A stretch of 64,000 nucleotides of DNA, from NCBI GenBank assembly GCA_944323995.1, contig CALUUN010000001.1, positions 1 through 64,000 on the forward strand. Direction: 5' to 3'. The stretch comes from Candidatus Gastranaerophilales bacterium. Lineage in GTDB: Bacteria; Cyanobacteriota; Vampirovibrionia; Gastranaerophilales; Gastranaerophilaceae. A program made the position numbers and the translations under genes. The notes under the pieces are model-generated. The model was not told the DNA's origin, searched no databases, and saw nothing but the letters and a program-made list of their open reading frames with translations. Shown here in pieces: positions 1 to 64,000 of the stretch (within the stretch, counting starts at the first letter, position 1; the number at the start of each line of letters is the position of its first letter).

Positions 1-827
1 TTCATAGCATCGTCGTAAGCATCCTGATCAGTCAAAGTATTAGTAGTCAAAGCGTAAGTAACAGGGTTAGCACCGTTTTCATCATAGATAGTGATATTGA
101 TGTAACGACCTGTAGCATCTTTTTCCAATCTTGCAGTTCTGCCTTTGATTTCTTCAACTTCGGGAGCTGAACCCATAGTGTAGGCATTAATGTTAGATTG
201 TGAAGTACCTTCGTCAGAATAGATAGCGTTATCAACCTGATCTTTTCTGTAGAATATAGGTGACCAGGTTTCGGTAGAAGTATTTTTTACGTATCTCACA
301 TACCATTGCTGTTTACCGTTTGCATCACCGTAGTATTTTTCATTCAACATTTTTATGTATTCTTCTTCTTCAGTCTGTAATTTGGCAATTTGATCGTCAG
401 ACAAAGTGTTTAAATACGGGTCTTTGTCTTTGAACGTAGTCAAATCCTGACCGAGAACTCTCAATTGTGTAGAACCTACATAATAATCAGCTCCGTCTTG
501 AGTAACGATAGCGCTGCCTGCACTAACAGGAGCAAAATCGTTAGTCCAAGAAGAAACATAGCTGACAAGGTAGGAACCGTCTTGCTGGGCAATCAAAGAG
601 GTAATAGAGTTGGAGAGGTTACCGTCTTCGAAGGTATAAACCGTCTTAGTATAATCCGCGGTAGAAGGCGGAGTCGGTACGGTCATACCAAGCAGCTGGT
701 TATAGTAGTTGGCGGACTGGTTTGCCAGAGTTGTTCTCTGCTGGTTAACCTGCTGTCCTTCATATTCAACGTTTGTTTTCCTTGCGGTCAGACCTAAGAA
801 TCTGGCCTGAGATGCTGCCATACCCAT
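1..827 (-). CDS. MGMAASQAR-family protein, 3' end beyond the window (partial)
   Basis: The reading frame is open from the ATG at 827 to the window edge, so the C-terminus is missing. The protein starts MGMAASQARFLGLTARKTN and continues with a Gln/Asn-rich helical stretch that includes QQVNQQRTTLANQ, then a Thr/Ser/Tyr-rich region. It shares its first nine residues with the protein at 39765-41783, so the two are lineage paralogues of unknown function. From memory, this N-terminus is common in gut Melainabacteria. A second in-frame ATG lies at 821. A sigma-28-like promoter is positioned upstream, which suggests co-expression with motility or surface genes. No enzymatic motif is visible. Confidence 0.75.
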   Translation of the reverse strand, partial: MGMAASQARFLGLTARKTNVEYEGQQVNQQRTTLANQSANYYNQLLGMTVPTPPSTADYTKTVYTFEDGNLSNSITSLIAQQDGSYLVSYVSSWTNDFAPVSAGSAIVTQDGADYYVGSTQLRVLGQDLTTFKDKDPYLNTLSDDQIAKLQTEEEEYIKMLNEKYYGDANGKQQWYVRYVKNTSTETWSPIFYRKDQVDNAIYSDEGTSQSNINAYTMGSAPEVEEIKGRTARLEKDATGRYINITIYDENGANPVTYALTTNTLTDQDAYDDAM

Positions 828-863
828 GACTTGTTCCCTTTCATTTTTTTCCTTGTGTTCATG

Positions 864-890
864 TTTACGGCATTTTTATTTTTTTCTTTA
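864..890 (-). promoter_or_regulatory. sigma-28 (FliA)-like promoter of the MGMAASQAR gene
   Basis: On the minus strand the sequence reads TAAAGAAA, 11 nt, GCCGTAAA. The FliA consensus is TAAAGTTT-N11-GCCGATAA, so the spacing is exact, the -35 matches 5 of 8 bases and the -10 matches 6 of 8. The paralogue at 39765 has an even better match. A box resembling the TAAC elements listed elsewhere (GTAACGAAATATTACAAAA) lies just upstream, around 903-922. Confidence 0.5.
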
Positions 891-952
891 ATTTTTGATT
901 TCTTTTTTGTAATATTTCGTTACAATAATTGCCGTAACCCACTAATAACAAG

Positions 953-985
953 AAAAAAGAGACTACTACATGTAATCTCTTTTTT
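953..985 (-). terminator. Hairpin terminator after the phosphorylase gene
   Basis: Read on the minus strand, an AAAAAGAGA stem with TTAC and GTAG arms closes on TCTCTTTTTT, a stem-loop followed by a T-run. It lies 28 bp past the stop codon of the gene ending at 1013. Confidence 0.65.
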
Positions 986-1012
986 AATGAAATATTATAA
1001 TTTGTCAACATT

Positions 1013-2704
1013 TTACTTAATATTTGAGAAAGTCCAGGCATCAAATGTCGGAGTTTCGGAAATTTTCATTTCCTTTTTAACCGTGCCTGAGCAGGAATCA
1101 TCGTGTGCAATAGGTTTGTACAATCTGTTGTAGTATTCTATTACCATACGATCCGAGTTGAAGTATGCTTCGGAAGTTCTGATAGCCTGACGCATCAGAC
1201 GCGCCCATTCTGTTTTATTTTCGTAATATGTCGGAATAATCTGATTTTCAATAATATTCATTACGCAATCATGATCTTTCCAGTGACGTTCTTCCCACGG
1301 CATTTCATCATCAAGTTCGGGATATTCGACGGTGTATCCGTTAATACCGTTAAACGTGCCTTCAACAGTCCAGCCGTCATAAATAGACAAATGCAGAGCG
1401 CCGTTTGCGTTGGCTGACATACCAGAAGTACCTGACGCTTCAAACGGACGAAGCGGTGTGTTAAGCCAGATATCAGAACCGCGTTTAAGCATTCCGGACA
1501 ACTGCAATTCATATCCCGGAAGCACGACAACATTTTTCAATGTATGTGACTGGTTAAGAAGTTTATTAAACATTTCTTTGCCCATAACATCATCCGGATG
1601 GAATTTGCCTGCGAAAATGATTTGGACTTTATTTGAATCAAGCAGCTTTTGGATTCTGTCTTTGTCCATCAAAATCAGCCATGCGCGTTTGTAATCTGCA
1701 AATCTTCTGGCCCATGTAATTGTCAATACATCAGGGTCAAAACGTTTACCTGCAACGTTTGCAACATATTTGAACAGTTCATTTTTCATTTCGCGTTTAA
1801 CAGCGAGGAGCTGTTCGGGAGTGTGAGCTTCTTTAATACGCTCATCCTGCCAGTAGTGAAGGTTTACCGCGTTGGTAATTGCGCGGATAGGACATCTGCC
1901 TTCAACCCATTCCCACATCTTGTTTGCAACAAGACCGTGAAGCTGTGAAACAGCGTTTGCAATTCTGCTCATTCTTAATGCTGCAACAGTAAGCGAGAAG
2001 TTTTCGCCGCCGAGGTTAACCGCAGTTTCTCTTGAACAGCCTGCAAAGAAACCGCCTTCAAGCAATGTATCAACCCAGTGAACTTCATTTCCCGCAGCAA
2101 CAGGTGTGTGGGTTGTAAATACAGTTTTCTTTTTAACTTCATCAAGGTTGCCGTTGTACTGTCTTAAAAGTTCAAATGCAGCCGGAAGCGCGTGGCCTTC
2201 GTTCATGTGAATTACATCAAAATTGTATCCGACAGCCTGCAATATTCTTACACCGGCAACACCGAGAACTGTTTCCTGTGCAATTCTGATTTTTTCATTT
2301 CCGTCGTAAAGTTTGTAAGAAATGCTTTTTGCCCAGTCACTGTTGCCGTCAATATCCGTTGTCAAAAGATATACGGGGCAAGTACCGAACAATTCCGGTT
2401 CAACTTTGTATGCTTTTACTTTGACTTTTTCACCGAAAATATCAACTTCGGTTGTAACGCCGATATCTGTTAAAAAGTCATAGTATTTTCTGATATAAGC
2501 AACTTCAACCTGTCCTTTGTGGTCAATACGCTGGTCATAATAACCGTAAGACCAGAGCATTGTAACACCGACCATCGGGAGTTGTAAGTATCCCGCAGAG
2601 AGCATGTGCGAACCTGCAAGAAAACCAAGACCGCCCGAATATGTGCTCAAGGATTGATCCATTGCTATTTCCATCGAAAAATATGCTACATTTGGTAATG
2701 ACAT
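1013..2704 (-). CDS. Short-type alpha-glucan phosphorylase-like protein (GT35) lacking the PLP lysine
   Basis: This 563-residue protein has the layout of the short bacterial alpha-glucan phosphorylases: an N-terminal GGLGFLAG glucan/phosphate-loop region (about residue 25), IHMNEGHA, an RFADYKRAWL-like stretch and NTPLRPFEASGTSGM near residues 415-429. Family members release glucose-1-phosphate from glycogen or maltodextrin, using PLP bound to a lysine in GTSGMK. Here the residue after GTSGM is Ser430, and no lysine follows in SANANGALHL. The enzyme may therefore not hold PLP conventionally, and glucan phosphorolysis is uncertain. The ATG at 2704 has an AAGG Shine-Dalgarno about 8 nt upstream. 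It is a single-gene unit with its own terminator. Confidence 0.8.
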   Translation of the reverse strand: MSLPNVAYFSMEIAMDQSLSTYSGGLGFLAGSHMLSAGYLQLPMVGVTMLWSYGYYDQRIDHKGQVEVAYIRKYYDFLTDIGVTTEVDIFGEKVKVKAYKVEPELFGTCPVYLLTTDIDGNSDWAKSISYKLYDGNEKIRIAQETVLGVAGVRILQAVGYNFDVIHMNEGHALPAAFELLRQYNGNLDEVKKKTVFTTHTPVAAGNEVHWVDTLLEGGFFAGCSRETAVNLGGENFSLTVAALRMSRIANAVSQLHGLVANKMWEWVEGRCPIRAITNAVNLHYWQDERIKEAHTPEQLLAVKREMKNELFKYVANVAGKRFDPDVLTITWARRFADYKRAWLILMDKDRIQKLLDSNKVQIIFAGKFHPDDVMGKEMFNKLLNQSHTLKNVVVLPGYELQLSGMLKRGSDIWLNTPLRPFEASGTSGMSANANGALHLSIYDGWTVEGTFNGINGYTVEYPELDDEMPWEERHWKDHDCVMNIIENQIIPTYYENKTEWARLMRQAIRTSEAYFNSDRMVIEYYNRLYKPIAHDDSCSGTVKKEMKISETPTFDAWTFSNIK

Positions 2705-2858
2705 AAACTAAACCTTTCCTCTTTTCTTATTGTCTAAAAACTAATTAGGATATAATAACAGAATACCACAAAATTTTTATTGTTAAAGTATTGCCGGCAT
2801 AAATTATATATAATCCTTGAGAATTAGTTATTTATAGCTATTTTGCCCTTAATAAAAC

Positions 2859-4103
2859 TTAACAATAGCCTGATGTTTCACATTTTTCAAGAAATTTAGC
2901 CAGCGCAATTTTCACATGTGCGTAATTTAATCCGCCCTGCATATAGGCAACATAAGGCGGTCTGAGGGGCCCGTCTGCTGATAACTCAATGGTAGAGCCT
3001 TCTATGAATGTGCCGCCGGCCATAATGATTTTGTCTTCGTAGCCCGGGACGTATTCGGGAATCGGAGTGACGTAACCGTTTACGGGCGACAGTGATTGAA
3101 TTGTCCTGCAAAACTGTTCCAGCGGTTCCGGAGCATTAAAAATTATGTTCTGGATTATATCAGAGCGTTTTTCATTGAATTTGGGCGCTGAATCAAATCC
3201 GATATCTTCAAATATTTTTGCTGCAAGAATGGCACCTTTAACCGCGTCCGCAACTATTGACGGAGCCATAAAAAGTCCCTGAAAAATAAGTCTGTGCTGA
3301 TTAAACATTGCACCGCCTTCCGTACCTATTCCGGGCGCCGTGAGACGGTTTGCGGCGCGATTTACAAGTTTTTCTCCGCCTGCAATATATCCGCCGGCTT
3401 CGACAATTCCGCCGCCGGGGTTTTTTATTAAAGAACCTGCAATGATATCTGCGCCGGCTTCAAGAGGTTCAAATTTTTCAACAAATTCGCCGTAACAGTT
3501 ATCCACAAAGCAAATACATTCCGGATTTTTTGACTTAACAATCTTGCAAATCCTGCCTATTTCTTCAACAGTCAGCGATTTTCTGGTTGAATAACCTTTT
3601 GAGCGCTGGATTAAAACCATGGTAACCGTGTTGTCAATTTTCTTTTCAAGTAAATCAAAATCGACTTCGCAGCCGTTTTTAAGGGGTATTTCATCGTAAG
3701 AAACCCCGTGTGCAATCAAAGAATCCTGTTTTGTTTCTTCATCACCGGCTGTTCCGATAACCTCAAGCATTGTGTCATACGGGGTTCCGGCAGCTGATAT
3801 AAGTTTGTCACCGGGCCGCAGGTTGCCGAAAAGCACACAGGCAAGAGTGTGTGTTCCGGAGGCAAAATGTATTCTCACAAGCGCTTTTTCAGCTTTAAAT
3901 ACATCGGCAAACACCCTGTCCAGAACTTCACGGCCGAGATCATCATGCCCGTAGCCTGACACAGTATAAAAATGTTCGGGTGCAACTTTGTTTTCTATAA
4001 ATGCGTTCAGGACTTTTTCCTGATTGTAATCTCTTATTTCGTCAATTTCTTCAAATTGTTTTTGAACGGCTTTTTCGGCCTGTTTTATCAAATCTTTATT
4101 CAT
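2859..4103 (-). CDS. Methionine gamma-lyase / aluminium resistance family PLP enzyme
   Basis: This is a 414-residue fold-type I PLP enzyme of the Met_gamma_lyase (aluminium resistance protein) family, related to cystathionine beta-lyases. Visible motifs are ASGTHTLA near the N-terminal third, FVDNCYGEF (PLP-ring aspartate) and SLIKNPGGG, which carries the Schiff-base lysine. The likely reaction is C-S bond cleavage of a sulfur amino acid, but the true substrate in this family is poorly defined. I take ATG 4103 as the start. A TTG seven codons upstream (4124) is in frame, but neither start has a clear Shine-Dalgarno. It diverges from the VWA gene at 4198. Confidence 0.85.
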   Translation of the reverse strand: MNKDLIKQAEKAVQKQFEEIDEIRDYNQEKVLNAFIENKVAPEHFYTVSGYGHDDLGREVLDRVFADVFKAEKALVRIHFASGTHTLACVLFGNLRPGDKLISAAGTPYDTMLEVIGTAGDEETKQDSLIAHGVSYDEIPLKNGCEVDFDLLEKKIDNTVTMVLIQRSKGYSTRKSLTVEEIGRICKIVKSKNPECICFVDNCYGEFVEKFEPLEAGADIIAGSLIKNPGGGIVEAGGYIAGGEKLVNRAANRLTAPGIGTEGGAMFNQHRLIFQGLFMAPSIVADAVKGAILAAKIFEDIGFDSAPKFNEKRSDIIQNIIFNAPEPLEQFCRTIQSLSPVNGYVTPIPEYVPGYEDKIIMAGGTFIEGSTIELSADGPLRPPYVAYMQGGLNYAHVKIALAKFLEKCETSGYC

Positions 4104-4197
4104 AATATACTTATGATATTGCAAGAAAAAATAAAGGTCAATCGGATTGGGTAATTCGTAAATGGTATTTTCTTTATAAAAGCCGAATAATCAGCCT

Positions 4198-4908
4198 ATG
4201 TTGAGGCTTTTTTTAATATTTATAATGCTGTGTTTGCCGGTATTCGGGTCTGATTACGGAGTTTATTCGCCTGAAAATTACAAATTTAATGATAATGCGT
4301 CCGAAAAAATTTTATTTATAATGGATTTTTCAAACAGTATGAGTGAATATCTGGACGGTCAGAGAAAAGTAAATTTGATGATAGAAACCATGAAGTCAAT
4401 TCTTCCGCGGATAAATCCCGATACAATTGCCGGATTACGTGTATACGGACACAAATCAGGTTTTACTGCAATGGATGCGTGTAAGGCTTCATCACTTCTT
4501 GTGCCGTTAGGAACTTCCAACACGTACAGCATAGCCGAAAATCTTTCACGTACAAAGCCGCGGGGAATGACGCCTATTACTTATTCTTTAAAGCAGGCGG
4601 TTAAGTATGATTTTCTCGGATTTTCCGGCAAAAAAAGAATAATACTTTTGACGGACGGCGGTGAGAATTGCGACGAAAGCCCGTGCACTTATGCCATGGA
4701 ACTTGTAAAGACAAGAAAAGACATCAATATTGATGTAATAGCATTTAATATTGATAATGAAGATGATCTTGAACAACTTGAATGTGCAGCGCTTGTTACA
4801 AGCGGCAAATTCTATACGGCAAATACGGCGGCTGAGCTTGCAAGAAGTATTTCAAACAGCATTAACGCAAAAAAAGATGTTGATGCAAAAATTATAAGCA
4901 ATTATTAA
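4198..4908 (+). CDS. Secreted von Willebrand factor A domain protein
   Basis: The 236-residue product begins with a hydrophobic signal peptide (about residues 1-18, LFLIFIMLCLPVFG) followed by a VWA domain. The MIDAS metal site is visible as DFSNS at residues 43-47, with the conserved MTPITYSL threonine region and LLTDGGENC further on. Such domains bind divalent metal and mediate protein-protein contacts at the cell surface or in the periplasm. There is no C-terminal anchor. No Shine-Dalgarno precedes the ATG; AATAAT lies exactly 6 nt upstream, so the message may be leaderless. The 3' end overlaps the convergent phospholipase-D-like gene by 4 bp. Confidence 0.8.
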   Translation: MLRLFLIFIMLCLPVFGSDYGVYSPENYKFNDNASEKILFIMDFSNSMSEYLDGQRKVNLMIETMKSILPRINPDTIAGLRVYGHKSGFTAMDACKASSLLVPLGTSNTYSIAENLSRTKPRGMTPITYSLKQAVKYDFLGFSGKKRIILLTDGGENCDESPCTYAMELVKTRKDINIDVIAFNIDNEDDLEQLECAALVTSGKFYTANTAAELARSISNSINAKKDVDAKIISNY

Positions 4909-6707
4909 TAGTATTTGCACGCAGGGTCTGCGCTGTCAATAAGTCCGTCAAAATCATTATCAACACCGTCATTACATGATCCTATTGATTCCGGAGATTC
5001 GGCGCGGGCATTCTGTTTCAAATATATATCCGGAATTTTTTGCCAGATGTATAAAAAATATTCTTTAAACTTTTTTGCAAGGGCAGGGTTTTCGACTATA
5101 ACCATGTTCTCATCATTTTTATTTTCCCCGCTGTTTGAAAAATTCATAGAGCCCGCTATAAAATATTTATCATCTATTATTATAGATTTCATGTGCATTT
5201 TGCCGGCATAGTTTTCAGTTTTAAGCAGGATGCCGTTTTGTCTTAAAACTTGGTGTTTTGTGTTTCTGGTGGAAGTTGAATTTGCGTCAATAATTATTTT
5301 TACGTCTGCACCTCTTTTATGAGCTTTTATTAAAGCATCAGCAAAATCACTATGTGTAATGAGAAAAGCGGGTACATAAACATATTTTTCAGCATCATTT
5401 ATAAGCGGGATTACATATTGCATGGCTTTGTCATAAGGTGAAAATAATATTTTTATTTTGCTGTTATTCAGAATAAACCTGTTATTTCCTCTGCATTTTT
5501 GTTTTAGATTGTGAAACTTCCCTGAAAGCATTTGTTCAAATTCGGCCGTGTACAAATCTGCTGCGTCTGCAGAATTGATAATTAAGACAGAATTTGCGTT
5601 AAATCCCGAAAATCCCGTTGCGGTAAAATTCATAGAGCCTGTAATTACCGTTTTGCGGTCGATTATTATGAATTTATTGTGCATAAGTTGATTACTGTAA
5701 GCAGCATTATCGGGCAGATAATCAGTTGTTGATTTGTCGGATATTTTTGCAGTTTCAATTGTTTCTTTGTAGTAATCTCTATCGGGGTTTGAGGATTTGT
5801 CGTAAACCAGTCTGATTTTGACATTTCTTTTGCACGCATTTGAAAGTGCATTATAAAAAGCCGGAATTTTATCCAGTCCGTAGGCAGCAATATCTATTGA
5901 TGAATTTGCTGAATTGATTTCATTGACTATTTCTGTGCAGACTTTTGCATTACAATTTTTGTTAGGGGTGAGAGTTGTTGTAAAATCGGTGAGAATTAAT
6001 TTTAAATCTCCTTGAGAAAAAGTTTTGCCGAAGATATCGGGTGATTTGTCGTGTTGTTTGGCCGGTGCAGCTTTTTTAGACGGCTTTTTTGCGTGGCAGA
6101 ATTTGCAGGCTTTTGCTTCTTTAGGAAGTTGTTTTGCCGGAATTATAACATAATCGGAACTCAAAACTCCGTATTTACAGTCGAGTTTGTGGTATTTGTA
6201 GCTTTTGCGGTTGAGAATAACAGGATTTAATTTCTTTGCCTCTTCAAGTTTTTTAAGCAGATTATATTTCCGAAATTTTCCGTTTTTAGCCGCCAAACCT
6301 GATTCAAAGAGTTTGTCCGCATAATTTTCGTTATCAACCGTAATTTCTGCAAATCTGCAATCGTGGGATGATTTTCCGGTAAAATTTACTTTTACTTTTT
6401 TATCAAGAAGCAAGTTGCTTGCGAATTCTTTTGTAAGGTAACCGAGTGCAATCCCGTCAGTATCCGAAATGTTCAGTCCGTTTGCAAAATCCGGAACTTT
6501 GCTGCCCAATTCGGAGCTGAAAATTTCTATATTTTCAATGCAGACTGTTTCATTAATGTCAGCAATACCGTTATTGTTCATGTCAATTTGGATAACGGAC
6601 GGAGTTATCAGATTAAGCACGATATTTGCCTGCCGCTGAGTATAAATAAACAAAGCAAACAAGGCAAAAAATATGAATATTAAAAATGCAAAAAAGTAAT
6701 TTTTCAT
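4905..6707 (-). CDS. Multidomain membrane-anchored phospholipase-D-like nuclease
   Basis: The roughly 600-residue protein begins with a hydrophobic anchor (KNYFFAFLIFIFFALFALF). Next come a thermonuclease-like region (about 40-145), a stretch holding YHKLDC and CKFCH that looks like a small metal site, and two PLDc domains. The HKD signatures are MHNKFIIID (His343) and MHMKSIIID (His505), each followed by GSMNF. The C-terminus reads CNDGVDNDFDGLIDSADPAC, a calcium/metal-binding repeat known from MopE-like surface proteins. It probably acts on nucleic acid or phospholipid outside the cytoplasm. The start is the ATG at 6707, overlapping the TGA of the upstream YdjC gene (TGATG), so the two are translationally coupled. 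Confidence 0.85.
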   Translation of the reverse strand: MKNYFFAFLIFIFFALFALFIYTQRQANIVLNLITPSVIQIDMNNNGIADINETVCIENIEIFSSELGSKVPDFANGLNISDTDGIALGYLTKEFASNLLLDKKVKVNFTGKSSHDCRFAEITVDNENYADKLFESGLAAKNGKFRKYNLLKKLEEAKKLNPVILNRKSYKYHKLDCKYGVLSSDYVIIPAKQLPKEAKACKFCHAKKPSKKAAPAKQHDKSPDIFGKTFSQGDLKLILTDFTTTLTPNKNCNAKVCTEIVNEINSANSSIDIAAYGLDKIPAFYNALSNACKRNVKIRLVYDKSSNPDRDYYKETIETAKISDKSTTDYLPDNAAYSNQLMHNKFIIIDRKTVITGSMNFTATGFSGFNANSVLIINSADAADLYTAEFEQMLSGKFHNLKQKCRGNNRFILNNSKIKILFSPYDKAMQYVIPLINDAEKYVYVPAFLITHSDFADALIKAHKRGADVKIIIDANSTSTRNTKHQVLRQNGILLKTENYAGKMHMKSIIIDDKYFIAGSMNFSNSGENKNDENMVIVENPALAKKFKEYFLYIWQKIPDIYLKQNARAESPESIGSCNDGVDNDFDGLIDSADPACKYY

Positions 6708-7552
6708 CAAAGCAAGTTTTTGTAATTAGTAAGCGTAAATCCGAGTCTGTAAATATCATCCTTGAGTTTCTTATCCAGCGTAATACTAAATTCGCGGGTG
6801 TGGGAGTTTTTAATGACTTTGTCGACATAACAGCACGGATGAATAAGCGCCTCGGCAATGCAATCAGTTTCAGGCAGAGCTTCAAGGCCGGCTCTTACCG
6901 TGTCCGAATCCATCATGCCGGTATATCCGACACCGATTATATAGTTATTTGTTTTCAGGTTGAATTTTTTGAGCACAGTTTTGTTTTTGGCCGTGAAAAG
7001 GTTGAGCAGCACAATTTTAATCAAATTCAGCGGATAAGATAATCCGATGTGCTTTTTAAAACTGCTTACCGTATAAAAATGTTCATGCTGCGTCCTTATA
7101 CAGGGAATATTATACTCCTCGGCCAGTTTACAGACCAGTTCAAAAATCGGCGGGATAGCATGTGTGTGCACATGAGAATCAATATGGTCGATGTTTGTAT
7201 ACTTTTTAACTTTTTCTATCTGAGCCCGAAACTCTTTTTCAATCTGCGAAAGTACATTTTTATTATTTGAGTTAAGAATATAAAACAAATACCCTTTGTT
7301 AAAATTTCCGTTTTTATCGGTCAATAGATGACAACCGGTAAGCGATTTGCCTTCAATTATGTTCAGGTGAACACCTAACCCGAGACCGGCGCATTCCGGA
7401 AGTATATCATTTACAGCTGCGGAAAAAGCACTGCCGTTTGCGCATAAACTGGCAGAAGTTAATATTCCGTTGTTAAACCCCTCCAGAACAGCCCTGTTGT
7501 ACTCTTTTGTCATGCCGAAATCATCAGCGTTTAAAATAAATCTTTTCCCCAT
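6707..7552 (-). CDS. YdjC/ChbG-family carbohydrate deacetylase
   Basis: A 281-residue protein with the hallmarks of the YdjC fold: LNADDFGMTKEYNRA at the start (metal Asp pair), GVHLNIIEGKSL (His ligand) and HIDSHVHTHAIP (His ligands and catalytic region). Members deacetylate N-acetylated sugars such as chitooligosaccharides or lipid-linked hexosamines. The ATG at 7552 follows AAGGA by 7 nt and is preferred to an upstream in-frame start at 7579. It heads a two-gene unit with the PLD-like nuclease and is divergent from the glycosyltransferase at 7596, which fits cell-envelope glycan work. Confidence 0.85.
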   Translation of the reverse strand: MGKRFILNADDFGMTKEYNRAVLEGFNNGILTSASLCANGSAFSAAVNDILPECAGLGLGVHLNIIEGKSLTGCHLLTDKNGNFNKGYLFYILNSNNKNVLSQIEKEFRAQIEKVKKYTNIDHIDSHVHTHAIPPIFELVCKLAEEYNIPCIRTQHEHFYTVSSFKKHIGLSYPLNLIKIVLLNLFTAKNKTVLKKFNLKTNNYIIGVGYTGMMDSDTVRAGLEALPETDCIAEALIHPCCYVDKVIKNSHTREFSITLDKKLKDDIYRLGFTLTNYKNLL

Positions 7553-7595
7553 AAAATTTTCCTTGCAATTATTATACAACTATTATAATATAAAA
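7553..7595. promoter_or_regulatory. Compact bidirectional promoter, leaderless on the plus side
   Basis: Only 43 bp separate the two divergent ATG codons. On the plus strand TATAAT (7584-7589) ends 6 nt before the glycosyltransferase ATG, leaving no room for a 5' leader. On the minus strand TATAAT is followed by the AAGGA ribosome site of the YdjC gene. Confidence 0.6.
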
Positions 7596-8558
7596 ATGAT
7601 GAGTGAGTTTAAACCGATATTAGCTATAGTCGTTCCATGCTTTAATGAAGAACTTTGTGTTGTATCAACAATTGAAAGACTGCGTGAAGTTAAGCAGGTT
7701 CTTGTTGATAAAAATAAAATCAGCGAAAAAAGCTATATATATCTTGTCGACGACGGTTCTGCAGACAATACTTGGAATCTTGTTGTACAAATGCATGAAA
7801 AGTATTCAGATGTGAAGGGGCTGAAATTTATCAGAAATTTTGGCAACCAGAAGGCACTTATTGCAGGTTATGAAGGCGTCCGCGCGCTCGGGTGCGATTG
7901 TGCCGTGTCTATTGATGCGGATTTGCAGCAAGATGAGTGGGCTATAGAAAAATTTGTGGATAAATTTCTTGAAGGTGCGGACATTGTGTCCGGCATCAGA
8001 AACAGCAGGGAAACAGACAGTTTATTCAAAAAATCAACAGCAATTTTATTTTACAAACTTATGAATATGCTCGGTGCGAAAATTCCCATGAATCATTCCG
8101 ACTACAGACTTATCAGCAAACGTGCGCTTGATATAATGGAATTATATCCTGAAAAGCACCTCTTTCTGCGCGGATTTTTCAACGAAGTAGGACTGAAAAC
8201 GGTTTATGTGAATTTTGATGTAAAACCGAGAATGGCCGGAGAATCAAAATTTAACTTTGTAAAACTTATGGGGCTTGCACTTAACGGTATAACTTCATTC
8301 AGCGTTGTTCCTTTAAGAATAATTTCTGTTCTCGGTTTTATCATGGCGTTTGTAAGTTTTATAATAGGTGCTGAAACGGTTTTTGAAAAAATATTTTTCC
8401 ATAACACACCGAACGGCTGGGCAACAAATATTATTCTGCTTTGCTTTTTCGGCGGTATTCAGATTTGCTGTCTGGGCGTAATCGGCGAATACGTAGGACA
8501 GGTCTACAGAGAAGTTAAAGGCCGACCAAGATATATAAAAGAAACCGAATTGAAATAA
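7596..8558 (+). CDS. GT2 family membrane glycosyltransferase (bactoprenol glucosyltransferase / GtrB type)
   Basis: This 320-residue protein has a GT-A domain with VVPCFNEE near the N-terminus, VDDGSADNTW, and IDADLQQDE carrying the DXD-type metal site. Two C-terminal transmembrane helices follow (ISVLGFIMAFVSFIIG and ATNIILLCFFGGIQICC), then the usual GEYVGQVYREVKGRPRY tail. Such enzymes load a sugar from UDP- or GDP-sugar onto undecaprenyl or dolichyl phosphate at the inner membrane. The start is MMSEFKP at 7596. There is no Shine-Dalgarno, and a -10 box lies 6 nt upstream, so initiation is probably leaderless. The actual sugar cannot be read from sequence. Confidence 0.88.
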   Translation: MMSEFKPILAIVVPCFNEELCVVSTIERLREVKQVLVDKNKISEKSYIYLVDDGSADNTWNLVVQMHEKYSDVKGLKFIRNFGNQKALIAGYEGVRALGCDCAVSIDADLQQDEWAIEKFVDKFLEGADIVSGIRNSRETDSLFKKSTAILFYKLMNMLGAKIPMNHSDYRLISKRALDIMELYPEKHLFLRGFFNEVGLKTVYVNFDVKPRMAGESKFNFVKLMGLALNGITSFSVVPLRIISVLGFIMAFVSFIIGAETVFEKIFFHNTPNGWATNIILLCFFGGIQICCLGVIGEYVGQVYREVKGRPRYIKETELK

Positions 8559-8559
8559 A

Positions 8560-8817
8560 AGCCGTGCCACTGTCTATCGAATTATTAAAATAAAGTCTTT
8601 ATAAATACAATCTCTTTTTAATAACACTACACCCGCAAGGATTGCCTTAGTGCTGCTATGTTTCCATCCTGACACGGTTCGACAGCTTGCGCCATATTGC
8701 TCTTAAACGTCAACAACTCTATTTATATTGACAGTACCTTAAGAACCCTCACAACAGGCTCTGCACCCCGCGTACGCTTCGGGTCGAGAGATCGCAAATC
8801 CCCGTGGAGCACGGCTT
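8560..8817 (-). ncRNA. ffs: Signal recognition particle RNA, large bacterial type
   Basis: On the minus strand, about 258 nt begin AAGCCGTGCTCCAC and end GTGGCACGGCTT, so the two ends pair. The conserved domain IV (Ffh-binding) loop is present as GTGTCAGGATGGAAACATAG followed by CAGCA. The 5' half carries an Alu-like domain (GGGGTGCAG region), so this is the long Bacillus-type scRNA rather than 4.5S RNA. It works with Ffh and FtsY in co-translational membrane targeting. A TATAAT box (8825-8830) with TTGATT 16 nt further upstream precedes it. End positions are approximate. Confidence 0.88.
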
Positions 8818-8824
8818 AATTTTT

Positions 8825-8852
8825 ATTATAACACAAAATTTTAATCAATCAA
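8825..8852 (-). promoter_or_regulatory. Promoter of the SRP RNA
   Basis: On the minus strand TTGATT (8847-8852) and TATAAT (8825-8830) are separated by 16 bp. The -10 ends 7 nt before the proposed RNA 5' end. The promoter sits partly inside the last codons of the gene ending at 8841. Confidence 0.6.
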
Positions 8853-9590
8853 TCTTACACTAAGCGTCGGCAGATTATTATAAAAATACGGCAAATTGTC
8901 GGAAGCTGTTGTCCAGGCAGTCCAGAGCACGCCTTTCGGCATTTCCGCAAGCCGCTTTTCTATATTTGAGCAGTATTCGGTTTTGCAGACTTTTAAATTA
9001 CTCATCTGAGCAAGATCTCCGATGCTTACTATAACGCATTTGCCGGTTTCCTGATGGTATTTGAGAGCTGCGTTTATTGCTTTATGAACCTCTTTAACAC
9101 GGTTTTTCTTTTGTGGAAAAGCCAGTTTTTCGCAGTGAATTCCGATACTTTCGGCATGTTCAAGCAGAGCGCTTACAACCTGTCTTGCTTTTGCAGGACT
9201 CTCATCCGCAATTATTAAACCTGTTTTGAAATCTTCTCTCAGTATGTTTTTGTCGCCGAGCTGCAGACATTTCATGGGGTAGAGAATATTTTCTTTTAAC
9301 TGTGTCACTGTCCTGCCGCAGCTTTTTAATTTATTTAATCCGAGTGTTTTATCCGCAAGTTCAACAACATCTTTCGGAATTGAATTGCGGCCGGTAAATT
9401 TTTTCAGACATGCAGCAGCGGTTATTATGGCCAGTACTCCGGCAAGATAGCTGTATTTATGCTCTTTGAGCATATATTTAGGCTTGTAATTTTCGTTTGC
9501 AGTATAAAGAAAAGGGTTTGCAATTTCTTTTGATACCCCTTCAGATCTGAAATTCTGCCTGTAAGTGTTAGAGATGCGCGCGACTTTCAT
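8841..9590 (-). CDS. Hypothetical protein with one membrane segment and short N-terminal NF motif
   Basis: The 249-residue product starts MKVARISNTYRQNF, a short N-terminal pattern also seen in the proteins at 29733 and 32509. A single hydrophobic segment (YLAGVLAIITAAACL, about residues 47-61) follows. The C-terminal part has alternating strands and helices (GLIIADESPAKARQVVSALL and KCVIVSIGDLAQM) that look like a small alpha/beta domain without a recognised catalytic motif. I prefer ATG 9590 over an in-frame upstream start at 9671 because it begins with the family N-terminus. TACAAT lies 7 nt upstream with no ribosome site, so the message may be leaderless. Function unknown. Confidence 0.7.
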   Translation of the reverse strand: MKVARISNTYRQNFRSEGVSKEIANPFLYTANENYKPKYMLKEHKYSYLAGVLAIITAAACLKKFTGRNSIPKDVVELADKTLGLNKLKSCGRTVTQLKENILYPMKCLQLGDKNILREDFKTGLIIADESPAKARQVVSALLEHAESIGIHCEKLAFPQKKNRVKEVHKAINAALKYHQETGKCVIVSIGDLAQMSNLKVCKTEYCSNIEKRLAEMPKGVLWTAWTTASDNLPYFYNNLPTLSVRLID

Positions 9591-9718
9591 TATAACTATT
9601 GTAAACCGCTTAATATGATTTTTTGCTACTTTATTAAGTTTTTTAAAGCAGTTTTGGCTAGCCCGACACACTGATGTAAATCCTGCATGTTGCAGTTATT
9701 TTTATTCCGGAGGTAAAT

Positions 9719-10108
9719 ATGACAGAACGATTAGAAATGTACCGCTGCGAAATTTGCGGCAACCTTGTTGAAGTTATTCTTGACGGTGCCGGAGAACTTG
9801 TTTGCTGCGGCGAACCGATGACATTGCTTCATGCACGCAATAACGACAGCGAGGGTTTGGAAAAACATGTCCCGGTTTTTGACGAAATTCAGGACAATAA
9901 AACTAAAATCCGGGTCGGAAGCATTCCGCATCCTATGGTTAATGAACATTATGTAATGTTTATTGAAGCCGTTTCAAAAGACAATAACGAAACTCATCTG
10001 AAGTATCTCTATCCGGCGGATGAACCGGAAATGGTAACTGATTTGAAAAATATTGCCGCAAGAGAATTTTGTAATATTCACGGACTGTGGGAGGGAACAA
10101 ATGATTAG
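9719..10108 (+). CDS. dfx: Desulfoferrodoxin / superoxide reductase
   Basis: The 129-residue protein is a two-iron (class I) superoxide reductase. Centre I uses Cys10, Cys13, Cys29 and Cys30 (CEIC...VCC). Centre II, where superoxide is reduced to peroxide, has His50 (EKHVPV), His71 and His77 (SIPHPMVNEH) and Cys118/His121 (CNIHG). This is the typical anaerobe alternative to superoxide dismutase. GGAGG stands 6-7 nt before the ATG. The gene overlaps the ferritin gene by 8 bp, so iron-linked oxidative defence is encoded as a coupled pair. Confidence 0.95.
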   Translation: MTERLEMYRCEICGNLVEVILDGAGELVCCGEPMTLLHARNNDSEGLEKHVPVFDEIQDNKTKIRVGSIPHPMVNEHYVMFIEAVSKDNNETHLKYLYPADEPEMVTDLKNIAAREFCNIHGLWEGTND

Positions 10109-10610
10109 TGATAAAGTTAAAGAAATTTTAAATGAACAAATAAATAAAGAATTTTATTCCGCATATTTATATCTTGCAATGTCGGCATATTTTGACGACA
10201 AAGGACTCTACGGATTTGCAAACTGGACAAAAGTTCAGGCAAAAGAAGAAGTCGATCACGGTATGATAATTTTTGATTATATGAATGACAGAGATTGCGC
10301 GGTTCATCTCAAACAGATTGACGTGCCCGATACCGATTTTAGTTCGCCGATTCAAGTGTTTGAAAAAATTCTCAAACATGAGCGTTATGTAACTTCCTCA
10401 ATTGAATCTATCGCAAATCTTTCAATGGATGAGTGCGATCTTGCTACAAGAAATTTTATTAACTGGTACTTAAAAGAACAGGTTGAAGAAGAAAAAAATG
10501 CTTCCGACATAATTGCAAAACTAAAACTTTTCGGCGATGAAAAGGTATCTTTATACCTGATTGATAAAGATCTTGCTAAAAGAGAATACAAATCTCACGA
10601 ATATAACTAA
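10101..10610 (+). CDS. ftnA: Non-heme ferritin
   Basis: A 169-residue ferritin: the helical bundle starts NEQINKEFYSAYLYLAMSAY, with ferroxidase-centre residues in that first helix, in VQAKEEVDHGMIIFDY and in YLKEQVEEEKN. It stores iron as ferric mineral and consumes peroxide or oxygen. The ATG at 10101 lies within the last codons of the superoxide reductase gene, with a GGGAGGG ribosome site, so translation is coupled. The pairing removes superoxide while sequestering the iron that would feed Fenton chemistry. Confidence 0.93.
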   Translation: MISDKVKEILNEQINKEFYSAYLYLAMSAYFDDKGLYGFANWTKVQAKEEVDHGMIIFDYMNDRDCAVHLKQIDVPDTDFSSPIQVFEKILKHERYVTSSIESIANLSMDECDLATRNFINWYLKEQVEEEKNASDIIAKLKLFGDEKVSLYLIDKDLAKREYKSHEYN

Positions 10611-10632
10611 ATATTTCACATTTGTAAAGAAT

Positions 10633-10661
10633 TTGTCCTGTAAGCGATAATAAGTTATTAT
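10633..10661 (+). promoter_or_regulatory. Promoter of the histidine kinase operon
   Basis: TTGTCC (10633-10638) and TATTAT (10656-10661) are separated by 17 bp. The predicted transcript start falls within about 3 nt of the ATG at 10671 and no Shine-Dalgarno is present, so the kinase message is probably leaderless or nearly so. Confidence 0.45.
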
Positions 10662-10670
10662 TATAGTGAT

Positions 10671-12266
10671 ATGGGAAAAATTGTTGTAGTCGATGATGAA
10701 AAAATTGTAACCTCTGCCTTCAAAACTTTGCTTACAGTAGAAGGCTTTGAGGACGCATACTTTTTCAATGACCCTAAAGAAGCATTAAAATTCTTAAAAT
10801 CGGAAACTCCCGACATAATCATTTCGGACTTTATTATGCCGAAAATGAACGGTCTGGAGTTTTTGACTGCAGCAAAAAAATTGCATCCCGAAGTCAGCAT
10901 GATTCTTTTGACAGGTTACGCCGATAAAGAAAATGCCATTCGCGCGATTAACGAAATCGGACTTTACAAATATATTGAAAAACCCTGGGATAACGATGAT
11001 TTAATCCTCAACATAAAAAACGGCATTGAAAGAAGTAATCTGCTTAAAAATCTTCGCGAAAAAATATCTGAACTTGAAGATGCAAAAGCTAAACTTGAAG
11101 ATTATTCACGCAACCTTGAAAAAATTGTAAGCGCCCGCACTGCTGAACTTTCCGCCGCAAACCTTAAATTAAGCGGAGTTATTACGCACTGTGCAGACGG
11201 TATTATAATTATTGACAAACACGGTATTATTGAGCAGGTAAATCCCGCATGTGAAAATATGACCGGACTTTCCGATACTGCCCTGTGCCATATGAAACTG
11301 CAGGAAATCGCCTTTTCTGATAATGTTGACTTTAATAAATGCACGCGCGCACGCGATACAATTTTCGGACTCGGGCCGGATAAATCTCAGATTCTAATAA
11401 GAGATTGCTACATAAGAAATTCCTTAAGCGGTAAAAGTATTCCCGTTGAGATTAACTTTGCCTCAATTTCAACCTCGGATAAAGAGCGTTACGTCGGAGT
11501 TATAAGGGATGTAAGCCTTCAAAAGGATACCGAAAGACTGCGTGATGATTTTATCGCAACATTAACCCATGATTTAAGGACTCCTTTGCTTGCGGCGATA
11601 CAAACACTTAAATTCTTTCTTGACGGATCGCTGGGAGAAATTGAGGACAAACAGCGTGTTCTGCTTGCAACAATGCTGCAAAGCAACGAGGATCTTCTCG
11701 GGCTTGTTAATGCACTGCTTGAGGTTTATAAATTTGAAAGCGGCAAATTGTCACTTTGCAAAACCAAATTTGCAGTAAGAGATTTGATTAATCAGTGCTA
11801 CGACGAATTAAAACCTCTTGCCGAAAATAAAAATATTGATTTTGTTTTGAATTCTGATATTGAGGACGATGTTTATATTTACGCGGACAAAAGTGAAATA
11901 AAACGTGTGATGATAAATCTTTGCGGCAACGCAGTGAATTATACCAACAAAAACGGCAGAATTGATATATATTCCAAAATCCATGAAAACGGTGACTTTA
12001 TGTTTTCGGTTGCCGATAACGGAAACGGTATACCAAAAGAGGATATTCCGCATCTGTTTACCAGATTTTCTCAAGGGACAAGTAAAAAACGTTCAACAGG
12101 AACAGGCCTCGGACTTTATCTTTCAAGACAAATTGTTGAAGCTCATAACGGCAAAATCTGGCTTGAAAGTAAATTAAACAAAGGCAGCGAGTTCAGTTTT
12201 TTACTGCCCGAGGCTGTATGCAGTGATGGTTCATTAAGTAAAGAAGGACAGGTTATTAATGGCTGA
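10671..12266 (+). CDS. Response receiver-PAS-histidine kinase hybrid
   Basis: The 531-residue protein has an N-terminal receiver domain (VVDDE; phospho-acceptor Asp53 in SDFIMP; LLTGY; EKPW), then a coiled coil (about 120-165). A PAS domain follows (about 165-285), then HisKA with HDLRTPLL, and HATPase_c with NLCGNAVNY, ADNGNGIP and GTGLGLYLS. The missing membrane segment makes it cytosolic. Its own receiver suggests it is tuned by another kinase, and its likely output is the NarL-type regulator encoded immediately downstream, whose start overlaps its end by 8 bp. The signal sensed by the PAS domain is unknown. Confidence 0.9.
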   Translation: MGKIVVVDDEKIVTSAFKTLLTVEGFEDAYFFNDPKEALKFLKSETPDIIISDFIMPKMNGLEFLTAAKKLHPEVSMILLTGYADKENAIRAINEIGLYKYIEKPWDNDDLILNIKNGIERSNLLKNLREKISELEDAKAKLEDYSRNLEKIVSARTAELSAANLKLSGVITHCADGIIIIDKHGIIEQVNPACENMTGLSDTALCHMKLQEIAFSDNVDFNKCTRARDTIFGLGPDKSQILIRDCYIRNSLSGKSIPVEINFASISTSDKERYVGVIRDVSLQKDTERLRDDFIATLTHDLRTPLLAAIQTLKFFLDGSLGEIEDKQRVLLATMLQSNEDLLGLVNALLEVYKFESGKLSLCKTKFAVRDLINQCYDELKPLAENKNIDFVLNSDIEDDVYIYADKSEIKRVMINLCGNAVNYTNKNGRIDIYSKIHENGDFMFSVADNGNGIPKEDIPHLFTRFSQGTSKKRSTGTGLGLYLSRQIVEAHNGKIWLESKLNKGSEFSFLLPEAVCSDGSLSKEGQVING

Positions 12267-12930
12267 AATAAAAGTTTTAATAGTTGAAGACCATGACATG
12301 GCAAGAATGGGGTTGTCGGTTATTCTTTCCAAAAATCCCTCCATAAATATAGTTGATATGTGTGCGGACGGTCTTGACGGTGTCGAAAAGGCGCTTAAAA
12401 CAAAACCGGATGTTGTAATTATGGATATCGGGCTTCCGACAATAGACGGCATTGAAGCAACGCGAAAAATTAAGGCAGCAAATCCCTCAATCAAAGTTTT
12501 AATGTACACTTCCAGAGAAGAGGAAGACGATATTTTTGATTCTTTCAAAGCAGGCGCGGACGGATATATTACCAAAGGTGCAACCTCAGACCAGACAGTT
12601 GCCGCAGTTACTGCGGTTTCTGAAGGTGCCGGCTGGCTTGATCCTGCAATTGCAAAAATCGTACTGACCAATATTCGTAAAAGTTCTGATACCGAAAGAA
12701 AACGCGGTGAAATTAATTACAAACTCGGTAAAAATTTATACGGGCTGACTGAACGGGAAATGGAAGTTCTGGCTCTGATTGTGGACGGTATGAGCAACCC
12801 GCAGATTTCGGAAAAACTTGTGATAACGCTTTCCACAACAAAAACCCATGTTCACAGCATTCTCCAAAAACTTTATGCGGAAAGCCGTTCAAAAGCTGTT
12901 GCAACGGCAATGAAGGAGGGGCTTGTCTGA
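12259..12930 (+). CDS. NarL/LuxR-type response regulator
   Basis: This is a 223-residue transcription factor. The receiver domain has VEDHDMAR acid residues, phospho-acceptor Asp56 (IMDIGLP), a TSRE switch threonine/serine and a GYITKG lysine. The C-terminal LuxR helix-turn-helix reads LTEREMEVLALIVDGMSNPQ with the recognition helix in STTKTHVHSILQKL. An insert of about 30 residues separates the domains. It overlaps the kinase gene by 8 bp and is almost certainly its partner. The following envelope protein gene starts 2 bp downstream, so that gene could be co-transcribed. Confidence 0.92.
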   Translation: MAEIKVLIVEDHDMARMGLSVILSKNPSINIVDMCADGLDGVEKALKTKPDVVIMDIGLPTIDGIEATRKIKAANPSIKVLMYTSREEEDDIFDSFKAGADGYITKGATSDQTVAAVTAVSEGAGWLDPAIAKIVLTNIRKSSDTERKRGEINYKLGKNLYGLTEREMEVLALIVDGMSNPQISEKLVITLSTTKTHVHSILQKLYAESRSKAVATAMKEGLV

Positions 12931-12932
12931 TT

Positions 12933-14288
12933 TTGCGGCGATGTATAATTTTTTTAATCCTTGTTATATTGACTAATTCGGCTTCAACTCTTGCTTTTGA
13001 ATTTAAGAAAAAAGACGCAAGAGAGCGCGAAGCTGAATACGTTCATAATGTTTTAAAAGAAGAAGAAAAAGAGAAATACGAACGCAAAAAATTTAATTAC
13101 AAACCCTCCGGGTACATGACTGTTGAAGAATACGAGGCGCTTTCGACCTATCAGGACAAAGCTGCAACGGATTATGAAATTCCGGAGCAGGTAAAAAGAT
13201 CGGATATGAAATATGTTCCTGAACCTACTTACAGAATTGTACGTTATAATGATCCGCCGGGTAGTCCGGAGTTAAATATCACAAAGCAATTCTACAAACG
13301 CGGCCAGTATAACGGACAGGGGATTGCCTCACCTGATTTTAAGATGATGGTATATCCGGTTGTATATTATTATCCAAACAGTGCCTCTACGGCCTCCGAT
13401 TTGTTTGTAATCCCGCTTGAAGATGACGGCACCTCTTTAAGCAAAATTATGCGTGCTAATGTCGCAAAACGTCTGCCTGACCCGATTGTTTCAACCGAAA
13501 AATCCATCGATAATTTATCGGCATTCAGAACTCTTACACCAATTGATTTTTCTGCCGACAGCACAAAACTTCTTTTAAAGGAAAAAATCGGGAGTTCTCA
13601 AGACGGTATCTGGAAAACTAACGCTATTGTTTACGATTTTGAAACAAAAAATTCTTACAATCTTGTCGAATTGCGTGATGCAATCATATATTACTGGAAA
13701 GAAAATAAAGGGATGAATCTTGACGATTTGCGCTGGGACATTTATCCGCTCGGTTTTTTAAAAGATGAACCTGACAGAGTTGCGGCCTGCGCTTATGCCT
13801 ACACGGGCAAAGTTCCGGTGTTTCTTGGTATATGGAGTATTGATTCGCACGGCGAACAATCACGTTTAATTTCATTCGACATAAAAGATATTGAACTAAG
13901 TGTAAACGGCTTCAAGATCATTCAAGACGGCGTTGTCAGACCGATTATTATTGAAAATGAAGAAAAAGCCCAGAAAAAAATAGAAAAGCAGGAAGCTAAA
14001 GCGGCAAAGGAAAAAGAAAAAGCCGATTTTAAACAGATGGAGCTTGAATATAAAGCCAAAATCAAAGAGATGGATGAAAAATTCAAAGAACAGAAAAAAG
14101 ACTTTACGCGCAGACAGAATATCGGCGGTACAACAACGTTTAATGAAGCTCCCGTTAAATTCCGTGAATTAAAAATTAAAGAACTGCAAAAACAAATTGA
14201 AAAAGGTGAAAAAGAGCAGCAAAAACTCTTAAAAGAACTGCAAAAACTTGACGAAGAATTAAAGAAAATTCAAACATCTAACCCGTAA
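12933..14288 (+). CDS. Exported hypothetical protein with long C-terminal coiled coil
   Basis: I do not recognise this 451-residue protein. It has a signal peptide (CIIFLILVILTNSASTLA) and a beta-rich central domain (about 90-330) with repeats such as VYYYPNSASTASDLFVIPL that recall TolB-like or propeller strands. The C-terminus is a highly charged Lys/Glu coiled coil from about residue 340. The start is TTG 12933, because AAGGAGGGG lies about 12 nt upstream inside the regulator gene and no ATG is available. Its position next to the kinase-regulator pair suggests a sensory or output role in the envelope. The 3' end overlaps the convergent GIY-YIG gene by 11 bp. Confidence 0.75.
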   Translation: MRRCIIFLILVILTNSASTLAFEFKKKDAREREAEYVHNVLKEEEKEKYERKKFNYKPSGYMTVEEYEALSTYQDKAATDYEIPEQVKRSDMKYVPEPTYRIVRYNDPPGSPELNITKQFYKRGQYNGQGIASPDFKMMVYPVVYYYPNSASTASDLFVIPLEDDGTSLSKIMRANVAKRLPDPIVSTEKSIDNLSAFRTLTPIDFSADSTKLLLKEKIGSSQDGIWKTNAIVYDFETKNSYNLVELRDAIIYYWKENKGMNLDDLRWDIYPLGFLKDEPDRVAACAYAYTGKVPVFLGIWSIDSHGEQSRLISFDIKDIELSVNGFKIIQDGVVRPIIIENEEKAQKKIEKQEAKAAKEKEKADFKQMELEYKAKIKEMDEKFKEQKKDFTRRQNIGGTTTFNEAPVKFRELKIKELQKQIEKGEKEQQKLLKELQKLDEELKKIQTSNP

Positions 14289-14526
14289 TAAGTTTTTCTT
14301 TTTCAATGCGCGGCAAATTTTTTATACGGCATTCTTCTTTTATAGCTTCTGATTTGGTTAAAAATTCTTTTTGCCATACAACCTTCACGGGCTTGTTCGC
14401 ACGCGTATATTTTGCCCCGTGCCCTTCAAGATGCGCTTTAAAACGTTTTTGCACATCATCAGTGTATCCGCAATAGTAGGTATTGCGCTCGGTTAACAGA
14501 ATATATACATAAAATTTTTTATCCAT
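14278..14526 (-). CDS. GIY-YIG nuclease domain protein (UPF0213/YhbQ type)
   Basis: An 82-residue single-domain GIY-YIG protein: YVYILLT (GIY position) and YYCGYT (YIG position) at the start, Arg in DVQKRFKAH, and the C-terminal Glu in KSEAIKEECRIK. The family holds small nicking-type nucleases of the UvrC-like fold, and the cellular role of the stand-alone form is unclear. It is complete and of normal length. Confidence 0.88.
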   Translation of the reverse strand: MDKKFYVYILLTERNTYYCGYTDDVQKRFKAHLEGHGAKYTRANKPVKVVWQKEFLTKSEAIKEECRIKNLPRIEKEKLITG

Positions 14527-14545
14527 TAAAACAATTAAAACAAAT

Positions 14546-14570
14546 AAGAGCGGTTATTATAACCGCTCTT
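14546..14570 (-). terminator. Strong palindrome between the GIY-YIG and Gly/Cys-rich genes
   Basis: AAGAGCGGTT and AACCGCTCTT form a perfect 10-bp stem around ATTAT. It lies just after the stop of the gene ending at 14585. The T-run after the stem is short, so termination efficiency is uncertain. Confidence 0.5.
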
Positions 14571-14584
14571 TAATGTATTTTTTA

Positions 14585-14932
14585 TTAACATACCGAAGAA
14601 AATCCGCCGCATGAACCGCCTGAGCAGCTGCCTGCCGAAAAACCTCCGGATGAAAAACCGCCGCCAAAACTGCCGAGTGATGACACCGCGTTTGCAAAAT
14701 CGCTTAAAAATCCGCCCATGGCAATCGTGTCTGCGCCTTCGTATGCCGCATACATACTGTAATCAACCGCAAAAGGATTATTTGTTATAAATTCATCATA
14801 TTGACCCATTGTCATAAGACCGTCTTGAAATAACATTGCAAGCGATCCGGCTGTTTCAACAACTTCTGCGGGTTTTTGAGCTTCAGCAACGTATGTTCTT
14901 TCTGAATTTGACGGTTGTGATAATGTAATCAT
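14585..14932 (-). CDS. Small protein with Gly/Ser/Cys-rich tail
   Basis: The 115-residue product starts MITLSQPSNSERTYVAEAQ and has a helical middle (ETAGSLAMLFQDGLMTMGQYDEFI). Its tail is strikingly low in complexity, with GGGFSSGGFSAGSCSGGSCGG followed by FSSVC. Three cysteines sit in the last 20 residues. There is no signal peptide. The start is supported by GAGGAG 6 nt before ATG 14932; an upstream in-frame start at 14992 lies beyond the promoter. It carries the shared TAAC box/ACTTTATATA promoter found at four other genes here. Function is unknown: a structural, secreted or metal-binding tail are all possible. Confidence 0.7.
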   Translation of the reverse strand: MITLSQPSNSERTYVAEAQKPAEVVETAGSLAMLFQDGLMTMGQYDEFITNNPFAVDYSMYAAYEGADTIAMGGFLSDFANAVSSLGSFGGGFSSGGFSAGSCSGGSCGGFSSVC

Positions 14933-14954
14933 CTTAACTCCTCTCGTGCTTACA

Positions 14955-15018
14955 TATATATAAAGTTTCCTGATTAATCCCGATTTCAGCATGTGTTCTT
15001 TTTGTTACATTCGTTAAC
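14955..15018 (-). promoter_or_regulatory. Shared-type promoter: TAAC direct repeat plus ACTTTATATATA
   Basis: On the minus strand GTTAACGAATGTAACAAAAA (14999-15018) holds TAACGAA and TAACAAA 9 bp apart. ACTTTATATATA (14955-14966) begins 52 bp further on, just before the ribosome site. The same layout occurs before the genes at 23405, 29568, 50774 and 51696. Confidence 0.55.
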
Positions 15019-15121
15019 AAAAAAATCCCGTACCCCTGATTTAGCTCAAAATAAACCTAAAGATTGATGTTATATACACGGTGCCCCATTATCATGATAA
15101 TTGTAAAAGAAGGGGATAGTT

Positions 15122-15751
15122 GTGAAAAGAATTATTTTAATATTATCAATTTTATTATTCGGCATGTCAGCCTTTGCGGCGGATAATTACTTACACACGG
15201 TTATACTTGAAGGCACGGACGACGGGTATAATATCATACTTAAATCTGACAGCCTGCCGCAGGTGAAAAAAACACTAAAAGGCAGCGATAATCTTATACT
15301 TGATGTAAAAGGCATTTCAGTTTCTTCAGCCGTAAACGCTATTTACAAAAGTTCTGCTGATATAAACAGTCTTGTTGTCGAAAACGTTGCGGATAACGAA
15401 CTTAAAATATACATAGCGGCAAAGGACATAGCAAGATCAACAATTATGGCACAAATGCCCGACAATACGCCGGTAATATTGAGTGAACGTTTTCCGGCAG
15501 AAAAAGTTTTGTGGACGTTTGCTGTTTTAATAATCCTTGCGCTTGCTGTTAAGTCTGCAAAAGCTATAACTGATTATGAAAATTCGCTGGTAATTAAAAA
15601 AGACATTAAAGACAGGGAAATTGAGCTTTACAGAAACTTTCAGCGCGAGCTTGCGAGCATGCCTGATATCAACTGCAAAATCAAAAATGCTTATGCAACA
15701 AACATTATGCCGCGTTCAAGAAGAAACTACAAAGAGCTTATAAGAAGATAA
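15122..15751 (+). CDS. Membrane protein with AMIN-like periplasmic domain
   Basis: The 209-residue protein has a signal sequence (RIILILSILLFGMSAFA), then a beta-rich domain (about 20-120) with LEGTDDGYNIILKSD and DNLILDVKGI. This resembles the AMIN fold that targets secretins and amidases to the periplasm. A transmembrane helix (VLWTFAVLIILALAVKSA) and a basic cytoplasmic tail follow. The start is GTG 15122 with GGGGA upstream. The AMIN assignment is tentative. The window also encodes pilin-like proteins, so a link to a type IV pilus machine is possible but not shown. Confidence 0.65.
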   Translation: MKRIILILSILLFGMSAFAADNYLHTVILEGTDDGYNIILKSDSLPQVKKTLKGSDNLILDVKGISVSSAVNAIYKSSADINSLVVENVADNELKIYIAAKDIARSTIMAQMPDNTPVILSERFPAEKVLWTFAVLIILALAVKSAKAITDYENSLVIKKDIKDREIELYRNFQRELASMPDINCKIKNAYATNIMPRSRRNYKELIRR

Positions 15752-15752
15752 G

Positions 15753-16871
15753 CTACATTGAAAAGTATTGCCGGATAATCCTTTCAATTTTTTGAGAGGA
15801 TTTCCCGTCACCGTAAGGATTTTTAACGGTCAGGCGCGATGAATTTTTATCTTTTGCAAGAATTTCCTCCGCAGAATCAATAATTTTGTCATAATCAGCA
15901 CCCACAAGCTGAGAAACACCCGCGTCAATACCTTCCTGACGTTCTGTTTCATATCGCATAACAAGCACAGGACATCCAAAAGACGGTGCCTCTTCCTGAA
16001 TTCCGCCGGAATCCGTCAGAATAAGTTTTGCATTTTTCATTAAATACACAAGATTAGGATATTCAAGCGGTTCAAGCAGTTTTATATGCGAATATCCTGC
16101 AAGTCTTTTATAAATTTTGTCATGGACATTCGGATTCGGGTGAACAGGAATTACAAATGTATGGTCTGAATATTCTTTTGCAAGGTATTCAATTGCGTCA
16201 ATTATCCTGTCAATTCTTGTACCGTGATTTTCACGTCTGTGTGCCGTTATCAAAACAAGTTTGTCATCAATTTGTATATTTTTGTCAGAAAAAAACTTTT
16301 CGGCATTTGAAAGTGTGCTGTCAGAAAGACAAAACAGGGCATCAATAACTGTATTCCCCGTAACAAAAATCTTATCCGGCGAAATATTTTCTTTTAAAAG
16401 CGCCTGCTTATTTTTTTCGGTAGGGGCAAAATTAAGTTCGGCAACTCTTGTTGTCATCTGGCGCATAATCTCTTCCGGAAACGGTTCATAAATGTCATAA
16501 GAGCGCAATCCGGCCTCAACGTGAAACACCGGAATTTTTCGGTAATAACTTGCAAGAGCCGCACACAATACCGTCATTGTGTCGCCCTGAACAATTGCCG
16601 CATCAACCTGATTATTTGCAAGAACATTATCAAGCGAGGTCAGAATTCTGCTCTGAACTTCGACCAGCGATTGATTTTCGCGCATACAGTCCAAATTGAT
16701 ATCTGATTTAAGTCCGAAATAATTTAACGTCTGGTTTGAAAGCTCTTTTTGCTGCTCTGTGTTGCAGATAATTACGTTATACAAATTTTTATGTTTTTTA
16801 AGCTCTATTACAAGCGGAGCAAGTTTTATTACCTCCGGTCTTGTACCGAACACCACCAATATGTTTTTCAT
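15753..16871 (-). CDS. wecB: UDP-N-acetylglucosamine 2-epimerase (non-hydrolysing)
   Basis: This 372-residue enzyme interconverts UDP-GlcNAc and UDP-ManNAc for surface polysaccharide or teichoic-type polymers. Family signatures are GTRPEVIKLAPLV at the start, VQGDT, HVEAGLRS, TAHRREN, and TDSGGIQEEAPSFG with the substrate-binding residues. It is full length. The 3' end is 1 bp from the end of the convergent AMIN-like gene. Confidence 0.95.
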   Translation of the reverse strand: MKNILVVFGTRPEVIKLAPLVIELKKHKNLYNVIICNTEQQKELSNQTLNYFGLKSDINLDCMRENQSLVEVQSRILTSLDNVLANNQVDAAIVQGDTMTVLCAALASYYRKIPVFHVEAGLRSYDIYEPFPEEIMRQMTTRVAELNFAPTEKNKQALLKENISPDKIFVTGNTVIDALFCLSDSTLSNAEKFFSDKNIQIDDKLVLITAHRRENHGTRIDRIIDAIEYLAKEYSDHTFVIPVHPNPNVHDKIYKRLAGYSHIKLLEPLEYPNLVYLMKNAKLILTDSGGIQEEAPSFGCPVLVMRYETERQEGIDAGVSQLVGADYDKIIDSAEEILAKDKNSSRLTVKNPYGDGKSSQKIERIIRQYFSM

Positions 16872-16974
16872 AACTAGAGTTTATTATAAAATTCGCCAAT
16901 ATGCAATATAGGAACATAAGGCAATTGAATATTATACATAAGTTTTTTAAAGTTAAAAATACAGGAGGAAAATT

Positions 16975-17202
16975 TTGATAGAACTTTATATCTCGGAAAC
17001 TTGTCCCTATTGCCGCAAAGTTATTGATTTTCTTGAACACTGTAATCTTGATTTTGAGAAAAAAGATATAGCCTTAAACGGCAATCTTGATAAACTGATT
17101 TCGCTTGGCGGATTTGCACAGGTGCCTTTTTTGTACGACAAAGACAAAAATATAAAAATGTACGAATCAGACGACATAATAGATTATTTAAAATCGGAGT
17201 AG
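16975..17202 (+). CDS. Glutaredoxin
   Basis: A 75-residue thioredoxin-fold redox protein with the dithiol active site CPYC (residues 10-13) and the cis-proline region AQVPFL near residue 50. It reduces disulfides or glutathione-type mixed disulfides. The start codon is TTG, fixed by AGGAGG 7-8 nt upstream. One base separates its stop from the start of the Hcp-like gene, so the two form a redox-flavoured operon. Confidence 0.9.
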   Translation: MIELYISETCPYCRKVIDFLEHCNLDFEKKDIALNGNLDKLISLGGFAQVPFLYDKDKNIKMYESDDIIDYLKSE

Positions 17203-17203
17203 T

Positions 17204-18802
17204 ATGTATTATAAAAACACTGATATTGAATATAACGGGTGCTCAGGCAGGGGTATGTGCTCAATTGCGCCGAATATTTCATCATTTCAGGAAGTGATGA
17301 TTACAGTCTTGCGTATCATTGCGTATTACATCATAAAACTTGAACAAATGAAAATTGATTGCACAGATGTAAAACAAAATTTGATTGAATCCCTCTCTAA
17401 CCTTATTACAAGCACTGTTTATACGGATGAACAGCTTCTGGATTTGATTGTTAAAAATTACGGCCGGCTTTTAAACCTCAAGCACAGCTATATTGCAGCT
17501 TGCAAAAAAGAAAATATACCGGCCAAAAATCCGAAAATTCCATTTACGCTAAAATCTGATACAGGGCTTTCGGGCATACTGGGAGCAGGCCAGAGAATGA
17601 TAAATGATAAAAATAAAGGCTTAAATACAGAGCTGAAGTGTTACTCAGAACTTCTTCTCGTTGTCATAAAAAGTGTTTCGTTGAGTCTGGTAAAACTTTT
17701 TGACTATGAAATTTTTGAGCCTTCTGCGCAAAATTTGATAATTGAGGCGCTGAATTTATATAATTCAGGCAGAATATCAATTCCGAAGTATAAAAATTAT
17801 ATAGCAAAACTTGCTGATATTGATTCTCAACTCTGGATGACGAGAAAAAATGCCCAGCTAAAAACATTCGGAAAAATTTCTCAAACAGATGTTTCATTTT
17901 CAGCCTCAAAAGGTAAAGCAATCCTTGTTTCCGGCTCCAGTCTTGCCGATTTGTATTCGCTGCTTGAATCAGCGCAAGGGGAAAACGTTGATATCTATAC
18001 TCACGGAGATTTGTTGATTGCACATGCGTTTGAGAAATTTAAAAAATTTAAAAATTTAAAAGGCCATTTCGGGAGCACAGGTGATGATTGCGTGCTTGAT
18101 TTTGCAATTTTTCCAGGGCCTGTTGTTTTGACCAGACATTCTTCACAAAATATTGAATATTTAATCCGCGGCAGACTCTTTACAACGGAATCTCCGGCAC
18201 CAAAGGGTGTAACTCTTATAAAAGATAATGATTTTTCCGGAGTATTTAAGGCCGCTTATAAAGCAAAAGGCTTTTCAAAAGGTAAAAATAAGCCCCGTGT
18301 GACTGTCGGATATAACTCAGATGAACTTTTGAAAAAAATTGATTCACTGTCAAAAAAACTTAAATCCAAAAAAATTAAAAATTTGCTGCTGTTCGGGATA
18401 TCAAATTATTCAAAAGAGCAGGCGGAATACTTTGACAAACTTTTAAGCACGGCGCCGGACGATACATTCGTGATAAGTTTTTCGTATAAAAACAATTCAA
18501 AAAACTTAATTCACATAAATATTGCCAACAATTTTCCGCAGCAGCTTGCTGTTTTGGAAATGTTATTTGAAAAAATTTCGCTCAAAAACAACAAACTTGT
18601 TATTTTTCTGACAAAATGCGACACAAATACTCTCTCGATAATGATAAATTTGAAACAGCAGGGTGCAAAAAACATGTATCTTTCAACCTGTCCGCCGACA
18701 ATTATAAATCCGGCTGTCATGAAAACATTTATGAATTTGTATTCAATCAAGGCGATGTCACCGGATCCCCAAGCAGATATAGCAGCTTTAAAAAGCAAAT
18801 AA
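17204..18802 (+). CDS. Hybrid-cluster protein (hydroxylamine reductase)-like protein without cluster ligands
   Basis: The 532-residue protein follows the Hcp/prismane layout end to end, including YTHGDLLIAHAF and FAIFPGPVVLT. The iron-sulfur ligands are largely gone. The first two N-terminal cysteines are replaced (YYKN), though GCSGRGMC remains. TSNC of E. coli Hcp becomes TRHS, GGCDG becomes GISNY, LACGKYR becomes FSYKNNS, and GQCNDAYS becomes NNFPQQLA. SWFEQK becomes FLTKCD. Only the THG histidine is kept of the hybrid-cluster ligands. Classical hydroxylamine or NO reduction is therefore unlikely; a scaffold or regulatory role, or another cofactor, is possible. It is co-transcribed with glutaredoxin. 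Confidence 0.85.
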   Translation: MYYKNTDIEYNGCSGRGMCSIAPNISSFQEVMITVLRIIAYYIIKLEQMKIDCTDVKQNLIESLSNLITSTVYTDEQLLDLIVKNYGRLLNLKHSYIAACKKENIPAKNPKIPFTLKSDTGLSGILGAGQRMINDKNKGLNTELKCYSELLLVVIKSVSLSLVKLFDYEIFEPSAQNLIIEALNLYNSGRISIPKYKNYIAKLADIDSQLWMTRKNAQLKTFGKISQTDVSFSASKGKAILVSGSSLADLYSLLESAQGENVDIYTHGDLLIAHAFEKFKKFKNLKGHFGSTGDDCVLDFAIFPGPVVLTRHSSQNIEYLIRGRLFTTESPAPKGVTLIKDNDFSGVFKAAYKAKGFSKGKNKPRVTVGYNSDELLKKIDSLSKKLKSKKIKNLLLFGISNYSKEQAEYFDKLLSTAPDDTFVISFSYKNNSKNLIHINIANNFPQQLAVLEMLFEKISLKNNKLVIFLTKCDTNTLSIMINLKQQGAKNMYLSTCPPTIINPAVMKTFMNLYSIKAMSPDPQADIAALKSK

Positions 18803-18829
18803 AAAGCCCTCCCGCAGGAGAGCTTTTTA
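18801..18829. terminator. Bidirectional terminator between the Hcp-like gene and rpsG
   Basis: AAAAAGC-C-CTCC pairs with GGAG-A-GCTTTTT around CGCA. Flanking A and T runs allow it to serve both convergent genes. Confidence 0.8.
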
Positions 18830-18847
18830 TCAATATATACAGAAAAA

Positions 18848-19318
18848 TTAGTATCTGTAATGAGCGAATGCTTTGTTAGCTTCAGCCATTTTATGGGTGT
18901 CTTCGCGTTTTTTGCAAGCAGCGCCCTGACCGTTTGAAGCATCAATAAGCTCGTTGGTCAATTTGTCTATAAAAGATTTACCGTTGCGTTTTTTAGCAGC
19001 TTCAATAAGCCATGAAGACGCAAGGGCAAAGCCTCTGTCTGCTTTAACTTCAATAGGCACCTGATAAGTAGAACCGCCGATACGTCTTGCTTTTACTTCC
19101 AAAAGCGGGGTAGCGTTAGAAAGAGCCTTCTGGAACAAATCCATAGCTTTTTCATTGGTTCTTTCTTCAATTTTAGTCATTGTTGAATAGAAAATTCTTT
19201 CAGCAAGTGACTTTTTGCCTCTGCGCATAATTCTGTTGATAAATTTTGAAATATCAACACTGTTATATACCGGATCCGCCAGCGGAACTCTTTTTGCGGG
19301 TTTAGAACGTCTTGACAT
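18848..19318 (-). CDS. rpsG: 30S ribosomal protein S7
   Basis: A 156-residue S7 with the conserved start [28 protein letters not shown], and ARRIGGSTYQVP, ending with KAFAHYRY. It binds the 3' major domain of 16S rRNA and nucleates assembly of the 30S head. The start overlaps the rpsL stop by one base (TAATG). fusA and tuf, which normally follow, are absent; the next gene is the convergent Hcp-like gene. Confidence 0.97.
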   Translation of the reverse strand: MSRRSKPAKRVPLADPVYNSVDISKFINRIMRRGKKSLAERIFYSTMTKIEERTNEKAMDLFQKALSNATPLLEVKARRIGGSTYQVPIEVKADRGFALASSWLIEAAKKRNGKSFIDKLTNELIDASNGQGAACKKREDTHKMAEANKAFAHYRY

Positions 19319-19698
19319 TACTTACCTCCCTTTGCTTTTTTAGCACCGTATTTGGATCTGCTCTGTGCTCTGTTAGCAACACCTGCTGTATCCAATGTAC
19401 CTCTAACGATGTGATATCTTACACCCGGAAGATCTTTTACCCTTCCGCCTCTAATCAGAACAACACTGTGTTCTTGAAGGTTGTGGCCGATACCCGGAAT
19501 ATATGAAGTAACTTCAAATCCGTTTGTTAATCTGACTCTGGCAACTTTTCTAAGTGCTGAGTTTGGTTTTTTAGGGGTTGTTGTATAAACCCTTGTACAT
19601 ACTCCGCGTCTTTGAGGACAATCCATCAAAGCAGGAGATTTTGTTTTGTCTGTTAGCTTTTTACGTTCTCTGCGAACTAGCTGGTTAATTGTAGGCAT
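19318..19698 (-). CDS. rpsL: 30S ribosomal protein S12
   Basis: A 126-residue S12 at the decoding centre, with [12 protein letters not shown], the CPQRRGVC motif, [13 protein letters not shown] (the lysine position linked to streptomycin response) and [29 protein letters not shown] precedes the ATG. It heads the short rpsL-rpsG operon with a leader of about 150 nt. Confidence 0.98.
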
Positions 19699-19862
19699 TT
19701 TTTTCTCCTTTTTTATTTGTTACATACATTTGACAGAAAATTTTTTATTAACCTGAAACCCTTACTCATTCCGGTTATTTAACCTTACGGAAAAAATTCC
19801 TCAGGCACTTTCTGCCCACCCGTCGTCAAATCCAGCACGAAAATTTCGGCCGAGTGTACTTA

Positions 19863-19892
19863 TATCTAACAACAAGCATAAATAAATGTCAA
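19863..19892 (-). promoter_or_regulatory. Promoter of rpsL-rpsG
   Basis: On the minus strand a perfect TTGACA (19887-19892) is followed by 18 bp and TAGATA (19863-19868). The resulting leader to the rpsL ATG is about 150 nt and contains short palindromes, so leader-based control is possible. I could not assign a known ribosomal-protein binding structure. Confidence 0.5.
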
Positions 19893-19938
19893 TCTGATTT
19901 GTTTATTTTGTGCTATAATTATTACGAGAGGTTATGAT

Positions 19939-20565
19939 ATGTACTTTAACAGAAAATGCAAAATAACGTTTATATGCCACGGGGCAACAATTTATTCCGA
20001 AGAATACAGGTTTTCGGACGTTGAAAACTATCCGCAGCTAAGTGAAGGCGGACAGGAAGAAGTCGAAAGAATTTGTGAATTTCTGCGCAGAAGAGCGGTT
20101 AAAAATGATGTTATATACACTTCGCCATCCGTGAGAACTGTTCAAACAGCGAAAATGATTGAAAAACTTTACAAAAAAGACAGCATTATTCTTGAAGGTC
20201 TAAGGCCGAGAAAGTGCGGTAAACTCAACGGATTAACCATTGAGCAGATTGAAAATAAATTCCCGCACCTTCTTGAAAGCTGGTTCAACAACACAGAATA
20301 TGACGACGAACTTGAAGCCGAAAGTATAAACGACTTTATAAACCATACTAAAAAAATTATTGATGAAGTCGTCGAACAAAATATCGGCAACAGAGTAATA
20401 ATTGTAACGCATCCCGAGGTAATACAGGCTGCTATATGCGCAGCACTTGAAATTCCGTACGGTAAAATTGCAAAAATATTTATAAAAACAGGCAGTGCCA
20501 CCCAGATAAGCTATTACGAAAACTGGGCAAGTCTTGTTTATTCAGACCATACTCCTATTTTTTAA
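19939..20565 (+). CDS. Histidine phosphatase superfamily protein with altered RHG motif
   Basis: The 208-residue protein has the phosphoglycerate-mutase fold: SPSVRTVQTA (second arginine), the acid region GKLNGLTIEQIE, and VIIVTHPEV (second histidine). The N-terminal signature normally reads RHG; here it is FICHGAT, so Arg12/13 is Cys13 while the phosphorylated histidine (His14) is kept. The arginine helps bind phosphate, so activity could be low or the substrate different. GAGAGG precedes the ATG, and a TATAAT lies upstream in the region shared with rpsL. The 3' end overlaps the convergent radical SAM gene by 4 bp. Confidence 0.85.
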   Translation: MYFNRKCKITFICHGATIYSEEYRFSDVENYPQLSEGGQEEVERICEFLRRRAVKNDVIYTSPSVRTVQTAKMIEKLYKKDSIILEGLRPRKCGKLNGLTIEQIENKFPHLLESWFNNTEYDDELEAESINDFINHTKKIIDEVVEQNIGNRVIIVTHPEVIQAAICAALEIPYGKIAKIFIKTGSATQISYYENWASLVYSDHTPIF

Positions 20566-22112
20566 ACTGTTGAGAGCAGTCTTTTGCTTTCCGATATCAG
20601 AAAATCTTTGCCGGGGTTAGTGTCAATAAAATCCCACGGCAGTGTAATTTCATACGGAAAATCGGCAAGTGCATAGTAATCCGTATTGATTTTGCCTTTA
20701 GCCGCGGATCTAAAGGCGCCGAGTGAGGCATGATTTTTATAAACATCAAGAAGAAAATCCCCGAATGTATCATCTCCTCTTGATAAAACTGCCTGATAAT
20801 AATCCCATTTAATGCTTGCAACCTGTGCTTTTACACCGAGTTTATGCAGTTCTTTTTTCAAATATTCAGCCTTTTTCTCAAGTAAATTTGTTTTTTCTCT
20901 GCCGCACCATTGAAAAGGCGTATTCGGCTTGGGTACAAAACTTGAAAAACCGAACGAGATATCAAATCCTTTGTATTTATTTTTAATTTTTTTAGCAAGC
21001 AGAATCATTTCGTCCAAATCTTCATAAGTTTCGGTCGGCAGGCCTATCATTCCGTAGAATTTGAATCCTTTTAGTCCGTTTTGGCGGGCAATATCTATTG
21101 CGTTAAATATTTGCTCTTCAGTCAGGTTTTTATTGATAACCCGTCTTAAGCGTTCACTGCCCGCTTCAATTGCAAGCGTTGTGTTACGCTGTCCGGCAGC
21201 AACAAGCGTTTTAACAATTTCCGGACAAAATGCATCCACACGCATTGAAGAAATACTCATGCTGATTTTTTGTCCGTTTTGAATTTTGTCATAAATATAT
21301 TTGCAAATCTCTTTAAATTGCGGGTGTGCCGTAATTTGAGCCCCGAGCAAAGCTATTTTGTCCGTATATTTAAGTGCTGAATCTATTGCCGAAATAATTT
21401 TTTCATAGGGAACAAACCTGACAGGCAGGTTCAGATAAGATGCCAGACAAAAACCGCATCTGTTTGCACAGCCGCGCTCTGCTTCAAGTATAAAAGTGTT
21501 TTTAAAAAATGCTCTTTTGCTGATAATCGGTGTATAAATGCACTCGGTTAAACGTTTGGTAACCTTTTTCACTTTGTCTTGTTTTAGAGACGGAACGTAT
21601 ATCCCGTCAAGATTTGAAAGAAGTTTAAGAACTTCGGATTTGGGTTTGTCTGAATTTTCTTTGCAGAGTTTGACAGCCTCAAGGTTAAGATCTTCACCGT
21701 CGCCAATTACAAAAAAATCAAAAAAATCCGAATACGGCTCCGGATTAGCAGTTACGACAGGGCCGCCCGCGAATATTATAGGGGCATTTTCATTTCTGTC
21801 AGAACTTTTCAAGGCAAATCCGTATTTTTCAATCATTGAAAATATATTGTAAAAATCCATGTCAAATGTGAATGAAAACCCGAACATATTAAGATTTTCA
21901 CGGCTAATTCGCGTTGATTTGGTATCTTGAAAAATCATTTCAATATTGATATCATCAGTCTGATCAATGGATTTAAACATCCACAAGAAACCCAGAGACG
22001 ACAGCGCAAAAGATTCCGGCCCCGGAAATGCCATCCACATATTAAAATCAGTGTTTTTATGCTGTTTCCGGTCGTATAAATAAATGTCTGTATCAGTCTG
22101 AAGTTTCGACAA
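20562..22112 (-). CDS. B12-binding-type radical SAM protein
   Basis: A 516-residue protein with an N-terminal Rossmann-like region (about 1-190, including IIFAGGPVVTANPEPYSDFF, typical of the B12-binding half of this class). A radical SAM core follows, with the cluster motif CANRCGFC (CxxxCxxC). Downstream motifs include IEAGSERLRRVINKNLTEEQ and GFKFYGMIGLPTET. The family includes many uncharacterised enzymes modifying lipids, tRNA or peptides, and the substrate cannot be told here. Its start overlaps the end of the AI-2E-type gene by 20 bp, so the two are co-transcribed. Confidence 0.88.
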   Translation of the reverse strand: MSKLQTDTDIYLYDRKQHKNTDFNMWMAFPGPESFALSSLGFLWMFKSIDQTDDINIEMIFQDTKSTRISRENLNMFGFSFTFDMDFYNIFSMIEKYGFALKSSDRNENAPIIFAGGPVVTANPEPYSDFFDFFVIGDGEDLNLEAVKLCKENSDKPKSEVLKLLSNLDGIYVPSLKQDKVKKVTKRLTECIYTPIISKRAFFKNTFILEAERGCANRCGFCLASYLNLPVRFVPYEKIISAIDSALKYTDKIALLGAQITAHPQFKEICKYIYDKIQNGQKISMSISSMRVDAFCPEIVKTLVAAGQRNTTLAIEAGSERLRRVINKNLTEEQIFNAIDIARQNGLKGFKFYGMIGLPTETYEDLDEMILLAKKIKNKYKGFDISFGFSSFVPKPNTPFQWCGREKTNLLEKKAEYLKKELHKLGVKAQVASIKWDYYQAVLSRGDDTFGDFLLDVYKNHASLGAFRSAAKGKINTDYYALADFPYEITLPWDFIDTNPGKDFLISESKRLLSTV

Positions 22113-23136
22113 TATCTTTACCTCGATTAATCGGAATTAAATACAATTCATCAATCAAAACGCAGATTGTGGCAGCAATTGCAGGCGCAAGAATTACACC
22201 CCAGACACCCAGAAACTGTTGTGCCACAAACAATGAGAAGAACACCATCAACGGGTGCAGAGCCATAAATTTTCCGAATAAAAACGGACGAATCATGTAG
22301 TTGGATATCTGTTGAATGATTAAAAATGCAGCAACTGCAAGTATGACCTTAATCCAGCCAAGCTGTACGGTTACAAGTATTATGAGCGCAAGTGCAATTG
22401 TCGGCCCTAAAAGCGGGATAATATCCAAAATACCTGAAATTAAACCGAGCAGAAGTGAATAATCAACACCGAGCACCATTAACGAAAGCATAACAAGCAC
22501 TCCGACAGCAACCATCGAAAGGATTTGTGCGCGGACATAGCTGCCGACTTTTAGTGTGATTGATGACAGAATACAGCTTGCCATATCTTTTATATCAGCC
22601 GGAAAAAATTCAAGAAATTTAGCTCTTATATAGGTTTTATCAACAAGCAGATAAAATACAATCATAGTGATTGCAAAAGCAAGAACAATAACCTGAGTAA
22701 ATCCGACTGTAATATTTACGGATTGGCTGAAAATATTCTGTGCCAGCTGGGAAGAAGAACCGAGGATTGAATTCAAATCAACCAGTTCTGAAATATTTTG
22801 TCCGTTAAATTTTTGAGCAAGTAAAAATTTGGTAAGCAGAGTCAGCTTTTCAGGCAGCATTGTAACAAATACGCGGATTTCTTTGTATGCTATTACAAAT
22901 ATCGGCAGAAATAGCGCAACAACCGCGATAATTCCGCCTGTTACAACCGTTGTGGCGGCAAGTCCGCGGCTCATTTTTTTCTGCAGCCTGTTTACGTACG
23001 GATTAAGTGCCGCAGCAATTACGTATGATGCAAAAAACAGCAGCAATATTCCCATAATTTTCGGGACAAAAAGTAAAACAATTATTACAAGTATCAGAAA
23101 AATTATATTTTTTGGTGTCCAAAATTCTTTAAGCAT
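22093..23136 (-). CDS. AI-2E transporter family membrane protein
   Basis: This 347-residue polytopic protein has about seven to eight hydrophobic segments, beginning with NIIFLILVIIVLLFVPKIMG. It carries the PF01594-type regions YVRAQILSMVAVGVLVMLSL, GLISGILDIIPLLGPTIALA and PLMVFFSLFVAQQFLGVWG. Members have been proposed as autoinducer-2 exporters or ion/proton antiporters, and the transported species cannot be read from sequence. It is the first gene of the pair with the radical SAM protein. Confidence 0.9.
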   Translation of the reverse strand: MLKEFWTPKNIIFLILVIIVLLFVPKIMGILLLFFASYVIAAALNPYVNRLQKKMSRGLAATTVVTGGIIAVVALFLPIFVIAYKEIRVFVTMLPEKLTLLTKFLLAQKFNGQNISELVDLNSILGSSSQLAQNIFSQSVNITVGFTQVIVLAFAITMIVFYLLVDKTYIRAKFLEFFPADIKDMASCILSSITLKVGSYVRAQILSMVAVGVLVMLSLMVLGVDYSLLLGLISGILDIIPLLGPTIALALIILVTVQLGWIKVILAVAAFLIIQQISNYMIRPFLFGKFMALHPLMVFFSLFVAQQFLGVWGVILAPAIAATICVLIDELYLIPINRGKDIVETSD

Positions 23137-23180
23137 ATTTACCTCTTTTTTAATTTTATCTAAAAAATGAGTTTAAGGCA

Positions 23181-23312
23181 ATAAGATAGTGAATAAGTGA
23201 ATAAGGTAATAAGGGAATAAGTGTTATATAAAAATTGATATTGAATAATTCCGCTCAGATTAATAACTGATACAACTTATTCACCTATTCACTTATTTAC
23301 TTATTCCCTTAT
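23181..23312. repeat. Palindromic intergenic repeat, copy 1
   Basis: The ends are inverted: GTAATAAGGGAATAAGTGTT on the left and AACTTATTCACCTATTCACT, then TATTTACTTATTCCCTTAT on the right. A central GCTCAGATTAA is shared with copies at 24018 and 53949. All three are in the same orientation. No coding potential; it resembles a MITE- or REP-like element. Confidence 0.75.
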
Positions 23313-23376
23313 ATTAACTTTTGTAACAAAACACCTCAAAAACAGCAATATTGCATGATATATATACTTTATATAA
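23313..23376 (+). promoter_or_regulatory. Shared-type promoter upstream of the coiled-coil protein
   Basis: ATTAACTTTTGTAACAAAAC begins at 23313, directly after repeat copy 1. ACTTTATATAATTAA begins at 23366, 53 bp on. This is the same two-box layout as before 14932, 29568, 50774 and 51696. Confidence 0.5.
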
Positions 23377-23404
23377 TTAACGAGGACTAACACGAGGACG
23401 AGAC

Positions 23405-24013
23405 ATGGGTTTCTTATTAGGCGCATACGGAAAATTAATGGCCGGCAAGCGAGTTCGACAACTCCAGGCCCGTATGATGAGCGTTCAATCTCAATTGAGA
23501 CGCGCCACTCGTGATATTGAAAATATGGAACGTCAGATTAATGCACAGCAACGACAAATGACAAACACCATACGTACAATGGGTTCTATGCAAATGTTCG
23601 GTTTGCAGTCATATAATCAAACAGAATTAGCAAACTTGCAGGCTTCAATTTTTGATAAACACGGCTTGACAGGTATTAAATTTGATGACATGACTGATGA
23701 GCAGAAAAAATCTTACTCTAATGCAATTTCTGAATATCAAATGAATGCAGCTTTAGTTAACAACCAGATGAGTTCAATGCAGCAAATGATGCAAACAACA
23801 ATGATGCAGCAGCAGCAACAGGTTGAAAACTATGTTGAAATGATGAAAGAAATGCAGCTTGAACCTCTGAAAGATCTTGAAGAAGATCTGCAGATGGAAA
23901 AAGAATCACTTGAATCACAAATTCAGTTAGCACAACAGGATTACGAGGCTTGCAAAGAAATGGAAAAATCAGGCTCTAAATCCTTAGCTCCGCAATACAC
24001 AGGTCAAGGGTAA
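23405..24013 (+). CDS. Met/Gln-rich coiled-coil protein, function unknown
   Basis: The 202-residue protein starts MGFLLGAYGKLMAGKRVRQL and is almost wholly helical. It contains a coiled coil (about 20-60), a Met/Gln-rich stretch including MMQTTMMQQQQQVENYVEMM (about 130-150), and an acidic helix (EDLQMEKESLESQIQLAQQD). There are no signal peptide and no transmembrane helix. From memory, proteins with this N-terminus recur in gut Melainabacteria, and I do not know a function. A secreted filament or scaffold is one possibility. The gene is flanked by two same-direction copies of the palindromic repeat and has the shared TAAC-box promoter. Confidence 0.75.
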   Translation: MGFLLGAYGKLMAGKRVRQLQARMMSVQSQLRRATRDIENMERQINAQQRQMTNTIRTMGSMQMFGLQSYNQTELANLQASIFDKHGLTGIKFDDMTDEQKKSYSNAISEYQMNAALVNNQMSSMQQMMQTTMMQQQQQVENYVEMMKEMQLEPLKDLEEDLQMEKESLESQIQLAQQDYEACKEMEKSGSKSLAPQYTGQG

Positions 24014-24017
24014 TTTT

Positions 24018-24128
24018 AAGGGAATAAGAGTTATATAAAAAAGCGGTATTGGACATGCGCTCAGATTAATCAATATATAACTTATTCACCTATTCACTTA
24101 CTCACTTATTCACTTTATCTTATTCACT
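24018..24128. repeat. Palindromic intergenic repeat, copy 2
   Basis: AAGGGAATAAGAGTTATAT on the left mirrors ATATAACTTATTCACC on the right, with GCTCAGATTAAT in the centre. The right end runs into the last codons of thrB (SLSE-stop), so the element has contributed the C-terminus of that gene. Same orientation as copies 1 and 3. Confidence 0.72.
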
Positions 24129-25067
24129 TAAAGAAACAACCTGTGCACCGTTGTTTTCAACATTAAGCGACTTGATAACCGCCTTGACGTTCAAATCAGC
24201 CCAGGTTTCTTTCACAATAGAATGAATTTTATCAAGATTATTTTTCTGCGAAATTATTAATATAGAAGGGCCGGCGCCGCTTAAAACACAACCGATAACA
24301 TTGTCTTCATGTTTTAAATTGGCAATAATCTTTTCAAGCCCCGGAACAAGTTTCATTCTGTACGGCTGGTGAAGTTTGTCCTGAAGTGCAAGTTTCATAA
24401 GTTCAGCATCTTTTGTGTTGATAGCTTCAACAAACATTGCCATGCGCTTTGCATTGAAAACAGCATCACTCATCGGAACTTCTTTCGGTAATACAGACCT
24501 TGAAATATCTGTTGAAAGTTCATAATCCGGAATACAAACCGTAATAGACCATTCATCCGGCCAATTGAGCTTTCTGTAAACTACTGTGCAGTCATCTTCC
24601 TGCGAAGAAATTACAAGCCCGCCGACAATTGCAGGTGTAATATTGTCAGGATGTCCCTCTACTTCGGTCGCTATTGACAAAAGAGCCGCTTCATCAGCAG
24701 GTCTTCCTAAAAGCTCGTTTGCGGCTATCAAACCGCCTACAATAACCGATGCACTGCTGCCTAAGCCTCTTGCTATAGGAATATTAGAGTGTACATTTAT
24801 CTTTAATTCACTCGGCGTCTGGCCTATTGAGTTATATAAAAGCTCTACAGCCTTGTAAATTAAGCTGTTTTCGTTCAATGACAAATGCTCTATTGACATT
24901 TCATCAACCGCGTCATCCTCGGAAATAACGTTTATTTCAACGCCTGTTCCGGGTAAAACAGTCTCTTCTATAGTTATAGTGTTATATATCGGCAATGCCA
25001 TCCCTAAACAATCAAATCCGGGGCCTATATTCGCCGTTGTAGCCGGCACTTTTACGCTTACTTTCAT
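24120..25067 (-). CDS. thrB: Homoserine kinase
   Basis: A 315-residue GHMP-fold kinase that phosphorylates homoserine in threonine synthesis. Motifs: VKVPATTANIGPGFDCLG (N-terminal substrate loop), PIARGLGSSASVIVGG (ATP loop), EGHPDNITPAIVGG, and CVLSGAGPSILII. I use ATG 25067, preceded by GAGGA, rather than an upstream in-frame start at 25106. The final residues lie in a copy of the palindromic repeat. No other threonine-pathway gene is adjacent. Confidence 0.95.
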   Translation of the reverse strand: MKVSVKVPATTANIGPGFDCLGMALPIYNTITIEETVLPGTGVEINVISEDDAVDEMSIEHLSLNENSLIYKAVELLYNSIGQTPSELKINVHSNIPIARGLGSSASVIVGGLIAANELLGRPADEAALLSIATEVEGHPDNITPAIVGGLVISSQEDDCTVVYRKLNWPDEWSITVCIPDYELSTDISRSVLPKEVPMSDAVFNAKRMAMFVEAINTKDAELMKLALQDKLHQPYRMKLVPGLEKIIANLKHEDNVIGCVLSGAGPSILIISQKNNLDKIHSIVKETWADLNVKAVIKSLNVENNGAQVVSLSE

Positions 25068-25134
25068 AATTTCCTCGTTTTTATATATTAATTGTACCAG
25101 AAACATGAAAAATGTGCTAAGTTTTTTAACGAAC

Positions 25135-25162
25135 TTGAATATTACAGATAGCCGGCTATAAT
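25135..25162 (+). promoter_or_regulatory. Promoter for a leaderless transcript
   Basis: TTGAAT (25135-25140), 16 bp, TATAAT (25157-25162). The -10 ends 6 nt before the ATG at 25169 and there is no ribosome site, so transcription should begin at or next to the start codon. Confidence 0.6.
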
Positions 25163-25168
25163 GAATAT

Positions 25169-26377
25169 ATGTACGAATTGTATCCTTATTTTACAAATGA
25201 CGGCTCTGTCGGACTCTATAGCCCAAAAGACGATGATATATACCATTCAACCTACGGTGCTTTGTCCGAAGCATACGAAAAATTTATCCTGCCGGCAAAT
25301 TTTGATAAATATTTTAAAACTAATTCTGATATAAAAATTCTGGATATTTGTTTCGGTATCGGATATAATTCAAAAAGTTTTTTAAATTATTTTTTCGAAA
25401 ATTTTCAAAAAAAATTGTCTGATATAAATACTACTATCGACGCGATAGATACCGATAACAAATTTTGCAAAATTTATATTAAAGCTGTAGACACAGACAA
25501 AAATTTAATTTATCTTTCACCATTTATCAGAACTGATAAAAAATTTATATTCAAAAATCGTATCGGATTTGAGAACGAAAAAATTTCAAGATTGCTTAAC
25601 GTAAAAATTAAAAGCAAATATAAATACAATAGATTTTTAAATATTGTACTTTTGAAAAAAATAATAAAATCCTGCCCTGAAATTTTTGAGGACGAAGAAT
25701 TCAATAAAATTTTGCGTGACAAAAAATACCGTCGATTTTTAGACCAAAAAATATGCCGCATTTACGAATTTTATAAAATTCAAGGGTGTAAGAATACCCT
25801 TTTAAGACGTTCATCGGCCTTCTTACATAATATATATTATAGGTACCTATCTAAGAGCTATAAAAAGGCACTCAAATACCTTAAAATAAACGATTTAATT
25901 TTTGACGTAAATATAGACGATGCACGCAGGACACTCTTGTATGACAAAAATATATATAATTACATTTTTCTTGATGCTTTTACCCCTGCAAAGTGTCCTT
26001 GCCTGTGGACTGTCGATTTTTTCAAGCTGCTACGCAAACATCTTGACGATAACGGAATGATATTAACTTATTCAAATTCCGCAGCAGTACGCAATGCATT
26101 TATTCAGGCCGGCTTTTGGGTTGGAAAAATATATAACAAAGAATCAGACAAGTTTATGGGAACTGTAGCGGCCAAAAAATTAGAGCTTATAAAAAACGGC
26201 CTCTCAGAATACGATTTAGGGCTTATAAAAACAAAAGCGGGTATTGTTTATAGGGATGAAAATTTAACGCTTGATAACGGGGCTATTATCGCCGCTCATG
26301 AAAAAGAGGTCGCAAACAGCAGCCTTATGTCAAGTTCAAAGTTTATAAAAACATTCAGAGGTGCTAAAAATGTTTGA
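25169..26377 (+). CDS. MnmC-like SAM-dependent methyltransferase with large insertion
   Basis: The 402-residue protein carries the tRNA-modification methyltransferase fold of the MnmC N-half (Methyltransf_30). The SAM loop is LDICFGIGYNSKS (about 58-70) and the late motif is YNYIFLDAFTPAKCPCLWTV (about 263-282), followed by LRKHLDDNGMILTYSNSAAV. Between them sits a Lys/Tyr-rich insertion of roughly 130 residues that is more AT-rich than its neighbours. MnmC methylates the 5-aminomethyl group on wobble uridine; that role is inferred from fold only. It overlaps the following FAD oxidoreductase by 8 bp, recalling the methyltransferase-plus-FAD arrangement of bifunctional MnmC. Confidence 0.75.
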   Translation: MYELYPYFTNDGSVGLYSPKDDDIYHSTYGALSEAYEKFILPANFDKYFKTNSDIKILDICFGIGYNSKSFLNYFFENFQKKLSDINTTIDAIDTDNKFCKIYIKAVDTDKNLIYLSPFIRTDKKFIFKNRIGFENEKISRLLNVKIKSKYKYNRFLNIVLLKKIIKSCPEIFEDEEFNKILRDKKYRRFLDQKICRIYEFYKIQGCKNTLLRRSSAFLHNIYYRYLSKSYKKALKYLKINDLIFDVNIDDARRTLLYDKNIYNYIFLDAFTPAKCPCLWTVDFFKLLRKHLDDNGMILTYSNSAAVRNAFIQAGFWVGKIYNKESDKFMGTVAAKKLELIKNGLSEYDLGLIKTKAGIVYRDENLTLDNGAIIAAHEKEVANSSLMSSSKFIKTFRGAKNV

Positions 26378-27662
26378 CGTTATCGTTATCGGGGGCGGAA
26401 CTGCCGGTTGTGCAGCGGCTTATACGGCCGGTAAACTGGGCTTAAAGACTTTGTTAATTGAAAAAAATATTCATCTCGGCGGCACAATTACGTCAGCGCT
26501 TGTTGTTCCGGCGATGAAATCCGGTGAACATCAGATTAATACTGATTTTTACGTAGATTTAATTTCGGAATTGAGCGCCATTGGCGGTCAGGCAACTTAT
26601 CAAAACAATCCCGGATGGTTTAATCCAGAACTCACAAAAATTGCTCTTGACAATCTGATGGCAAAAGCCAATGTGGAAGTGTATTTTGACACCCATATAC
26701 GTGATGTTATATGCAAAAACAGGCACATTGAAGCCATTGTGATTTCAAAAGAAATGTTATCGGTATATAACGAAACGATAGAAAATCAAAATAAAGCGTT
26801 ATCGGTATCTATCGCGGCGAAGTACATAATTGACGCAACAGGAAATTGTGAAATCGGAAAACTCTGCGGCTGCGAATTTTTAGAAGAAAATTCAGAAAAT
26901 CAGCCGGTAAGTTTGCGGTTTTTAATGGGCGGAGTAGATGTTCCGTACTTTGCAGAGTGGCTAAAGGCTTTTGATACAGACCGTAATGTTACGACAGTAG
27001 AGGATATAAACGGGTTTATACACCTATCGACGGCATATACGTGGGACAAGGACAAAACTTGGGCTTTAAAGCCGCTATTTGACGATGCCGTAGCAAAAGG
27101 TATACTGAAAGACCACGACAGGAACTACTTTCAGATATTTACAGTGGCCGGAATGCCCTCTACTATTGCTTTTAACTGCCCGCGGATAATCGACTACACT
27201 AAAACTCTTGATGTTGCTAATATGTCAAAAGCCTTGCAGTTAGCGCGAAAGAACATATTCAGGCTCGCTAATTTCTGCAAAATTTACTTTCCCGGATTTA
27301 AAAATGCCTACATATCAAATATTGCAGATATGCTTGGCATAAGGGTTTCAAGGCGAATTAAGGGCAAATACGTTTATAAGATAGATGATTTAAAATCAGG
27401 CAAAAAATTCGAACATCCGGTTCTCAGATCAAACTATCCGGTTGACGTGCATTCGGATAAAAAGGACGGTTCAACGCTGGATATTGTGCAGGATTACGAA
27501 CTGCCGATAGAAAGCCTTATGTCGGCTGACATAGATAATTTATATGTTGCAGGCCGCTGTTTGTCGGCTGATTATATGGCGCAGGGCGCTTTAAGAGTTC
27601 AGGCAAGCTGTTTTTCTATGGGTGAAGCCGTTGCAAAACATATTAAGTCTAATCTTTCTTAA
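26370..27662 (+). CDS. FAD-dependent oxidoreductase (FAD_oxidored family)
   Basis: A 430-residue flavoprotein with the dinucleotide motif VIVIGGGTAGCAAAYTAGKLG at the start (written here across residues 4-24), LIEKNIHLGGTITSA, and the C-terminal signature ADIDNLYVAGRCLSAD. The region ISNIADMLGIRVSRRIKGKY matches the PF12831 pattern. The substrate is unknown. ATG 26370 follows GAGGTG with good spacing; an ATG nine bases upstream is less well placed. It is translationally coupled to the MnmC-like gene, but belongs to a different FAD family from the MnmC oxidase half, so a shared tRNA pathway is only a hypothesis. Confidence 0.85.
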   Translation: MFDVIVIGGGTAGCAAAYTAGKLGLKTLLIEKNIHLGGTITSALVVPAMKSGEHQINTDFYVDLISELSAIGGQATYQNNPGWFNPELTKIALDNLMAKANVEVYFDTHIRDVICKNRHIEAIVISKEMLSVYNETIENQNKALSVSIAAKYIIDATGNCEIGKLCGCEFLEENSENQPVSLRFLMGGVDVPYFAEWLKAFDTDRNVTTVEDINGFIHLSTAYTWDKDKTWALKPLFDDAVAKGILKDHDRNYFQIFTVAGMPSTIAFNCPRIIDYTKTLDVANMSKALQLARKNIFRLANFCKIYFPGFKNAYISNIADMLGIRVSRRIKGKYVYKIDDLKSGKKFEHPVLRSNYPVDVHSDKKDGSTLDIVQDYELPIESLMSADIDNLYVAGRCLSADYMAQGALRVQASCFSMGEAVAKHIKSNLS

Positions 27663-29010
27663 TTTTTTCCAGCAAAAGCTGTGCCGCATTTAAAAGCGGG
27701 TCAATAGCAGGAGAAAACGGCGGTGCGTAAGTCAGGTCATTTTTTGTAAATTCTTCTACAGTAAGTCTTCCTAAAAGCGCGCCTGTAAGGCTGTTAATCC
27801 TTTTATCCGCGTCACCTGCACCTACAGCCTGTCCGCCGAGCAGCAATCCCGTTGTTTTATCGGCAGTAAGTTTAAGCGTGATATTATTTACATCTGGCAT
27901 ATACCCGACGCGGTCATTTTTGGTAACTGACACCGACACAGGCTGAAATCCGGCGGCTTTTGCTTTCCTTTCAGTATAACCTGTCATTGACATAGTAAGC
28001 GAAAGACACCTGACGACTGCAGAGCCGAGAACTCCGTCAAAATCTTCATCACCGCCGGAAAGATTTATTGCTGCAATTCTGCCTTCTTTATTAGCGGTGG
28101 AGCCGAGCGGAATCCAAACTTTTGAACCGTCAATTATAAGGGTTTTTTCTGCGCAATCGCCGCATGCATATATATTTTGAATATTGGTGCGCATGTGCTT
28201 GTTAACCTTTATAGCGCCGGTTTCACCGAGCGCGATTCCGGCATCGTGCGCAAATTCGACATTTGGTTTTACACCGGTACAAATTACAACCATATCAGTA
28301 TTAAACTCTTTTCCTGTACCGGTTTTGAATCCGACGACTTCGCCCTGTTCATTTGAGAAAAGTTCGGTAACAAGTTCGGACGTGAGAATTTCAAATCTTG
28401 TACGGCTAATACTTGACAGCTGCTGCTGAATAAGCTTTGAAATATCATTATCAAAAACCGGCAGAACAAACGGCGCGAATTCAACTATAGTAACTTTAAG
28501 CCCCAATTCAACAAACGCTTCAAGAAGCTCCATTCCTATGTAACCGCTGCCGATAATGGTTGCGTGTTTTGATTGAAGCGCCTTTTCTCTTATTTTAATC
28601 CCATCCTCAATACGTCTTACGGTAAATACGTTTTTGAGATTAATATTATCTATTGGCGGCATAACAGGCCTTGCGCCGGTCGCTATAACGAGCTGATCGT
28701 ATTCTGTAAGATAGGCACTGTTTTCTTTCAAATCCTGAATCAGGACCTGATTAGATTCAGGTAAAATTTTTATTGCTTTAGATAGCAGATGGATATGAAT
28801 TCCCTGCGCTTCAAATTCTTCCGGCGATCTTACCAGCAGGGTTCTGTAGTCAGTAAAATTTCCCTGTATGTAATACGCAAGACCGCAGGCTGAATATGAC
28901 ACGTGGGTGTCATCAGTATATAAATCAATTATTGCATCGGGCAAAAGCCTTCTTGCTTTTGCTGCGGCTTTGGCACCCGCTGCAACTCCGCCTAAAATAA
29001 CTATCTTCAT
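27649..29010 (-). CDS. CoA-disulfide reductase / NADH oxidase-like flavoprotein
   Basis: This 453-residue pyridine-nucleotide disulfide oxidoreductase has FAD motif VILGGVAAGAKAAAKARR, a single redox cysteine in SYSACGLAYYI (about residue 43), NAD motif IIGSGYIGMELLEAF, and the FAD aspartate in IYACGDCAE. The single-cysteine layout is that of CoA-disulfide reductases and water- or peroxide-forming NADH oxidases. These act in thiol balance or oxygen removal, which suits an anaerobe. The 3' end overlaps the convergent FAD oxidoreductase by 14 bp. Confidence 0.9.
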   Translation of the reverse strand: MKIVILGGVAAGAKAAAKARRLLPDAIIDLYTDDTHVSYSACGLAYYIQGNFTDYRTLLVRSPEEFEAQGIHIHLLSKAIKILPESNQVLIQDLKENSAYLTEYDQLVIATGARPVMPPIDNINLKNVFTVRRIEDGIKIREKALQSKHATIIGSGYIGMELLEAFVELGLKVTIVEFAPFVLPVFDNDISKLIQQQLSSISRTRFEILTSELVTELFSNEQGEVVGFKTGTGKEFNTDMVVICTGVKPNVEFAHDAGIALGETGAIKVNKHMRTNIQNIYACGDCAEKTLIIDGSKVWIPLGSTANKEGRIAAINLSGGDEDFDGVLGSAVVRCLSLTMSMTGYTERKAKAAGFQPVSVSVTKNDRVGYMPDVNNITLKLTADKTTGLLLGGQAVGAGDADKRINSLTGALLGRLTVEEFTKNDLTYAPPFSPAIDPLLNAAQLLLEKIKKD

Positions 29011-29056
29011 AGTTAAAATTTAGACAAAATTCAAACCTTTTGCATTCCACAGTCCG

Positions 29057-29197
29057 CTAATTTATGCCGGAGGTATTCAAAAATACGCCTTTCATAAATT
29101 CGCAATACGCGTCGATTTCAGACTTAAACTCATCTGCCGTATCAAACAGTGTTCTCAATTCTACAATAACGTCCTCTTTTTTAAAATCTTCGTTCAT
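29057..29197 (-). CDS. Small hypothetical acidic protein (46 residues)
   Basis: A short frame from ATG 29197 to TAG 29057 encodes a 46-residue peptide that starts MNEDFKKEDVIVELRTLFD and looks like two amphipathic helices (DTADEFKSEIDAYCEFMKG). A GGGGTG run 9 nt upstream may act as a weak ribosome site. It fills an otherwise empty 290-bp stretch. No homology can be claimed; it is listed because composition and position look gene-like. Confidence 0.4.
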   Translation of the reverse strand: MNEDFKKEDVIVELRTLFDTADEFKSEIDAYCEFMKGVFLNTSGIN

Positions 29198-29298
29198 AAA
29201 AATACACACCCCGTATTAACTATTTACATGAATTAATTACGGAATGTGTATTTAAAATCTTTAATTAAAATATTCAGTTTTTTACATAATTTAATAAA

Positions 29299-29568
29299 CT
29301 ATGCAAGAATGTTCAGTTTCTTAGCGTTAAAACCTCCGTTGCTTTCAAAATTAATACTGCCCTGCGGATCGAACTGTTCAACGTCAAATCCTTTGTCAGC
29401 CTTTTCCGTCTTTTTGTTTTGAACCTTATTTATTCCGGAAACGGCAATAAAGTTGTTAAATTCCGAATAACTTATTACTCCGTCGCCGTCCTTATCGTAT
29501 TTGTCAAACGTCAACTGATCCATAGAACCGAGTGATGCTCTTGTCATACCCTGTGTAATTGCTAACAT
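29299..29568 (-). CDS. Small EF-hand protein
   Basis: The 89-residue protein contains one canonical EF-hand loop, DKDGDGVISYSE (Asp/Asp/Asp and Glu at the calcium positions), flanked by helices LTFDKY and FNNFIAVS. It starts MLAITQGMTRASLGSMDQL and ends in a polar tail. There is no signal peptide. GAGAGGAG lies before the ATG. It carries the shared TAAC-box/ACTTTATATA promoter, so it is probably co-regulated with the low-complexity proteins at 14585, 23405, 50774 and 51696. Calcium binding is expected from the motif; the role is unknown. Confidence 0.8.
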   Translation of the reverse strand: MLAITQGMTRASLGSMDQLTFDKYDKDGDGVISYSEFNNFIAVSGINKVQNKKTEKADKGFDVEQFDPQGSINFESNGGFNAKKLNILA

Positions 29569-29584
29569 ATATTTGCTCCTCTCT

Positions 29585-29650
29585 TATTTATATAAAGTAA
29601 TTTAAAATAACGCATATTCAGAAAGGCGTTTTTTTGTTACATTTGTTAAT
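29585..29650 (-). promoter_or_regulatory. Shared-type promoter upstream of the EF-hand gene
   Basis: On the minus strand ATTAACAAATGTAACAAAAA (29631-29650) contains the perfect direct repeat TAACAAA with a 9-bp period. ACTTTATATAAATA (29585-29598) begins 52 bp later, identical spacing to the promoter at 14955-15018. Confidence 0.55.
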
Positions 29651-29732
29651 ACTGTAAAAAAATATTAAGAAATCGGCAAAAATTTTTTTTTAGAGCTATT
29701 ATAAGTAATGCATCTAAAGAAAAGGAGTAATT

Positions 29733-30158
29733 ATGCAGGTAAACAGAATCAGTTATCAGCCTAATTTTCAGGCTCGATTTATTAAAAGTCCTACACTAAT
29801 GGAAACTACAAAATTGGAAATTTTAAATTCAGAAGACGGCGGTGACAAATGGGTTACCGAACTCGGCAGATTAAGCAGACACCACAAAGACGCCGAACTT
29901 TTGATGGAATACATTCCGGAATGCAAAAAAGGCAACGTACCTTATCCGCCGACATATATTATATCTAATTTAACAACCGGAAAAACAATCAGCAAAGAAA
30001 ACGAACCTTTCAATGCACGTGATCTTGCAGTTTTAAATAATCCGAGAAGCGACGCTTACCAGCAGCTTTTTTACAAACCGGATATTAACGAAACTCTGAA
30101 GAACATTTCAGACAAATATTACGACAAACACGATACTTTTTATCCTTCTTCCAAGTAA
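29733..30158 (+). CDS. Hypothetical protein with N-terminal NF motif
   Basis: The 141-residue protein begins MQVNRISYQPNFQARF, similar in style to MKVARISNTYRQNF (8841-9590) and MQIRNDVNFTGIY (32509). The rest is a mixed soluble sequence with no recognised motif (TYIISNLTTGKTISKENEPF). There are no signal peptide and no membrane segment. AAAGGAG precedes the ATG with good spacing, so it is very likely expressed. Its 3' end overlaps the convergent sugar permease by 19 bp. Function unknown. Confidence 0.7.
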   Translation: MQVNRISYQPNFQARFIKSPTLMETTKLEILNSEDGGDKWVTELGRLSRHHKDAELLMEYIPECKKGNVPYPPTYIISNLTTGKTISKENEPFNARDLAVLNNPRSDAYQQLFYKPDINETLKNISDKYYDKHDTFYPSSK

Positions 30159-31021
30159 ACGACTTTTTTGCGCAGTTTCCACTGGAATAGGGTAAGGATA
30201 AGTATTATAACGAATAAAACGTAGGCAATGGCTGAAGCTTTGCCTACGTTAAAGTATTCAAACGCATTTTTATAAATAGAATACACAAGCACGTTTGTGC
30301 TGTCCAAAGGCCCGCCCTGCGTCATTAAATATATCAGGTCAAAAATCTGAAACGAACTTATTGCGGTAATAATCACGACAAAAAATATGGAAGGCGACAA
30401 CAGCGGTACCGTAACATTTTTGAAGGTCTGGAACGCGTTTGCGCCGTCAATTTTTGCAGCTTCAAACATATTCTGATTAATCGCACTTAATGAGGATAAA
30501 AAAATAATCATGTTGTATCCGATTAATTTCCATACCGAAACAATTATCAGTGCCGGCATAGCAAAATTAGTGTCATAGAGCCAGTTGATGTGAAGATGTA
30601 AAAAATTGTTCAAAATCCCTATATTAGGGTCAAAAATCCACTGCCAGACAACCCCTATAACAACCATAGGGGTGATAAACGGCAGGAAATAAGCTGTTTT
30701 GTAGAATTCAGAACCTCTTATTTTGCTATTTAAAATAACCGCAAGAACAAGCGGTATTATAACTCCGAAAACAGAAGTTGATACAGCAAAAACAACCGTA
30801 TTCAAGAGAATTTTATAAAAAAGCGCCTCGGAAAATATATTTTTGTAATTTTCAAGTCCGGCAAATGTAAGGGGATTTACAAGATCCCAATGTACAAAAC
30901 TAAGACCGAATGAACATATAACCGGAATTATAATAAATACAAAAGTTCCGGCAAGCGCCGGCAAAATAAAGAGCCAGCCGGCAAAAGAACTGTCATTAAA
31001 AAATGCATGACTTAACTTCAT
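30140..31021 (-). CDS. ABC sugar transporter permease (MalF/UgpA type)
   Basis: A 293-residue inner-membrane permease with six transmembrane segments. The first is FAGWLFILPALAGTFVFIII, and the ATPase-coupling EAA loop reads EAAKIDGANAFQTFKNVTVP. This is the CUT1 class for oligosaccharides or glycerol phosphate. The partner permease, binding protein and ATPase are not adjacent, so it is an orphan gene here. I use ATG 31021 (MKLSHAFF); an upstream in-frame start at 31069 would lie inside the divergent gene. TATAAT ends 6 nt before the ATG and no ribosome site exists, so it is probably leaderless. Confidence 0.88.
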   Translation of the reverse strand: MKLSHAFFNDSSFAGWLFILPALAGTFVFIIIPVICSFGLSFVHWDLVNPLTFAGLENYKNIFSEALFYKILLNTVVFAVSTSVFGVIIPLVLAVILNSKIRGSEFYKTAYFLPFITPMVVIGVVWQWIFDPNIGILNNFLHLHINWLYDTNFAMPALIIVSVWKLIGYNMIIFLSSLSAINQNMFEAAKIDGANAFQTFKNVTVPLLSPSIFFVVIITAISSFQIFDLIYLMTQGGPLDSTNVLVYSIYKNAFEYFNVGKASAIAYVLFVIILILTLFQWKLRKKVVYLEEG

Positions 31022-31035
31022 GATATAATTATACA
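31022..31035. promoter_or_regulatory. Palindromic bidirectional -10 element TATAATTATA
   Basis: TATAATTATA (31024-31033) is a perfect palindrome giving a TATAAT -10 on each strand. On the minus strand it ends 6 nt before the permease ATG. On the plus strand it lies upstream of GGGAGAGG and the phosphomannomutase ATG at 31052. Confidence 0.6.
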
Positions 31036-31051
31036 ATGAGGGAGAGGAATT

Positions 31052-32476
31052 ATGCAAAAGTACGAACATGCTTTCGGTAAAAATGATATAAGAGGAATTT
31101 ACAATCAGGATATAACAGAGGAATTATATTATAATATAGGAATCGGTTTTGTAGAGTGGTTAAAGAAAAAATCCGGCAAGTCCGATATGACACTAACTGT
31201 CTGCCGCGATGCAAGACTGCATTCACCGTCGCTTGCGGATGCATTAATATCGGGACTAACAAATGCCGGAGCAAAAGTTATTGATTTGGGACTTGCGCCG
31301 ACTCCTATCGGATATTATTCAGAAGTTACAATGCCGGAAGTTATTTCAGCAATGATTATTACGGCAAGTCACAACCCGTCCGAATACAACGGGCTCAAGA
31401 TGACATACCAACATCAAACCCTCAATGAGGCCCGGATAAAAGAGGTTAAAGAACTTACTTTTGCAAACTGGACATCAGACTTAAAACCTGTACGCAAATC
31501 TCTTGTCAAAGATTACGACATAATTCCTGTTTATATTGAAGATATGAAAAAACGGTTCAAAGATACTGGCAAAGGCTTAAAAATTGTTGTAGACAGCGCA
31601 AATGCAACAGGCGGACTTGTCGGGCCGAAACTTTACAGAGAACTGGGATGTGAGGTTGTTGAACTCTACTCCGAACCTGACGGAAGATTTCCGAACCATC
31701 ACCCGAATCCGAGTGATTTAAAAACACTGAAAGATATTGAAAAGTCTGTTGTTGAAAATAAAGCCGATGTCGGAATAGCTTATGACGGCGACAGCGACAG
31801 AATAGGGGTTATTGATACGGAAGGAAAACCGCTTACGGGTGATAAATTATTATTAATTTATGCACTTGATTTGATTTCAGAGTGTGACATAAAACCTGCC
31901 GTAGTGTCCGAAGTTAAATGCTCGCAGGTATTATTCGATACAATTAATAATACGGGCGCAAAAGCGATTATGTGCAAAACCGGCCACGGATATATTAAGG
32001 AAAAAATGAAAGAAACCGGCGCAATTCTGGCGGGTGAAATGAGCGGCCATACGTTTTTTAAAGACAGATACTTCGGCTTTGACGACGCGATTTATGCAGG
32101 CTGCAGGATTATTGAAATTATTGCAAAAAATAAAAAAATTAATCCGGCATTTAAAATTCAGGATTTGCTGGAACCCTTTAATGCGGTGTACACCTCGGAT
32201 GAAGTGCGCTTTCCCTGCCCGAATGAGATGAAAAAGCAGACAATGGAAACTTTGAAAGATTATGTTAACAAACATCCTGATATGTTTGGCTGCGAAATTA
32301 AAGACATTGTAACATTAGACGGAATGCGGATAGTGTTTGACGGCGGTTTTGCGCTCATTAGGCAGAGTAATACCGAGCCGGTTTTCACGCTTAGATTTGA
32401 AGCTAAAACAAAAGAACAGTGCGAACATATTCAAAACTGCATGATTGAAAAATTAAAAAATATTTTAAACAAATAG
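31052..32476 (+). CDS. manB: Phosphomannomutase/phosphoglucomutase
   Basis: A 474-residue alpha-D-phosphohexomutase. The phosphoserine loop is ITASHNPSEYNGLK, the metal loop DGDSDRIG, the sugar-specificity loop GEMSGHTFF and the phosphate-binding loop RQSNTEP. It interconverts hexose 6- and 1-phosphates, supplying sugar nucleotides for the envelope glycans suggested by neighbouring genes. GGGAGAGG lies before the ATG. It diverges from the ABC permease over a 30-bp promoter region. Confidence 0.93.
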   Translation: MQKYEHAFGKNDIRGIYNQDITEELYYNIGIGFVEWLKKKSGKSDMTLTVCRDARLHSPSLADALISGLTNAGAKVIDLGLAPTPIGYYSEVTMPEVISAMIITASHNPSEYNGLKMTYQHQTLNEARIKEVKELTFANWTSDLKPVRKSLVKDYDIIPVYIEDMKKRFKDTGKGLKIVVDSANATGGLVGPKLYRELGCEVVELYSEPDGRFPNHHPNPSDLKTLKDIEKSVVENKADVGIAYDGDSDRIGVIDTEGKPLTGDKLLLIYALDLISECDIKPAVVSEVKCSQVLFDTINNTGAKAIMCKTGHGYIKEKMKETGAILAGEMSGHTFFKDRYFGFDDAIYAGCRIIEIIAKNKKINPAFKIQDLLEPFNAVYTSDEVRFPCPNEMKKQTMETLKDYVNKHPDMFGCEIKDIVTLDGMRIVFDGGFALIRQSNTEPVFTLRFEAKTKEQCEHIQNCMIEKLKNILNK

Positions 32477-32508
32477 CAAAAAATATTTTTATAAGTTTTA
32501 ACTATAAC

Positions 32509-33054
32509 ATGCAAATCAGAAACGACGTGAATTTTACCGGAATATACAGACTTCCTCTTAATGAAAAAAACTTAAGAGAATTCAGGGAACATATTGTTCC
32601 TATGTACACATATATAAGACATGAGCCTTTAGTAACATTTCCGGGGAATAATCCCGCAAAATTTATAGGCGACATAATGTTCAAAAGGATAGCTGAACTT
32701 GCAGGCGGATCAACAGAATGGCTGAAAATGAACGCACAAAACCACAATCTTGATGTATCCGATATGACAAGCAGCGTTCTTCACGTAATATCGTCACGCA
32801 AAGATGTTGAGCGTTTTAACGAGTTTATAAAAAATACTGCCGCAAAGAAAATGTCATTCTTTGAAAAACTTAAAATTGCACTTAATCCTAATAAAAATAT
32901 CAGAGAAGATTTGCCGCTGCATTTAAAATTTGTACAGGCAACATTAAATAACATGAAAATGAGAGATAAAGAGTTTGCGGAATTTGCCGGAACAGATCTT
33001 GTGGAAGTAAAAACACCGCAGGAACTTTTAAAAAGGATGCTGACGGAAAAGTAA
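32509..33054 (+). CDS. Hypothetical protein with N-terminal NF motif
   Basis: The 181-residue protein starts MQIRNDVNFTGIYRLPLNEK. The remainder is soluble and helical, with ITSSVLHVISSRKDVERF-type stretches (about 83-105) and a basic region KKMSFFEKLKIALNPNKN. No family is recognised. It starts 33 bp after phosphomannomutase without a visible ribosome site, and its short NF-containing N-terminus resembles those at 8841-9590 and 29733. It converges with the XRE regulator with a 1-bp gap. Confidence 0.65.
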   Translation: MQIRNDVNFTGIYRLPLNEKNLREFREHIVPMYTYIRHEPLVTFPGNNPAKFIGDIMFKRIAELAGGSTEWLKMNAQNHNLDVSDMTSSVLHVISSRKDVERFNEFIKNTAAKKMSFFEKLKIALNPNKNIREDLPLHLKFVQATLNNMKMRDKEFAEFAGTDLVEVKTPQELLKRMLTEK

Positions 33055-33055
33055 A

Positions 33056-33280
33056 TCAGAATTTGAGGAGTTCAAAAGGCTCAACACCCAGCGCCTTTGC
33101 AATAAGCCTTATCCGTGAGAGAGGAATATCGTTTCTGGCATTTTCAATATTTGAAATATAAGAGTTATCCGTGCCTATCTCAAGGCTCAATTCTTCTTGC
33201 GTTAAACCGCGTTCAAGCCTCAAATACCGCAGATGCTGACCAAATTTTTTATGGAATACTTTACTAAATTTTTTCGCCAT
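33056..33280 (-). CDS. XRE-family helix-turn-helix regulator
   Basis: A 74-residue Cro/C1-type DNA-binding protein. The HTH is LTQEELSLEIGTDNSYISNI, followed by ENARNDIPLSRIRLIAKALG. There is no effector domain, so it is a minimal repressor- or activator-type protein. It is transcribed away from pilin-like gene A, whose start is 98 bp from its own start. The pair shares an intergenic region and it could regulate that gene; this is inference from position. Confidence 0.85.
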   Translation of the reverse strand: MAKKFSKVFHKKFGQHLRYLRLERGLTQEELSLEIGTDNSYISNIENARNDIPLSRIRLIAKALGVEPFELLKF

Positions 33281-33377
33281 ATATATAGATATATCAACAA
33301 ATTTTCATATTACTATGAGTATTTTTAAAGTTTATGGTATAATATACAATAGGCATGGGAATATATAGGAGTAAAAA

Positions 33378-34433
33378 ATGAAATTACAAACAAAAGAACG
33401 TAAGGCTTTTACACTTGCAGAAGTGCTAATAACTCTTGCGATTATAGGAATAGTCGCAGCACTGACAATCCCGACACTTGTACAGAATTATCAAACAAAA
33501 GCATGGAACACTGCATCACAGGTATTTCAGAGAAAACTCGGTGAAGCATTAAGGGTAATGAATGTTCAGGGAACCTTGGCAGGTTATACAACAACAGAAG
33601 CGTTTGTTGATGAATTGTCTAAACATATTAAAATAACAAGAATATGCAACAACGATGATATTACAACATGTTTTGCTGATAAAGTATACTGGGGTAAAGA
33701 AGGTGAAGAGCCGGAAGAAGTTGATATGTTCGAAATAAAAACATCGGAAAGTTTTGGCCAAAAGGACTGGGATACAAACACTGTAGCCGTACAATTTGCA
33801 AACGGTGTAAATGCCGTAATAGCGTATAACCCAGATTGTACTCAGAACCAATTTAGTAATCAGGTAACGGGAGAAAATTGTCTTGCTATATTATACGATG
33901 TAGACGGATTTAAGAATCCCAATACTGTATCAAAAGATTTAAGAAATAATAATAACGTATTAGCACTTGCCGGTGTAAAAAGCGGATTTTGTTTATCAGA
34001 CGGAACATGTTTCACCGCACCTTTTAAACCAACACCGTTAACGCGTGCAGAATGCATAGAAAGACAAGCAGAACTGGGCATAACATATTGTAGTGATTTA
34101 AACGATGATTTCTGGGGCGGCGCAGTAAAAGCATGCCATGATATGGGTTCAAGTTTACCGAGTCAGGAACAGCTAGATCAATTAGCAAGAGATTTGTATC
34201 CGGGTACGGAAATAAGCACAAGCAACGGAGTATCAGTTAGTGGTACAAGAGATAACGACCTTGCAGTATCAATGGGATTCATAACCTCACCCGATTCGTC
34301 GTTTTGGATTTGGTCCAGTGAGGAGGGCAGCAAGAACAACACGTACGGCCGCCACTTCTACTCCGCGAACACGCAACGGGTCTACGACCTCCGCAGCAAT
34401 AACTTCAGTCAGGTGGTGTGCTTAGCGGAATAA
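33378..34433 (+). CDS. Pilin-like protein A with DGR-type hypervariable C-terminus
   Basis: The 351-residue protein starts with a short basic leader and the type IV prepilin segment AFTLAEVLITLAIIGIVAAL (from residue 12), with Glu5 of the mature form and Ala, not Gly, before the cleavage site. A conserved middle (residues 30-150) is nearly identical to protein B at 61133. The C-terminal domain has the C-type-lectin-like layout WIWSSEE ... VVCLAE, and its last 40 codons are hypervariable. Such domains are the usual targets of diversity-generating retroelements and bind ligands. A TATAAT and GGAG ribosome site precede ATG 33378, and unlike B there is no poly-G tract. It diverges from the XRE gene. 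Confidence 0.88.
   Translation: MKLQTKERKAFTLAEVLITLAIIGIVAALTIPTLVQNYQTKAWNTASQVFQRKLGEALRVMNVQGTLAGYTTTEAFVDELSKHIKITRICNNDDITTCFADKVYWGKEGEEPEEVDMFEIKTSESFGQKDWDTNTVAVQFANGVNAVIAYNPDCTQNQFSNQVTGENCLAILYDVDGFKNPNTVSKDLRNNNNVLALAGVKSGFCLSDGTCFTAPFKPTPLTRAECIERQAELGITYCSDLNDDFWGGAVKACHDMGSSLPSQEQLDQLARDLYPGTEISTSNGVSVSGTRDNDLAVSMGFITSPDSSFWIWSSEEGSKNNTYGRHFYSANTQRVYDLRSNNFSQVVCLAE
34311..34433 (+). repeat. Variable region (VR) of pilin-like gene A
   Basis: From TGGTCCAGTGAGGAG to GTGTGCTTAGCGGAATAA the region aligns without gaps to 62143-62265. Of 120 sense positions 31 differ, 29 in codon positions 1 or 2 and only 2 in position 3. The ends are identical (TGGTCCAGTGAGGAG and TGCTTAGCGGAAT). 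The GC-rich composition with NNC codons contrasts with the AT-rich gene body. This pattern matches adenine-directed DGR mutagenesis of AAC-type codons. Confidence 0.75.
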
Positions 34434-34568
34434 CATGTATACAGCAAAGCAGAAGAAGATATATTTAATAACCAATATTTGTGGAATTTCTACTTGTGCC
34501 GCTTTTTGTATGTCATTGAGAGGTGCAAGAGGCACGACATCATATTGGACATTGGTCAAATGCGTCCT

Positions 34569-34760
34569 GTCATTGCGAGGAGAATTTTCGGTAGGGCGCC
34601 GTGTGAGCGAAGCGAACCCGATAGGTGCCGGTCGGACATTACTCCGCCTGCACCCCGAATAATCCGATACGAGCAGAGCGACGTCGCAATCGCAAGGTTG
34701 GTAAAATTCAATGACAATGCGATTACTACGTCGAATGCTGCGCATTCTCCTCGTAATGAC
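34569..34760. repeat. 192-bp element with 16-bp inverted ends
   Basis: GTCATTGCGAGGAGAA (34569-34584) is the inverted copy, with one mismatch, of TTCTCCTCGTAATGAC (34745-34760). The interior is GC-richer and has internal palindromes (GCGACGTCGC, GCGAAGCGAA). It has no convincing gene and looks like a MITE/REP-type element. It fills the space between pilin-like gene A and the rpsE operon; open frames across it are artefacts of composition. Confidence 0.6.
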
Positions 34761-34840
34761 AAAATAAATATTTTTGCGAGAAGCGAAAGTAACGAAGTTA
34801 TCATCTTAACGACTTGGACTTAACAACACTAAAAATCCTC

Positions 34841-34869
34841 TTGCAATTTAATTTTGTCTGTGCTAAAGT
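34841..34869 (+). promoter_or_regulatory. Promoter of the rpsE-rpmD-rplO-secY operon
   Basis: TTGCAA (34841-34846), 17 bp, TAAAGT (34864-34869). This gives a leader of about 108 nt before rpsE. A promoter here is expected because the usual upstream spc-operon genes are missing. Confidence 0.4.
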
Positions 34870-34983
34870 TAAGAAGTCAGAAAAGTTACTCACGAATATT
34901 TTATCAATAGCTATCATATAGCTTGTTTTTGATGTATTCGAACCCTATAAAGAATTTACACTAAGAATGAAAGGTAAAAATCA

Positions 34984-35685
34984 ATGGATTTAGAAAACAA
35001 AGAAGAATTGAACATTGAATCAGCTGCAGACGCAAAAGAAACAACTGAAGTTGTTGAAGAAGCAAGCGCTGAAGAAACAGCTGAAAAAGCAGAAGAAGTT
35101 AAAGCCGAAGAACAGGTTGAACTTCAACCGGAAGAAGGCAAACCTTCAAAAAGAAGATCCCGCGGAAGCAAAAAACCGAAAATCGAAACTATTGAAGAAA
35201 AGCCGCAGAGTGAATGGACAGAACAGGTTGTTCAAATTAACCGCGTAACAAAAGTTGTTAAAGGCGGTAAAAAATTGAGCTTCCGTGCAATCGTTATTGT
35301 CGGAAACAAAAAAGGTCAGGTAGGTATTGGCTGTGCTAAAGCGGCAGAAGTTATTATTGCTATTCAAAAAGCTATCGCTGACGGCAGAAAAAATCTTATC
35401 ACAGTACCTATTTTCAAAACAACAATTCCGCACCCGATTTCAGGGAAATCAGGCGCAGGTGAAGTTATGTTAAGACCTGCTTCTCAAGGTACAGGTATTA
35501 TTGCAGGCGGAGCTGTTCGTCCGGTGCTTGAACTTGCAGGTATTGAAAACATCCTTGCAAAATCTTTAGGTTCAAAATCACCTTTGAACGCTGCTTATGC
35601 AACTATTAACGCTTTGAAAGCTCTCACACCGTTCCATGAAGTAGCTAAAAAACGCGGACTTACCATGGCGGAATTGTTAAATTAA
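34984..35685 (+). CDS. rpsE: 30S ribosomal protein S5 with acidic N-terminal extension
   Basis: The S5 body starts near residue 75 ([20 protein letters not shown]) and includes [20 protein letters not shown] and [15 protein letters not shown]. It sits at the mRNA entry side of the 30S subunit and helps decoding accuracy. The 233-residue length exceeds the usual 165-175 because of an N-terminal extension of about 65 residues rich in Glu/Ala, followed by a basic [14 protein letters not shown] patch. GAAAGG precedes the ATG. It heads rpsE-rpmD-rplO-secY; rplR and earlier spc genes are absent upstream. Confidence 0.95.
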
Positions 35686-35741
35686 TCGGTTATATAATTG
35701 ACTGACTGAGATATTATTATTAAATAAAAGGATATAAAATT

Positions 35742-35933
35742 ATGGCTAAAACAAAAACAAATACAGTAAAAATTAAACTCAAAAGAAGTTTAATCGGCGC
35801 ATCTGAAGCGCAGCGCAAAGTTGTTGCAGCACTCGGTCTTTCTAAAAAAGATCAGGTGGTGGAACACTCCGAAACTCCTTCCATTATGGGTATGGTGAAC
35901 AAAGTTTCACACCTTCTGGAAGTTACAAAATAG
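35742..35933 (+). CDS. rpmD: 50S ribosomal protein L30
   Basis: A 63-residue L30 with VKIKLKRSLIGASEAQRKVVAALGL and the conserved VVEHSETPSIMGMVNKV region, of normal length. It follows rpsE by 56 bp and has AAAGGAT upstream. This order (rpsE-rpmD-rplO-secY) is the conserved core of the spc operon. Confidence 0.95.
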   Translation: MAKTKTNTVKIKLKRSLIGASEAQRKVVAALGLSKKDQVVEHSETPSIMGMVNKVSHLLEVTK

Positions 35934-36004
35934 CACTGACCGCGTACAGTTACTAGGGTAACGACAGTGAATAGCGAGCGGCAAAATTTATGAGGAAAAT
36001 TAAA

Positions 36005-36454
36005 ATGACAAATATTAAATTAGAAGATTTAAGACCTGCAGAAGGTTCAACACACAAAACAAAACGCGTAGGCCGCGGAAGATCATCAGGTCGCGGTAAA
36101 ACTTCCTGCCGCGGTCATAACGGTGAAGGACAGCGTTCCGGAAGCAGCGCTAAAAGAGGTTTTGAAGGCGGCCAGATGCCGGCTTACAGAAGACTTCCGA
36201 AATTGAAAGGCTTCCAGATTATCAACAAATTACATTACGCCGAAATTAACGTCGGCAGAATTGCACAGTTAGGTGTGAAAGAAGTTTCTCTTGAGTCGCT
36301 TAAAGAAGCAAAAAGAGTACATCCTTCATGCGACGGTTTGAGAGTTCTCGGCAACGGCGAAATCAAAAAAGCCGTTACGGTTAAGGCTGCTTATGTTACA
36401 CCTTCAGCAAAAGAAAAAATTGAAGCCGCAGGCGGAAAGGTTGAGTTAGTATAA
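36005..36454 (+). CDS. rplO: 50S ribosomal protein L15
   Basis: A 149-residue L15 with the Gly/Arg-rich start TKRVGRGRSSGRGKTSCRGH, the GFEGGQMPAYRRLPKLKGF core and a C-terminal AKEKIEAAGGKVEL. It binds 23S rRNA late in 50S assembly. I use ATG 36005, preceded by GAGGA, rather than the in-frame ATG at 35990. Its stop overlaps the secY start (TAATG). Confidence 0.95.
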   Translation: MTNIKLEDLRPAEGSTHKTKRVGRGRSSGRGKTSCRGHNGEGQRSGSSAKRGFEGGQMPAYRRLPKLKGFQIINKLHYAEINVGRIAQLGVKEVSLESLKEAKRVHPSCDGLRVLGNGEIKKAVTVKAAYVTPSAKEKIEAAGGKVELV

Positions 36455-37791
36455 TGGCACAAGGTATTAAAATGCCTACAACTGAAGATTTGATGTCAAT
36501 GTGGCAGGCATCGGGTTTGAAACAAAAAATTATTTTTACATTCCTGATGATTGCCGCCTTCAGACTTGGTGTTCAAATGCCGTTATTCGGTATTAACAAT
36601 CAGGTATTTTCAAACATCGCTCAAGGAAATAATATTATCGGATTTTTGGATTTATTTTCCGGCGGTGCTCTGGGTACGGTATCAATATTTGCACTGGGTA
36701 TAGGACCTTTTATTACGGCATCAATTATTATTCAGCTTGTTTCTGTTGTAATTCCTTCACTGGAAAAATTACAAAAAGAAGAAGGCGAAGCGGGCAGAAG
36801 AAAACTATCACAGTATACAAGAATTTTCACGGTTGTCCTTGCAGTATTCCAGTCGTTAATATTTATGCTTTATCTGCACCATTTACCGGGTGCGGTATTG
36901 CCGAATGTTAATCCTGCGATGTTTTTTGTAAGTTCAATCGTTGTGTTAACGGCAGGTTCGGTGCTTGTTATGTGGCTTTCCGAACTTATTACCGAAAAAG
37001 GTATCGGTAACGGCGGTTCATTGATAATCTTTGTCGGTATATTGTCAGGTATTCCTGTATACGCTTCAAGAACGGCGCAAATGGTTGCCAACAGCACAGC
37101 GCTCCAACTCGGTTTAGCGGCATTGCTCGCTATTTTCTTTGCGGCAATGGTGTTTATCGTAATTATGCAGGAGGCTGTCAGAAAAGTTATTATCGTAAAC
37201 CCGAAAAGACAGGTCGGAAACAAAGTTTACGGCGGTATGAATTCTTTTATACCCTTCAAACTCAATCCGGGCGGCGTTATGCCGATTATCTTTGCGATTG
37301 CGATTTTGCTTTTCCCGTCAACCGTTTTGAGCCTCGTAGGTCAGGCAAACTTTAAGTCTGAGGCCGTAAAAAATGTGGTAATGTCGCTTAACCACTGGCT
37401 AAGTCCGGACGGCATCACATATTACGTCTTGTATTTTGCATTGATTGTTGCGTTAACTTTCTTCTACGCTTCAATTATGCCGAATATGCAGCCGAAAGAT
37501 ATTGCCGACAACCTTAAAAAATACGGTTCGTCAATTCCCGGCATAAAACCCGGCAAACCGACTGCCGAAGCACTCGATAAAATTCTGACAAAAACAACGT
37601 TTATCGGTGCTATGGGCTTAGGTATTATCGCGCTTGTACCGTCTTTGGCAAGTTATGTTACAAACATTAAAACTTTGCAAGGTATCGGTGCAACGTCATT
37701 AATCATTATGGTCGGTGTTGCTCTTGACTTGATTAATCAGGTAAGAACACACCTGCTGGCAAGAAATTACGAATCTTTCTTGAAAGAATAA
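36454..37791 (+). CDS. secY: Protein translocase subunit SecY
   Basis: A 445-residue ten-helix channel protein of the Sec translocon, with plug and helix-2 region FSGGALGTVSIFALGIGPFI, QLVSVVIPSLEKLQKEGE-like cytoplasmic loop and GGVMPIIFAIAILLFPST. It moves unfolded preproteins across or into the inner membrane together with SecA/SecE. It is translationally coupled to rplO and ends the operon at a strong terminator; adk, map and infA, its usual followers, are absent. Confidence 0.97.
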   Translation: MAQGIKMPTTEDLMSMWQASGLKQKIIFTFLMIAAFRLGVQMPLFGINNQVFSNIAQGNNIIGFLDLFSGGALGTVSIFALGIGPFITASIIIQLVSVVIPSLEKLQKEEGEAGRRKLSQYTRIFTVVLAVFQSLIFMLYLHHLPGAVLPNVNPAMFFVSSIVVLTAGSVLVMWLSELITEKGIGNGGSLIIFVGILSGIPVYASRTAQMVANSTALQLGLAALLAIFFAAMVFIVIMQEAVRKVIIVNPKRQVGNKVYGGMNSFIPFKLNPGGVMPIIFAIAILLFPSTVLSLVGQANFKSEAVKNVVMSLNHWLSPDGITYYVLYFALIVALTFFYASIMPNMQPKDIADNLKKYGSSIPGIKPGKPTAEALDKILTKTTFIGAMGLGIIALVPSLASYVTNIKTLQGIGATSLIIMVGVALDLINQVRTHLLARNYESFLKE

Positions 37792-37810
37792 GACTTTACG
37801 GTAATATTTT

Positions 37811-37844
37811 AAAAACAGCTCGATAAATCGGGCTGTTTTTTTGT
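37811..37844 (+). terminator. Terminator after secY
   Basis: AAACAGCTCGA pairs with TCGGGCTGTTT around TAAA (one bulge) and is followed by seven T. It lies 20 bp past the secY stop. Confidence 0.85.
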
Positions 37845-37935
37845 TTGTAATAATTAATAATTCCGGCAATGAATAAGATTAAAAATAGTTTATGATAAAT
37901 ATGTAAATCCTCAACTCTTCTGATTGCTCAGCTTT

Positions 37936-37962
37936 GCCTCTCTTTGGAGAGGCTTTTCTTTT
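37936..37962 (+). terminator. Second terminator-like hairpin in the secY-PilZ gap
   Basis: GCCTCTC TTTG GAGAGGC followed by TTTTCTTTT. As the secY transcript already has a terminator, this second one may end a short RNA starting in 37845-37930. I saw no convincing promoter for one. Confidence 0.7.
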
Positions 37963-38038
37963 GTAAACTTACTGACAAATTTTGAAAAATAGGTTATAAT
38001 AAATACAATATTAACAGCATGCTTGAAAGGATAAGAAT

Positions 38039-38629
38039 ATGAGAGAATTAATTTCTAAAGATCAAAGAATTATAATGGTACCGCACGATTTTAAATTCGC
38101 AAACAAAGGTATAATTACAGAAGTTGCGCCGGACTATTTCATGCTTGAACTTGATTACGAGCCGGACGGAATTTTAAGGAGCAATTACTGCGAATTCTAC
38201 ACCCAAACTCCGCACGGGACTTTGTACTTTGATTCTTATGCAAAAGAAATTAACGGAAAAACTCTCAAAATTGCCAGCCCGGCAAAACATAAATTTTTAC
38301 AAAGACGTCAATATACGCGTATCAAATATATTCTTGATCTTGATATGTTTGACGGCGATAATGCACTTAAAATTACCACTCTCGATATTTCAGCAGGCGG
38401 TATGAAATTAAAAACAAAAGATAATGTAAATATTGAAAAAGATTACACAATTACCCTTCCGCTCTCTGAAGAACAGAATATTAATTGTACGTTTTCGCCC
38501 ATTCGTATTGAAAAAAATAACGATGGTGGTTATACAGTATCCGGAAGATTTGAGTACAATTCAAGCCATGACAAAATGACACTTACTCAATACTGTGCAA
38601 AACGTAACATTGAAATTAAGAACAAATAA
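38039..38629 (+). CDS. PilZ-domain cyclic-di-GMP-binding protein
   Basis: The 196-residue protein has an N-terminal YcgR-like beta domain (about 1-85) and a PilZ domain. The c-di-GMP signature is complete: RRQYTR (about residue 90) and DISAGG (about residue 120). Such proteins adjust motility or surface secretion in response to c-di-GMP. TATAAT about 40 nt upstream and GAAAGGAT before the ATG form a normal leadered start. The PLP enzyme gene follows after 2 bp and is co-transcribed. Confidence 0.88.
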   Translation: MRELISKDQRIIMVPHDFKFANKGIITEVAPDYFMLELDYEPDGILRSNYCEFYTQTPHGTLYFDSYAKEINGKTLKIASPAKHKFLQRRQYTRIKYILDLDMFDGDNALKITTLDISAGGMKLKTKDNVNIEKDYTITLPLSEEQNINCTFSPIRIEKNNDGGYTVSGRFEYNSSHDKMTLTQYCAKRNIEIKNK

Positions 38630-38631
38630 TT

Positions 38632-39669
38632 ATGAGTCTTGTAAAACTTTTGAAGAAAAAAAATCATAAGATTCTTTTTACAACACCTTCACATTCACAA
38701 AAATCTTTTATATACAAACCGCTAAAATCTTTGTATAAAATTGATATTTCGGAAACAGACGCACATAACCCGCAGCAAGCCCTCCAAAAGGCTCAGGAGC
38801 GCGCCCGAAAAATATATAAGACTAATTCAACCCATTTTCTTACTAATGGCTCTACAAGCGGTATAATTGCCGCTGTATTAACTTGTACAAATGCTGGCGA
38901 AAAAGTTCTTATATGGCGCAACGCGCATCCGTGTCATTTGAATGCCGTGAGACTTGCCGGCGCAATTCCGGTATTTTATGACCTTGAGACAGATGAAGAA
39001 TGGGGAATCCCGACGGAAACTCCGCCCGAGGTAATTGAAAAATACATTAAAGCCTACGAAATTAAAACAGTTATTATTACATCTCCCACATACGAAGGTA
39101 TTGTATCAGATATAAGAAAAATCAAAAAAATTTGTGAAACCTATAACGCATACCTGATTGTTGATGAAGCACACGGCGCATTGTACCCTTTTTCTGACAG
39201 ACTGCCTGAAAGTGCCGTAAATATTGCGGATTTCACAATACAATCTTTGCACAAAACAGCAGGCGGTCTGAACCCGACAGCACTTTTACATTCATCATGT
39301 AATCTGAACCCTGAAAAAGCGCTTAACATGATTAATACAACATCGCCTTCATATCCGCTTTTAGCGTCAATTGAAGAAAATATAAATTATCTGAACAGCT
39401 GGTGGGGAAAAAGAAAGCTGGAGCAGCTTCTTGATGAACTTGAACTTCTGCGTGAAGAATGCCCCCACTGTGAATTTTTCGGGGACGATTTGACAAAAAT
39501 TCTTGTGAAAGTGCCTGAGCTTTCCGGTGAAGAACTTTCTGAAATTCTGTTCGACAACTACAACATTGAAGATGAAAAAACAAACGAAAAATCTACAATG
39601 CTTTTATGCGGAATCGGAACAGATAATAAAAAATTAAAAAAACTTAAAAACGCATTGTTAAATTTGTAA
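38632..39669 (+). CDS. Short Orn/Lys/Arg decarboxylase-like PLP protein
   Basis: This 345-residue protein matches the major domain of basic amino acid decarboxylases. It has TTPSHSQ at the start, THFLTNGSTSGI, NAHPCHLNAVRLAGA, IVDEAHGALYPF (PLP aspartate and histidine) and QSLHKTAGG (Schiff-base lysine). It lacks much of the C-terminal domain of full-length enzymes (about 480 residues), although the stop region looks natural. Polyamine formation from arginine or lysine is the probable theme, but activity of the short form is uncertain. It overlaps no gene and follows the PilZ gene directly. Confidence 0.82.
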   Translation: MSLVKLLKKKNHKILFTTPSHSQKSFIYKPLKSLYKIDISETDAHNPQQALQKAQERARKIYKTNSTHFLTNGSTSGIIAAVLTCTNAGEKVLIWRNAHPCHLNAVRLAGAIPVFYDLETDEEWGIPTETPPEVIEKYIKAYEIKTVIITSPTYEGIVSDIRKIKKICETYNAYLIVDEAHGALYPFSDRLPESAVNIADFTIQSLHKTAGGLNPTALLHSSCNLNPEKALNMINTTSPSYPLLASIEENINYLNSWWGKRKLEQLLDELELLREECPHCEFFGDDLTKILVKVPELSGEELSEILFDNYNIEDEKTNEKSTMLLCGIGTDNKKLKKLKNALLNL

Positions 39670-39697
39670 CAATTTGTTAATAAACAGCCTTAAATAT

Positions 39698-39725
39698 TAA
39701 AGTTTCTGACTATAAAAGCCGATAA
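39698..39725 (+). promoter_or_regulatory. Sigma-28 (FliA)-like promoter of the second MGMAASQAR gene
   Basis: TAAAGTTT (39698-39705) and GCCGATAA (39718-39725) are perfect copies of both FliA consensus boxes, separated by 12 bp (consensus 11; shifting the -35 one base gives 11). The transcript start would lie about 33 nt before the ATG at 39765, which has AGGAAAGGA upstream. Confidence 0.7.
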
Positions 39726-39764
39726 CCGTAGTAAGGATACAAACAGGAAAGGACAGACCCGGCT

Positions 39765-41783
39765 ATGGGAATGGCAGCTTCACAGGCTAGATTATTATCA
39801 ATAACATCTCGTATGTCTGATAACGAGCTGAGAGCCCAGATTATCAACAATTCGAAGATGCGCCTTGCAACTGAAAGCTCTCGCGTAAGCGAAGAGTACG
39901 TCAATGCATTGAATTCTGCCACAATGATGATTTCAAATTACGATGCACAGGGAAATGATCAGTATCAAAAATTGAGCTTTAACGCACTTACAATGTACAG
40001 TGCGCACAACAACCAGTACGGACTTGTAAACGCAAACGGCAAATTACTTGTATCCGAAGCCGATGCAAATATATTCAGGAAAGTTCAAGACGCTGACGGC
40101 GGACTTGATGAATTCCTTGAAGAATACGGCCTTGTATACAAATCAACTTACTTTGAAGAGGGTACGTTTGGCGGCGACAGCGTATACTTTGAAAACCTTG
40201 ATGAAACTTACGGCATTCAGGATTTAAAAGATATCTATGAAGGCAACAATGGCCATATGGGATATGATAAGGCCCTGCAGTCAGCTGAATATGTTCAGTA
40301 TTCAGATTACTATGAGCAGTTTGTAATCGCTGAAGAATTATTGAACATGGAAATCAGTGAAGCAATTAACAACGATGTATTTGATACAGACTGGGAAAAT
40401 GCATATCAAGCAATTCAAGGTGCTTCAACAATGAATGAAGTCAAGACCGGTCTGAATTATCTTAAAAACAAGTTAACCGGATTGAAAAATGAAGGAAAGA
40501 TTTCAGAACAAAATGCTCTGTATCAGGAATTAATGAATGCAATCAATAATTCCTTCAACTTTAGCGGAAGTAATTGTACGGTTATCGGTACAACTACCGT
40601 AACTCAGAACGGAAATACATACAAGATTGGCGATGATCCGAATAGTCCGGATATAATTATTAAAACAAGAGTACCTATTTATACGCAAAAAGAAAGCGGT
40701 AAGTATGATGATGATGGCAATCCTATTATGGAAACAGTTATCATAGGATATAAATCAGAAATATCTTGCGGTAAAACAAATGACAATGATGCCTCTGATG
40801 ACGGATACAAAGTACAATATTCAGTAACACCGACTACAGTGAATGAATCAATGTCATCTCCACCGTCCAGCTACAATTTAAATTATACGATTAAGGAAAC
40901 AATAGTAGATGAAAACGGTACAGAGTACCCAAACAGTGCAACATATCAATATACATATAATACAGGTGATAAAACAGCGACAACAAAATTTACAACTAGT
41001 GAGCCTACTGTTATTGCATCAATGGTAACAGACCTGTTTCTGGATTTTAAAGCAAGTATTGCTAACAACGTAAACAAAGATCCATACGTACAAGAAGGCG
41101 GTTCTGACGCACAAAAAGCTCAGCAAAATTACAATACCGCATTAGAAAATCTTGCAACTTTTATGTTTGGTACAGGCTGGCGGGCTAATGCTGAAGTTAT
41201 TGAATCTAACGCACAATACTTTAATGATATCGGTCTGACTAATCAGATTATAAAAGAAAACGGCTTAACCACAACAACGAATTATGCTGTAATCAAAGAT
41301 ATTTATATAATGGATACATTGTTCAATACATACGGTGAACCGGCATGGGGCTGGGTTGACGAAAACGACTCTACAGGCCTTGAAAATGCCGATGCAAAAG
41401 CTCAATGGTACACAAACCTCTATAACCGCATGCTTGAGGGCTATAAAGTAATTGAAGACGGGCTTGCATCAAGTAACGAATGGATTCAATTTGCACTTGA
41501 AAGCGGTCTTGTAACTATGGAACAAGTCGACAAATCAAATCAGTGGACATCAATGACATATACAAGCTGCAGCGATATAACCGAAGTAGCAGACGACGTT
41601 GCAGTTGCGCGTGCAGAGGCAGAATACCAGCAGGCAATGAACAGCATTGAAAACAAAGATAAACGCTACGATATGGAACTTAAAAATATAGATACTGAAC
41701 ACAATTCATTGCAAACAGAATACGATTCGGTGAAATCGGTTATTGATAAAAATATTGAAAGATCATTCAAAATTTATTCATAA
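39765..41783 (+). CDS. Large MGMAASQAR-family protein under sigma-28-like control
   Basis: The 672-residue protein starts MGMAASQARLLSITSRMSDN. The N-terminal helical stretch (about 1-60) and C-terminal helical region (about 600-672, with YDMELKNIDTEHNSLQTEYD) bracket a long Asn/Thr/Tyr-rich centre. This is the organisation of flagellar axial and similar secreted filament-associated proteins, but I cannot identify a flagellin or hook signature. There is no Sec signal. It shares its N-terminus with the gene at 1-827 and has an excellent FliA-type promoter, so export by or assembly on a flagellum-like machine is a reasonable guess. Confidence 0.75.
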   Translation: MGMAASQARLLSITSRMSDNELRAQIINNSKMRLATESSRVSEEYVNALNSATMMISNYDAQGNDQYQKLSFNALTMYSAHNNQYGLVNANGKLLVSEADANIFRKVQDADGGLDEFLEEYGLVYKSTYFEEGTFGGDSVYFENLDETYGIQDLKDIYEGNNGHMGYDKALQSAEYVQYSDYYEQFVIAEELLNMEISEAINNDVFDTDWENAYQAIQGASTMNEVKTGLNYLKNKLTGLKNEGKISEQNALYQELMNAINNSFNFSGSNCTVIGTTTVTQNGNTYKIGDDPNSPDIIIKTRVPIYTQKESGKYDDDGNPIMETVIIGYKSEISCGKTNDNDASDDGYKVQYSVTPTTVNESMSSPPSSYNLNYTIKETIVDENGTEYPNSATYQYTYNTGDKTATTKFTTSEPTVIASMVTDLFLDFKASIANNVNKDPYVQEGGSDAQKAQQNYNTALENLATFMFGTGWRANAEVIESNAQYFNDIGLTNQIIKENGLTTTTNYAVIKDIYIMDTLFNTYGEPAWGWVDENDSTGLENADAKAQWYTNLYNRMLEGYKVIEDGLASSNEWIQFALESGLVTMEQVDKSNQWTSMTYTSCSDITEVADDVAVARAEAEYQQAMNSIENKDKRYDMELKNIDTEHNSLQTEYDSVKSVIDKNIERSFKIYS

Positions 41784-41809
41784 AAAACGGAGCTCAAACT
41801 CCGTTTTTT
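41782..41809. terminator. Terminator after the MGMAASQAR gene
   Basis: AAAAAACGGAG CTCAAA CTCCGTTTTTT is a perfect stem with flanking A and T tracts, directly overlapping the stop codon. Confidence 0.88.
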
Positions 41810-41908
41810 AATATCTTTATAACGATATAAAGATTATGTAAGGAAATCCGTATTGAAACAAATTTTGAATTATAATAATAACATAGGTTAGAAAAATTGG
41901 AGATTGAA

Positions 41909-42193
41909 ATGCAAACAGTAAATGAGATTCTTACAAAATTAGAAACAGCTGATAATTCAACTAAAAATGAATTGGAAAATATTCTTGTTAACTTCGGCAC
42001 ATCAGCAGTACCGCAGCTGGTAGATCAATTGCAGGTTGTACGCGGCATTAAACGCGGTGTTGTTGCCATGACTCTTATCAGAATCGGTAATGCTTCCGTT
42101 AAATATTTGAAAAAAGCAGCGGAAGACAACAAAGACTTTGAATGGGTTGCTGAATACCTTATCAGAGAAATTCAAGGTTCAAAAGCAGCATAA
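41909..42193 (+). CDS. Small HEAT-repeat-like protein
   Basis: A 94-residue helical protein with one to two HEAT-like repeats: FGTSAVPQLVDQLQVVRGIK and MTLIRIGNASVKYLKKAAED have the Pro/Leu spacing of the HEAT_2 family. Such small proteins act as protein-protein adaptors, and the partner is unknown. ATG 41909 with GGAGA upstream is preferred to the in-frame TTG at 41897. It stands alone between two terminators. Confidence 0.75.
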   Translation: MQTVNEILTKLETADNSTKNELENILVNFGTSAVPQLVDQLQVVRGIKRGVVAMTLIRIGNASVKYLKKAAEDNKDFEWVAEYLIREIQGSKAA

Positions 42194-42217
42194 TTTAGTT
42201 TTAAATACTTTTACAAT

Positions 42218-42243
42218 AAGCCGGCAAAAGCCGGCTTTTTTTA
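42218..42243 (+). terminator. Terminator after the HEAT-like gene
   Basis: AAGCCGGC AAAA GCCGGCTT followed by a run of T. It lies just upstream of the -10 of the patatin gene. Confidence 0.88.
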
Positions 42244-42246
42244 TGT

Positions 42247-42252
42247 TAATAT
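42247..42252 (+). promoter_or_regulatory. -10 box of a leaderless patatin transcript
   Basis: TAATAT ends exactly 6 nt before ATG 42259. There is no ribosome site between them, and the preceding terminator excludes read-through. Confidence 0.5.
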
Positions 42253-42258
42253 GAATCT

Positions 42259-43461
42259 ATGAGAAATAAGTCGTTAAATTACACATGTCTTTTCGGAGGC
42301 GGCGCAATAAGGGGTGCCGCATACGCAGGTGCAGTAAAAGCGCTTGAAGAAATCGGTATAAATCCGGTTAATATTGCAGGTTCCTCGGTCGGCTCGATTG
42401 TTGCGGCACTTGTGGCGCTTGGCTACAGCGCAAGCGAATTAAGGGAAATATTTCTTGATGTGAATTTTGCACTCTTCCGCGATTTTCAATTCGGACTCGG
42501 CCCGCAATTTGCACTGAGCAAAGGCGAACTCTTTTTAGACTGGATACGCGAACTTATTGAGAAAAAATTTTACGGGGACAGTTATCAAAAAGGTAAAAAC
42601 CGCTCGGTAACTTTTAAAGATATTGAAAAAAATCTTATCATAATAACAACTGATCTTTCAAATTTTGAATGCAAAGAATTTTCGAAATTTGAAACTCCTG
42701 ATTTTGAGATAGCAACGGCAGTAAGAATTTCATGCAGCATGCCCGGCTTGATGAAACCTGTAGAATACAATAACACACTGCTTGTTGACGGCGATTTGCA
42801 AAAAAGTGTTCCTATGTGGAAGTTGTCAAAACACCTTGCGGATAAAGATTCAAGAATACTTGAATTCAGACTGGAAGGCGACTTTGAGGGCTCAGACAGA
42901 AATGCCCTTGACTATGTTAATACGATATACAGCTGCATTACCTCAATTGCAACCTCTTTTATTTCCGACACCTACGGCTGCAGGGATAAATATGACTACG
43001 TTGTAATCAACACAGGCGATGTTATTGTGGTTGATTTTAACTATCCGAGAGAAAAACGTGAAGATTTAATCAACAGCGGCTACAATCAAACTATGGAATA
43101 TTTCACAAAGGTTCTGCCGGTAAAAAAACAGCAGCTTCTTGATAAATATTACACAATAGATAAATTTCTCAGAAAAATTAACAAATACATAGAAAATAAG
43201 CAGATTGTTAAAGGAAAAAATACTATTTGCGAAATGTTTGTAGATTTGTACGAAATGAAAGAATTTATAGATCCTGATATAACGGAAGGAATAAAAGAAT
43301 TTAATAAAATATTTAATGCTAATTTCAAATATCCTGCGTTGTTCGGCAAAGCTAAACTTAAAAATTCAGATCTTGTTAAAAGCACACTGTCACAAATAAT
43401 TGCCCGAACAAATGAACGAATTTACGAGCTGGAATCTTATATAGTCAAATTTTCCGTTTGA
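42259..43461 (+). CDS. Patatin-like phospholipase
   Basis: A 400-residue acyl hydrolase. The oxyanion loop is GGGAIRGAAYAG, the nucleophile elbow GSSVG (Ser near residue 40) and the catalytic aspartate lies in LLVDGDLQKSVP. Bacterial members cleave membrane phospholipid acyl chains, inside the cell or as effectors. There is no signal peptide. The C-terminal third (from about 290) is a helical extension without a known motif. It is probably leaderless. The tRNA-Leu promoter overlaps its stop codon. Confidence 0.9.
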   Translation: MRNKSLNYTCLFGGGAIRGAAYAGAVKALEEIGINPVNIAGSSVGSIVAALVALGYSASELREIFLDVNFALFRDFQFGLGPQFALSKGELFLDWIRELIEKKFYGDSYQKGKNRSVTFKDIEKNLIIITTDLSNFECKEFSKFETPDFEIATAVRISCSMPGLMKPVEYNNTLLVDGDLQKSVPMWKLSKHLADKDSRILEFRLEGDFEGSDRNALDYVNTIYSCITSIATSFISDTYGCRDKYDYVVINTGDVIVVDFNYPREKREDLINSGYNQTMEYFTKVLPVKKQQLLDKYYTIDKFLRKINKYIENKQIVKGKNTICEMFVDLYEMKEFIDPDITEGIKEFNKIFNANFKYPALFGKAKLKNSDLVKSTLSQIIARTNERIYELESYIVKFSV

Positions 43462-43486
43462 CAATTCAATATGTTTAAATTAATAT
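43458..43486 (+). promoter_or_regulatory. Promoter of tRNA-Leu
   Basis: TTGACA (43458-43463), 17 bp, TAATAT (43481-43486). The -35 overlaps the stop codon of the patatin gene. It gives a tRNA 5' leader of about 78 nt that holds a GCAGATGAA/TTCATTTGC inverted repeat. Confidence 0.65.
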
Positions 43487-43570
43487 AAAAGACGTCATCG
43501 CAGATGAATACACATCCAAGCAACCCCGAACTTCATTTGCAATGGCGCTTTACAGGAATAATAGTCAAAA

Positions 43571-43657
43571 GCTCCAGTGGCGGAATCGGTAGACGCGTTG
43601 GACTTAAAATCCAATCGGGTGAATAGCCCGGTGCCAGTTCAAGTCTGGCCTGGAGCA
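43571..43657 (+). tRNA. tRNA-Leu (anticodon UAA)
   Basis: The 87-nt cloverleaf has acceptor arms GCTCCAG and CTGGAGC with discriminator A, a D-arm GGCGGAATCGGTAGACGC, the anticodon stem TTGGA-CTTAAAA-TCCAA with TAA in the loop, a long variable arm typical of leucine tRNAs, and the T-loop GTTCAAGT. The 3' CCA is not encoded. Confidence 0.95.
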
Positions 43658-43667
43658 GACTATATAT

Positions 43668-43693
43668 AAGGAGGTTTTAAAACCTCCTTTTTT
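43668..43693. terminator. Terminator between tRNA-Leu and csaB
   Basis: AAGGAGGTTTT and AAAACCTCCTT form an uninterrupted stem followed by T residues, so it can end both convergent transcripts. Confidence 0.85.
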
Positions 43694-43699
43694 CATGCC

Positions 43700-44722
43700 T
43701 TAATTCGATTTTAAAACTTCGTCAATACCTGACCAGTCAAACTTTTTGCTGTCGGCAAATTCCTTCAATTTGGAACCGTTCAGTTGTTTTAATTCGTCAA
43801 ACACAATATCAAAATCTTCAGAAGCATCCATTGAAATAAGAGGAATACCCGCTTCATTTGCTAGTTTTTCAACCTTAATATCATAATTCACCGCAACAGA
43901 TTTAACACCGGCCTTCATTGCTGTAACAAGGGCATGAAAGCGCATTGCAATCATGTATTCTAGTGAAGATATACTTGATATAACCTGTTCTACCGTTAGG
44001 CCGTGCATAACTTCGGCATTTATATCGGGTTTTAAGGACTTCAATATTTTTTCAAATTTAACACAAACCGAAAGATCCGCAGAATCCTGCAGAGAGTATA
44101 TTTCTATCTTTTTATCAAAGAAATCTTTAATAATCTGCCTTGCAAGTTTTAAAAGCAAAGTGTCATTCATAGTGCTAAAATCTCTTAATTGAACGCCGAT
44201 AACACCTTTTGAATCCGACAATTCCAAATCGGAAGAAAATATCGGATCACAAAGCAGATGCGCATTAACACCTGCATTTTTCAAAAATTCGCAGCTTTTT
44301 TGGTCGCGAACAGAAACATAGTCGCATTTTTTAAGAATTTTCAGCGTAAAAAATTCCGCAATTTTATTCTTTATCGGGCCTATACCCTGCGCAAAGATAA
44401 TAACTTTTTTCTTATATCTTAATGCGGTTGCAATAACCCAGAGATAATAAACAAGCGATTTAAGACTTGTCACATCCTGCAAAAGGCTTCCTCCGCCGGA
44501 AATCAGAATATTTGACTGTTTTAATAAGCCTGCAACCTGAAAAAAGTCAAACGACTTAATAGAATTCACAAAATAATTCATTGAGGTTTTTCTCGGATTA
44601 GAGGACAAAACAACTATTTCAAATCCGAAATTTTTCAAACGATTAACAAGAACAGATAAAATAGCTTCATCACCGAAATTATCGAATCCGTAATAGCCTG
44701 AGATTACAATGCGTTTGTGCAT
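43700..44722 (-). CDS. csaB: Polysaccharide pyruvyl transferase CsaB
   Basis: A 340-residue pyruvyl transferase that transfers pyruvate from PEP to a cell-wall polymer, often creating the anchor for S-layer (SLH) proteins. Typical features are SGYYGFDNFGDEAIL at the start, LISGGGSLLQD, FAQGIGPI and the C-terminal MIAMRFHALVTAMKAG. It is the last gene of the eda-kdgK-csaB run; its start directly abuts the kinase stop. The link between pyruvate-generating KDG breakdown and wall pyruvylation may be only positional. Confidence 0.92.
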   Translation of the reverse strand: MHKRIVISGYYGFDNFGDEAILSVLVNRLKNFGFEIVVLSSNPRKTSMNYFVNSIKSFDFFQVAGLLKQSNILISGGGSLLQDVTSLKSLVYYLWVIATALRYKKKVIIFAQGIGPIKNKIAEFFTLKILKKCDYVSVRDQKSCEFLKNAGVNAHLLCDPIFSSDLELSDSKGVIGVQLRDFSTMNDTLLLKLARQIIKDFFDKKIEIYSLQDSADLSVCVKFEKILKSLKPDINAEVMHGLTVEQVISSISSLEYMIAMRFHALVTAMKAGVKSVAVNYDIKVEKLANEAGIPLISMDASEDFDIVFDELKQLNGSKLKEFADSKKFDWSGIDEVLKSN

Positions 44723-45658
44723 TTATGCCCCCTCAAAAATGGTATAAACTTCATCATGATAGGGAATAGATTTTATGGCACCCACGCCTTTTGCCTGTAA
44801 TCCTGCGACAACGGAAGCGAGCCTTGCAGCTTCAAACGGCGTGCAGCCGTGTGTTATACCGTGCAGAAAACCGCCGTTGAAGGCATCACCTGAGCAGGTT
44901 GTATCACACACATCACCCGTAAAAAATTCAGTAAACACAATTGAGCCGTTATACCCCGTGAAGTATCCGTTATCAGCGGAAGATTTTATAACAACAATAC
45001 CGATACCCTTATCCCAGAGGTATTTAATTGCCGCATCAACAGATTCTATGCCGAGAATAGGAAGGTCATGCCGCGCACTCATAAACAAAATATCAACAGA
45101 AGAAGATATTTCATCAAAATATTCACGCGCATCATCAACAGTAAAAACAGCAGGATTAAAATTCGGGTCATAAGCCGTCAAAATTTTCATTTCTTTTGCG
45201 ATTTCAAAGCTCTTTTTAACAGTTTCGCGTGCGGAAATTGAAAGAGATTGCGTAACTCCTGTAGTATAAATCACTTTTGAATTTTGAATATAATCGACAG
45301 AAATATCATCAACCGAAAGTTTAGCCGCAGCAGTTTTTTTTCTGTAGAAAGCAAATTCTTTCTGCTGATAACACGGTCTTGCAATTAAATACAATCCGTT
45401 TCTTTCGTCAGCCATTGTAACTCTTGAGATATCAAGGCCTTCGGATTTCCAGCCGTCGAGTAAAAACTCCTTAAAAGCATCGTTGCCCAGTTTAGTAACA
45501 AATCCAACTTTGGAACCGAGTCTTACTGCTGCGACCGCAGTTGCAAGGGCATCACCGCCGTAATATTTATATAAATATTCGGCGTCTTTCAATTTTTCTT
45601 CCGCTGACAATTCTACAAGACTTTCGCCTATTGTAATTATATCTAATTTATCTTCCAT
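44723..45658 (-). CDS. kdgK: PfkB-family sugar kinase, probable 2-keto-3-deoxygluconate kinase
   Basis: The 311-residue ribokinase-fold enzyme has ITIGESLVELS at the N-terminus, YYGGDALATAVAAVRLG (substrate glycines) and the C-terminal signature DTTCSGDAFNGGFLHG with the catalytic aspartate. Specificity for KDG is inferred from the adjacent KDPG aldolase gene, 8 bp upstream: kinase makes KDPG and aldolase splits it to pyruvate and glyceraldehyde-3-phosphate. GAGGA lies before the ATG. Confidence 0.85.
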   Translation of the reverse strand: MEDKLDIITIGESLVELSAEEKLKDAEYLYKYYGGDALATAVAAVRLGSKVGFVTKLGNDAFKEFLLDGWKSEGLDISRVTMADERNGLYLIARPCYQQKEFAFYRKKTAAAKLSVDDISVDYIQNSKVIYTTGVTQSLSISARETVKKSFEIAKEMKILTAYDPNFNPAVFTVDDAREYFDEISSSVDILFMSARHDLPILGIESVDAAIKYLWDKGIGIVVIKSSADNGYFTGYNGSIVFTEFFTGDVCDTTCSGDAFNGGFLHGITHGCTPFEAARLASVVAGLQAKGVGAIKSIPYHDEVYTIFEGA

Positions 45659-45666
45659 AAATCCTC

Positions 45667-46269
45667 TTATAATCTTGAGATTGCATCTTTAGCTCTGTCG
45701 GTTATCTCTGAATAAGAGTATCCTTCATAAAGGTCTCTGCCGACACCGACAGCATAAGCACCGGCATCAATATACTGCTTAACCTCGGATAATTTAACAT
45801 TTCCCTGCGGCATAATATTCAAAAAAGGCATGGGTCTTAAAAGATCTTCAAGATACAAAGGCCCGCCTATTGCCGTTATCGGATAAATTTTTACCAGAGG
45901 AATTCTGGCTTTCCATGCTTCATAAGCCTCATTAGCTGTCGAAGTACCGGCAATATAAGGTATTTTCTTATCTTTTGAAAGTTTAACGAGGTTCATATGA
46001 AAAATAGGCGATGAAAAGCATTTCGCACCGGACATAATAGCTGCTTGAGCCTGCATTGAGGTGATAATACCGCCTGCGCAAATTTTTGCTCTTTTAGAAA
46101 CTTCATAAATAGCTTCATAAATAGACGGATTTTCAACATTAACTTCCATAATATCAAGTCCGGCTTTCAAAAGCGCATCTGCCGTATCAACGACAACCTG
46201 CGGATTGCTGCTTCTTATAATCGGAAATATTTTTTGCTCGGACAAAGATTTAATTAAATTTTCGTTCAT
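45667..46269 (-). CDS. eda: KDPG/KHG aldolase
   Basis: A 200-residue class I aldolase. Key regions are FPIIRSSNPQ, MEVNVENPS (catalytic Glu), GGIITSMQAQAAIMSGAKCF and the Schiff-base lysine in LVKIYPITAIGGP. It cleaves 2-keto-3-deoxy-6-phosphogluconate to pyruvate and glyceraldehyde-3-phosphate. The active-site VKIYP is slightly unlike the usual KFFPA. It is the first gene of the operon and diverges from the adenylate cyclase over a 56-bp region holding a TATAAT on the minus strand. Confidence 0.88.
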   Translation of the reverse strand: MNENLIKSLSEQKIFPIIRSSNPQVVVDTADALLKAGLDIMEVNVENPSIYEAIYEVSKRAKICAGGIITSMQAQAAIMSGAKCFSSPIFHMNLVKLSKDKKIPYIAGTSTANEAYEAWKARIPLVKIYPITAIGGPLYLEDLLRPMPFLNIMPQGNVKLSEVKQYIDAGAYAVGVGRDLYEGYSYSEITDRAKDAISRL

Positions 46270-46325
46270 AAACTATCCCTTTTTCTAAATTTATTATATC
46301 ATAAAATCAGGGATAAGGAATTTGC

Positions 46326-48266
46326 ATGAAAAAATTAAACTCAAAATCATTTTTTATAAAGTCTGCTTTGATACATATATTTTTGTCCGTATTTGTAGTA
46401 CTGGTATCCTGGCAATTTTTTGAACCTGCCGCATACAATTTCATGCACAGGTTTTTCACGGCACAGACAACAGGCTCGGATGAAATAGTTCTGGTAGTCA
46501 TTGATGACAAATCAATTGAGCAGCACCGCTGGCCATGGCCGCGGGATTTGTATGCCAAAATTTTTGAATATTTAAACACATATTCCAAACCGAAAGTTAT
46601 AGGATTTGATGCTATATTGTCAAGTCTTGATAAAGATAATCCTGAAGCTGACAGGCAGTTATTTCAAACGGTCGGCAAAATAGACAATTTCATTGCGGGA
46701 TTCAGTCCGTTGATACAGGATTTTCCGCAAAACGACACTTCATATTTAAACAAATTTGATAAAAAATTTGCGGTAAATATTGATAACAAATCCGGCATAA
46801 AAATCCACGACAAATACAAAAGTGTTTCGCGTTTTCCGGAACCTTATTTTAATGCAATCAAGTACACGGGTTCAGTGAATACAACCCAATACACAAACGG
46901 TTATATAACAACAAGTGACCAGATTGTAAGCGTTCTTGGCAAAAATTATCCGTCATTTGCTTTGCGAATGTACATGTTTTTAAACAATACAGAGAGCCTG
47001 ACCCTGAATAAAAATAACATCACGGTAGACGAAACAAATCTGCAAATCCCGACAATAATGACATTTGACGGAGTCCAGAGTTTTCTTCACTACTATAAAA
47101 TCCGCGAAAATACCGAATACTCGCACAAAAAATACTCAGCTTCAGATCTTATAAATTCACTTGATAACATAAAAAATGGTAAAGCTCCGATAATAAATCC
47201 GGCGGAATTTGAGAATAAAATAGTACTGGTCGGCGCTAACGCAAAAGCTGCAGCACTCGGACTTGAAGATGCACTGCCGACTCCGATGCTTCAAAAACAT
47301 CCGGGAGTTGATATTCAAGCCACAAATCTGGATAACCTGCTTAACGGCGAGTTTGTAAAACAAACAACAATCAAGCAGGATATCTTTATTATTGTCATGC
47401 TGACCTTGATTACATTTATACTTATTGCAAGACTCTCGTTTTTCAAATCACTCGGAATACTTATACTTCTTGCGGCAGCGTACAGCGTTTTTGCAGCGTT
47501 GTGTTTTATGCACGGAATCGCGCCCAATGTAATTACACCGCTTGCAATTCAGCTTGTAACAATGATTTTCGGCTATTCTTACAGATTTATTCTTGAAGGC
47601 AGAAACAAAGAAAAAATCAAACAGGCAATGGGCAAATACCTTTCGCAGGATATTATGCAAAATGTTGTAAAAAACATCGACGATATCAAACTCGGCGGGA
47701 AAAAAGCGACCGTAACCGTTTTGTTTGCCGATATAAGAGGGTTTACCAGCATAAGCGAAAAACTAAGCGCAGAAGAAGTTTCTGTAATTTTAAACGAGTA
47801 CTTCACAGAAATAGAGCCGATAATTACAAAATACAACGGAGTTATAAATAAATTCATAGGTGACGCGGTAATGGCAATTTTCGGAGAACCGATTCAAGAT
47901 ATAAACCATGCCCGAAACGCTGTTTTATGCGCAAACGAAATGCTGAAAACAGTAGACAAACTGCGCGACAAGTGGCTTTTTGAAGGCAAACCGAAAATCG
48001 AAATCGGGATAGGAATAAATACCGGCGAAGCATTTGTCGGCAATATAGGTTCGGAAAAACGTCTTGAATATACCGTTATAGGCGATATGGTAAACCTTGC
48101 AAGCCGTATTGAAAGCTACAACAAGGTTTATAAAACTAACTTTTTAATAAGCAGTTCTACATATTCCTACGTAAGCAATATTGCAGACGTAATAAAAATC
48201 AGTGAAGTAACCATTCGCGGCAAATCTAAAAAAATGGATATTTATGAAGTTTTGAGGCTTACTTAA
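46326..48266 (+). CDS. CHASE2-domain adenylate/guanylate cyclase
   Basis: The 646-residue protein has an N-terminal membrane helix, an extracytoplasmic CHASE2 sensor (about 45-340, with VLVVIDDKSIEQHRWPWPRD-like start) and three transmembrane helices (about 350-430). The class III cyclase domain has metal aspartates in FADIRGF and GDAVMAIFG, the substrate region NKFIGDA, and EYTVIGDMVNLASRIES. Product cAMP is most likely. The same architecture is common in cyanobacteria. AAGGA precedes the ATG. recG starts immediately after its stop. Confidence 0.92.
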   Translation: MKKLNSKSFFIKSALIHIFLSVFVVLVSWQFFEPAAYNFMHRFFTAQTTGSDEIVLVVIDDKSIEQHRWPWPRDLYAKIFEYLNTYSKPKVIGFDAILSSLDKDNPEADRQLFQTVGKIDNFIAGFSPLIQDFPQNDTSYLNKFDKKFAVNIDNKSGIKIHDKYKSVSRFPEPYFNAIKYTGSVNTTQYTNGYITTSDQIVSVLGKNYPSFALRMYMFLNNTESLTLNKNNITVDETNLQIPTIMTFDGVQSFLHYYKIRENTEYSHKKYSASDLINSLDNIKNGKAPIINPAEFENKIVLVGANAKAAALGLEDALPTPMLQKHPGVDIQATNLDNLLNGEFVKQTTIKQDIFIIVMLTLITFILIARLSFFKSLGILILLAAAYSVFAALCFMHGIAPNVITPLAIQLVTMIFGYSYRFILEGRNKEKIKQAMGKYLSQDIMQNVVKNIDDIKLGGKKATVTVLFADIRGFTSISEKLSAEEVSVILNEYFTEIEPIITKYNGVINKFIGDAVMAIFGEPIQDINHARNAVLCANEMLKTVDKLRDKWLFEGKPKIEIGIGINTGEAFVGNIGSEKRLEYTVIGDMVNLASRIESYNKVYKTNFLISSSTYSYVSNIADVIKISEVTIRGKSKKMDIYEVLRLT

Positions 48267-50645
48267 GTGGAGAATCTTGAGAAGATAAAACTTGCCATAG
48301 AAGTTGAAATGAAATACCGTTATATTGATATACACGGCAGAAAACAGGCGTTCTCAAGTTTTATAAAAAAAGAAGCTGAAAAAAATTATAAACTTTCAAA
48401 AAAAAATCCCAAATGGGCTGTAATGATTGAAACTTTTGAACACTATCCTTTTGCCTCGGTTCCCGAAAGACGCCGCGCCATTGAAAGACTTATCAAAGTT
48501 ATCAAATCTGAAATTCAGAAAAATACTGAGGAAAAACCTGACACACCGGTTATAAAAAAGCCGGCAAATCAAACTGATGTTATGTATATTAAAGGCGTAG
48601 GCCCAAAAGTAGCCTACAAATTGAATAAACTCGGAATATATACTGCGCAGGATTTGATAATGTATTTTCCCAAAAAACATGTTGACTACTCATCGCGTAC
48701 TTTGATAAGAGATTTAAAAGAAGGTACATCGACAACCGTTTTCGGCTACATAAAATCAGTATCCGCATTTAATACGAGAAATAATCTTTCCGTGGTAAAG
48801 GTCACAATAGCCGACGAAAGCGGAAAATTTGAACTAAGTTTTTTCCAGTCAAAAAGCAACAGATTTATGCTTGAAAGAACCAAAGCACAGTTTCCGCATA
48901 ACGCCGGAATAATGGTTTCCGGAACGGTTAAAATGAACAATTACAGCCATAAATTAACTATTGACAAACCGACATACTCGATTATGACCGGTGAATTTTT
49001 GGAAGGAACAAACAAAAACCTCAATCTTGCAAGAATTGTACCTGTTTATACCGTATGCGAAGATTTAAGTATAAAAACCCTTCGCAAAGCAATTTATAAC
49101 GCAATACAGCTTTATAAGGAGGAAATAATTAACATTGTCCCTGATGAAATAAGAACAAGGCTCGGGCTTTTAGACAAAAAAACAGCGGTCGAACAGATTC
49201 ATTTCCCTGACGATATGAATTTGCTTGAAAAAGCAAGATTTTCACTTGTGTTTGAAGAACTTTTTCTTGTCCAGCTAAAATTAATCCGGCTCCGCGAAAA
49301 CACTGCAAAAAACATTTCATCAGTTGCACTTGAAATTCAAAAGGACGGACTTGTGCAAAAATTCATAAAAAGCCTCCCGTTTGAATTGACAAAAGGACAA
49401 AAAGATGCGGTGAATGAAATTCTAAACGACTTACACTCCGAAAAGCCGATGCAAAGGCTTTTGCAAGGGGATGTAGGAAGCGGCAAAACGGTTGTCGCAA
49501 CAATTATGCTTCTGGCGGCAGTTGAAAACGGGTATCAGGGAGCGATTATGGCGCCGACCGAAATTCTTGCGCAGCAGCACTACAACAACATGATACAATG
49601 GCTTACACCGCTCGGTTTAAGCGTCGGGCTGTTTTTGGGAAGCCACGGCAAAAAAATCCGCTCTCAATTTGAAACATCACTCAGAAACGGTCAAATGAAT
49701 ATCGCTGTCGGAACTCACGCCCTCATTCAGGAAAACATAGAATTTGCAAACCTCGGAGCTATTGTAGTGGATGAACAGCACAGGTTCGGCGTAAAACAGC
49801 GCAATGTTTTAAAGAAAAAATCTCAAAACCCGCAAATGCTTACAATGACCGCAACTCCAATTCCGAGAACCCTTGCTCTGACCGTTCACGGTGACCTTGA
49901 TTTAACCGTTATAAACGAACTTCCCAAAGGCAGACTTCCCATTAAAACATCTCTTACAAATTCTCACAGAGGGGTCTGGGAGCTTGTGCGCAGAGAATTA
50001 AATTACGGCAGGCAGGCCTATGTCGTTTACCCGCTCATTGAAGAAAGCGAAACCCTTTCGGCAAAAGCCGCAACTATTGAAGCTGAAAAACTGCAATCGG
50101 AAATTTTCCCCGATTTCAAAGTCGGACTTTTGCACGGCAAACTTAAAAATGACGAAAAAGAGCGGGTCATGCAGGATTTTAAAAATAAAAAATACGATAT
50201 ACTTGTTTCAACAACAGTTGTCGAAGTCGGTGTTGATGTTCCGAATGCAACCGTTATGGTAATTGAAAACGCTGAACGTTTCGGACTGTCGCAGCTGCAC
50301 CAGCTTCGCGGCCGTGTCGGCAGAAGCAGCCTGCAATCATATTGCATTCTGGTAAGCGGTTCGCGCTCTCAAGAAACTAAAGAGCGCCTTAATATAATGA
50401 CGCAGACAAATGACGGATTTGTTATCGCAGAAAAAGACCTTCAGCTCCGCGGGCCCGGAGAATTTCTTGGAACACGCCAGAGCGGCCTGCCCGATCTTAT
50501 AATTTCCGATATTGTCCGTGATGCTAAAATTCTGGAACTTGCCCGCAGTGAAGCTATTGATTTTCTTCAAAACAACAACATTAATGACTATCCTGCCCTG
50601 AAAAACGCAACCTCGCTTGAACTTTTTACAGGATTAGATATCTGA
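48267..50645 (+). CDS. recG: ATP-dependent DNA helicase RecG
   Basis: A 792-residue RecG that remodels stalled forks and Holliday junctions. The order is an N-terminal extension (about 1-95), a helix-hairpin-like segment MYIKGVGPKVAYKLNKLG, the OB-fold wedge domain (about 150-250), and the helicase core. Core motifs include GDVGSGKTVVA (motif I), VVDEQHRFG (DEQH) and MTATPIPRT, ending with HQLRGRVGRSS and the C-terminal LRGPGEFLGTRQSG. The N-terminal extension is like that of cyanobacterial RecG. The start is GTG 48267, next to the cyclase stop. Confidence 0.96.
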   Translation: MENLEKIKLAIEVEMKYRYIDIHGRKQAFSSFIKKEAEKNYKLSKKNPKWAVMIETFEHYPFASVPERRRAIERLIKVIKSEIQKNTEEKPDTPVIKKPANQTDVMYIKGVGPKVAYKLNKLGIYTAQDLIMYFPKKHVDYSSRTLIRDLKEGTSTTVFGYIKSVSAFNTRNNLSVVKVTIADESGKFELSFFQSKSNRFMLERTKAQFPHNAGIMVSGTVKMNNYSHKLTIDKPTYSIMTGEFLEGTNKNLNLARIVPVYTVCEDLSIKTLRKAIYNAIQLYKEEIINIVPDEIRTRLGLLDKKTAVEQIHFPDDMNLLEKARFSLVFEELFLVQLKLIRLRENTAKNISSVALEIQKDGLVQKFIKSLPFELTKGQKDAVNEILNDLHSEKPMQRLLQGDVGSGKTVVATIMLLAAVENGYQGAIMAPTEILAQQHYNNMIQWLTPLGLSVGLFLGSHGKKIRSQFETSLRNGQMNIAVGTHALIQENIEFANLGAIVVDEQHRFGVKQRNVLKKKSQNPQMLTMTATPIPRTLALTVHGDLDLTVINELPKGRLPIKTSLTNSHRGVWELVRRELNYGRQAYVVYPLIEESETLSAKAATIEAEKLQSEIFPDFKVGLLHGKLKNDEKERVMQDFKNKKYDILVSTTVVEVGVDVPNATVMVIENAERFGLSQLHQLRGRVGRSSLQSYCILVSGSRSQETKERLNIMTQTNDGFVIAEKDLQLRGPGEFLGTRQSGLPDLIISDIVRDAKILELARSEAIDFLQNNNINDYPALKNATSLELFTGLDI

Positions 50646-50680
50646 TTTTCAGGGAATAATATAAGTACAACAGTATAATT

Positions 50681-50750
50681 GTTAAGAAATATTACACAGC
50701 AAAATTAAAATAAAGCAATTATATAATTAATATATACTTTATATATATAA
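50681..50750 (+). promoter_or_regulatory. Shared-type promoter upstream of low-complexity protein 1
   Basis: GTTAAGAAATATTACACAGC begins at 50681. ACTTTATATATATAA begins at 50736, 55 bp on. The upstream box is the weakest match of the five; the downstream box is perfect. Confidence 0.45.
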
Positions 50751-50773
50751 CGATAATTATATGGGAGAAGTAT

Positions 50774-51601
50774 ATGGCGCTCAGAAATGTACACGTATTT
50801 CCACAAAGAACGCAAAGAGCTGCAGTATTTAACCGAACATACGTTGTTCAACAGCAACAGGCACCGAAAGCAAACAACTCTGCATTTTGGGGCGCAGGAC
50901 TTGCCGGACTTTTAATCGGCACACTTAACGGACTTGCGGAAAATCCGGACTTATTCAAAGGCGCAAGAAACGAATACGATTTACTTAACCAGATGCAGCA
51001 AAAAGAACCGCTTGAACCGACGGTACAAAATAATCCTGAAATTGAACCGGAAACTAAAACGAATCCGGAACCCGAAACAGACCCGGCAAAAGTTGATGAA
51101 AATAAAGATGACGGTCTTGGCGGGCAGGAACCATTGCCGGAATATTCAATTAAAGAAGATGCAAAAACAACAGAAACCGTAAAAACCATCAAATACGGCG
51201 GTCCCTGGCATTATGCACAATATTACACAGATGAAAACGGCAAACAATTGCAAATAGGCTCGGCAGAGTTCAGTGCAATTATGAACAGTCTTAAAACCGA
51301 AATGGGCGAAGTTGACGGCGACAGAAGCCTTAGAGTCTTACCAAAAGAAATAACCATCGGCGGCAAAACATACAGCTTAATGGGCGCAGCAGAACGTGAC
51401 GCTCTTGGACTTATCGGTGAAAAAGGCACAACAGATACAAGATACAGAGCAATCAGTAACGGAAGTACATATTCCGTATTTGAAACAAAAGACGGAAATA
51501 CTACACTCATTGGCTCTGATTTAACAAAAGAACAAGCCGAAACCTTAAAAGCATCAAAAGAAGCAGAAGCAGCTGCACTGGCTGCAAGCAATGATGAATA
51601 A
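50774..51601 (+). CDS. Low-complexity protein, paralogue of the next gene
   Basis: The 275-residue protein begins MALRNVHVFPQRTQRAAVFN and contains FNRTYVVQQQQAP, a small hydrophobic patch (FWGAGLAGLLIGTLNGLAEN), then a Pro/Glu/Asp-rich linker with PETDPAKVDENKDDG. A C-terminal folded region (about 130-275) includes GGPWHYAQYYTDENG. The FNRT-VQQ and FWG-G patches and the TDPAKV linker recur in the protein at 51696, so they are tandem paralogues. There is no signal peptide. GGGAG precedes the ATG. Function unknown; shared promoter type suggests the same regulon as 14585, 23405 and 29299. Confidence 0.75.
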   Translation: MALRNVHVFPQRTQRAAVFNRTYVVQQQQAPKANNSAFWGAGLAGLLIGTLNGLAENPDLFKGARNEYDLLNQMQQKEPLEPTVQNNPEIEPETKTNPEPETDPAKVDENKDDGLGGQEPLPEYSIKEDAKTTETVKTIKYGGPWHYAQYYTDENGKQLQIGSAEFSAIMNSLKTEMGEVDGDRSLRVLPKEITIGGKTYSLMGAAERDALGLIGEKGTTDTRYRAISNGSTYSVFETKDGNTTLIGSDLTKEQAETLKASKEAEAAALAASNDE

Positions 51602-51603
51602 AT

Positions 51604-51671
51604 GTAAACAAATGTAAAAAATAAGTTATTCCCTGACAATTAAATACTCAATATATACTTTATATATATAA
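51604..51671 (+). promoter_or_regulatory. Shared-type promoter upstream of low-complexity protein 2
   Basis: GTAAACAAATGTAAAAAATA begins at 51604, right after the preceding stop codon. ACTTTATATATATAA begins at 51657, 53 bp on. ATGTAAA is directly repeated with a 10-bp period. Confidence 0.5.
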
Positions 51672-51695
51672 GTATAAATACAGAGAGGTATAAAA

Positions 51696-53051
51696 ATGGT
51701 ACACGGATTGTACAGACCCTGGATGAGAAGCCCGGGACCTACATTTTTTAACAGAACAGTTATAGTGCAGCAGCCGCACTGCCATCATTCAGGCGGAAGC
51801 GGTTTTTGGGGCGGATTTTTAGGCGGTCTGTTTGGCGGAGCAATGTTCGGCCGAGGCGGACTGTTTAGCGGACTGTTTGGTTTTGGCGGAATGCAGACTG
51901 GCATGCCTTTAATGGGCGGTTATATGGGAATGCCTATGATGGGCGGCTATTCAAATCCGTATGCTTTTTTGAACAATAACGGCAACTCACCGGCTGGCAT
52001 GACAACGCAAACAAACCCTGATTTACAGATTCTTGAAAAACACTTTGGTGATAAATATACAATAAGTGAACGTAACGGACAGTTTATCGCAACTGCAAAA
52101 GACGGCAAGGGTGAACCTATTGTTGCTGACAACTTCAATGACATGCTTCACGCACTCGGCGGAGATCCTGAAATAAGCGACAAAGCCAAAAGAGAAGCCG
52201 ATGCTTTAGCAGCCGAACGACTTGAAGCGGAACGCGGCAATGAGGGCGAAGACAATGACCCGACAATTGGTGACGGAAACGACCCTGCAACACGAACAGA
52301 CGGCAAACATACTGACGTAACTACCGAAGGCGATACAGACCCGCAGACAGACCCTGCAAAAGTCACTCCGGAAGATAAAGGCGCCGGAGAAACAGGCAGC
52401 GCTGATTTCCGTTCAAAATGGACAAGAACAGATGCAGCTGAATATAAAGAAATGTCAACAGCAGATGAAGTCATGAACGCATATTTGCGCAAAATGGGTA
52501 TAAATCCGGGCACAGACACTGCAGAATTGAAAAAACTGCTGATTGCAAATAACAAAAGCGTTTTTGATGAAAACGGAAACGTAAAAGCAGATGCTGATTG
52601 GTCAAAACTTGATTTACCGAATATGGATTATCTGACCACACTCGGCTTTGAAGAACAAAAATGGCAGGTATATGAATCACCGGGCTGGTTCAGCGGCGAC
52701 ACATATATGAAAGGTGCCAACGGAACAATATACAAACTTGTCTGTGATGACGGCGCTTACTTAAACTTCAGCAAATTAAAAATTGAAGACGGCGCAATCA
52801 CAACAGATTACGAAAGACATCCGATTGAAAAAATCAGAAACCATGCAACCGGCCAAACAATTCCGGCAAGACGCGACGAGGACGGAAGAATTCGAGTACA
52901 GATAAATGACGAGCAGGAAATTTATCTTGAAACCTTCCTCAACAATCCGGAAAAATATTTAAAAACAGAAACTAAAAAAAATGATCCGCCGGCAGTGCAA
53001 CCGGACATCCAACCTAAAGCAATCTCAGGCGGCTGGAGCGGAATAATATAA
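51696..53051 (+). CDS. Gly-rich low-complexity protein, paralogue of the previous gene
   Basis: The 451-residue protein starts MVHGLYRPWMRSPGPTFFN, with FFNRTVIVQQPHCHH followed by a Gly/Phe/Met-rich segment (about 30-90, e.g. GFWGGFLGGLFGGAMFGRGG). A degradable-looking region follows with LEKHFGDKYTISERNGQFIA, an acidic linker (about 165-235, DPQTDPAKVTPEDKG), and a C-terminal domain ending SGGWSGII. It has no Sec signal and no catalytic motif. It shares short blocks with the 50774 protein. A structural or secreted surface role is a guess from composition. GAGAGG precedes the ATG; a terminator follows. Confidence 0.75.
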   Translation: MVHGLYRPWMRSPGPTFFNRTVIVQQPHCHHSGGSGFWGGFLGGLFGGAMFGRGGLFSGLFGFGGMQTGMPLMGGYMGMPMMGGYSNPYAFLNNNGNSPAGMTTQTNPDLQILEKHFGDKYTISERNGQFIATAKDGKGEPIVADNFNDMLHALGGDPEISDKAKREADALAAERLEAERGNEGEDNDPTIGDGNDPATRTDGKHTDVTTEGDTDPQTDPAKVTPEDKGAGETGSADFRSKWTRTDAAEYKEMSTADEVMNAYLRKMGINPGTDTAELKKLLIANNKSVFDENGNVKADADWSKLDLPNMDYLTTLGFEEQKWQVYESPGWFSGDTYMKGANGTIYKLVCDDGAYLNFSKLKIEDGAITTDYERHPIEKIRNHATGQTIPARRDEDGRIRVQINDEQEIYLETFLNNPEKYLKTETKKNDPPAVQPDIQPKAISGGWSGII

Positions 53052-53066
53052 GCCTTTACAAAACCG

Positions 53067-53101
53067 AAAAAAATCTGTATAATCAATATACAGATTTTTT
53101 A
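53067..53101 (+). terminator. Terminator after low-complexity protein 2
   Basis: AAAAAATCTGTAT AATCAAT ATACAGATTTTTT is a perfect stem with a terminal T-run, 15 bp after the stop. Confidence 0.88.
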
Positions 53102-53117
53102 ACGTAAAGGAGCGGGA

Positions 53118-53552
53118 ATGGATCATTTAAAAATAGCAATCGGAAGCGATCACGGCGGATTTAATTACAAAGAGAAGATTATTGATTATTTAAAAGCGAG
53201 AAACATAGAATACATTGACGTCGGCACACACACACTTGAAGCATGCGACTATCCTGATATAGCGCGTAATGTTGCGGAACTTGTTGTATCGGGTCAGGTG
53301 AACAGAGGCATACTTGTTTGCGGAACGGGAATCGGCATGTCAATTGCCGCAAACAAAATCCGCGGCGTGAGAGCGGCATTATGCGGAGATACGTATTCGG
53401 CAAGGGTTTCAAGAGCACACAACAACGCAAACATACTTTGTCTGGGCGAACGTGTAATAGGCGAACACCTTGCGCTTGATATAGTTGACGTATGGCTCAA
53501 GGCAGGGTTTGAAGGCGGACGCCACAAACGCAGAGTGGACAAAATAGAATAG
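53118..53552 (+). CDS. rpiB: Ribose-5-phosphate isomerase B
   Basis: A 144-residue RpiB/LacA-fold enzyme of the pentose phosphate pathway. It shows IAIGSDHGGFNYKEKI at the start, VGTHTLEACDYPD, the CGTGIGMSIAANKIRGVRAA loop with the catalytic cysteine, and SRAHNNANILCLGER. AAAGGAGCGGGA precedes the ATG. The rsfS gene follows after 9 bp. Confidence 0.96.
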   Translation: MDHLKIAIGSDHGGFNYKEKIIDYLKARNIEYIDVGTHTLEACDYPDIARNVAELVVSGQVNRGILVCGTGIGMSIAANKIRGVRAALCGDTYSARVSRAHNNANILCLGERVIGEHLALDIVDVWLKAGFEGGRHKRRVDKIE

Positions 53553-53561
53553 AGGTAAAAT

Positions 53562-53966
53562 TTGGAAGAAGTTGATTCTAAGAAACTGGCATGCGTCATT
53601 GCGCGCGTACTTGATGACAAGCTGGCAAACAATATAACAATCTTAAACATAAGCAGCGTATCTTCACTCGGGGATTATTTTGTTATTGCATCGGCGGATT
53701 CTCCGACGCAGGTAAAATCTTTGATGATGAGTGTTAAAGAAATGATAAAAAAACATTTCGGACGTTCACCCGTACGGATGGAAAACGATTTAAAAAACCG
53801 CTGGAATCTTCTGGACTACGGCGACGTTATTGTGCACATACTGCATCGTGATGAGCGCGAAACCTACGCTATTGAAAAATTCTGGAACCACGCGTTCAGT
53901 ATTCCGGAAGAAATCTGGATGGCTGAATCTGAAGGGTATAGCGAGTATAAGGGAATAGGGGAATAA
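53562..53966 (+). CDS. rsfS: Ribosomal silencing factor RsfS (Iojap)
   Basis: The 134-residue protein binds L14 and blocks subunit joining when cells are starved. It has the conserved VSSLGDYFVIASADSPTQVK, GRSPVRMENDLKNRWNLLDY and GDVIVHILHRDERETYAIEKFW. The start is TTG 53562 with AGAGG upstream. Its last codons (SEYKGIGE) are formed by the left end of palindromic repeat copy 3, so the repeat has replaced or extended the native C-terminus. Confidence 0.95.
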   Translation: MEEVDSKKLACVIARVLDDKLANNITILNISSVSSLGDYFVIASADSPTQVKSLMMSVKEMIKKHFGRSPVRMENDLKNRWNLLDYGDVIVHILHRDERETYAIEKFWNHAFSIPEEIWMAESEGYSEYKGIGE

Positions 53967-54072
53967 GGTAATAAGGGAATAAGTGTTATCATTAAAGTAT
54001 TATTGGAATATGTGCTCAGATTAAAACTAATATACAACTCATTCCCTTATTTACTTATTTACTTATTCCCTT
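53949..54072. repeat. Palindromic intergenic repeat, copy 3
   Basis: GGTAATAAGGGAATAAGTGT on the left mirrors AACTCATTCCCTTATTTACT, then TATTTACTTATTCCC on the right, with GTGCTCAGATTAA in the centre. Same orientation and core as the copies at 23181 and 24018, 30 kb away. The left end lies inside rsfS. Confidence 0.75.
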
Positions 54073-54116
54073 TCCTTAACTTTTCTATACAATTTTACAA
54101 AACGGAATAAATACGC

Positions 54117-54122
54117 TAAAAT
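54117..54122 (+). promoter_or_regulatory. -10 box of a leaderless TPR gene transcript
   Basis: TAAAAT ends exactly 6 nt before ATG 54129, with no ribosome site between. Confidence 0.45.
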
Positions 54123-54128
54123 AGAAGC

Positions 54129-55190
54129 ATGGAAAATATAGATCAACAAATAAACGACGCCATAATGGAAATGGCCAAAGATCCGCAAAATGCGGAAGGT
54201 TACCACAAACTTGCAAACCTTTACATGCAGCAGGAAAATTATGACAAAGTAATGTCGGTTCTTGAGAGTCTGCTGTCAATTCATCCTGATGATATTCAGG
54301 CACTGGTCGGCATGGGTACAATGTGGTTTTATGAAAAAGATTTCAGAAAATCTCTTTCTTACTATAATAAAGCTCTTGAAATTAATCCGAAAAACTACCT
54401 TATTTATTTCAATATAGGTAACGTTTTTGCAGAATGGAAGAATTTTCCCAAAGCGCTTTTCTACTACAACCGTGCAATTGACTTAAATTCGGTTAATCCG
54501 GAAATCTACAATGCAATCGCACTTTTGTACGCTGATTTTGAAGATTATATTGAATCTAAAGCATATTACGAAAAAGCACTTTCACTTGATCCTGAAAATA
54601 TCACGGCCCTTGTTGATATGGGTAATGTTTGCTTTAAACTTTACGACTATGAAACCGCACTTGATCTTTATAAGCGAGTGTTCGTCTTAAATCCTGACAA
54701 CAAAGTTGTTGCGATATGTATAGGCAACACCCTTACATTGATGAAAGAACGCGAACAGGCATACAACTGGTTTGAAAAAGCGCTTCAAATGGAAGGTGAT
54801 AACTATAAGGCTTATATCTGTTATGCAATTGCACTTTCCGAATTTAAAGAATACAATATGGCTGAAGAAATGTACAAACGTGCAATGAAAGTTAATCCGC
54901 AGGAGAAAAACGCTTATGTACTGCTTGCAAACCTGTACACAAACTACAACCGTATTGATCTGGCAATGAACATGTACAAAGAAGCTCTCCGCGTAAAACC
55001 GAACGATGCAGAAACATATATGCTTCTGGGGAACGCACATTACCTTGACGGTGATATTGAAAAGGCAATAGCGTCATACAGATCTTCAATAAGCATCCAA
55101 CCGGAAAATGATGAATACAGACTTGTATACAATCAGGTTCTGGAAGAATATATCGACAAAAAACGCAGCGGAGAAATTAAAGAAGCCTGA
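54129..55190 (+). CDS. Tetratricopeptide repeat protein
   Basis: A 353-residue protein built of about nine TPR units. Clear examples are FRKSLSYYNKALEINPKNY, FPKALFYYNRAIDLNSVNPE and IEKAIASYRSSISIQPEND. It lacks signal peptide and catalytic domain, so it is a cytosolic scaffold. The TGA stop overlaps the ATG of the membrane protein gene (TGATG), implying coupled translation and a functional link with it. A -10 box 6 nt before the ATG suggests a leaderless message. Confidence 0.9.
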   Translation: MENIDQQINDAIMEMAKDPQNAEGYHKLANLYMQQENYDKVMSVLESLLSIHPDDIQALVGMGTMWFYEKDFRKSLSYYNKALEINPKNYLIYFNIGNVFAEWKNFPKALFYYNRAIDLNSVNPEIYNAIALLYADFEDYIESKAYYEKALSLDPENITALVDMGNVCFKLYDYETALDLYKRVFVLNPDNKVVAICIGNTLTLMKEREQAYNWFEKALQMEGDNYKAYICYAIALSEFKEYNMAEEMYKRAMKVNPQEKNAYVLLANLYTNYNRIDLAMNMYKEALRVKPNDAETYMLLGNAHYLDGDIEKAIASYRSSISIQPENDEYRLVYNQVLEEYIDKKRSGEIKEA

Positions 55191-55603
55191 TGAGCGAATA
55201 TGATGCAAAACCGTATATGATAGAGCGTATAGTAGCCGCATTAAGCTACTTTACCATGGGATTTGCAGGTTTTATATGGCTTATTCTCGGACTCTTCACT
55301 AAAGCCCGTCTGAGGCCTTTTATGCAATATCATATTTTCCAGTCGATTTTTATATCTATTGCATATTTTCTTCTTGCAACACTTTTAGGTTTTGTGCTTA
55401 ATATACTGAGTTTTGTACCTTTTATAAACAGAATTGTTGCACAGCTGACGTTTTATTTAAACGCGCCTGTATTCGGGCCGTACTCGCTTATACAAACAGT
55501 AATCTATGCAATTATAATCTATCTTGCCGTAACCTCATTTATGGGGCAATACAGCAGATTTCCGTGGATATCGGACATAATTGACCGGAATGTCGGCCGT
55601 TAA
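55190..55603 (+). CDS. Small four-helix membrane protein, Tic20-like
   Basis: The 137-residue protein has four predicted transmembrane segments (AALSYFTMGFAGFIWLILGL, FQSIFISIAYFLLATLLGFV, a third near residue 85, and LIQTVIYAIIIYLAVTSFMG). The pattern of RPFMQYHIFQSIFI in the second helix recalls cyanobacterial Tic20-family proteins, which keep PFxRFxxxQA at that place. I regard this assignment as tentative. It is translationally coupled to the TPR protein; its 3' end overlaps the convergent glycosidase by 4 bp. Confidence 0.6.
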   Translation: MSEYDAKPYMIERIVAALSYFTMGFAGFIWLILGLFTKARLRPFMQYHIFQSIFISIAYFLLATLLGFVLNILSFVPFINRIVAQLTFYLNAPVFGPYSLIQTVIYAIIIYLAVTSFMGQYSRFPWISDIIDRNVGR

Positions 55604-56847
55604 CTTTTTTTAGAAAGTACGATTGCGTTTGAAAGTGCAATTCCGCCTTTAACCTGCGGATTATTAACAACTTTTCCGTCAACGTACATAACTGTGGAAC
55701 CGCCGCCGTCAAGGTTCATTGCGTTAACACAGCCTGCGGATTTCATAAAGTTTGCAAGCTGCATAAGCGTCATGCCGACTGAACTTCCTTCGCGGCCGTC
55801 GACAGCGACAAGGATAAGGTTATTATCTTCAGTGTAGCCGATTGCGCTTCTGGGGTTTTTGCCGCCGATTGAACCCAATTTTTGCGCTGTCATATCAACA
55901 AAAACTTCATTATTTTTTACGAGATACGGGCCGCCGCTGATTATGTGTTTTACGTTTTTCCATTCAGGAATTGTGTTCAACTCAAGGTCAACTTTGTCAC
56001 CGGTTTTGAAAACATTTAAAAGAGAAGCAGGGCCTGCAATTACAAATCCGTTTTGCGGAATTTTGAGTGCAGAGGTTGAAATTTGCGTAATTTTGTTTTT
56101 GTCATTTACGGCAAATTGCAGGCCGTACTTAGGTGACGGAGGTGCGATTGTGCCCCAGTCGGGGGTATAAGCCAAAACGTATGTCGAAAGCATTCTGGGC
56201 TGGTTAATATTATCAACTTTAACGGTATTTTTACCTGATTTAATGCGGGCATTCAGCTGAACTCTTGCAATATCATATCCGTCATCAAAAATTCCCATTG
56301 CAACCCTGTCATAAATCGGGCCGGTCAATAATTTTTCATTTATCATTAAAGTTCCGAGCGGAACACCGGTCTGCGGTTTGAAAAACGTACCGTTGAGCGC
56401 AATGACAGAATTAGAATCTTTTGCCATCGTGGAAATTGAACTTTTGTTTGCAAGGGTATCAGAAGCTAAAACCGGAGTCAGAGTATAATCTTTTGCAATT
56501 CGCGGGTTTATCTCAACAACATTAATTCTGACAGGTCTGCCGTCATAGTATTTTGTAAGTTTTATATGCTTTATACCGTCGTCTATATCAACAATTGCCG
56601 CGCCCGGAAATTTCTTCTTAACAGCCTCATCAAAATTTTTGATTTCAGCTTTTGAAGAAACCTCGCTGATAATCTGAATTGATGCCTCATTTGTAATCGG
56701 TGCCGGGATTTTAGCCACATAATCATTTGCAAAAATCGGAACAAACACCGCCTGTGTAAATAAGAATGCGCCTGCAACGGCAAAATTCACAACTATCCCA
56801 ATAACGCTCAATAACCGCTTTTCAGGGCACAACAACATAGTATCCAT
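55600..56847 (-). CDS. Exported phosphodiester glycosidase family protein
   Basis: The 415-residue protein has an N-terminal membrane anchor (LLSVIGIVVNFAVAGAFLFT) and a C-terminal NAGPA domain (PF09992). Conserved motifs are VIALNGTFFKP, NPRSAIGYTEDNNLILVAVD, LANFMKSAGCVNAMNLDGGG, and STVMYVDGKVV. The family removes alpha-GlcNAc from phosphodiester-linked glycans, and many cyanobacteria carry exported copies. GAGGTAAAGCT precedes ATG 56847. The 170 bp upstream hold nothing I can name. Confidence 0.87.
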   Translation of the reverse strand: MDTMLLCPEKRLLSVIGIVVNFAVAGAFLFTQAVFVPIFANDYVAKIPAPITNEASIQIISEVSSKAEIKNFDEAVKKKFPGAAIVDIDDGIKHIKLTKYYDGRPVRINVVEINPRIAKDYTLTPVLASDTLANKSSISTMAKDSNSVIALNGTFFKPQTGVPLGTLMINEKLLTGPIYDRVAMGIFDDGYDIARVQLNARIKSGKNTVKVDNINQPRMLSTYVLAYTPDWGTIAPPSPKYGLQFAVNDKNKITQISTSALKIPQNGFVIAGPASLLNVFKTGDKVDLELNTIPEWKNVKHIISGGPYLVKNNEVFVDMTAQKLGSIGGKNPRSAIGYTEDNNLILVAVDGREGSSVGMTLMQLANFMKSAGCVNAMNLDGGGSTVMYVDGKVVNNPQVKGGIALSNAIVLSKKS

Positions 56848-57019
56848 AGCTTTACCTCATAGATTGGAGTAACAGGATACCTTTTTGTTTATAGAGTGGG
56901 GTGGGGAATAACACTCTCTGGTACTATTATTATTCCCTGAAAACCCGCTTATATAACAGATTTAACAGGTTTTGAATCATGAATTTACAAAACTAAATAG
57001 AGGCAAACATACACTTAAT

Positions 57020-59308
57020 TTAGTCTACATCAACCGGCTCGCGCAGAATTTTTTCAATAGCCTCGCGCGCTGTAAAGACCAAAGATTCCGGCACGTTATC
57101 AATTGTCGTAAACTGGCGCAGAACATCAACCGTGCGTTTGAATGCTCTTACGATATCGCCTTCGCCCATGTCAATCTGTTCGGTAATCGTTTCCCATTCG
57201 GCACCTTCAACCCAGAGTTCTATAAGAGAAGAAAAATACGGGTTAATATAGCAGGGGGATTCAACCTGATACCTGTTTTGAACTTTTTCAACTTTGCGGC
57301 GGATATTTCTTATTAAATTAAGAGTTTTCCTGACAGTTTGCGAGAACGGAAGATAAGGGATGTCAATTCGCAAATCTTCTGTTGTAACCGCACAAATCAC
57401 AGCCGCAAGCTGGGAGGGTGAAAGTCCTTCAAGAACGTTAGAAAAAATAATTTCCGCGATAAAGAGTTCATTTTCAGAGCGGATTTGAGAGGTAGTAACA
57501 CCGTGCGGTGTCGGATAGTCCTCTTTTAAATACCCGAAATCATACAGAACACTTCTGTGCGCAAGAAATTTATTCCAATAAATATCACGCTGACGCTCCA
57601 TTTCTTTTTCAAGTTTAGCCTGCCGAACCTCAATACGCGCAAGGACTTCGAGATTTTTTGCGTGTTTTTTATAGCGGTTGCAGTTATCACAAGGGTAGGA
57701 GTGCAATTTTTCAAGTAACTCTTTGTTTGAATTTTTAAATGCAATAACCTCAGGAGACAAAGGCCGTTTTTTAGCCTGTTCCTGCTTGCATATTTTTTTG
57801 TAGGTAATTCTGTTTTGAACATACAGATGACGGAGCTTATCATATTTCAAAAAATCTTCATCGGAAATTTTGTGCTGACAGATGAAAACTCTTTGCTCTT
57901 TTTCATTTTCATTAGCCTCATACAGTTTCAAAATCGGCTGCAGACGCGAACCAGCGGAAAAATAGCCGAAACTTTTCAAAATAAGTTCTTTTGATTCTTC
58001 AAGCGAAAATCTTTGAAGCAAATTCAAAACCATTGAATAACTCGGCGAAAAGCGGCTTTCAAGCGGATTTGCATCACTCAAAACGAGTTCTGCGACATCT
58101 TCCGGAGTATCAAAAGCAGAACCGACAATGGTTACATAACCGATTTCATCCATGCCTCTGCGGCCTGCGCGGCCTGACATTTGCAAAAACTCACTTGCAG
58201 TAAGTTTTCTGTGCCCGGAATCCGTACGTTTGCTTATTGAACTTATGACGGTTGAACGTGCAGGCATGTTAATACCGGCAGCAAGTGTTTCGGTAGCAAA
58301 TACAACTTTTATCAGACCTTGTTGAAAGAGTTTTTCCACAAGATTTTTCCATGCAGGTAAAAGTCCGGCATGGTGAGAGGCAACACCCTGCAAAAGGTAT
58401 TCAATATGTTTGTTACCGTAAAGGTGAGGGTTTTCGGCAATATAATCATCAATAAACTGTCTTATTCTCGCCTGTTCATAAGGTGTAACCAGTTCTAACG
58501 AGGAGCATTTTTCCATTTGTTCATCACATTTTTTGCGGGAGAAAGTAAAATATATGGCGGGGAGCATGTCCTGCGCAGCAAGGTTGCGCACAACATTTCT
58601 TACCGGAGATTTTTGCTTATTTTTACCATGCTTGCCCCATTGGCGTTTTTCGGGCTTGATTTTCTTATTAAGCTGCCCGCTCGGAGTCAACAGCGGCAGA
58701 AGTTTATCCGGCTGGGAACTGTCAAAGTAATAAAATCTCAGAGGAACCGGCCTGAAATCAGTATTCACAAGCTCTGTTTTTGAATGAACAGTATTAATCC
58801 AATCGGTTAACTCATCAGCATTTGCAACCGTAGCGGAAAGCGCAATTATTTGAACATTGGTCGGACAGTAGATAATACTTTCTTCCCAGACCGTTCCGCG
58901 CTGCTCATCGTTCATGTAGTGAACTTCGTCAAGAACAACGTATTTCACATCTTTCAGATTATCCGCAACCGCCCCGAAATTTGTACCGTAGAGCATGTTT
59001 CGGAAAACTTCAGTAGTCATGACAACAATCTGAGCCGAGCGGTTAATTGAGGTATCGCCTGTTAAAAGCCCGACCTTATCCTGCCCGTATTTTTCGCCGA
59101 AATCGTAATATTTCTGGTTAGAAAGCGCTTTTAAAGGTGTTGTGTAAAATATCCGTTTGCCTTCTTCAAGTGCTCTGTGTATGGCATGCTGTGCTATGAC
59201 AGTTTTGCCGGCACCGGTGGGCGCGCAGACAACAACGCTTTTGCCTTCATCTATATACCTGCAGGCATCTTTTTGAAAATCATCAAGTTCAAACGGAAAT
59301 TCATACAT
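57020..59308 (-). CDS. Ski2/Mtr4-like DEAD-box RNA helicase with DSHCT domain
   Basis: A 762-residue SF2 helicase: APTGAGKTVIAQHA (motif I), YVVLDEVHYMND (DEVH box), ALSATVANADEL, FVFATETLAAGINMPAR-type motif V and QMSGRAGRRGMDE (motif VI). A coiled central region (about 470-590, with CDNCNRY, a possible metal pair) and a C-terminal DSHCT-like helical domain follow. Such helicases in cyanobacteria and actinobacteria are thought to unwind structured RNA during maturation or decay. It is a single-gene unit beside serS. Confidence 0.92.
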   Translation of the reverse strand: MYEFPFELDDFQKDACRYIDEGKSVVVCAPTGAGKTVIAQHAIHRALEEGKRIFYTTPLKALSNQKYYDFGEKYGQDKVGLLTGDTSINRSAQIVVMTTEVFRNMLYGTNFGAVADNLKDVKYVVLDEVHYMNDEQRGTVWEESIIYCPTNVQIIALSATVANADELTDWINTVHSKTELVNTDFRPVPLRFYYFDSSQPDKLLPLLTPSGQLNKKIKPEKRQWGKHGKNKQKSPVRNVVRNLAAQDMLPAIYFTFSRKKCDEQMEKCSSLELVTPYEQARIRQFIDDYIAENPHLYGNKHIEYLLQGVASHHAGLLPAWKNLVEKLFQQGLIKVVFATETLAAGINMPARSTVISSISKRTDSGHRKLTASEFLQMSGRAGRRGMDEIGYVTIVGSAFDTPEDVAELVLSDANPLESRFSPSYSMVLNLLQRFSLEESKELILKSFGYFSAGSRLQPILKLYEANENEKEQRVFICQHKISDEDFLKYDKLRHLYVQNRITYKKICKQEQAKKRPLSPEVIAFKNSNKELLEKLHSYPCDNCNRYKKHAKNLEVLARIEVRQAKLEKEMERQRDIYWNKFLAHRSVLYDFGYLKEDYPTPHGVTTSQIRSENELFIAEIIFSNVLEGLSPSQLAAVICAVTTEDLRIDIPYLPFSQTVRKTLNLIRNIRRKVEKVQNRYQVESPCYINPYFSSLIELWVEGAEWETITEQIDMGEGDIVRAFKRTVDVLRQFTTIDNVPESLVFTAREAIEKILREPVDVD

Positions 59309-59330
59309 TACAGCTTTATTTTACCCGTAT

Positions 59331-60599
59331 TTACTTAATCACGTCAAATCCTGTGTATTTTCTTAACACTTCGGGAATAACAATTGAGCCGTCAGCCTGC
59401 TGATAATTTTCTATAATAGCGGCGAAAGTTCTGCCGACAGCAAGACCGGAACCGTTAATCGTATGGACAAATCTGGTTTTGCCGGTTTGTTTGTCGCGGT
59501 ATCTTATATTAGCGCGGCGAGCCTGATAATCGCCGTAATTAGAACAGCTTGAAATTTCTTTGTAAGTACCGTAAGACGGCATCCAAACTTCCAAATCCCA
59601 GCATTTGTTAGCGGAAAATCCGATATCGGCCGTACAGAGAGCCTCACGGCGATACGGCAAGCCGAGGAGTTGAAGCATTTTTTCGGCATCTTCGGTTAAT
59701 TTTTCATGTTCTGCAGGACTTGATTCGGGAGTACAGAGCTTGACAAGTTCGACTTTGTTAAACTGGTGAACTCTGATAAGCCCTCTTGTATCTTTACCGG
59801 CAGAACCCGCTTCACGGCGAAAGCACGGAGTGTAAGCCGTCATATACATCGGAAGCTGATCTTCAGAAAGGATTTCGCCTGCGTAAATATTTGTAACAGG
59901 AACTTCCGCAGTCGGGATTAAATATAAATCTTCATCAACGCATTTGTACATGTCCTCGGCGAATTTCGGCAGCTGGCCCGTACCGGTCATGGTTGCCGCG
60001 TTTGCCATAAACGGCGGCAAAACTTCTTCATAACCCTGTTCAGATGTATGATAATCAAGGAAAAAGTTTATTATAGCGCGTTCCAATTTTGCACCGAGCC
60101 CGCGGTAAAGAGTAAATCTGCTCTGCGAAAGTTTAACACCCCGTTCAAAATCCACAAGGCCTTTTTCTTCGCAAATATCCCAGTGAGGTTTAAATTCAAA
60201 ATCAAATTTTCTCGGCTCACCCCATTTGTAAACCTCCTGATTGTCATCTTCAGATGTACCGATGGGGGTAGTTTCATCAGGAATATTCGGGATATGCAAA
60301 AGCAAATCACGCTGTCTTTCATCAAGAACCGATTGCTCATCTTCCAGCTGCTTGATATCATCACCGATTTTGCGGACATCTTCCTGAATTGCGTCTGTAT
60401 TTTCGCCTTTTTTCTTCAATTCACCGATTTTTTGCGATTCTGCCTTACGTTTAGCACGCAATTCATCTGCACGCGCCTGAATTTTTCTGCGTTCTACGTC
60501 TATTTCAATAACTTCATCCACTGACAAATCAGGATTTCTGCGTTTTAAAAGTTCGTTAATTTTTTCGGGATTTTCTCTGATTAATTTAATATCAAGCAT
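59331..60599 (-). CDS. serS: Seryl-tRNA synthetase
   Basis: A 422-residue class II synthetase. The N-terminal coiled-coil tRNA-binding arm spans about 30-110, followed by the catalytic core with [35 protein letters not shown] (motif 2), and [20 protein letters not shown] (motif 3). It charges tRNA-Ser and tRNA-Sec. Length and motifs are normal. Confidence 0.98.
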
Positions 60600-60738
60600 T
60601 TTTAAACCTCTTTCTCTTTACAGGCTAATTTTAATTTAAATATAAGTTATAATCAAGAGAAGAATAACTAAAATATCAATCCAAAGATTGATGTGCATTT
60701 GTTATAAAATATTGATAATATATGATGAGGGATATGTC

Positions 60739-61062
60739 ATGTTCAAAAAACTCGCACAACAATTGAGGGCAGCAAACGAAAAAAGCGAATACAAAACGGT
60801 TTCACTTCCGTTCGGTGAAGAATTTGTAACGCCTAAAAACGAGTTTTTAAAAAACCTTTCCAAAAAAGCTGTTGAGCTTTACGAAAAACAAACCGACATA
60901 AACAATTTTTCAAAACTCGTGCTTTCGGATCCCGAAAACACATCCCACAACAATCTGGTTAACAAATTATTTGAAGAAGGAGTTGCAGACCCGTTTGTAG
61001 ATGAAAAACTTGCCGACCTTGCGAATAATCAAAAGTTTTTGCGCGATCTTGGTCTGCTGTAA
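60739..61062 (+). CDS. Hypothetical helical protein
   Basis: The 107-residue product starts MFKKLAQQLRAANEKSEYKT and is mostly helical and charged, with no signal or membrane segment and no recognised motif. ATG 60739 is preceded by GAGGGA; an earlier in-frame ATG at 60688 lacks one. It lies just upstream of pilin-like gene B, separated by that gene's own promoter. Confidence 0.65.
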   Translation: MFKKLAQQLRAANEKSEYKTVSLPFGEEFVTPKNEFLKNLSKKAVELYEKQTDINNFSKLVLSDPENTSHNNLVNKLFEEGVADPFVDEKLADLANNQKFLRDLGLL

Positions 61063-61069
61063 ATTTTTC

Positions 61070-61098
61070 TTGCCAACAATTTGAAAAGCTGGTATAAT
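61070..61098 (+). promoter_or_regulatory. Strong promoter of pilin-like gene B
   Basis: TTGCCA (61070-61075), exactly 17 bp, then a perfect TATAAT (61093-61098). It places transcription start near 61105, ahead of GGAGG (61120-61124) and ATG 61133. It rules out the in-frame TTG at 61081, which lies inside the promoter. Confidence 0.7.
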
Positions 61099-61132
61099 AA
61101 ATTTTATGAAAAAGAAAACGGAGGAAAAACAA

Positions 61133-62265
61133 ATGACCAAAAACGCAGACTACATCACCTCCTTGAGTGGGGGGGGGGCTGTAAATCAGCTTCACGCGCT
61201 GAACACAGCAGTTTAATAACCCCAAAAGTTAAATCAGCTTTCACTTTAGCAGAAGTGCTGATAACATTAGCGATTATCGGCATAGTTGCGGCATTAACAA
61301 TCCCGACTTTAGTGCAAAATTATCAAACAAAAGCATGGAACACTGCATCACAGGTATTTCAGAGAAAACTCGGTGAAGCATTGAGAGTTATGAATGTTCA
61401 GGGAACTTTAGCGGGTTATACAACAACAGAAGCGTTTGTTGATGAATTATCTAAGCATATTAAGATAACAAGAATATGTGATAACGATGATATTACAACA
61501 TGCTTTTCTGATACCGTAACCTGGGGTGATGAAGAAGTTGACATGTCTAAAGTTAAAAAAGCTAAAAACTTCGGACAGGAAGATTGGGATACAAATACGG
61601 TGGCAGTACAGTTTGCAAACGGAGTGAACGGAGTAATAGCATACAATCCCGATTGCAGACAGAACCAATTCAGTAATGATGTAATAACAGTAGGCGAAAC
61701 CGGTATAGGTACAACCTGTCTTGCAATACTGTATGATGTAGACGGATTTAAGAATCCGAATACCGAAGGTAAAGATTTAAAGAATCTAAACGTAACAAGT
61801 TTAGGAGGCAGCAACTGTGCAATAGAGTTAAGTGACGGAACATGTTTTACAGCACCATTCTATCCAACAGCAAAGAGTTTATCTGATTGCGAAGCACAAA
61901 AGGGTGAACTAGGAATAAGTGAATGTTATTACGATGATGACTACTGGGCAGGTGCAGTAAAAGCATGTAAAGATATGGGTTCAACATTACCGAGTCAGGA
62001 ACAGTTAGACCAATTAGCGAGAGACTTGTACCCCGGCACAGAAATAAGCTCCACAGTCGAAAACAGCAACGGCACAAGAGATAACGACCTTGCCTTTGAG
62101 ATGGGCTTTCTAAGCTCTGCATCGACCGGCGAGTTTTATGTTTGGTCCAGTGAGGAGTGCAGCGAGTACAACGCGTACAGCCGCATCTTCTACTCCACGC
62201 GCACGATCCGGTACGGCAGCAGCCGCCACAACAGCCACTTTCAGGCGGCGTGCTTAGCGGAATAG
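61133..62265 (+). CDS. Pilin-like protein B, DGR-type variable C-terminus, out of frame at a G10 tract
   Basis: ATG 61133 has GGAGG 8 nt upstream, yet its frame ends at TAA 61214 after 27 codons because of ten G at 61169-61178. The pilin frame (SAFTLAEVLITLAIIGIVAA, conserved middle, WSSEE...AACLAE) is open through the same tract. With 11 or 8 G the product would start MTKNADYITSL and run into CKSASRAEHSSLITPK and the prepilin helix. No start codon lies between the tract and the pilin helix, so the gene as written is off. The body up to about residue 150 is nearly identical to protein A, and the last 40 codons are hypervariable. It is either phase-variable or carries a homopolymer miscall. 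Confidence 0.82.
61169..61178 (+). repeat. Poly-G tract (10 G), candidate phase-variation switch
   Basis: Ten G in an AT-rich genome, 36 nt downstream of a well-formed start codon. Slipped-strand changes of +1 or -2 would join start and pilin frames; with 9 G the frame ends at once (CTG TAA). Confidence 0.75.
62143..62265 (+). repeat. Variable region (VR) of pilin-like gene B
   Basis: Gap-free partner of 34311-34433, with identical ends (TGGTCCAGTGAGGAG and TGCTTAGCGGAAT) and 31 internal differences. Twenty-nine of them are in codon positions 1 or 2. No template repeat with the same ends was seen elsewhere in the window. Confidence 0.75.
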
Positions 62266-62301
62266 CATGTGTGCCGCAAGGCATGAGAAGATATATTTAA
62301 T

Positions 62302-62338
62302 AAGCGGTATTTATGACATTCCACAAGTGCCGCTTTTT
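62302..62338 (+). terminator. Terminator after pilin-like gene B
   Basis: AAGCGGTATTT pairs with AAGTGCCGCTT, including G-U pairs, around a 12-nt loop and is followed by T residues. A similar but less paired sequence follows gene A. Confidence 0.6.
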
Positions 62339-62340
62339 AA

Positions 62341-62458
62341 CAGCAAAATGGCCTCTCCCTCAAGGGGAGAGGCTGGTTTGCTGTAAAACTTGTCATGCTG
62401 AACTTGTTTCAGCATCTTGCAACCGTTATAGAATTGTAGGTCGGATTTACTAATCCGA
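62341..62458. repeat. Cluster of three intergenic palindromes
   Basis: First, CAGCAAA...TTTGCTG encloses GCCTCTCCC TCAA GGGGAGAGGC (62341-62383). Second, TGCTGAA CTTG TTTCAGCA (62396-62414). Third, TCGGATT TACT AATCCGA (62441-62458). They resemble scattered REP-type elements. The remaining bases to 62579 hold only a likely promoter and ribosome site for the next gene. Confidence 0.6.
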
Positions 62459-62579
62459 CAACGCCTCACCGGAGTTTTAAATCTGCATTTATCGCGCGCA
62501 CTTTTCTAAATTTACCCTTTCGTCGGTATTGAGTTTTTATTGTTTTTAATATATCCTTTTTGTATAAAGGGGAGAGCTT

Positions 62580-63854
62580 ATGCACGAAGAATTAAAAGAA
62601 ATTAACGAAGTCGTAAAAAATCTGGCATCATTTATCCAGCAAAATGAAACAGTCAAACCGGATTTTGAGGAGTATTTAAAAACGGTCGGCACATCAATGA
62701 ACATTCAGGCCGCATGTTTCAACTACATTTTTGAACGCAGACTGGGCGAAAAACACAAATCAATTCCTGAGCTTTATGTTGAAAACACAAAGAAACTTTC
62801 CGCATCGGATAAAAAGATTGCAGAAGCGCTCTCTCATTCGCTTTCAACCATTTTTGAAGTAAAAAAAATACTCAAAAACGGGTTTGAACTCTACAATGTA
62901 ATTAACGAAAGGCTTTATGACGTAACATCACTTGTCAAGATGACATCATTCAGAGGTGTGGGCGGCGGTCAGTACGTTATCGCGCGGATTTTTGAATACA
63001 AAAAAGTCTATTATCTGCTTGAAATTTCCGGCGTGCTTTCCGCAAGCAGAAAAGACGATGCCTTGAGGTTTGCTGTTGCAAAAATTATTGAAAACCCAGA
63101 ACTTGTTTATCAGGACAACCCCGAAAAATTAAAAGAACTTGAAAAAGACATCAAAAAAATTCATAAAAAATTCGTCGAATATTTCGGCTCTGACGAAGTT
63201 ATAACCACAAACAAATACGCTGATGACTTAATCGGAATGTTCAACGACTTTGCAGAAGGCGGAGAAAAAACCGACTATTCGGACAAAGTTCACCTGCCGG
63301 AGGAATTGAAGTTTTTCAATGTGAGCGAATTTAATAATTCGTATGAAAATTTCCTTGAAAATTCACTGGGCGGTTTTTCCTCTCATAACGAAGAATACGA
63401 CGTAGGCGTTCTGTTTGATGAAGAACTCGGCATGTATGCAATACCGTTTTACGGAACCTTCAACAAAATTTTTGAAGCAAAAGATTACACAAAAGTTCTT
63501 AATTACGACAAATGCATAAATTATTTTCTTTCAAATGACAAATTTTCGGCAAATCTTATCAAAAAAGTCGCCGAAAAACATGACAATTTTATGAAAACAG
63601 TTAACGAAGTTCTCGGTACAAAATACACGCTCGACGAACTTCTTGAAAAATTCAAATCAAGATACCTTGAAAATAAAATTATTTCATCAACTACGGTTCT
63701 TTACCGCTCAAAAGCCTTCTCTAACACGCTCGGGCTGATTGAGGAAGAAGAAAACAAACCTAAAATTGAAATCGACCGTAAAATCGGAAGAAATGACCCG
63801 TGCCCGTGCGGCAGCGGCAAAAAATACAAAAAATGCTGCGGTGCTGCAGTTTAA
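62580..63854 (+). CDS. SEC-C motif protein, function unknown
   Basis: The 424-residue protein is largely helical and charged, without signal peptide or membrane segment. It ends in the SEC-C zinc motif [19 protein letters not shown], as in SecA. The zinc tail usually contacts SecB or ribosomal/RNA partners. The body (about 1-395) has no motif I recognise; stretches such as [20 protein letters not shown] suggest a folded core. GGGGAGAG precedes the ATG. It could be a chaperone-like adaptor, but this is inferred from the tail only. Confidence 0.8.
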
Positions 63855-63870
63855 AAAATAAACTCATTTT

Positions 63871-64000
63871 TCAGGCTGTAAATTCACAAATCAGCGCCTT
63901 AAACGCGGCAGAAGAAATTCCGACTATGTTTTCAAAATCACCGTTAATTGATTTTACAAACCCTTCCGGAAGCTCCTGTATCCCGTATGAACCCGCCTTG
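63871..64000 (-). CDS. maf: Maf-family nucleotide pyrophosphatase, C-terminal part (partial)
   Basis: The last 42 codons of a minus-strand gene end at TGA 63871 and continue past the window edge. The sequence KAGSYGIQELPEGFVKSING then DFENIVGISS is the conserved C-terminus of Maf proteins, normally KAGAYGIQG...GDYxNVVGLP. Maf enzymes hydrolyse non-canonical nucleoside triphosphates and affect septation. It was too short and open-ended to be seen as a full frame. Confidence 0.85.
   Translation of the reverse strand, partial: KAGSYGIQELPEGFVKSINGDFENIVGISSAAFKALICEFTA

What the first reader, a model, noticed from the sequence alone, without database searches (positions are those of the whole stretch)
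14955..15018. A five-gene regulon defined by a two-box promoter
Five genes share a TAAC-type box (TTAAC-N3-TGTAACAAAA, best seen as a 9-bp direct repeat of TAACAAA) followed 52, 53, 52, 55 and 53 bp later by ACTTTATATA, at 14955-15018(-), 23313-23376(+), 29585-29650(-), 50681-50750(+) and 51604-51671(+). The products have no common domain but are all small or low-complexity and unlike housekeeping proteins: Gly/Cys tail, Met/Gln coiled coil, EF-hand, and two Gly/Pro/Glu-rich paralogues. Constant spacing argues for a real activator or alternative sigma factor controlling a secreted or surface set.
Basis: seen in the sequence. Interest (0 to 1): 0.72.

Follow-up and report, generated by a model that had tools for sequence, protein, structure and literature searches.

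The report
Order-wide three-part promoter in Gastranaerophilales
Non-photosynthetic gut relatives of cyanobacteria carry about thirty genes per genome behind one shared promoter, which looks like a target of the cyanobacterial light-response regulator RpaB and probably switches on proteins exported by an unusual flagellum-like secretion machine.

Summary
The five promoters are real. A third fixed element was missed: G(C/A)AATT, 17 nt before TTTATA, making a -35/-10 pair. The regulon is not five genes: this 1.75 Mb Candidatus Gastranaerophilales genome has 28 sites of 26 bits or more, 24 with an ORF start and SD-like sequence just downstream (random 4.9%), two before terminator-ended candidate small RNAs. 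All 58 genomes examined in the order have matches; 50 of 58 outside it in the class have none. The upstream box resembles HLR1, the site of cyanobacterial RpaB (16/16 at 51601-51618), near the activating distance; the genome's RpaB passes NCBIfam's cut-off. A perfect HLR1 promoter also precedes ORFs beside a fliE-fliF-?-fliH-flhA operon, although flagellin is absent. 0 of 28 products has a Sec-like N-terminus. Best reading: RpaB switches on a substrate and accessory regulon of a non-flagellar type III exporter. RpaB binding, the sigma factor and export are inferred, not shown.

The parts
15004..15021 (-). site 1 HLR1-like box (TTTGTTAACGAATGTAAC), 15 of 16 specified positions
14982..14987 (-). 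site 1 -35-like element GAAATC
   Evidence: alignment
14957..14966 (-). site 1 ACTTTATATA (-10 region)
14585..14932 (-). site 1 gene, 115 aa, Gly/Cys-rich tail, no Pfam family
23310..23327 (+). site 2 HLR1-like box (TATATTAACTTTTGTAAC), 14 of 16
23345..23350 (+). site 2 -35-like element GCAATA
   Evidence: alignment
23366..23375 (+). site 2 ACTTTATATA
23405..24013 (+). site 2 gene, 202 aa Met/Gln coiled coil; similar proteins behind the same promoter in two other genomes (L197, L209); weakly related to the family beside the export operon
29636..29653 (-). site 3 HLR1-like box (AGTATTAACAAATGTAAC), 13 of 16 (not significant alone)
29614..29619 (-). site 3 -35-like element GAATAT
   Evidence: alignment
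29589..29598 (-). site 3 ACTTTATATA
29299..29568 (-). site 3 gene, 89 aa, EF-hand (PF13202, 2.5e-07)
50678..50695 (+). site 4 weak HLR1-like box (ATTGTTAAGAAATATTAC), 13 of 16 (not significant alone)
50715..50720 (+). site 4 -35-like element GCAATT
   Evidence: alignment
50736..50745 (+). site 4 ACTTTATATA
50774..51601 (+). site 4 gene, 275 aa, Glu/Pro-rich; paralogue of the site 5 product
51601..51618 (+). site 5 box AATGTAAACAAATGTAAA: perfect 16/16 HLR1 (read on the - strand), overlapping the stop of the site 4 gene
51634..51641 (+). site 5 -35-like element around GACAATT, one base off register
   Evidence: alignment
51657..51666 (+). site 5 ACTTTATATA
51696..53051 (+). site 5 gene, 451 aa, Gly-rich, no Pfam family

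Best explanation
The five sites are members of one regulon of about 28 promoters in this Gastranaerophilales genome. Each has a -35-like GCAATT (or GAAAT), a 17-nt spacer, TTTATATA as -10, and further upstream an HLR1-like site for the response regulator RpaB. Phosphorylated RpaB would bind there and activate transcription, as it does at upstream HLR1 sites in cyanobacteria. The products (helical and low-complexity proteins without Sec signals, some with peptidoglycan-acting domains, and a paralogous family also encoded beside a divergent flagellar-type export operon) would be substrates and accessory proteins of a non-flagellar type III exporter. SHOWN by sequence: the promoter anatomy, its genome-wide and order-wide distribution, the HLR1 match at a subset of sites, an RpaB orthologue by NCBIfam, an FlhA-type exporter operon without flagellin. 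INFERRED: RpaB binding, activation, the sigma factor, transcription starts, export of the products.
For: -35/-10 pair: G in 16 of 18 and A in 18 of 18 at fixed positions, 17-nt spacer to TTTATA. Profile R1: 28 sites at 26 bits or more, 7 of them beyond the 21 used for training; 24 of 28 with ORF and SD-like sequence against 4.9% random. Order: 58 of 58 genomes with matches, own included (family f1 7-41 each, other families 2-15), one class outgroup 0; class sample: 19 of 19 family f1 genomes, own included, with 27-41, while 50 of 58 outside the order have none and 8 have 1-4. HLR1: among 18 promoter-like sites chosen by ACTTTATATA, 3 match 16/16 and 2 match 15/16, 9 of 18 with p<0.05 (mononucleotide shuffles) in the usual orientation, 0 of the 9 other ACTTTATATA sites; in relatives' loci with hits found without using this box, 10 of 36 match 15 or more (0.02 expected) and 7 match 16/16 (0.00 expected), mostly at -44 (forward) or -56 (reverse) from box 2. 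RpaB: 362 bits against the NF045944 cut-off 330; the two other OmpR-family regulators reach 209 and 212. Exporter link: perfect HLR1 GTTACAAAGATTTACAAT at contig C4:3503, upstream of ORFs next to fliE-fliF-?-fliH-flhA; a profile of the 108-aa neighbour matches regulon proteins L073 (1.4e-7) and L094 (2.5e-6) in a set of about 35 proteins. 0 of 28 products Sec-like against 7 of 53 window ORFs; N-termini richer in S/T/N/Q (p=1e-4). YkuD, SLT and weak CHAP domains without signal peptide.
Against: Only 5 of the 18 promoter-like sites match HLR1 at 15 or more, and 9 of 18 are not significant in the usual orientation; many carry TTAAC variants, so another regulator of the same family or a diverged RpaB site is possible. 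The reverse site lies about -69 to -52 from the inferred start, a few bases upstream of the cyanobacterial -66 to -45; no start is mapped. No sigma factor was assigned. The export link rests on genomic association: the family relation to window protein 23405-24013 is weak (0.0079, biased composition); the predicted structure of the neighbour protein is a helical hairpin with no significant structural match (best E 0.019). The C4 promoter scores only 18.4 bits with R1. RpaB orthologues are reported in all three Melainabacteria orders studied (PMC4040986, passage), while the promoter is nearly absent outside this order, so RpaB alone does not explain the distribution.
Confidence: 0.6

Rival explanations
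1. The promoter is set by an alternative sigma factor reading GCAATT-N17-TTTATA; the upstream box is bound by a regulator other than RpaB (one of the two other OmpR-family regulators, or an unrelated one).
For: The -35/-10 consensus is more uniform than the upstream box (but sites were chosen by exact ACTTTATATA); 8 sigma-70 region 2 genes, among them FliA/WhiG-type and SigB/F/G-like ones kept in a genome without flagellin; half of the boxes do not match HLR1 significantly.
Against: Perfect HLR1 sites at fixed positions far above expectation in loci chosen without that box; only one regulator passes the RpaB model.
Confidence: 0.22
2. The regulon is real and RpaB-controlled, but its products are envelope or cytoplasmic proteins unrelated to the flagellar-type exporter.
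For: Some products look cytoplasmic (HD domain; a 62-aa ribbon-helix-helix-like protein, likeness recalled); the link to the exporter is by gene neighbourhood and partly weak family similarity.
Against: Perfect HLR1 promoter beside the exporter operon, with like promoters at the like place in several related genomes; peptidoglycan-acting domains without Sec signals.
Confidence: 0.25
3. Chance resemblance in AT-rich intergenic DNA.
For: Each single box is near expectation in the window.
Against: Joint model against shuffles, ORF placement, order-wide conservation with near absence outside.
Confidence: 0.02

Closest known systems
RpaB/HLR1 regulon of cyanobacteria (NblS-RpaB two-component system)
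   Same: HLR1 18-mer KTTACAWW-N2-KTTACAWW; site upstream of the -35 near the activating distance (-66 to -45; PMC13421787, passages read); an orthologous regulator by NCBIfam NF045944.
   Different: The lineage is reported to lack photosynthesis (PMC3787301, passages); targets are unannotated exported-looking proteins, not photosystem or high-light genes; strong -35/-10 consensus; many sites diverge from HLR1.
Flagellar regulons and flagellar type III export
   Same: fliE, fliF, fliH, flhA homologues next to a promoter of the regulon.
   Different: No flagellin in the genome; its flhA belongs to a class of 668-733 bits, apart from the one of 859-891 bits that occurs only with flagellin; promoter unlike the sigma-28 consensus (recalled TAAA/GCCGATAA).
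Injectisome (non-flagellar type III secretion) regulons
   Same: Exporter without flagellin; small helical proteins and peptidoglycan-acting enzymes as co-regulated genes.
   Different: FlhA and FliF homologues fall below the SctV and SctJ cut-offs; no needle or translocator identified; secretin not tested.

Membership tests
RpaB (NCBIfam NF045944) | score above the equivalog cut-off of 330 bits | tested here: met
   L218:491-1240(-), 362 bits over model positions 1-229 of 229
RpaB (NCBIfam NF045944) | binds HLR1 DNA | not testable with these tools
   needs a binding assay
HLR1-activated promoter | KTTACAWW-N2-KTTACAWW | tested here: inconclusive
   16/16 at 3 and 15/16 at 2 of 18 promoter-like sites chosen by ACTTTATATA; the rest weaker; relatives 10 of 36 at 15 or more
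HLR1-activated promoter | site at -66 to -45 from the transcription start | tested here: inconclusive
   about -69 to -52 (reverse) or -58 to -41 (forward) from an inferred, unmapped start
Flagellum | flagellin (PF00669) | tested here: not met
   0 matches in G000; 29 of 59 genomes searched, own among the 59, have one
Flagellum | FlhA above TIGR01398 cut-off; FliF above TIGR00206 cut-off | tested here: not met
   698 < 772.1 bits; 109.3 < 129.75 bits
Flagellum | FliE above TIGR00205 cut-off | tested here: met
   58.5 > 30 bits
Injectisome | SctV (TIGR01399) and SctJ (TIGR02544) cut-offs | tested here: not met
   581 < 692.25; 51.7 < 161.95
Injectisome | outer-membrane secretin | not tested
   no search made
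Sigma-28 (FliA) promoter | TAAA -35 and GCCGATAA -10 (recalled) | tested here: not met
   consensus is GCAATT/ACTTTATATA

The most novel reading that the evidence does not exclude
The RpaB/HLR1 switch, known as the light and redox regulator of cyanobacteria, runs in their non-photosynthetic sister order a large regulon serving a third kind of flagellar-type exporter, neither flagellum nor known injectisome, kept in lineages that have lost flagellin; control of cell-surface export, not light, could then be an old role of RpaB. The regulon also includes a conserved small RNA.
Probability: 0.35. Interest if true: 0.9.

Novelty: new variant of a known kind. Interest (0 to 1): 0.74.

Why it matters
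[quoted passage not shown] This finding offers one testable answer to both: a target set for RpaB and a job for the remaining export apparatus. It also gives a DNA pattern that marks about 30 otherwise featureless genes per genome as one functional set in a gut order whose members here come from metagenome assemblies.

Tried and rejected
A pattern with 38-46 nt between the boxes gave 0 hits because I had miscounted the gap; it is 33-34 nt. A genome-contig scan with the site 5 protein found no relative. LytTR, NtcA and PhoB-type boxes were considered from recall and dropped because spacing or sequence did not fit; no call tested them. Scoring HLR1 in one orientation only underrated the relatives; both orientations were then scored. 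Flagellin promoters in two flagellated relatives (L221, L222) showed no clear sigma-28 box, so FliA could not be tested this way. AlphaFold of the 108-aa export-operon neighbour gave a confident helical hairpin, but no PDB match at E 0.001 or below and no sequence match at 0.001 or below (best 0.015, an unrelated coiled coil). Fewer promoters in flagellin-bearing genomes of the same family: medians 20.5 (n=8) and 30 (n=28), p=0.013, but p=0.052 without the own genus, and the profile was trained on the own genome, so I do not use it as evidence. An earlier count said class-B flhA is in all 58 order genomes; recounting one search gives 54 of 58 (the four without are 75-88% complete) and 29 of 29 genomes without flagellin. 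A sigma-70 promoter scan of 30001-50000 was near chance (71 found, 61.6 expected), so no housekeeping contrast could be drawn. Rows set aside before a count: 9 of 27 ACTTTATATA sites, by eye, used as the contrast set.

Full report
OBSERVATION. All five sites exist where stated. ACTTTATATA is exact at five places in the window and nowhere else. The TAAC box is exact at three, three mismatches away at one, weak at one. Neither box alone is unusual in this 38.6% GC window; together they are.

A THIRD ELEMENT. Of the 27 exact ACTTTATATA in the genome I picked 18 by eye as promoter-like and set 9 aside. Aligned on ACTTTATATA, the 18 show G(C/A)AATT at -21 to -16 (G 16 of 18, A at -19 18 of 18) and a purine-rich leader. 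GCAATT-N17-TTTATA is the geometry of a -35/-10 pair, so the TAAC box sits upstream of -35, where activators bind.

A GENOME-WIDE REGULON. A sequence-only profile R1 was built from 21 of these promoters (18 plus three found by the TAAC box). In the own genome it finds 28 sites at 26 bits or more: the 21 plus seven new ones (only 150 of 2635 first-look candidates were scored). 26 of 28 have an ORF of at least 55 aa starting within 60 nt, 24 of 28 with an SD-like sequence; random window positions give 31% and 4.9%. The two without an ORF are followed by intrinsic terminators. Products include an EF-hand protein, an SLT transglycosylase with weak EF-hand, a YkuD transpeptidase, a weak CHAP, an HD domain, and proteins without Pfam family. 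The window products at 50774 and 51696 are paralogues (E 3.5e-7 in a set of about 35).

CONSERVATION. The organism is Candidatus Gastranaerophilales: its FlhA is up to 99% identical to MAGs so named. R1 matches (E up to 0.001) occur in all 58 genomes of the order examined, own included: 7-41 per genome in the same family, 2-15 in others, 0 in the one class outgroup. In an even draw from the class, own and 18 family members have 27-41; of 58 genomes outside the order 50 have none and 8 have 1-4. The E-values of such a model are rough, but this contrast is large. Similar proteins recur behind the promoter in other genomes, for example the window's 202-aa protein in L197 and L209 and the L073 product in several (30 loci read).

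THE UPSTREAM BOX IS HLR1-LIKE. HLR1 is KTTACAWW-N2-KTTACAWW, the RpaB site; at -66 to -45 it activates (PMC13421787, passages; consensus also in PMC11633204, passages). Window 51601-51618 is a perfect match on the minus strand; the window has four matches with at most one mismatch, 0.51 expected, none of 100 shuffles reaching four, and two of the four are regulon sites. Among the 18 promoter-like sites, 3 match 16/16 and 2 match 15/16; none of the 9 other ACTTTATATA sites is significant. In 80 loci of relatives, with hits found by the -35/-10 matrix alone, 10 of 36 match at 15 or more (0.02 expected), mainly at two placements, forward at -44 and reverse at -56; closely related genomes share some of these, so they are not all independent. 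Many sites carry TTAAC variants below significance.

THE REGULATOR. The genome has three OmpR-family regulators. One passes NCBIfam's RpaB equivalog cut-off (362 against 330), the other two do not (209 and 212). That Melainabacteria keep RpaA and RpaB homologues, and NblS, is published (PMC3787301, PMC4040986, and rpaA/rpaB in PMC5877343; passages read in each); no targets are given in the passages read. Searches of the paper library for Gastranaerophilales or Gastranaerophil with type III secretion, for Melainabacteria with flagell and type III secretion, RpaB, T3SS or promoter motif, and for Vampirovibrionia with secretion system listed no paper that appears to describe this regulon (listings, plus the passages named); the library lacks most subscription journals.

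THE EXPORTER. The genome has no flagellin but two FlhA-type genes. One lies in fliE-fliF-(unknown 333 aa)-fliH-flhA on contig C4. Across the order FlhA falls into classes: one at 859-891 bits in 26 of 58 genomes, all 26 with flagellin; a second at 668-733 bits in 54 of 58, including 29 of 29 genomes without flagellin (the four without it are 75-88% complete drafts); and a stand-alone C-terminal domain in most. FlhA fragments remain in some flagellin-less genomes. So the second class is not simply a decaying flagellum; it looks like a separate, conserved exporter. By NCBIfam cut-offs it is neither FlhA nor SctV, and FliF is below cut-off while FliE is above. A promoter with perfect HLR1 (C4:3503) stands 5' of two ORFs (90 and 108 aa) that precede this operon by a few genes; like promoters stand at the like place in related genomes. 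A profile of the 108-aa family matches the 419-aa ORF nearby and, among regulon products, L073 (1.4e-7) and L094 (2.5e-6), and weakly the window's 202-aa protein (0.0079, biased composition). Its predicted structure is a helical hairpin; the nearest PDB folds, none significant, include type III translocator and YscO coiled coils as well as many unrelated ones.

EXPORT SIGNALS. By a crude rule 0 of 28 regulon products has a Sec-like N-terminus, against 7 of 53 window ORFs; first-30-residue S/T/N/Q content is higher (median 0.27 against 0.20, p=1e-4). This fits type III export but does not prove it.

VERDICT. A real, order-wide regulon, far larger than the five genes noticed; likely RpaB-controlled; probably tied to a non-flagellar type III exporter. 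The first statement is well supported, the second fairly, the third moderately.

Noticed in passing
L074:1320-1519(-) (own contig, promoter C1:98004-98083) and L203, L212, L213 (relatives): The promoter drives a transcript of roughly 90-160 nt without ORF that ends in an intrinsic terminator and carries UUCCU/CCUUCC stretches before it. L208 is similar but its locus ends before a terminator. No Rfam family at gathering threshold. Candidate small RNA of the regulon.
   Followed up: partly
L097:507-706(-) (own contig, promoter C17:690-774): A second promoter of the regulon without a long ORF, followed by a T run about 130 nt on; contains a short reading frame of about 11 codons.
   Followed up: partly
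L106:8819-10297(-) (own contig C7:44851-45864): Stand-alone FlhA C-terminal domain in a 492-aa protein; present in most genomes of the order.
   Followed up: partly
L104:8626-9627(+): 333-aa protein in the usual place of FliG between fliF and fliH, with no FliG match in Pfam or NCBIfam.
   Followed up: no
own contig C12 (L107), promoters at 5637, 10538, 16578, 19188: One 36-kb contig carries four of the 28 sites.
   Followed up: no
window 46326-48266(+): CHASE2 plus adenylate/guanylate cyclase protein (646 aa) near the paired sites 4 and 5.
   Followed up: no
L104:68-1150(+), L104:12739-13830(+), L106:14498-15571(-), L107:16768-17829(-): Several pseudopilin-like proteins (likeness recalled) with nearly identical N-terminal segments around FTLAEVLITL and differing tails.
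   Followed up: no

Follow-up and report, generated by a model that had tools for sequence, protein, structure and literature searches.

The poly-G tract of pilC in Neisseria is located in the signal-peptide region, and the phase-variable genes of Campylobacter are largely surface-glycan and flagellar genes. Slippage from G10 to G9 in pilC1 or pilC2 turns a tip adhesin associated with the Neisseria type IV pilus from on to off (PMC5231331). C. jejuni carries 18-39 phase-variable genes per genome, mostly with poly-G tracts of 9-10 within the ORFs (PMC6321876). In Listeria, the 5′ position of the poly-A tract of inlA leads to a clean truncation (an InlA of 8 aa) and thus to reversible inactivation (PMC2831843). 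Surface proteins may also be varied by diversity-generating retroelements (DGRs), of which the Bacteroides tip pilins (type V pilus) are targets (PMC12632263).

Here, we describe a locus of a Candidatus Gastranaerophilales bacterium at which a homopolymeric tract and a DGR target coincide, and we propose that its prepilin repertoire is probably subject to slipped-strand phase variation through poly-G tracts placed in the cleavable leaders. The window (the whole stretch of 64,000 nucleotides that was analysed) contains two paralogous genes, A and B, with the following features:

61070..61098, forward strand: sigma-70-like promoter TTGCCA-N17-TATAAT with an extended -10, matching the consensus at 11 of 12 positions
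61120..61124, forward strand: Shine-Dalgarno sequence GGAGG of gene B, as read from the sequence
61133..61216, forward strand: ORF of 27 codons in the assembled (OFF) phase, MTKNADYITSLSGGGAVNQLHALNTAV and stop, translated from the ATG at 61133
61169..61178, forward strand: G10 tract of gene B, at which 8, 11 or 14 G restore the prepilin frame
61179..61239, forward strand: leader downstream of the tract, which reads CKSASRAEHSSLITPKVKSA when translated as prepilin, with stops in both other frames
61240..62265, forward strand: intact mature prepilin-like protein of gene B, FTLAEVLIT..., 341 aa (N_methyl, IV_pilin_GFxxxE; pLDDT 85)
61807..62262, forward strand: C-type-lectin-like C-terminal domain of gene B in the predicted structure (model residues 190-341)
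62143..62257, forward strand: DGR variable region (VR) of gene B, in which 18 of the 20 mismatches fall on adenines of the template repeat (TR)
33378..34433, forward strand: gene A, a paralogue that lacks a tract and has an in-frame ATG of its own
34311-34425, forward strand: VR of gene A, in which 17 of the 24 mismatches fall on adenines of the TR

The tract lies 12 codons downstream of ATG 61133, and translation of the frames confirms that its length sets the frame of this start codon. With the assembled G10, the peptide of 27 aa is closed by the TAA at 61214-61216, and no stop interrupts the prepilin frame between 61180 and its end at 62263-62265. An earlier, sequence-only reading of this DNA had described a consensus promoter, the GGAGG and the ATG, had considered that the G10 run throws the pilin frame out of register, had named G11 or G8 as the lengths that would restore it and had judged such a run striking at this base composition; all of these points hold, and G14 must be added to the restoring lengths. 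The only in-frame start 5′ of the tract at its assembled length, TTG 61081, falls within the promoter region and is not a credible start. Gene B has the class III leader motif with E5 and the hydrophobic alpha1 helix of type IV prepilin-like proteins; from this motif, the leader (61179..61239) is expected to be removed by a prepilin peptidase, and an A24 domain of this enzyme is encoded in the genome. An Rfam scan of positions 55000-64000 detected no RNA families. An inverted repeat, CCTCTCCCTCAAGGGGAGAGG, is found 3′ of gene B (62349-62375); it is possibly a dispersed palindromic element and also has a terminator-like score. Elsewhere in the window, AT-rich repeats of CTTATTCACTTATTC-like units are present at 23188-23325, 24075-24130 and 53942-54087 (families D4 and D5).

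Of the G-runs of at least 4 on both strands of the window, 86 have length 4 and six have length 5, the tract of gene B being the one run of length 10; the expected number of runs of at least 10 is 0.001-0.007 per window under second- and first-order Markov models. The source genome (1.75 Mb in 35 contigs, 99.9% complete) contains 31 tracts of at least nine G, where about 0.2-1 would be expected; these genome-wide counts come from pattern searches of its contigs. A prepilin-type frame follows the tract in 28 of the 31, and the remaining three, situated at contig ends, were assigned by their leader sequence. Several leader types can be distinguished: T1, to which gene B belongs, is MAKNADYITSLS-Gn-CKSASRAEHSSLITPKVKSAFTLAEV; T2 is MMNSGFQPKW-G9-TSLSSHRAGFGVF; and the genome has further types, T3 to T5 and others. 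In total, the search located 79 genes with the prepilin motif. A tract is present in slightly under half of them; most of those lacking it, such as gene A, have an in-frame start and a short leader.

Some of these loci have particular arrangements. In four of them (G000:C10:13787, C12:35667, C13:6610 and C21:10625; L047, L051, L052 and L056), T1-type leaders end in the first of two FTLAEV motifs, which runs into other sequence (in several cases the genome's dispersed repeat) that is followed by the second motif, as if cassettes composed of promoter, leader and tract had recombined upstream of existing prepilin genes. Another prepilin gene with a tract (G000:C11:7376-8404, L049) has one in-frame TAG within the matched region. 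Contig breaks tend to fall at or near tracts and repeated leaders (G000 C3, C4, C9, C11, C14, C25, C26 and C28), so the annotation of such genes in MAGs is likely to be incomplete.

The genes behind out-of-frame tracts are well preserved. Among those with a visible stop, the ORF after the tract has at least 100 codons in 137 of 140 and at least 200 in 134 of 140, and the median dN/dS upstream of the VR is 0.225 for pairs in which both genes have a tract, as compared with 0.198 for pairs in which neither does. Such constraint on OFF genes implies either occasional production of their proteins or frequent exchange of leaders; in the latter case, the conservation of the gene bodies could partly stem from recent leader swaps between genes. 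As assembled, gene B is untranslatable from its start codon, and it might consequently be regarded as a decaying pseudogene with a tract that is a mere chance frameshift. The likelihood of this is practically negligible, given that its body of 341 codons is intact, with a dN/dS of about 0.2 against its paralogues, that it has a consensus promoter and a Shine-Dalgarno sequence, and that dozens of equivalent loci exist.

Tract length differs between leaders that are otherwise nearly the same. For instance, the tract of gene B (n=10) and that at C3:133293 (n=12) have flanks that are 97% and 100% identical over 36 and 45 bases, and the leader at C1:167723, slightly less similar to that of gene B, has n=13. 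Other near-identical leaders of unequal length are those of L261 (10 and 12), L156 and L168 (11 and 10) and L303 and L307 (11 and 10). As the leaders compared belong to paralogues or relatives, these pairs show that length changes faster than the flanks without giving its rate; pairs of genomes of the same species were sought between the collections, and none was found. The lengths observed for T1 are 10, 12 or 13, and never 11. By contrast, every complete copy of T2 has n=9; this uniformity is unexpected for a hypermutable tract, although assembly could have homogenised copies that repeat one another so closely. The absence of MutS was considered as a source of hypermutability and rejected, since MutS1 is present in the 14 genomes tested (14/14).

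Only 26 of the 179 distinct tracts preceded by an ATG and a Shine-Dalgarno sequence are in frame (~15%, where 33% would be expected; p=1.7e-8), and the depletion persists when tracts that share a post-tract sequence are counted once (about 20 of 138; p=7e-7). Leaving T2 out, 26 of 170 tracts are in frame, 74 need -1 and 70 need +1. In this genome, just two of the 27 distinct contexts scored are in frame, one of them being the leader type shared by both targets that flank the reverse transcriptase on contig C19. Additionally, the two off-frames close earlier behind the tract than they do within gene bodies: the second of their stops is reached after a median of 9 codons, as against 14 (p=6e-16). 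The excess of OFF lengths is real in these assemblies, and in-frame lengths are too rare for neutral drift, so that the model needs selection for OFF, or some other mechanism, in addition. Our own reading is that the ON phase is usually selected against and that the assembler reports the majority length. As most tract genes are out of frame, MAG annotation will probably miscall them or miss them altogether.

As the data are all assemblies, nearly all of them metagenomic, and several contigs end at tracts or repeated leaders, the runs could have been miscounted by assembly or sequencing error, the true lengths being in frame. This explanation is highly improbable: the error would have to act in both directions, in the assemblies of many studies and on about 85% of the 179 tracts, and to leave the in-frame lengths as the rarest, and there are far too many tracts for error to have created them.

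The chief rival to phase variation is programmed slippage, in which the RNA polymerase or the ribosome would slip on the G-run and thereby produce a constant, low amount of in-frame minor pilin, with no need for the DNA length to switch. It would account for genes that are intact despite mostly out-of-frame tracts, and in some genomes a single length and phase does recur over divergent leaders (in G037, for example, most of the leaders examined have a G10 tract with a required shift of +1). The uniform G9 of T2 and the near-uniform lengths of G037 speak in its favour. Nevertheless, outside T2 the +1 and -1 shifts are needed about equally often, so that the required direction is not conserved across members, as it would be in a programmed frameshift. 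By itself, slippage in transcription or translation also leaves the depletion of in-frame lengths below one third and the unequal lengths of near-identical leaders unexplained. The parity of the shifts and the depletion thus argue against it as the sole explanation, and we regard it as unlikely.

Expression could also be graded rather than switched, if the first G of the tract completed an ATG, GTG or TTG with the preceding leader bases (as in a leader ending in AT or GT) and translation began there in another phase, making some OFF lengths weakly ON. At G9, the ATG-GGG of T2 is indeed in the prepilin frame, and the same holds for 13 of 24 ATGs and 4 of 7 GTGs at tract edges. For the edge ATG of T2, however, no Shine-Dalgarno sequence was seen at the proper spacing, the leaders ending in AT, GT or TT amount to 34 of about 190, and the explanation is inapplicable to gene B at G10; it is, therefore, very unlikely.

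The layout of gene B is repeated across the family, as a Shine-Dalgarno sequence, an ATG, ~7-12 codons, a tract of G8-14, ~15-25 codons and the prepilin motif. The comparison of tract length and frame with related genomes, which the sequence-only reading had put forward as a check, favours its proposal: lengths vary, tracts are mostly out of frame, and the pattern from G8 to the prepilin motif is matched in 63 of 288 sampled genomes of the family, belonging to 13 of 41 genera; the richest genome has 34 tracts by the strict pattern. A reversed-pattern control gave zero matches, and a class-wide sample outside the family gave none in 11 genomes from other families of the order and none in 79 from other orders. 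The named matches are mostly Candidatus Gastranaerophilales or Melainabacteria MAGs; the few in other phyla are each single. A scan of IMG/VR produced one match, in a phage contig and with no prepilin context, which was discarded as apparently due to chance.

When all tracts of at least eight G are counted, the totals per genome (121 in G134, 93 in G013, 92 in G037 and 87 in G148) exceed those of the strict prepilin pattern, and a recognisable prepilin frame follows in about half of the tracts sampled. Tracts of this kind with no long prepilin frame include L359, L360 and L363 (G134), where leaders with an ATG are followed by short, similar, KLRVKNKLIYYF-like tails and a stop, and L329, L340 and L354 (G013), where a NRFCRSLFHNINPPF-type frame recurs.

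The second layer of variation has its machinery on contig C19, in the order target, Avd-like protein, TR (G000:C19:22883-22997), reverse transcriptase and second target. The reverse transcriptase has an RVT_1 domain with the motifs IGNLTSQ and YVDD, and the Avd-like protein is recognised by the Pfam model bAvd and scores 70.8 bits with the NCBIfam model DivGenRetAVD, just below its cut-off of 80. The VR of gene B differs from the TR at 20 positions, 18 of which are TR adenines (Fisher p=1.4e-7); with TR, Avd and reverse transcriptase in the genome, the proposal of the sequence-only reading that gene B is a DGR target is well founded. There are about 19 dispersed VRs in this genome, and where the 5′ end of a DGR target can be seen, a tract is present in about nine cases and absent in eight, gene A being one of the latter. 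On either side of the reverse transcriptase, both targets (G000:C19:20737 and C19:24963; L055) share one G10 leader that is in frame, unlike most dispersed tract genes. A second DGR-like reverse transcriptase of 371 aa, also with IGNLTSQ, is found at G000:C8:56686-57366 (L114), where the other strand encodes an Avd-like ORF.

Twenty tract-rich genomes of the family were compared for close relatives of the C19 reverse transcriptase, and just two had one. Consequently, the idea that tracts depend on a DGR as a general rule was rejected, and the tract system is independent of this DGR. No VR-TR matches were found among the few loci compared from the relatives G013 and G233.

The AlphaFold2 model of gene B (pLDDT 85, pTM 0.51) has an N-terminal helix of 52 residues and a C-terminal domain that, in this predicted structure, aligns with C-type lectins, intimin and Mtd variants at Z 6-10 (about 6.5 for the Mtd variants and 9.8 for the bacterial C-terminal domain 8oks). 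Values of Z below 8 would be weak alone, but the consistent fold class and the DGR context agree with the predicted C-type-lectin-like fold. Foldseek alone gave no match for the model at E<=0.001.

In the phase variation that we favour, gene B would belong to a large set of type IV prepilin-like adhesins, and slippage during replication would alter the length of its G-run within populations. With 8, 11 or 14 G, ATG 61133 would be in frame with the prepilin and the gene would be ON; other lengths would be OFF soon past the tract because of the early stop codons in both other frames, and gene B as assembled would be in this state. Since the G-run precedes the predicted cleavage site (A^FTLAEV), its glycines would be discarded with the leader, and one product would be obtained at every in-frame length. 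When ON, the protein would presumably be displayed at the surface, to the benefit of the cell, with a C-terminal lectin-like domain whose sequence would be rewritten by the genome's DGR. With the tract switch and the DGR on one gene, presence and binding site would vary independently. The sequence-only reading had presented gene B as a protein with two layers of diversification; both find support in the differing tract lengths, the intact gene and the VR, but it is the switch and not the combination that is general, as the poly-G layout recurs family-wide, at dozens of prepilin genes in a genome. It is also conceivable, though we lean slightly against it, that tens of adhesive prepilins form a default-OFF library in Gastranaerophilales cells, whose members are released at low frequency by their leader tracts, and that in this species the DGR rewrites the binding domains, those of silent members included, so that new sites accumulate unseen until a slip occurs.

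If the switch operates as proposed, a widespread gut lineage, for the most part uncultured and little studied, would gain a phase-variable surface repertoire of the size of that of Campylobacter, built on one kind of protein, with the switch sited where the product stays unaltered; it would also provide a case of two diversification mechanisms on a single gene, and a prediction that can be tested in existing gut metagenome reads. In a literature search that took in only a minority of subscription journals and preprints, we found neither literature linking Gastranaerophilales or Melainabacteria to phase variation or DGRs nor an earlier description of the combination, of which the sequence-only reading likewise knew no description. 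As far as the searched literature shows, the new elements are a family-wide phasome in Gastranaerophilales that is centred on prepilins and placed in their leaders, its excess of OFF lengths and its overlap with DGR targets.

Among the described systems, Neisseria pilC resembles this one in that slippage of a G-run governs a type IV pilus adhesin. However, one or two genes are involved there, the product is a PilC/PilY1 protein with a Sec signal and not a prepilin, and no DGR takes part, whereas here there are dozens of prepilin-type genes with a leader that is expected to be cut by the prepilin peptidase. The Campylobacter poly-G phasome, beside which the presence of MutS1 here may be set, extends over many gene families, while that of this genome is confined to one, the prepilins, with the tract always in the leader; moreover, the share of ON genes is reported to be near the neutral expectation in a partial-genome set of Campylobacter and is depleted here. 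In Listeria inlA, the tract is poly-A, a single gene is concerned and there is no cleavable prepilin leader. Finally, the DGR is similar to those of Bordetella phage BPP-1 (Mtd-type) and Bacteroides in its reverse transcriptase, Avd and TR, in the adenine-specific differences of its VRs and in the predicted C-type-lectin-like fold of the target, but differs from them in its about 19 dispersed VRs, located in type IV prepilin-like proteins, about half of which lie behind a poly-G tract.
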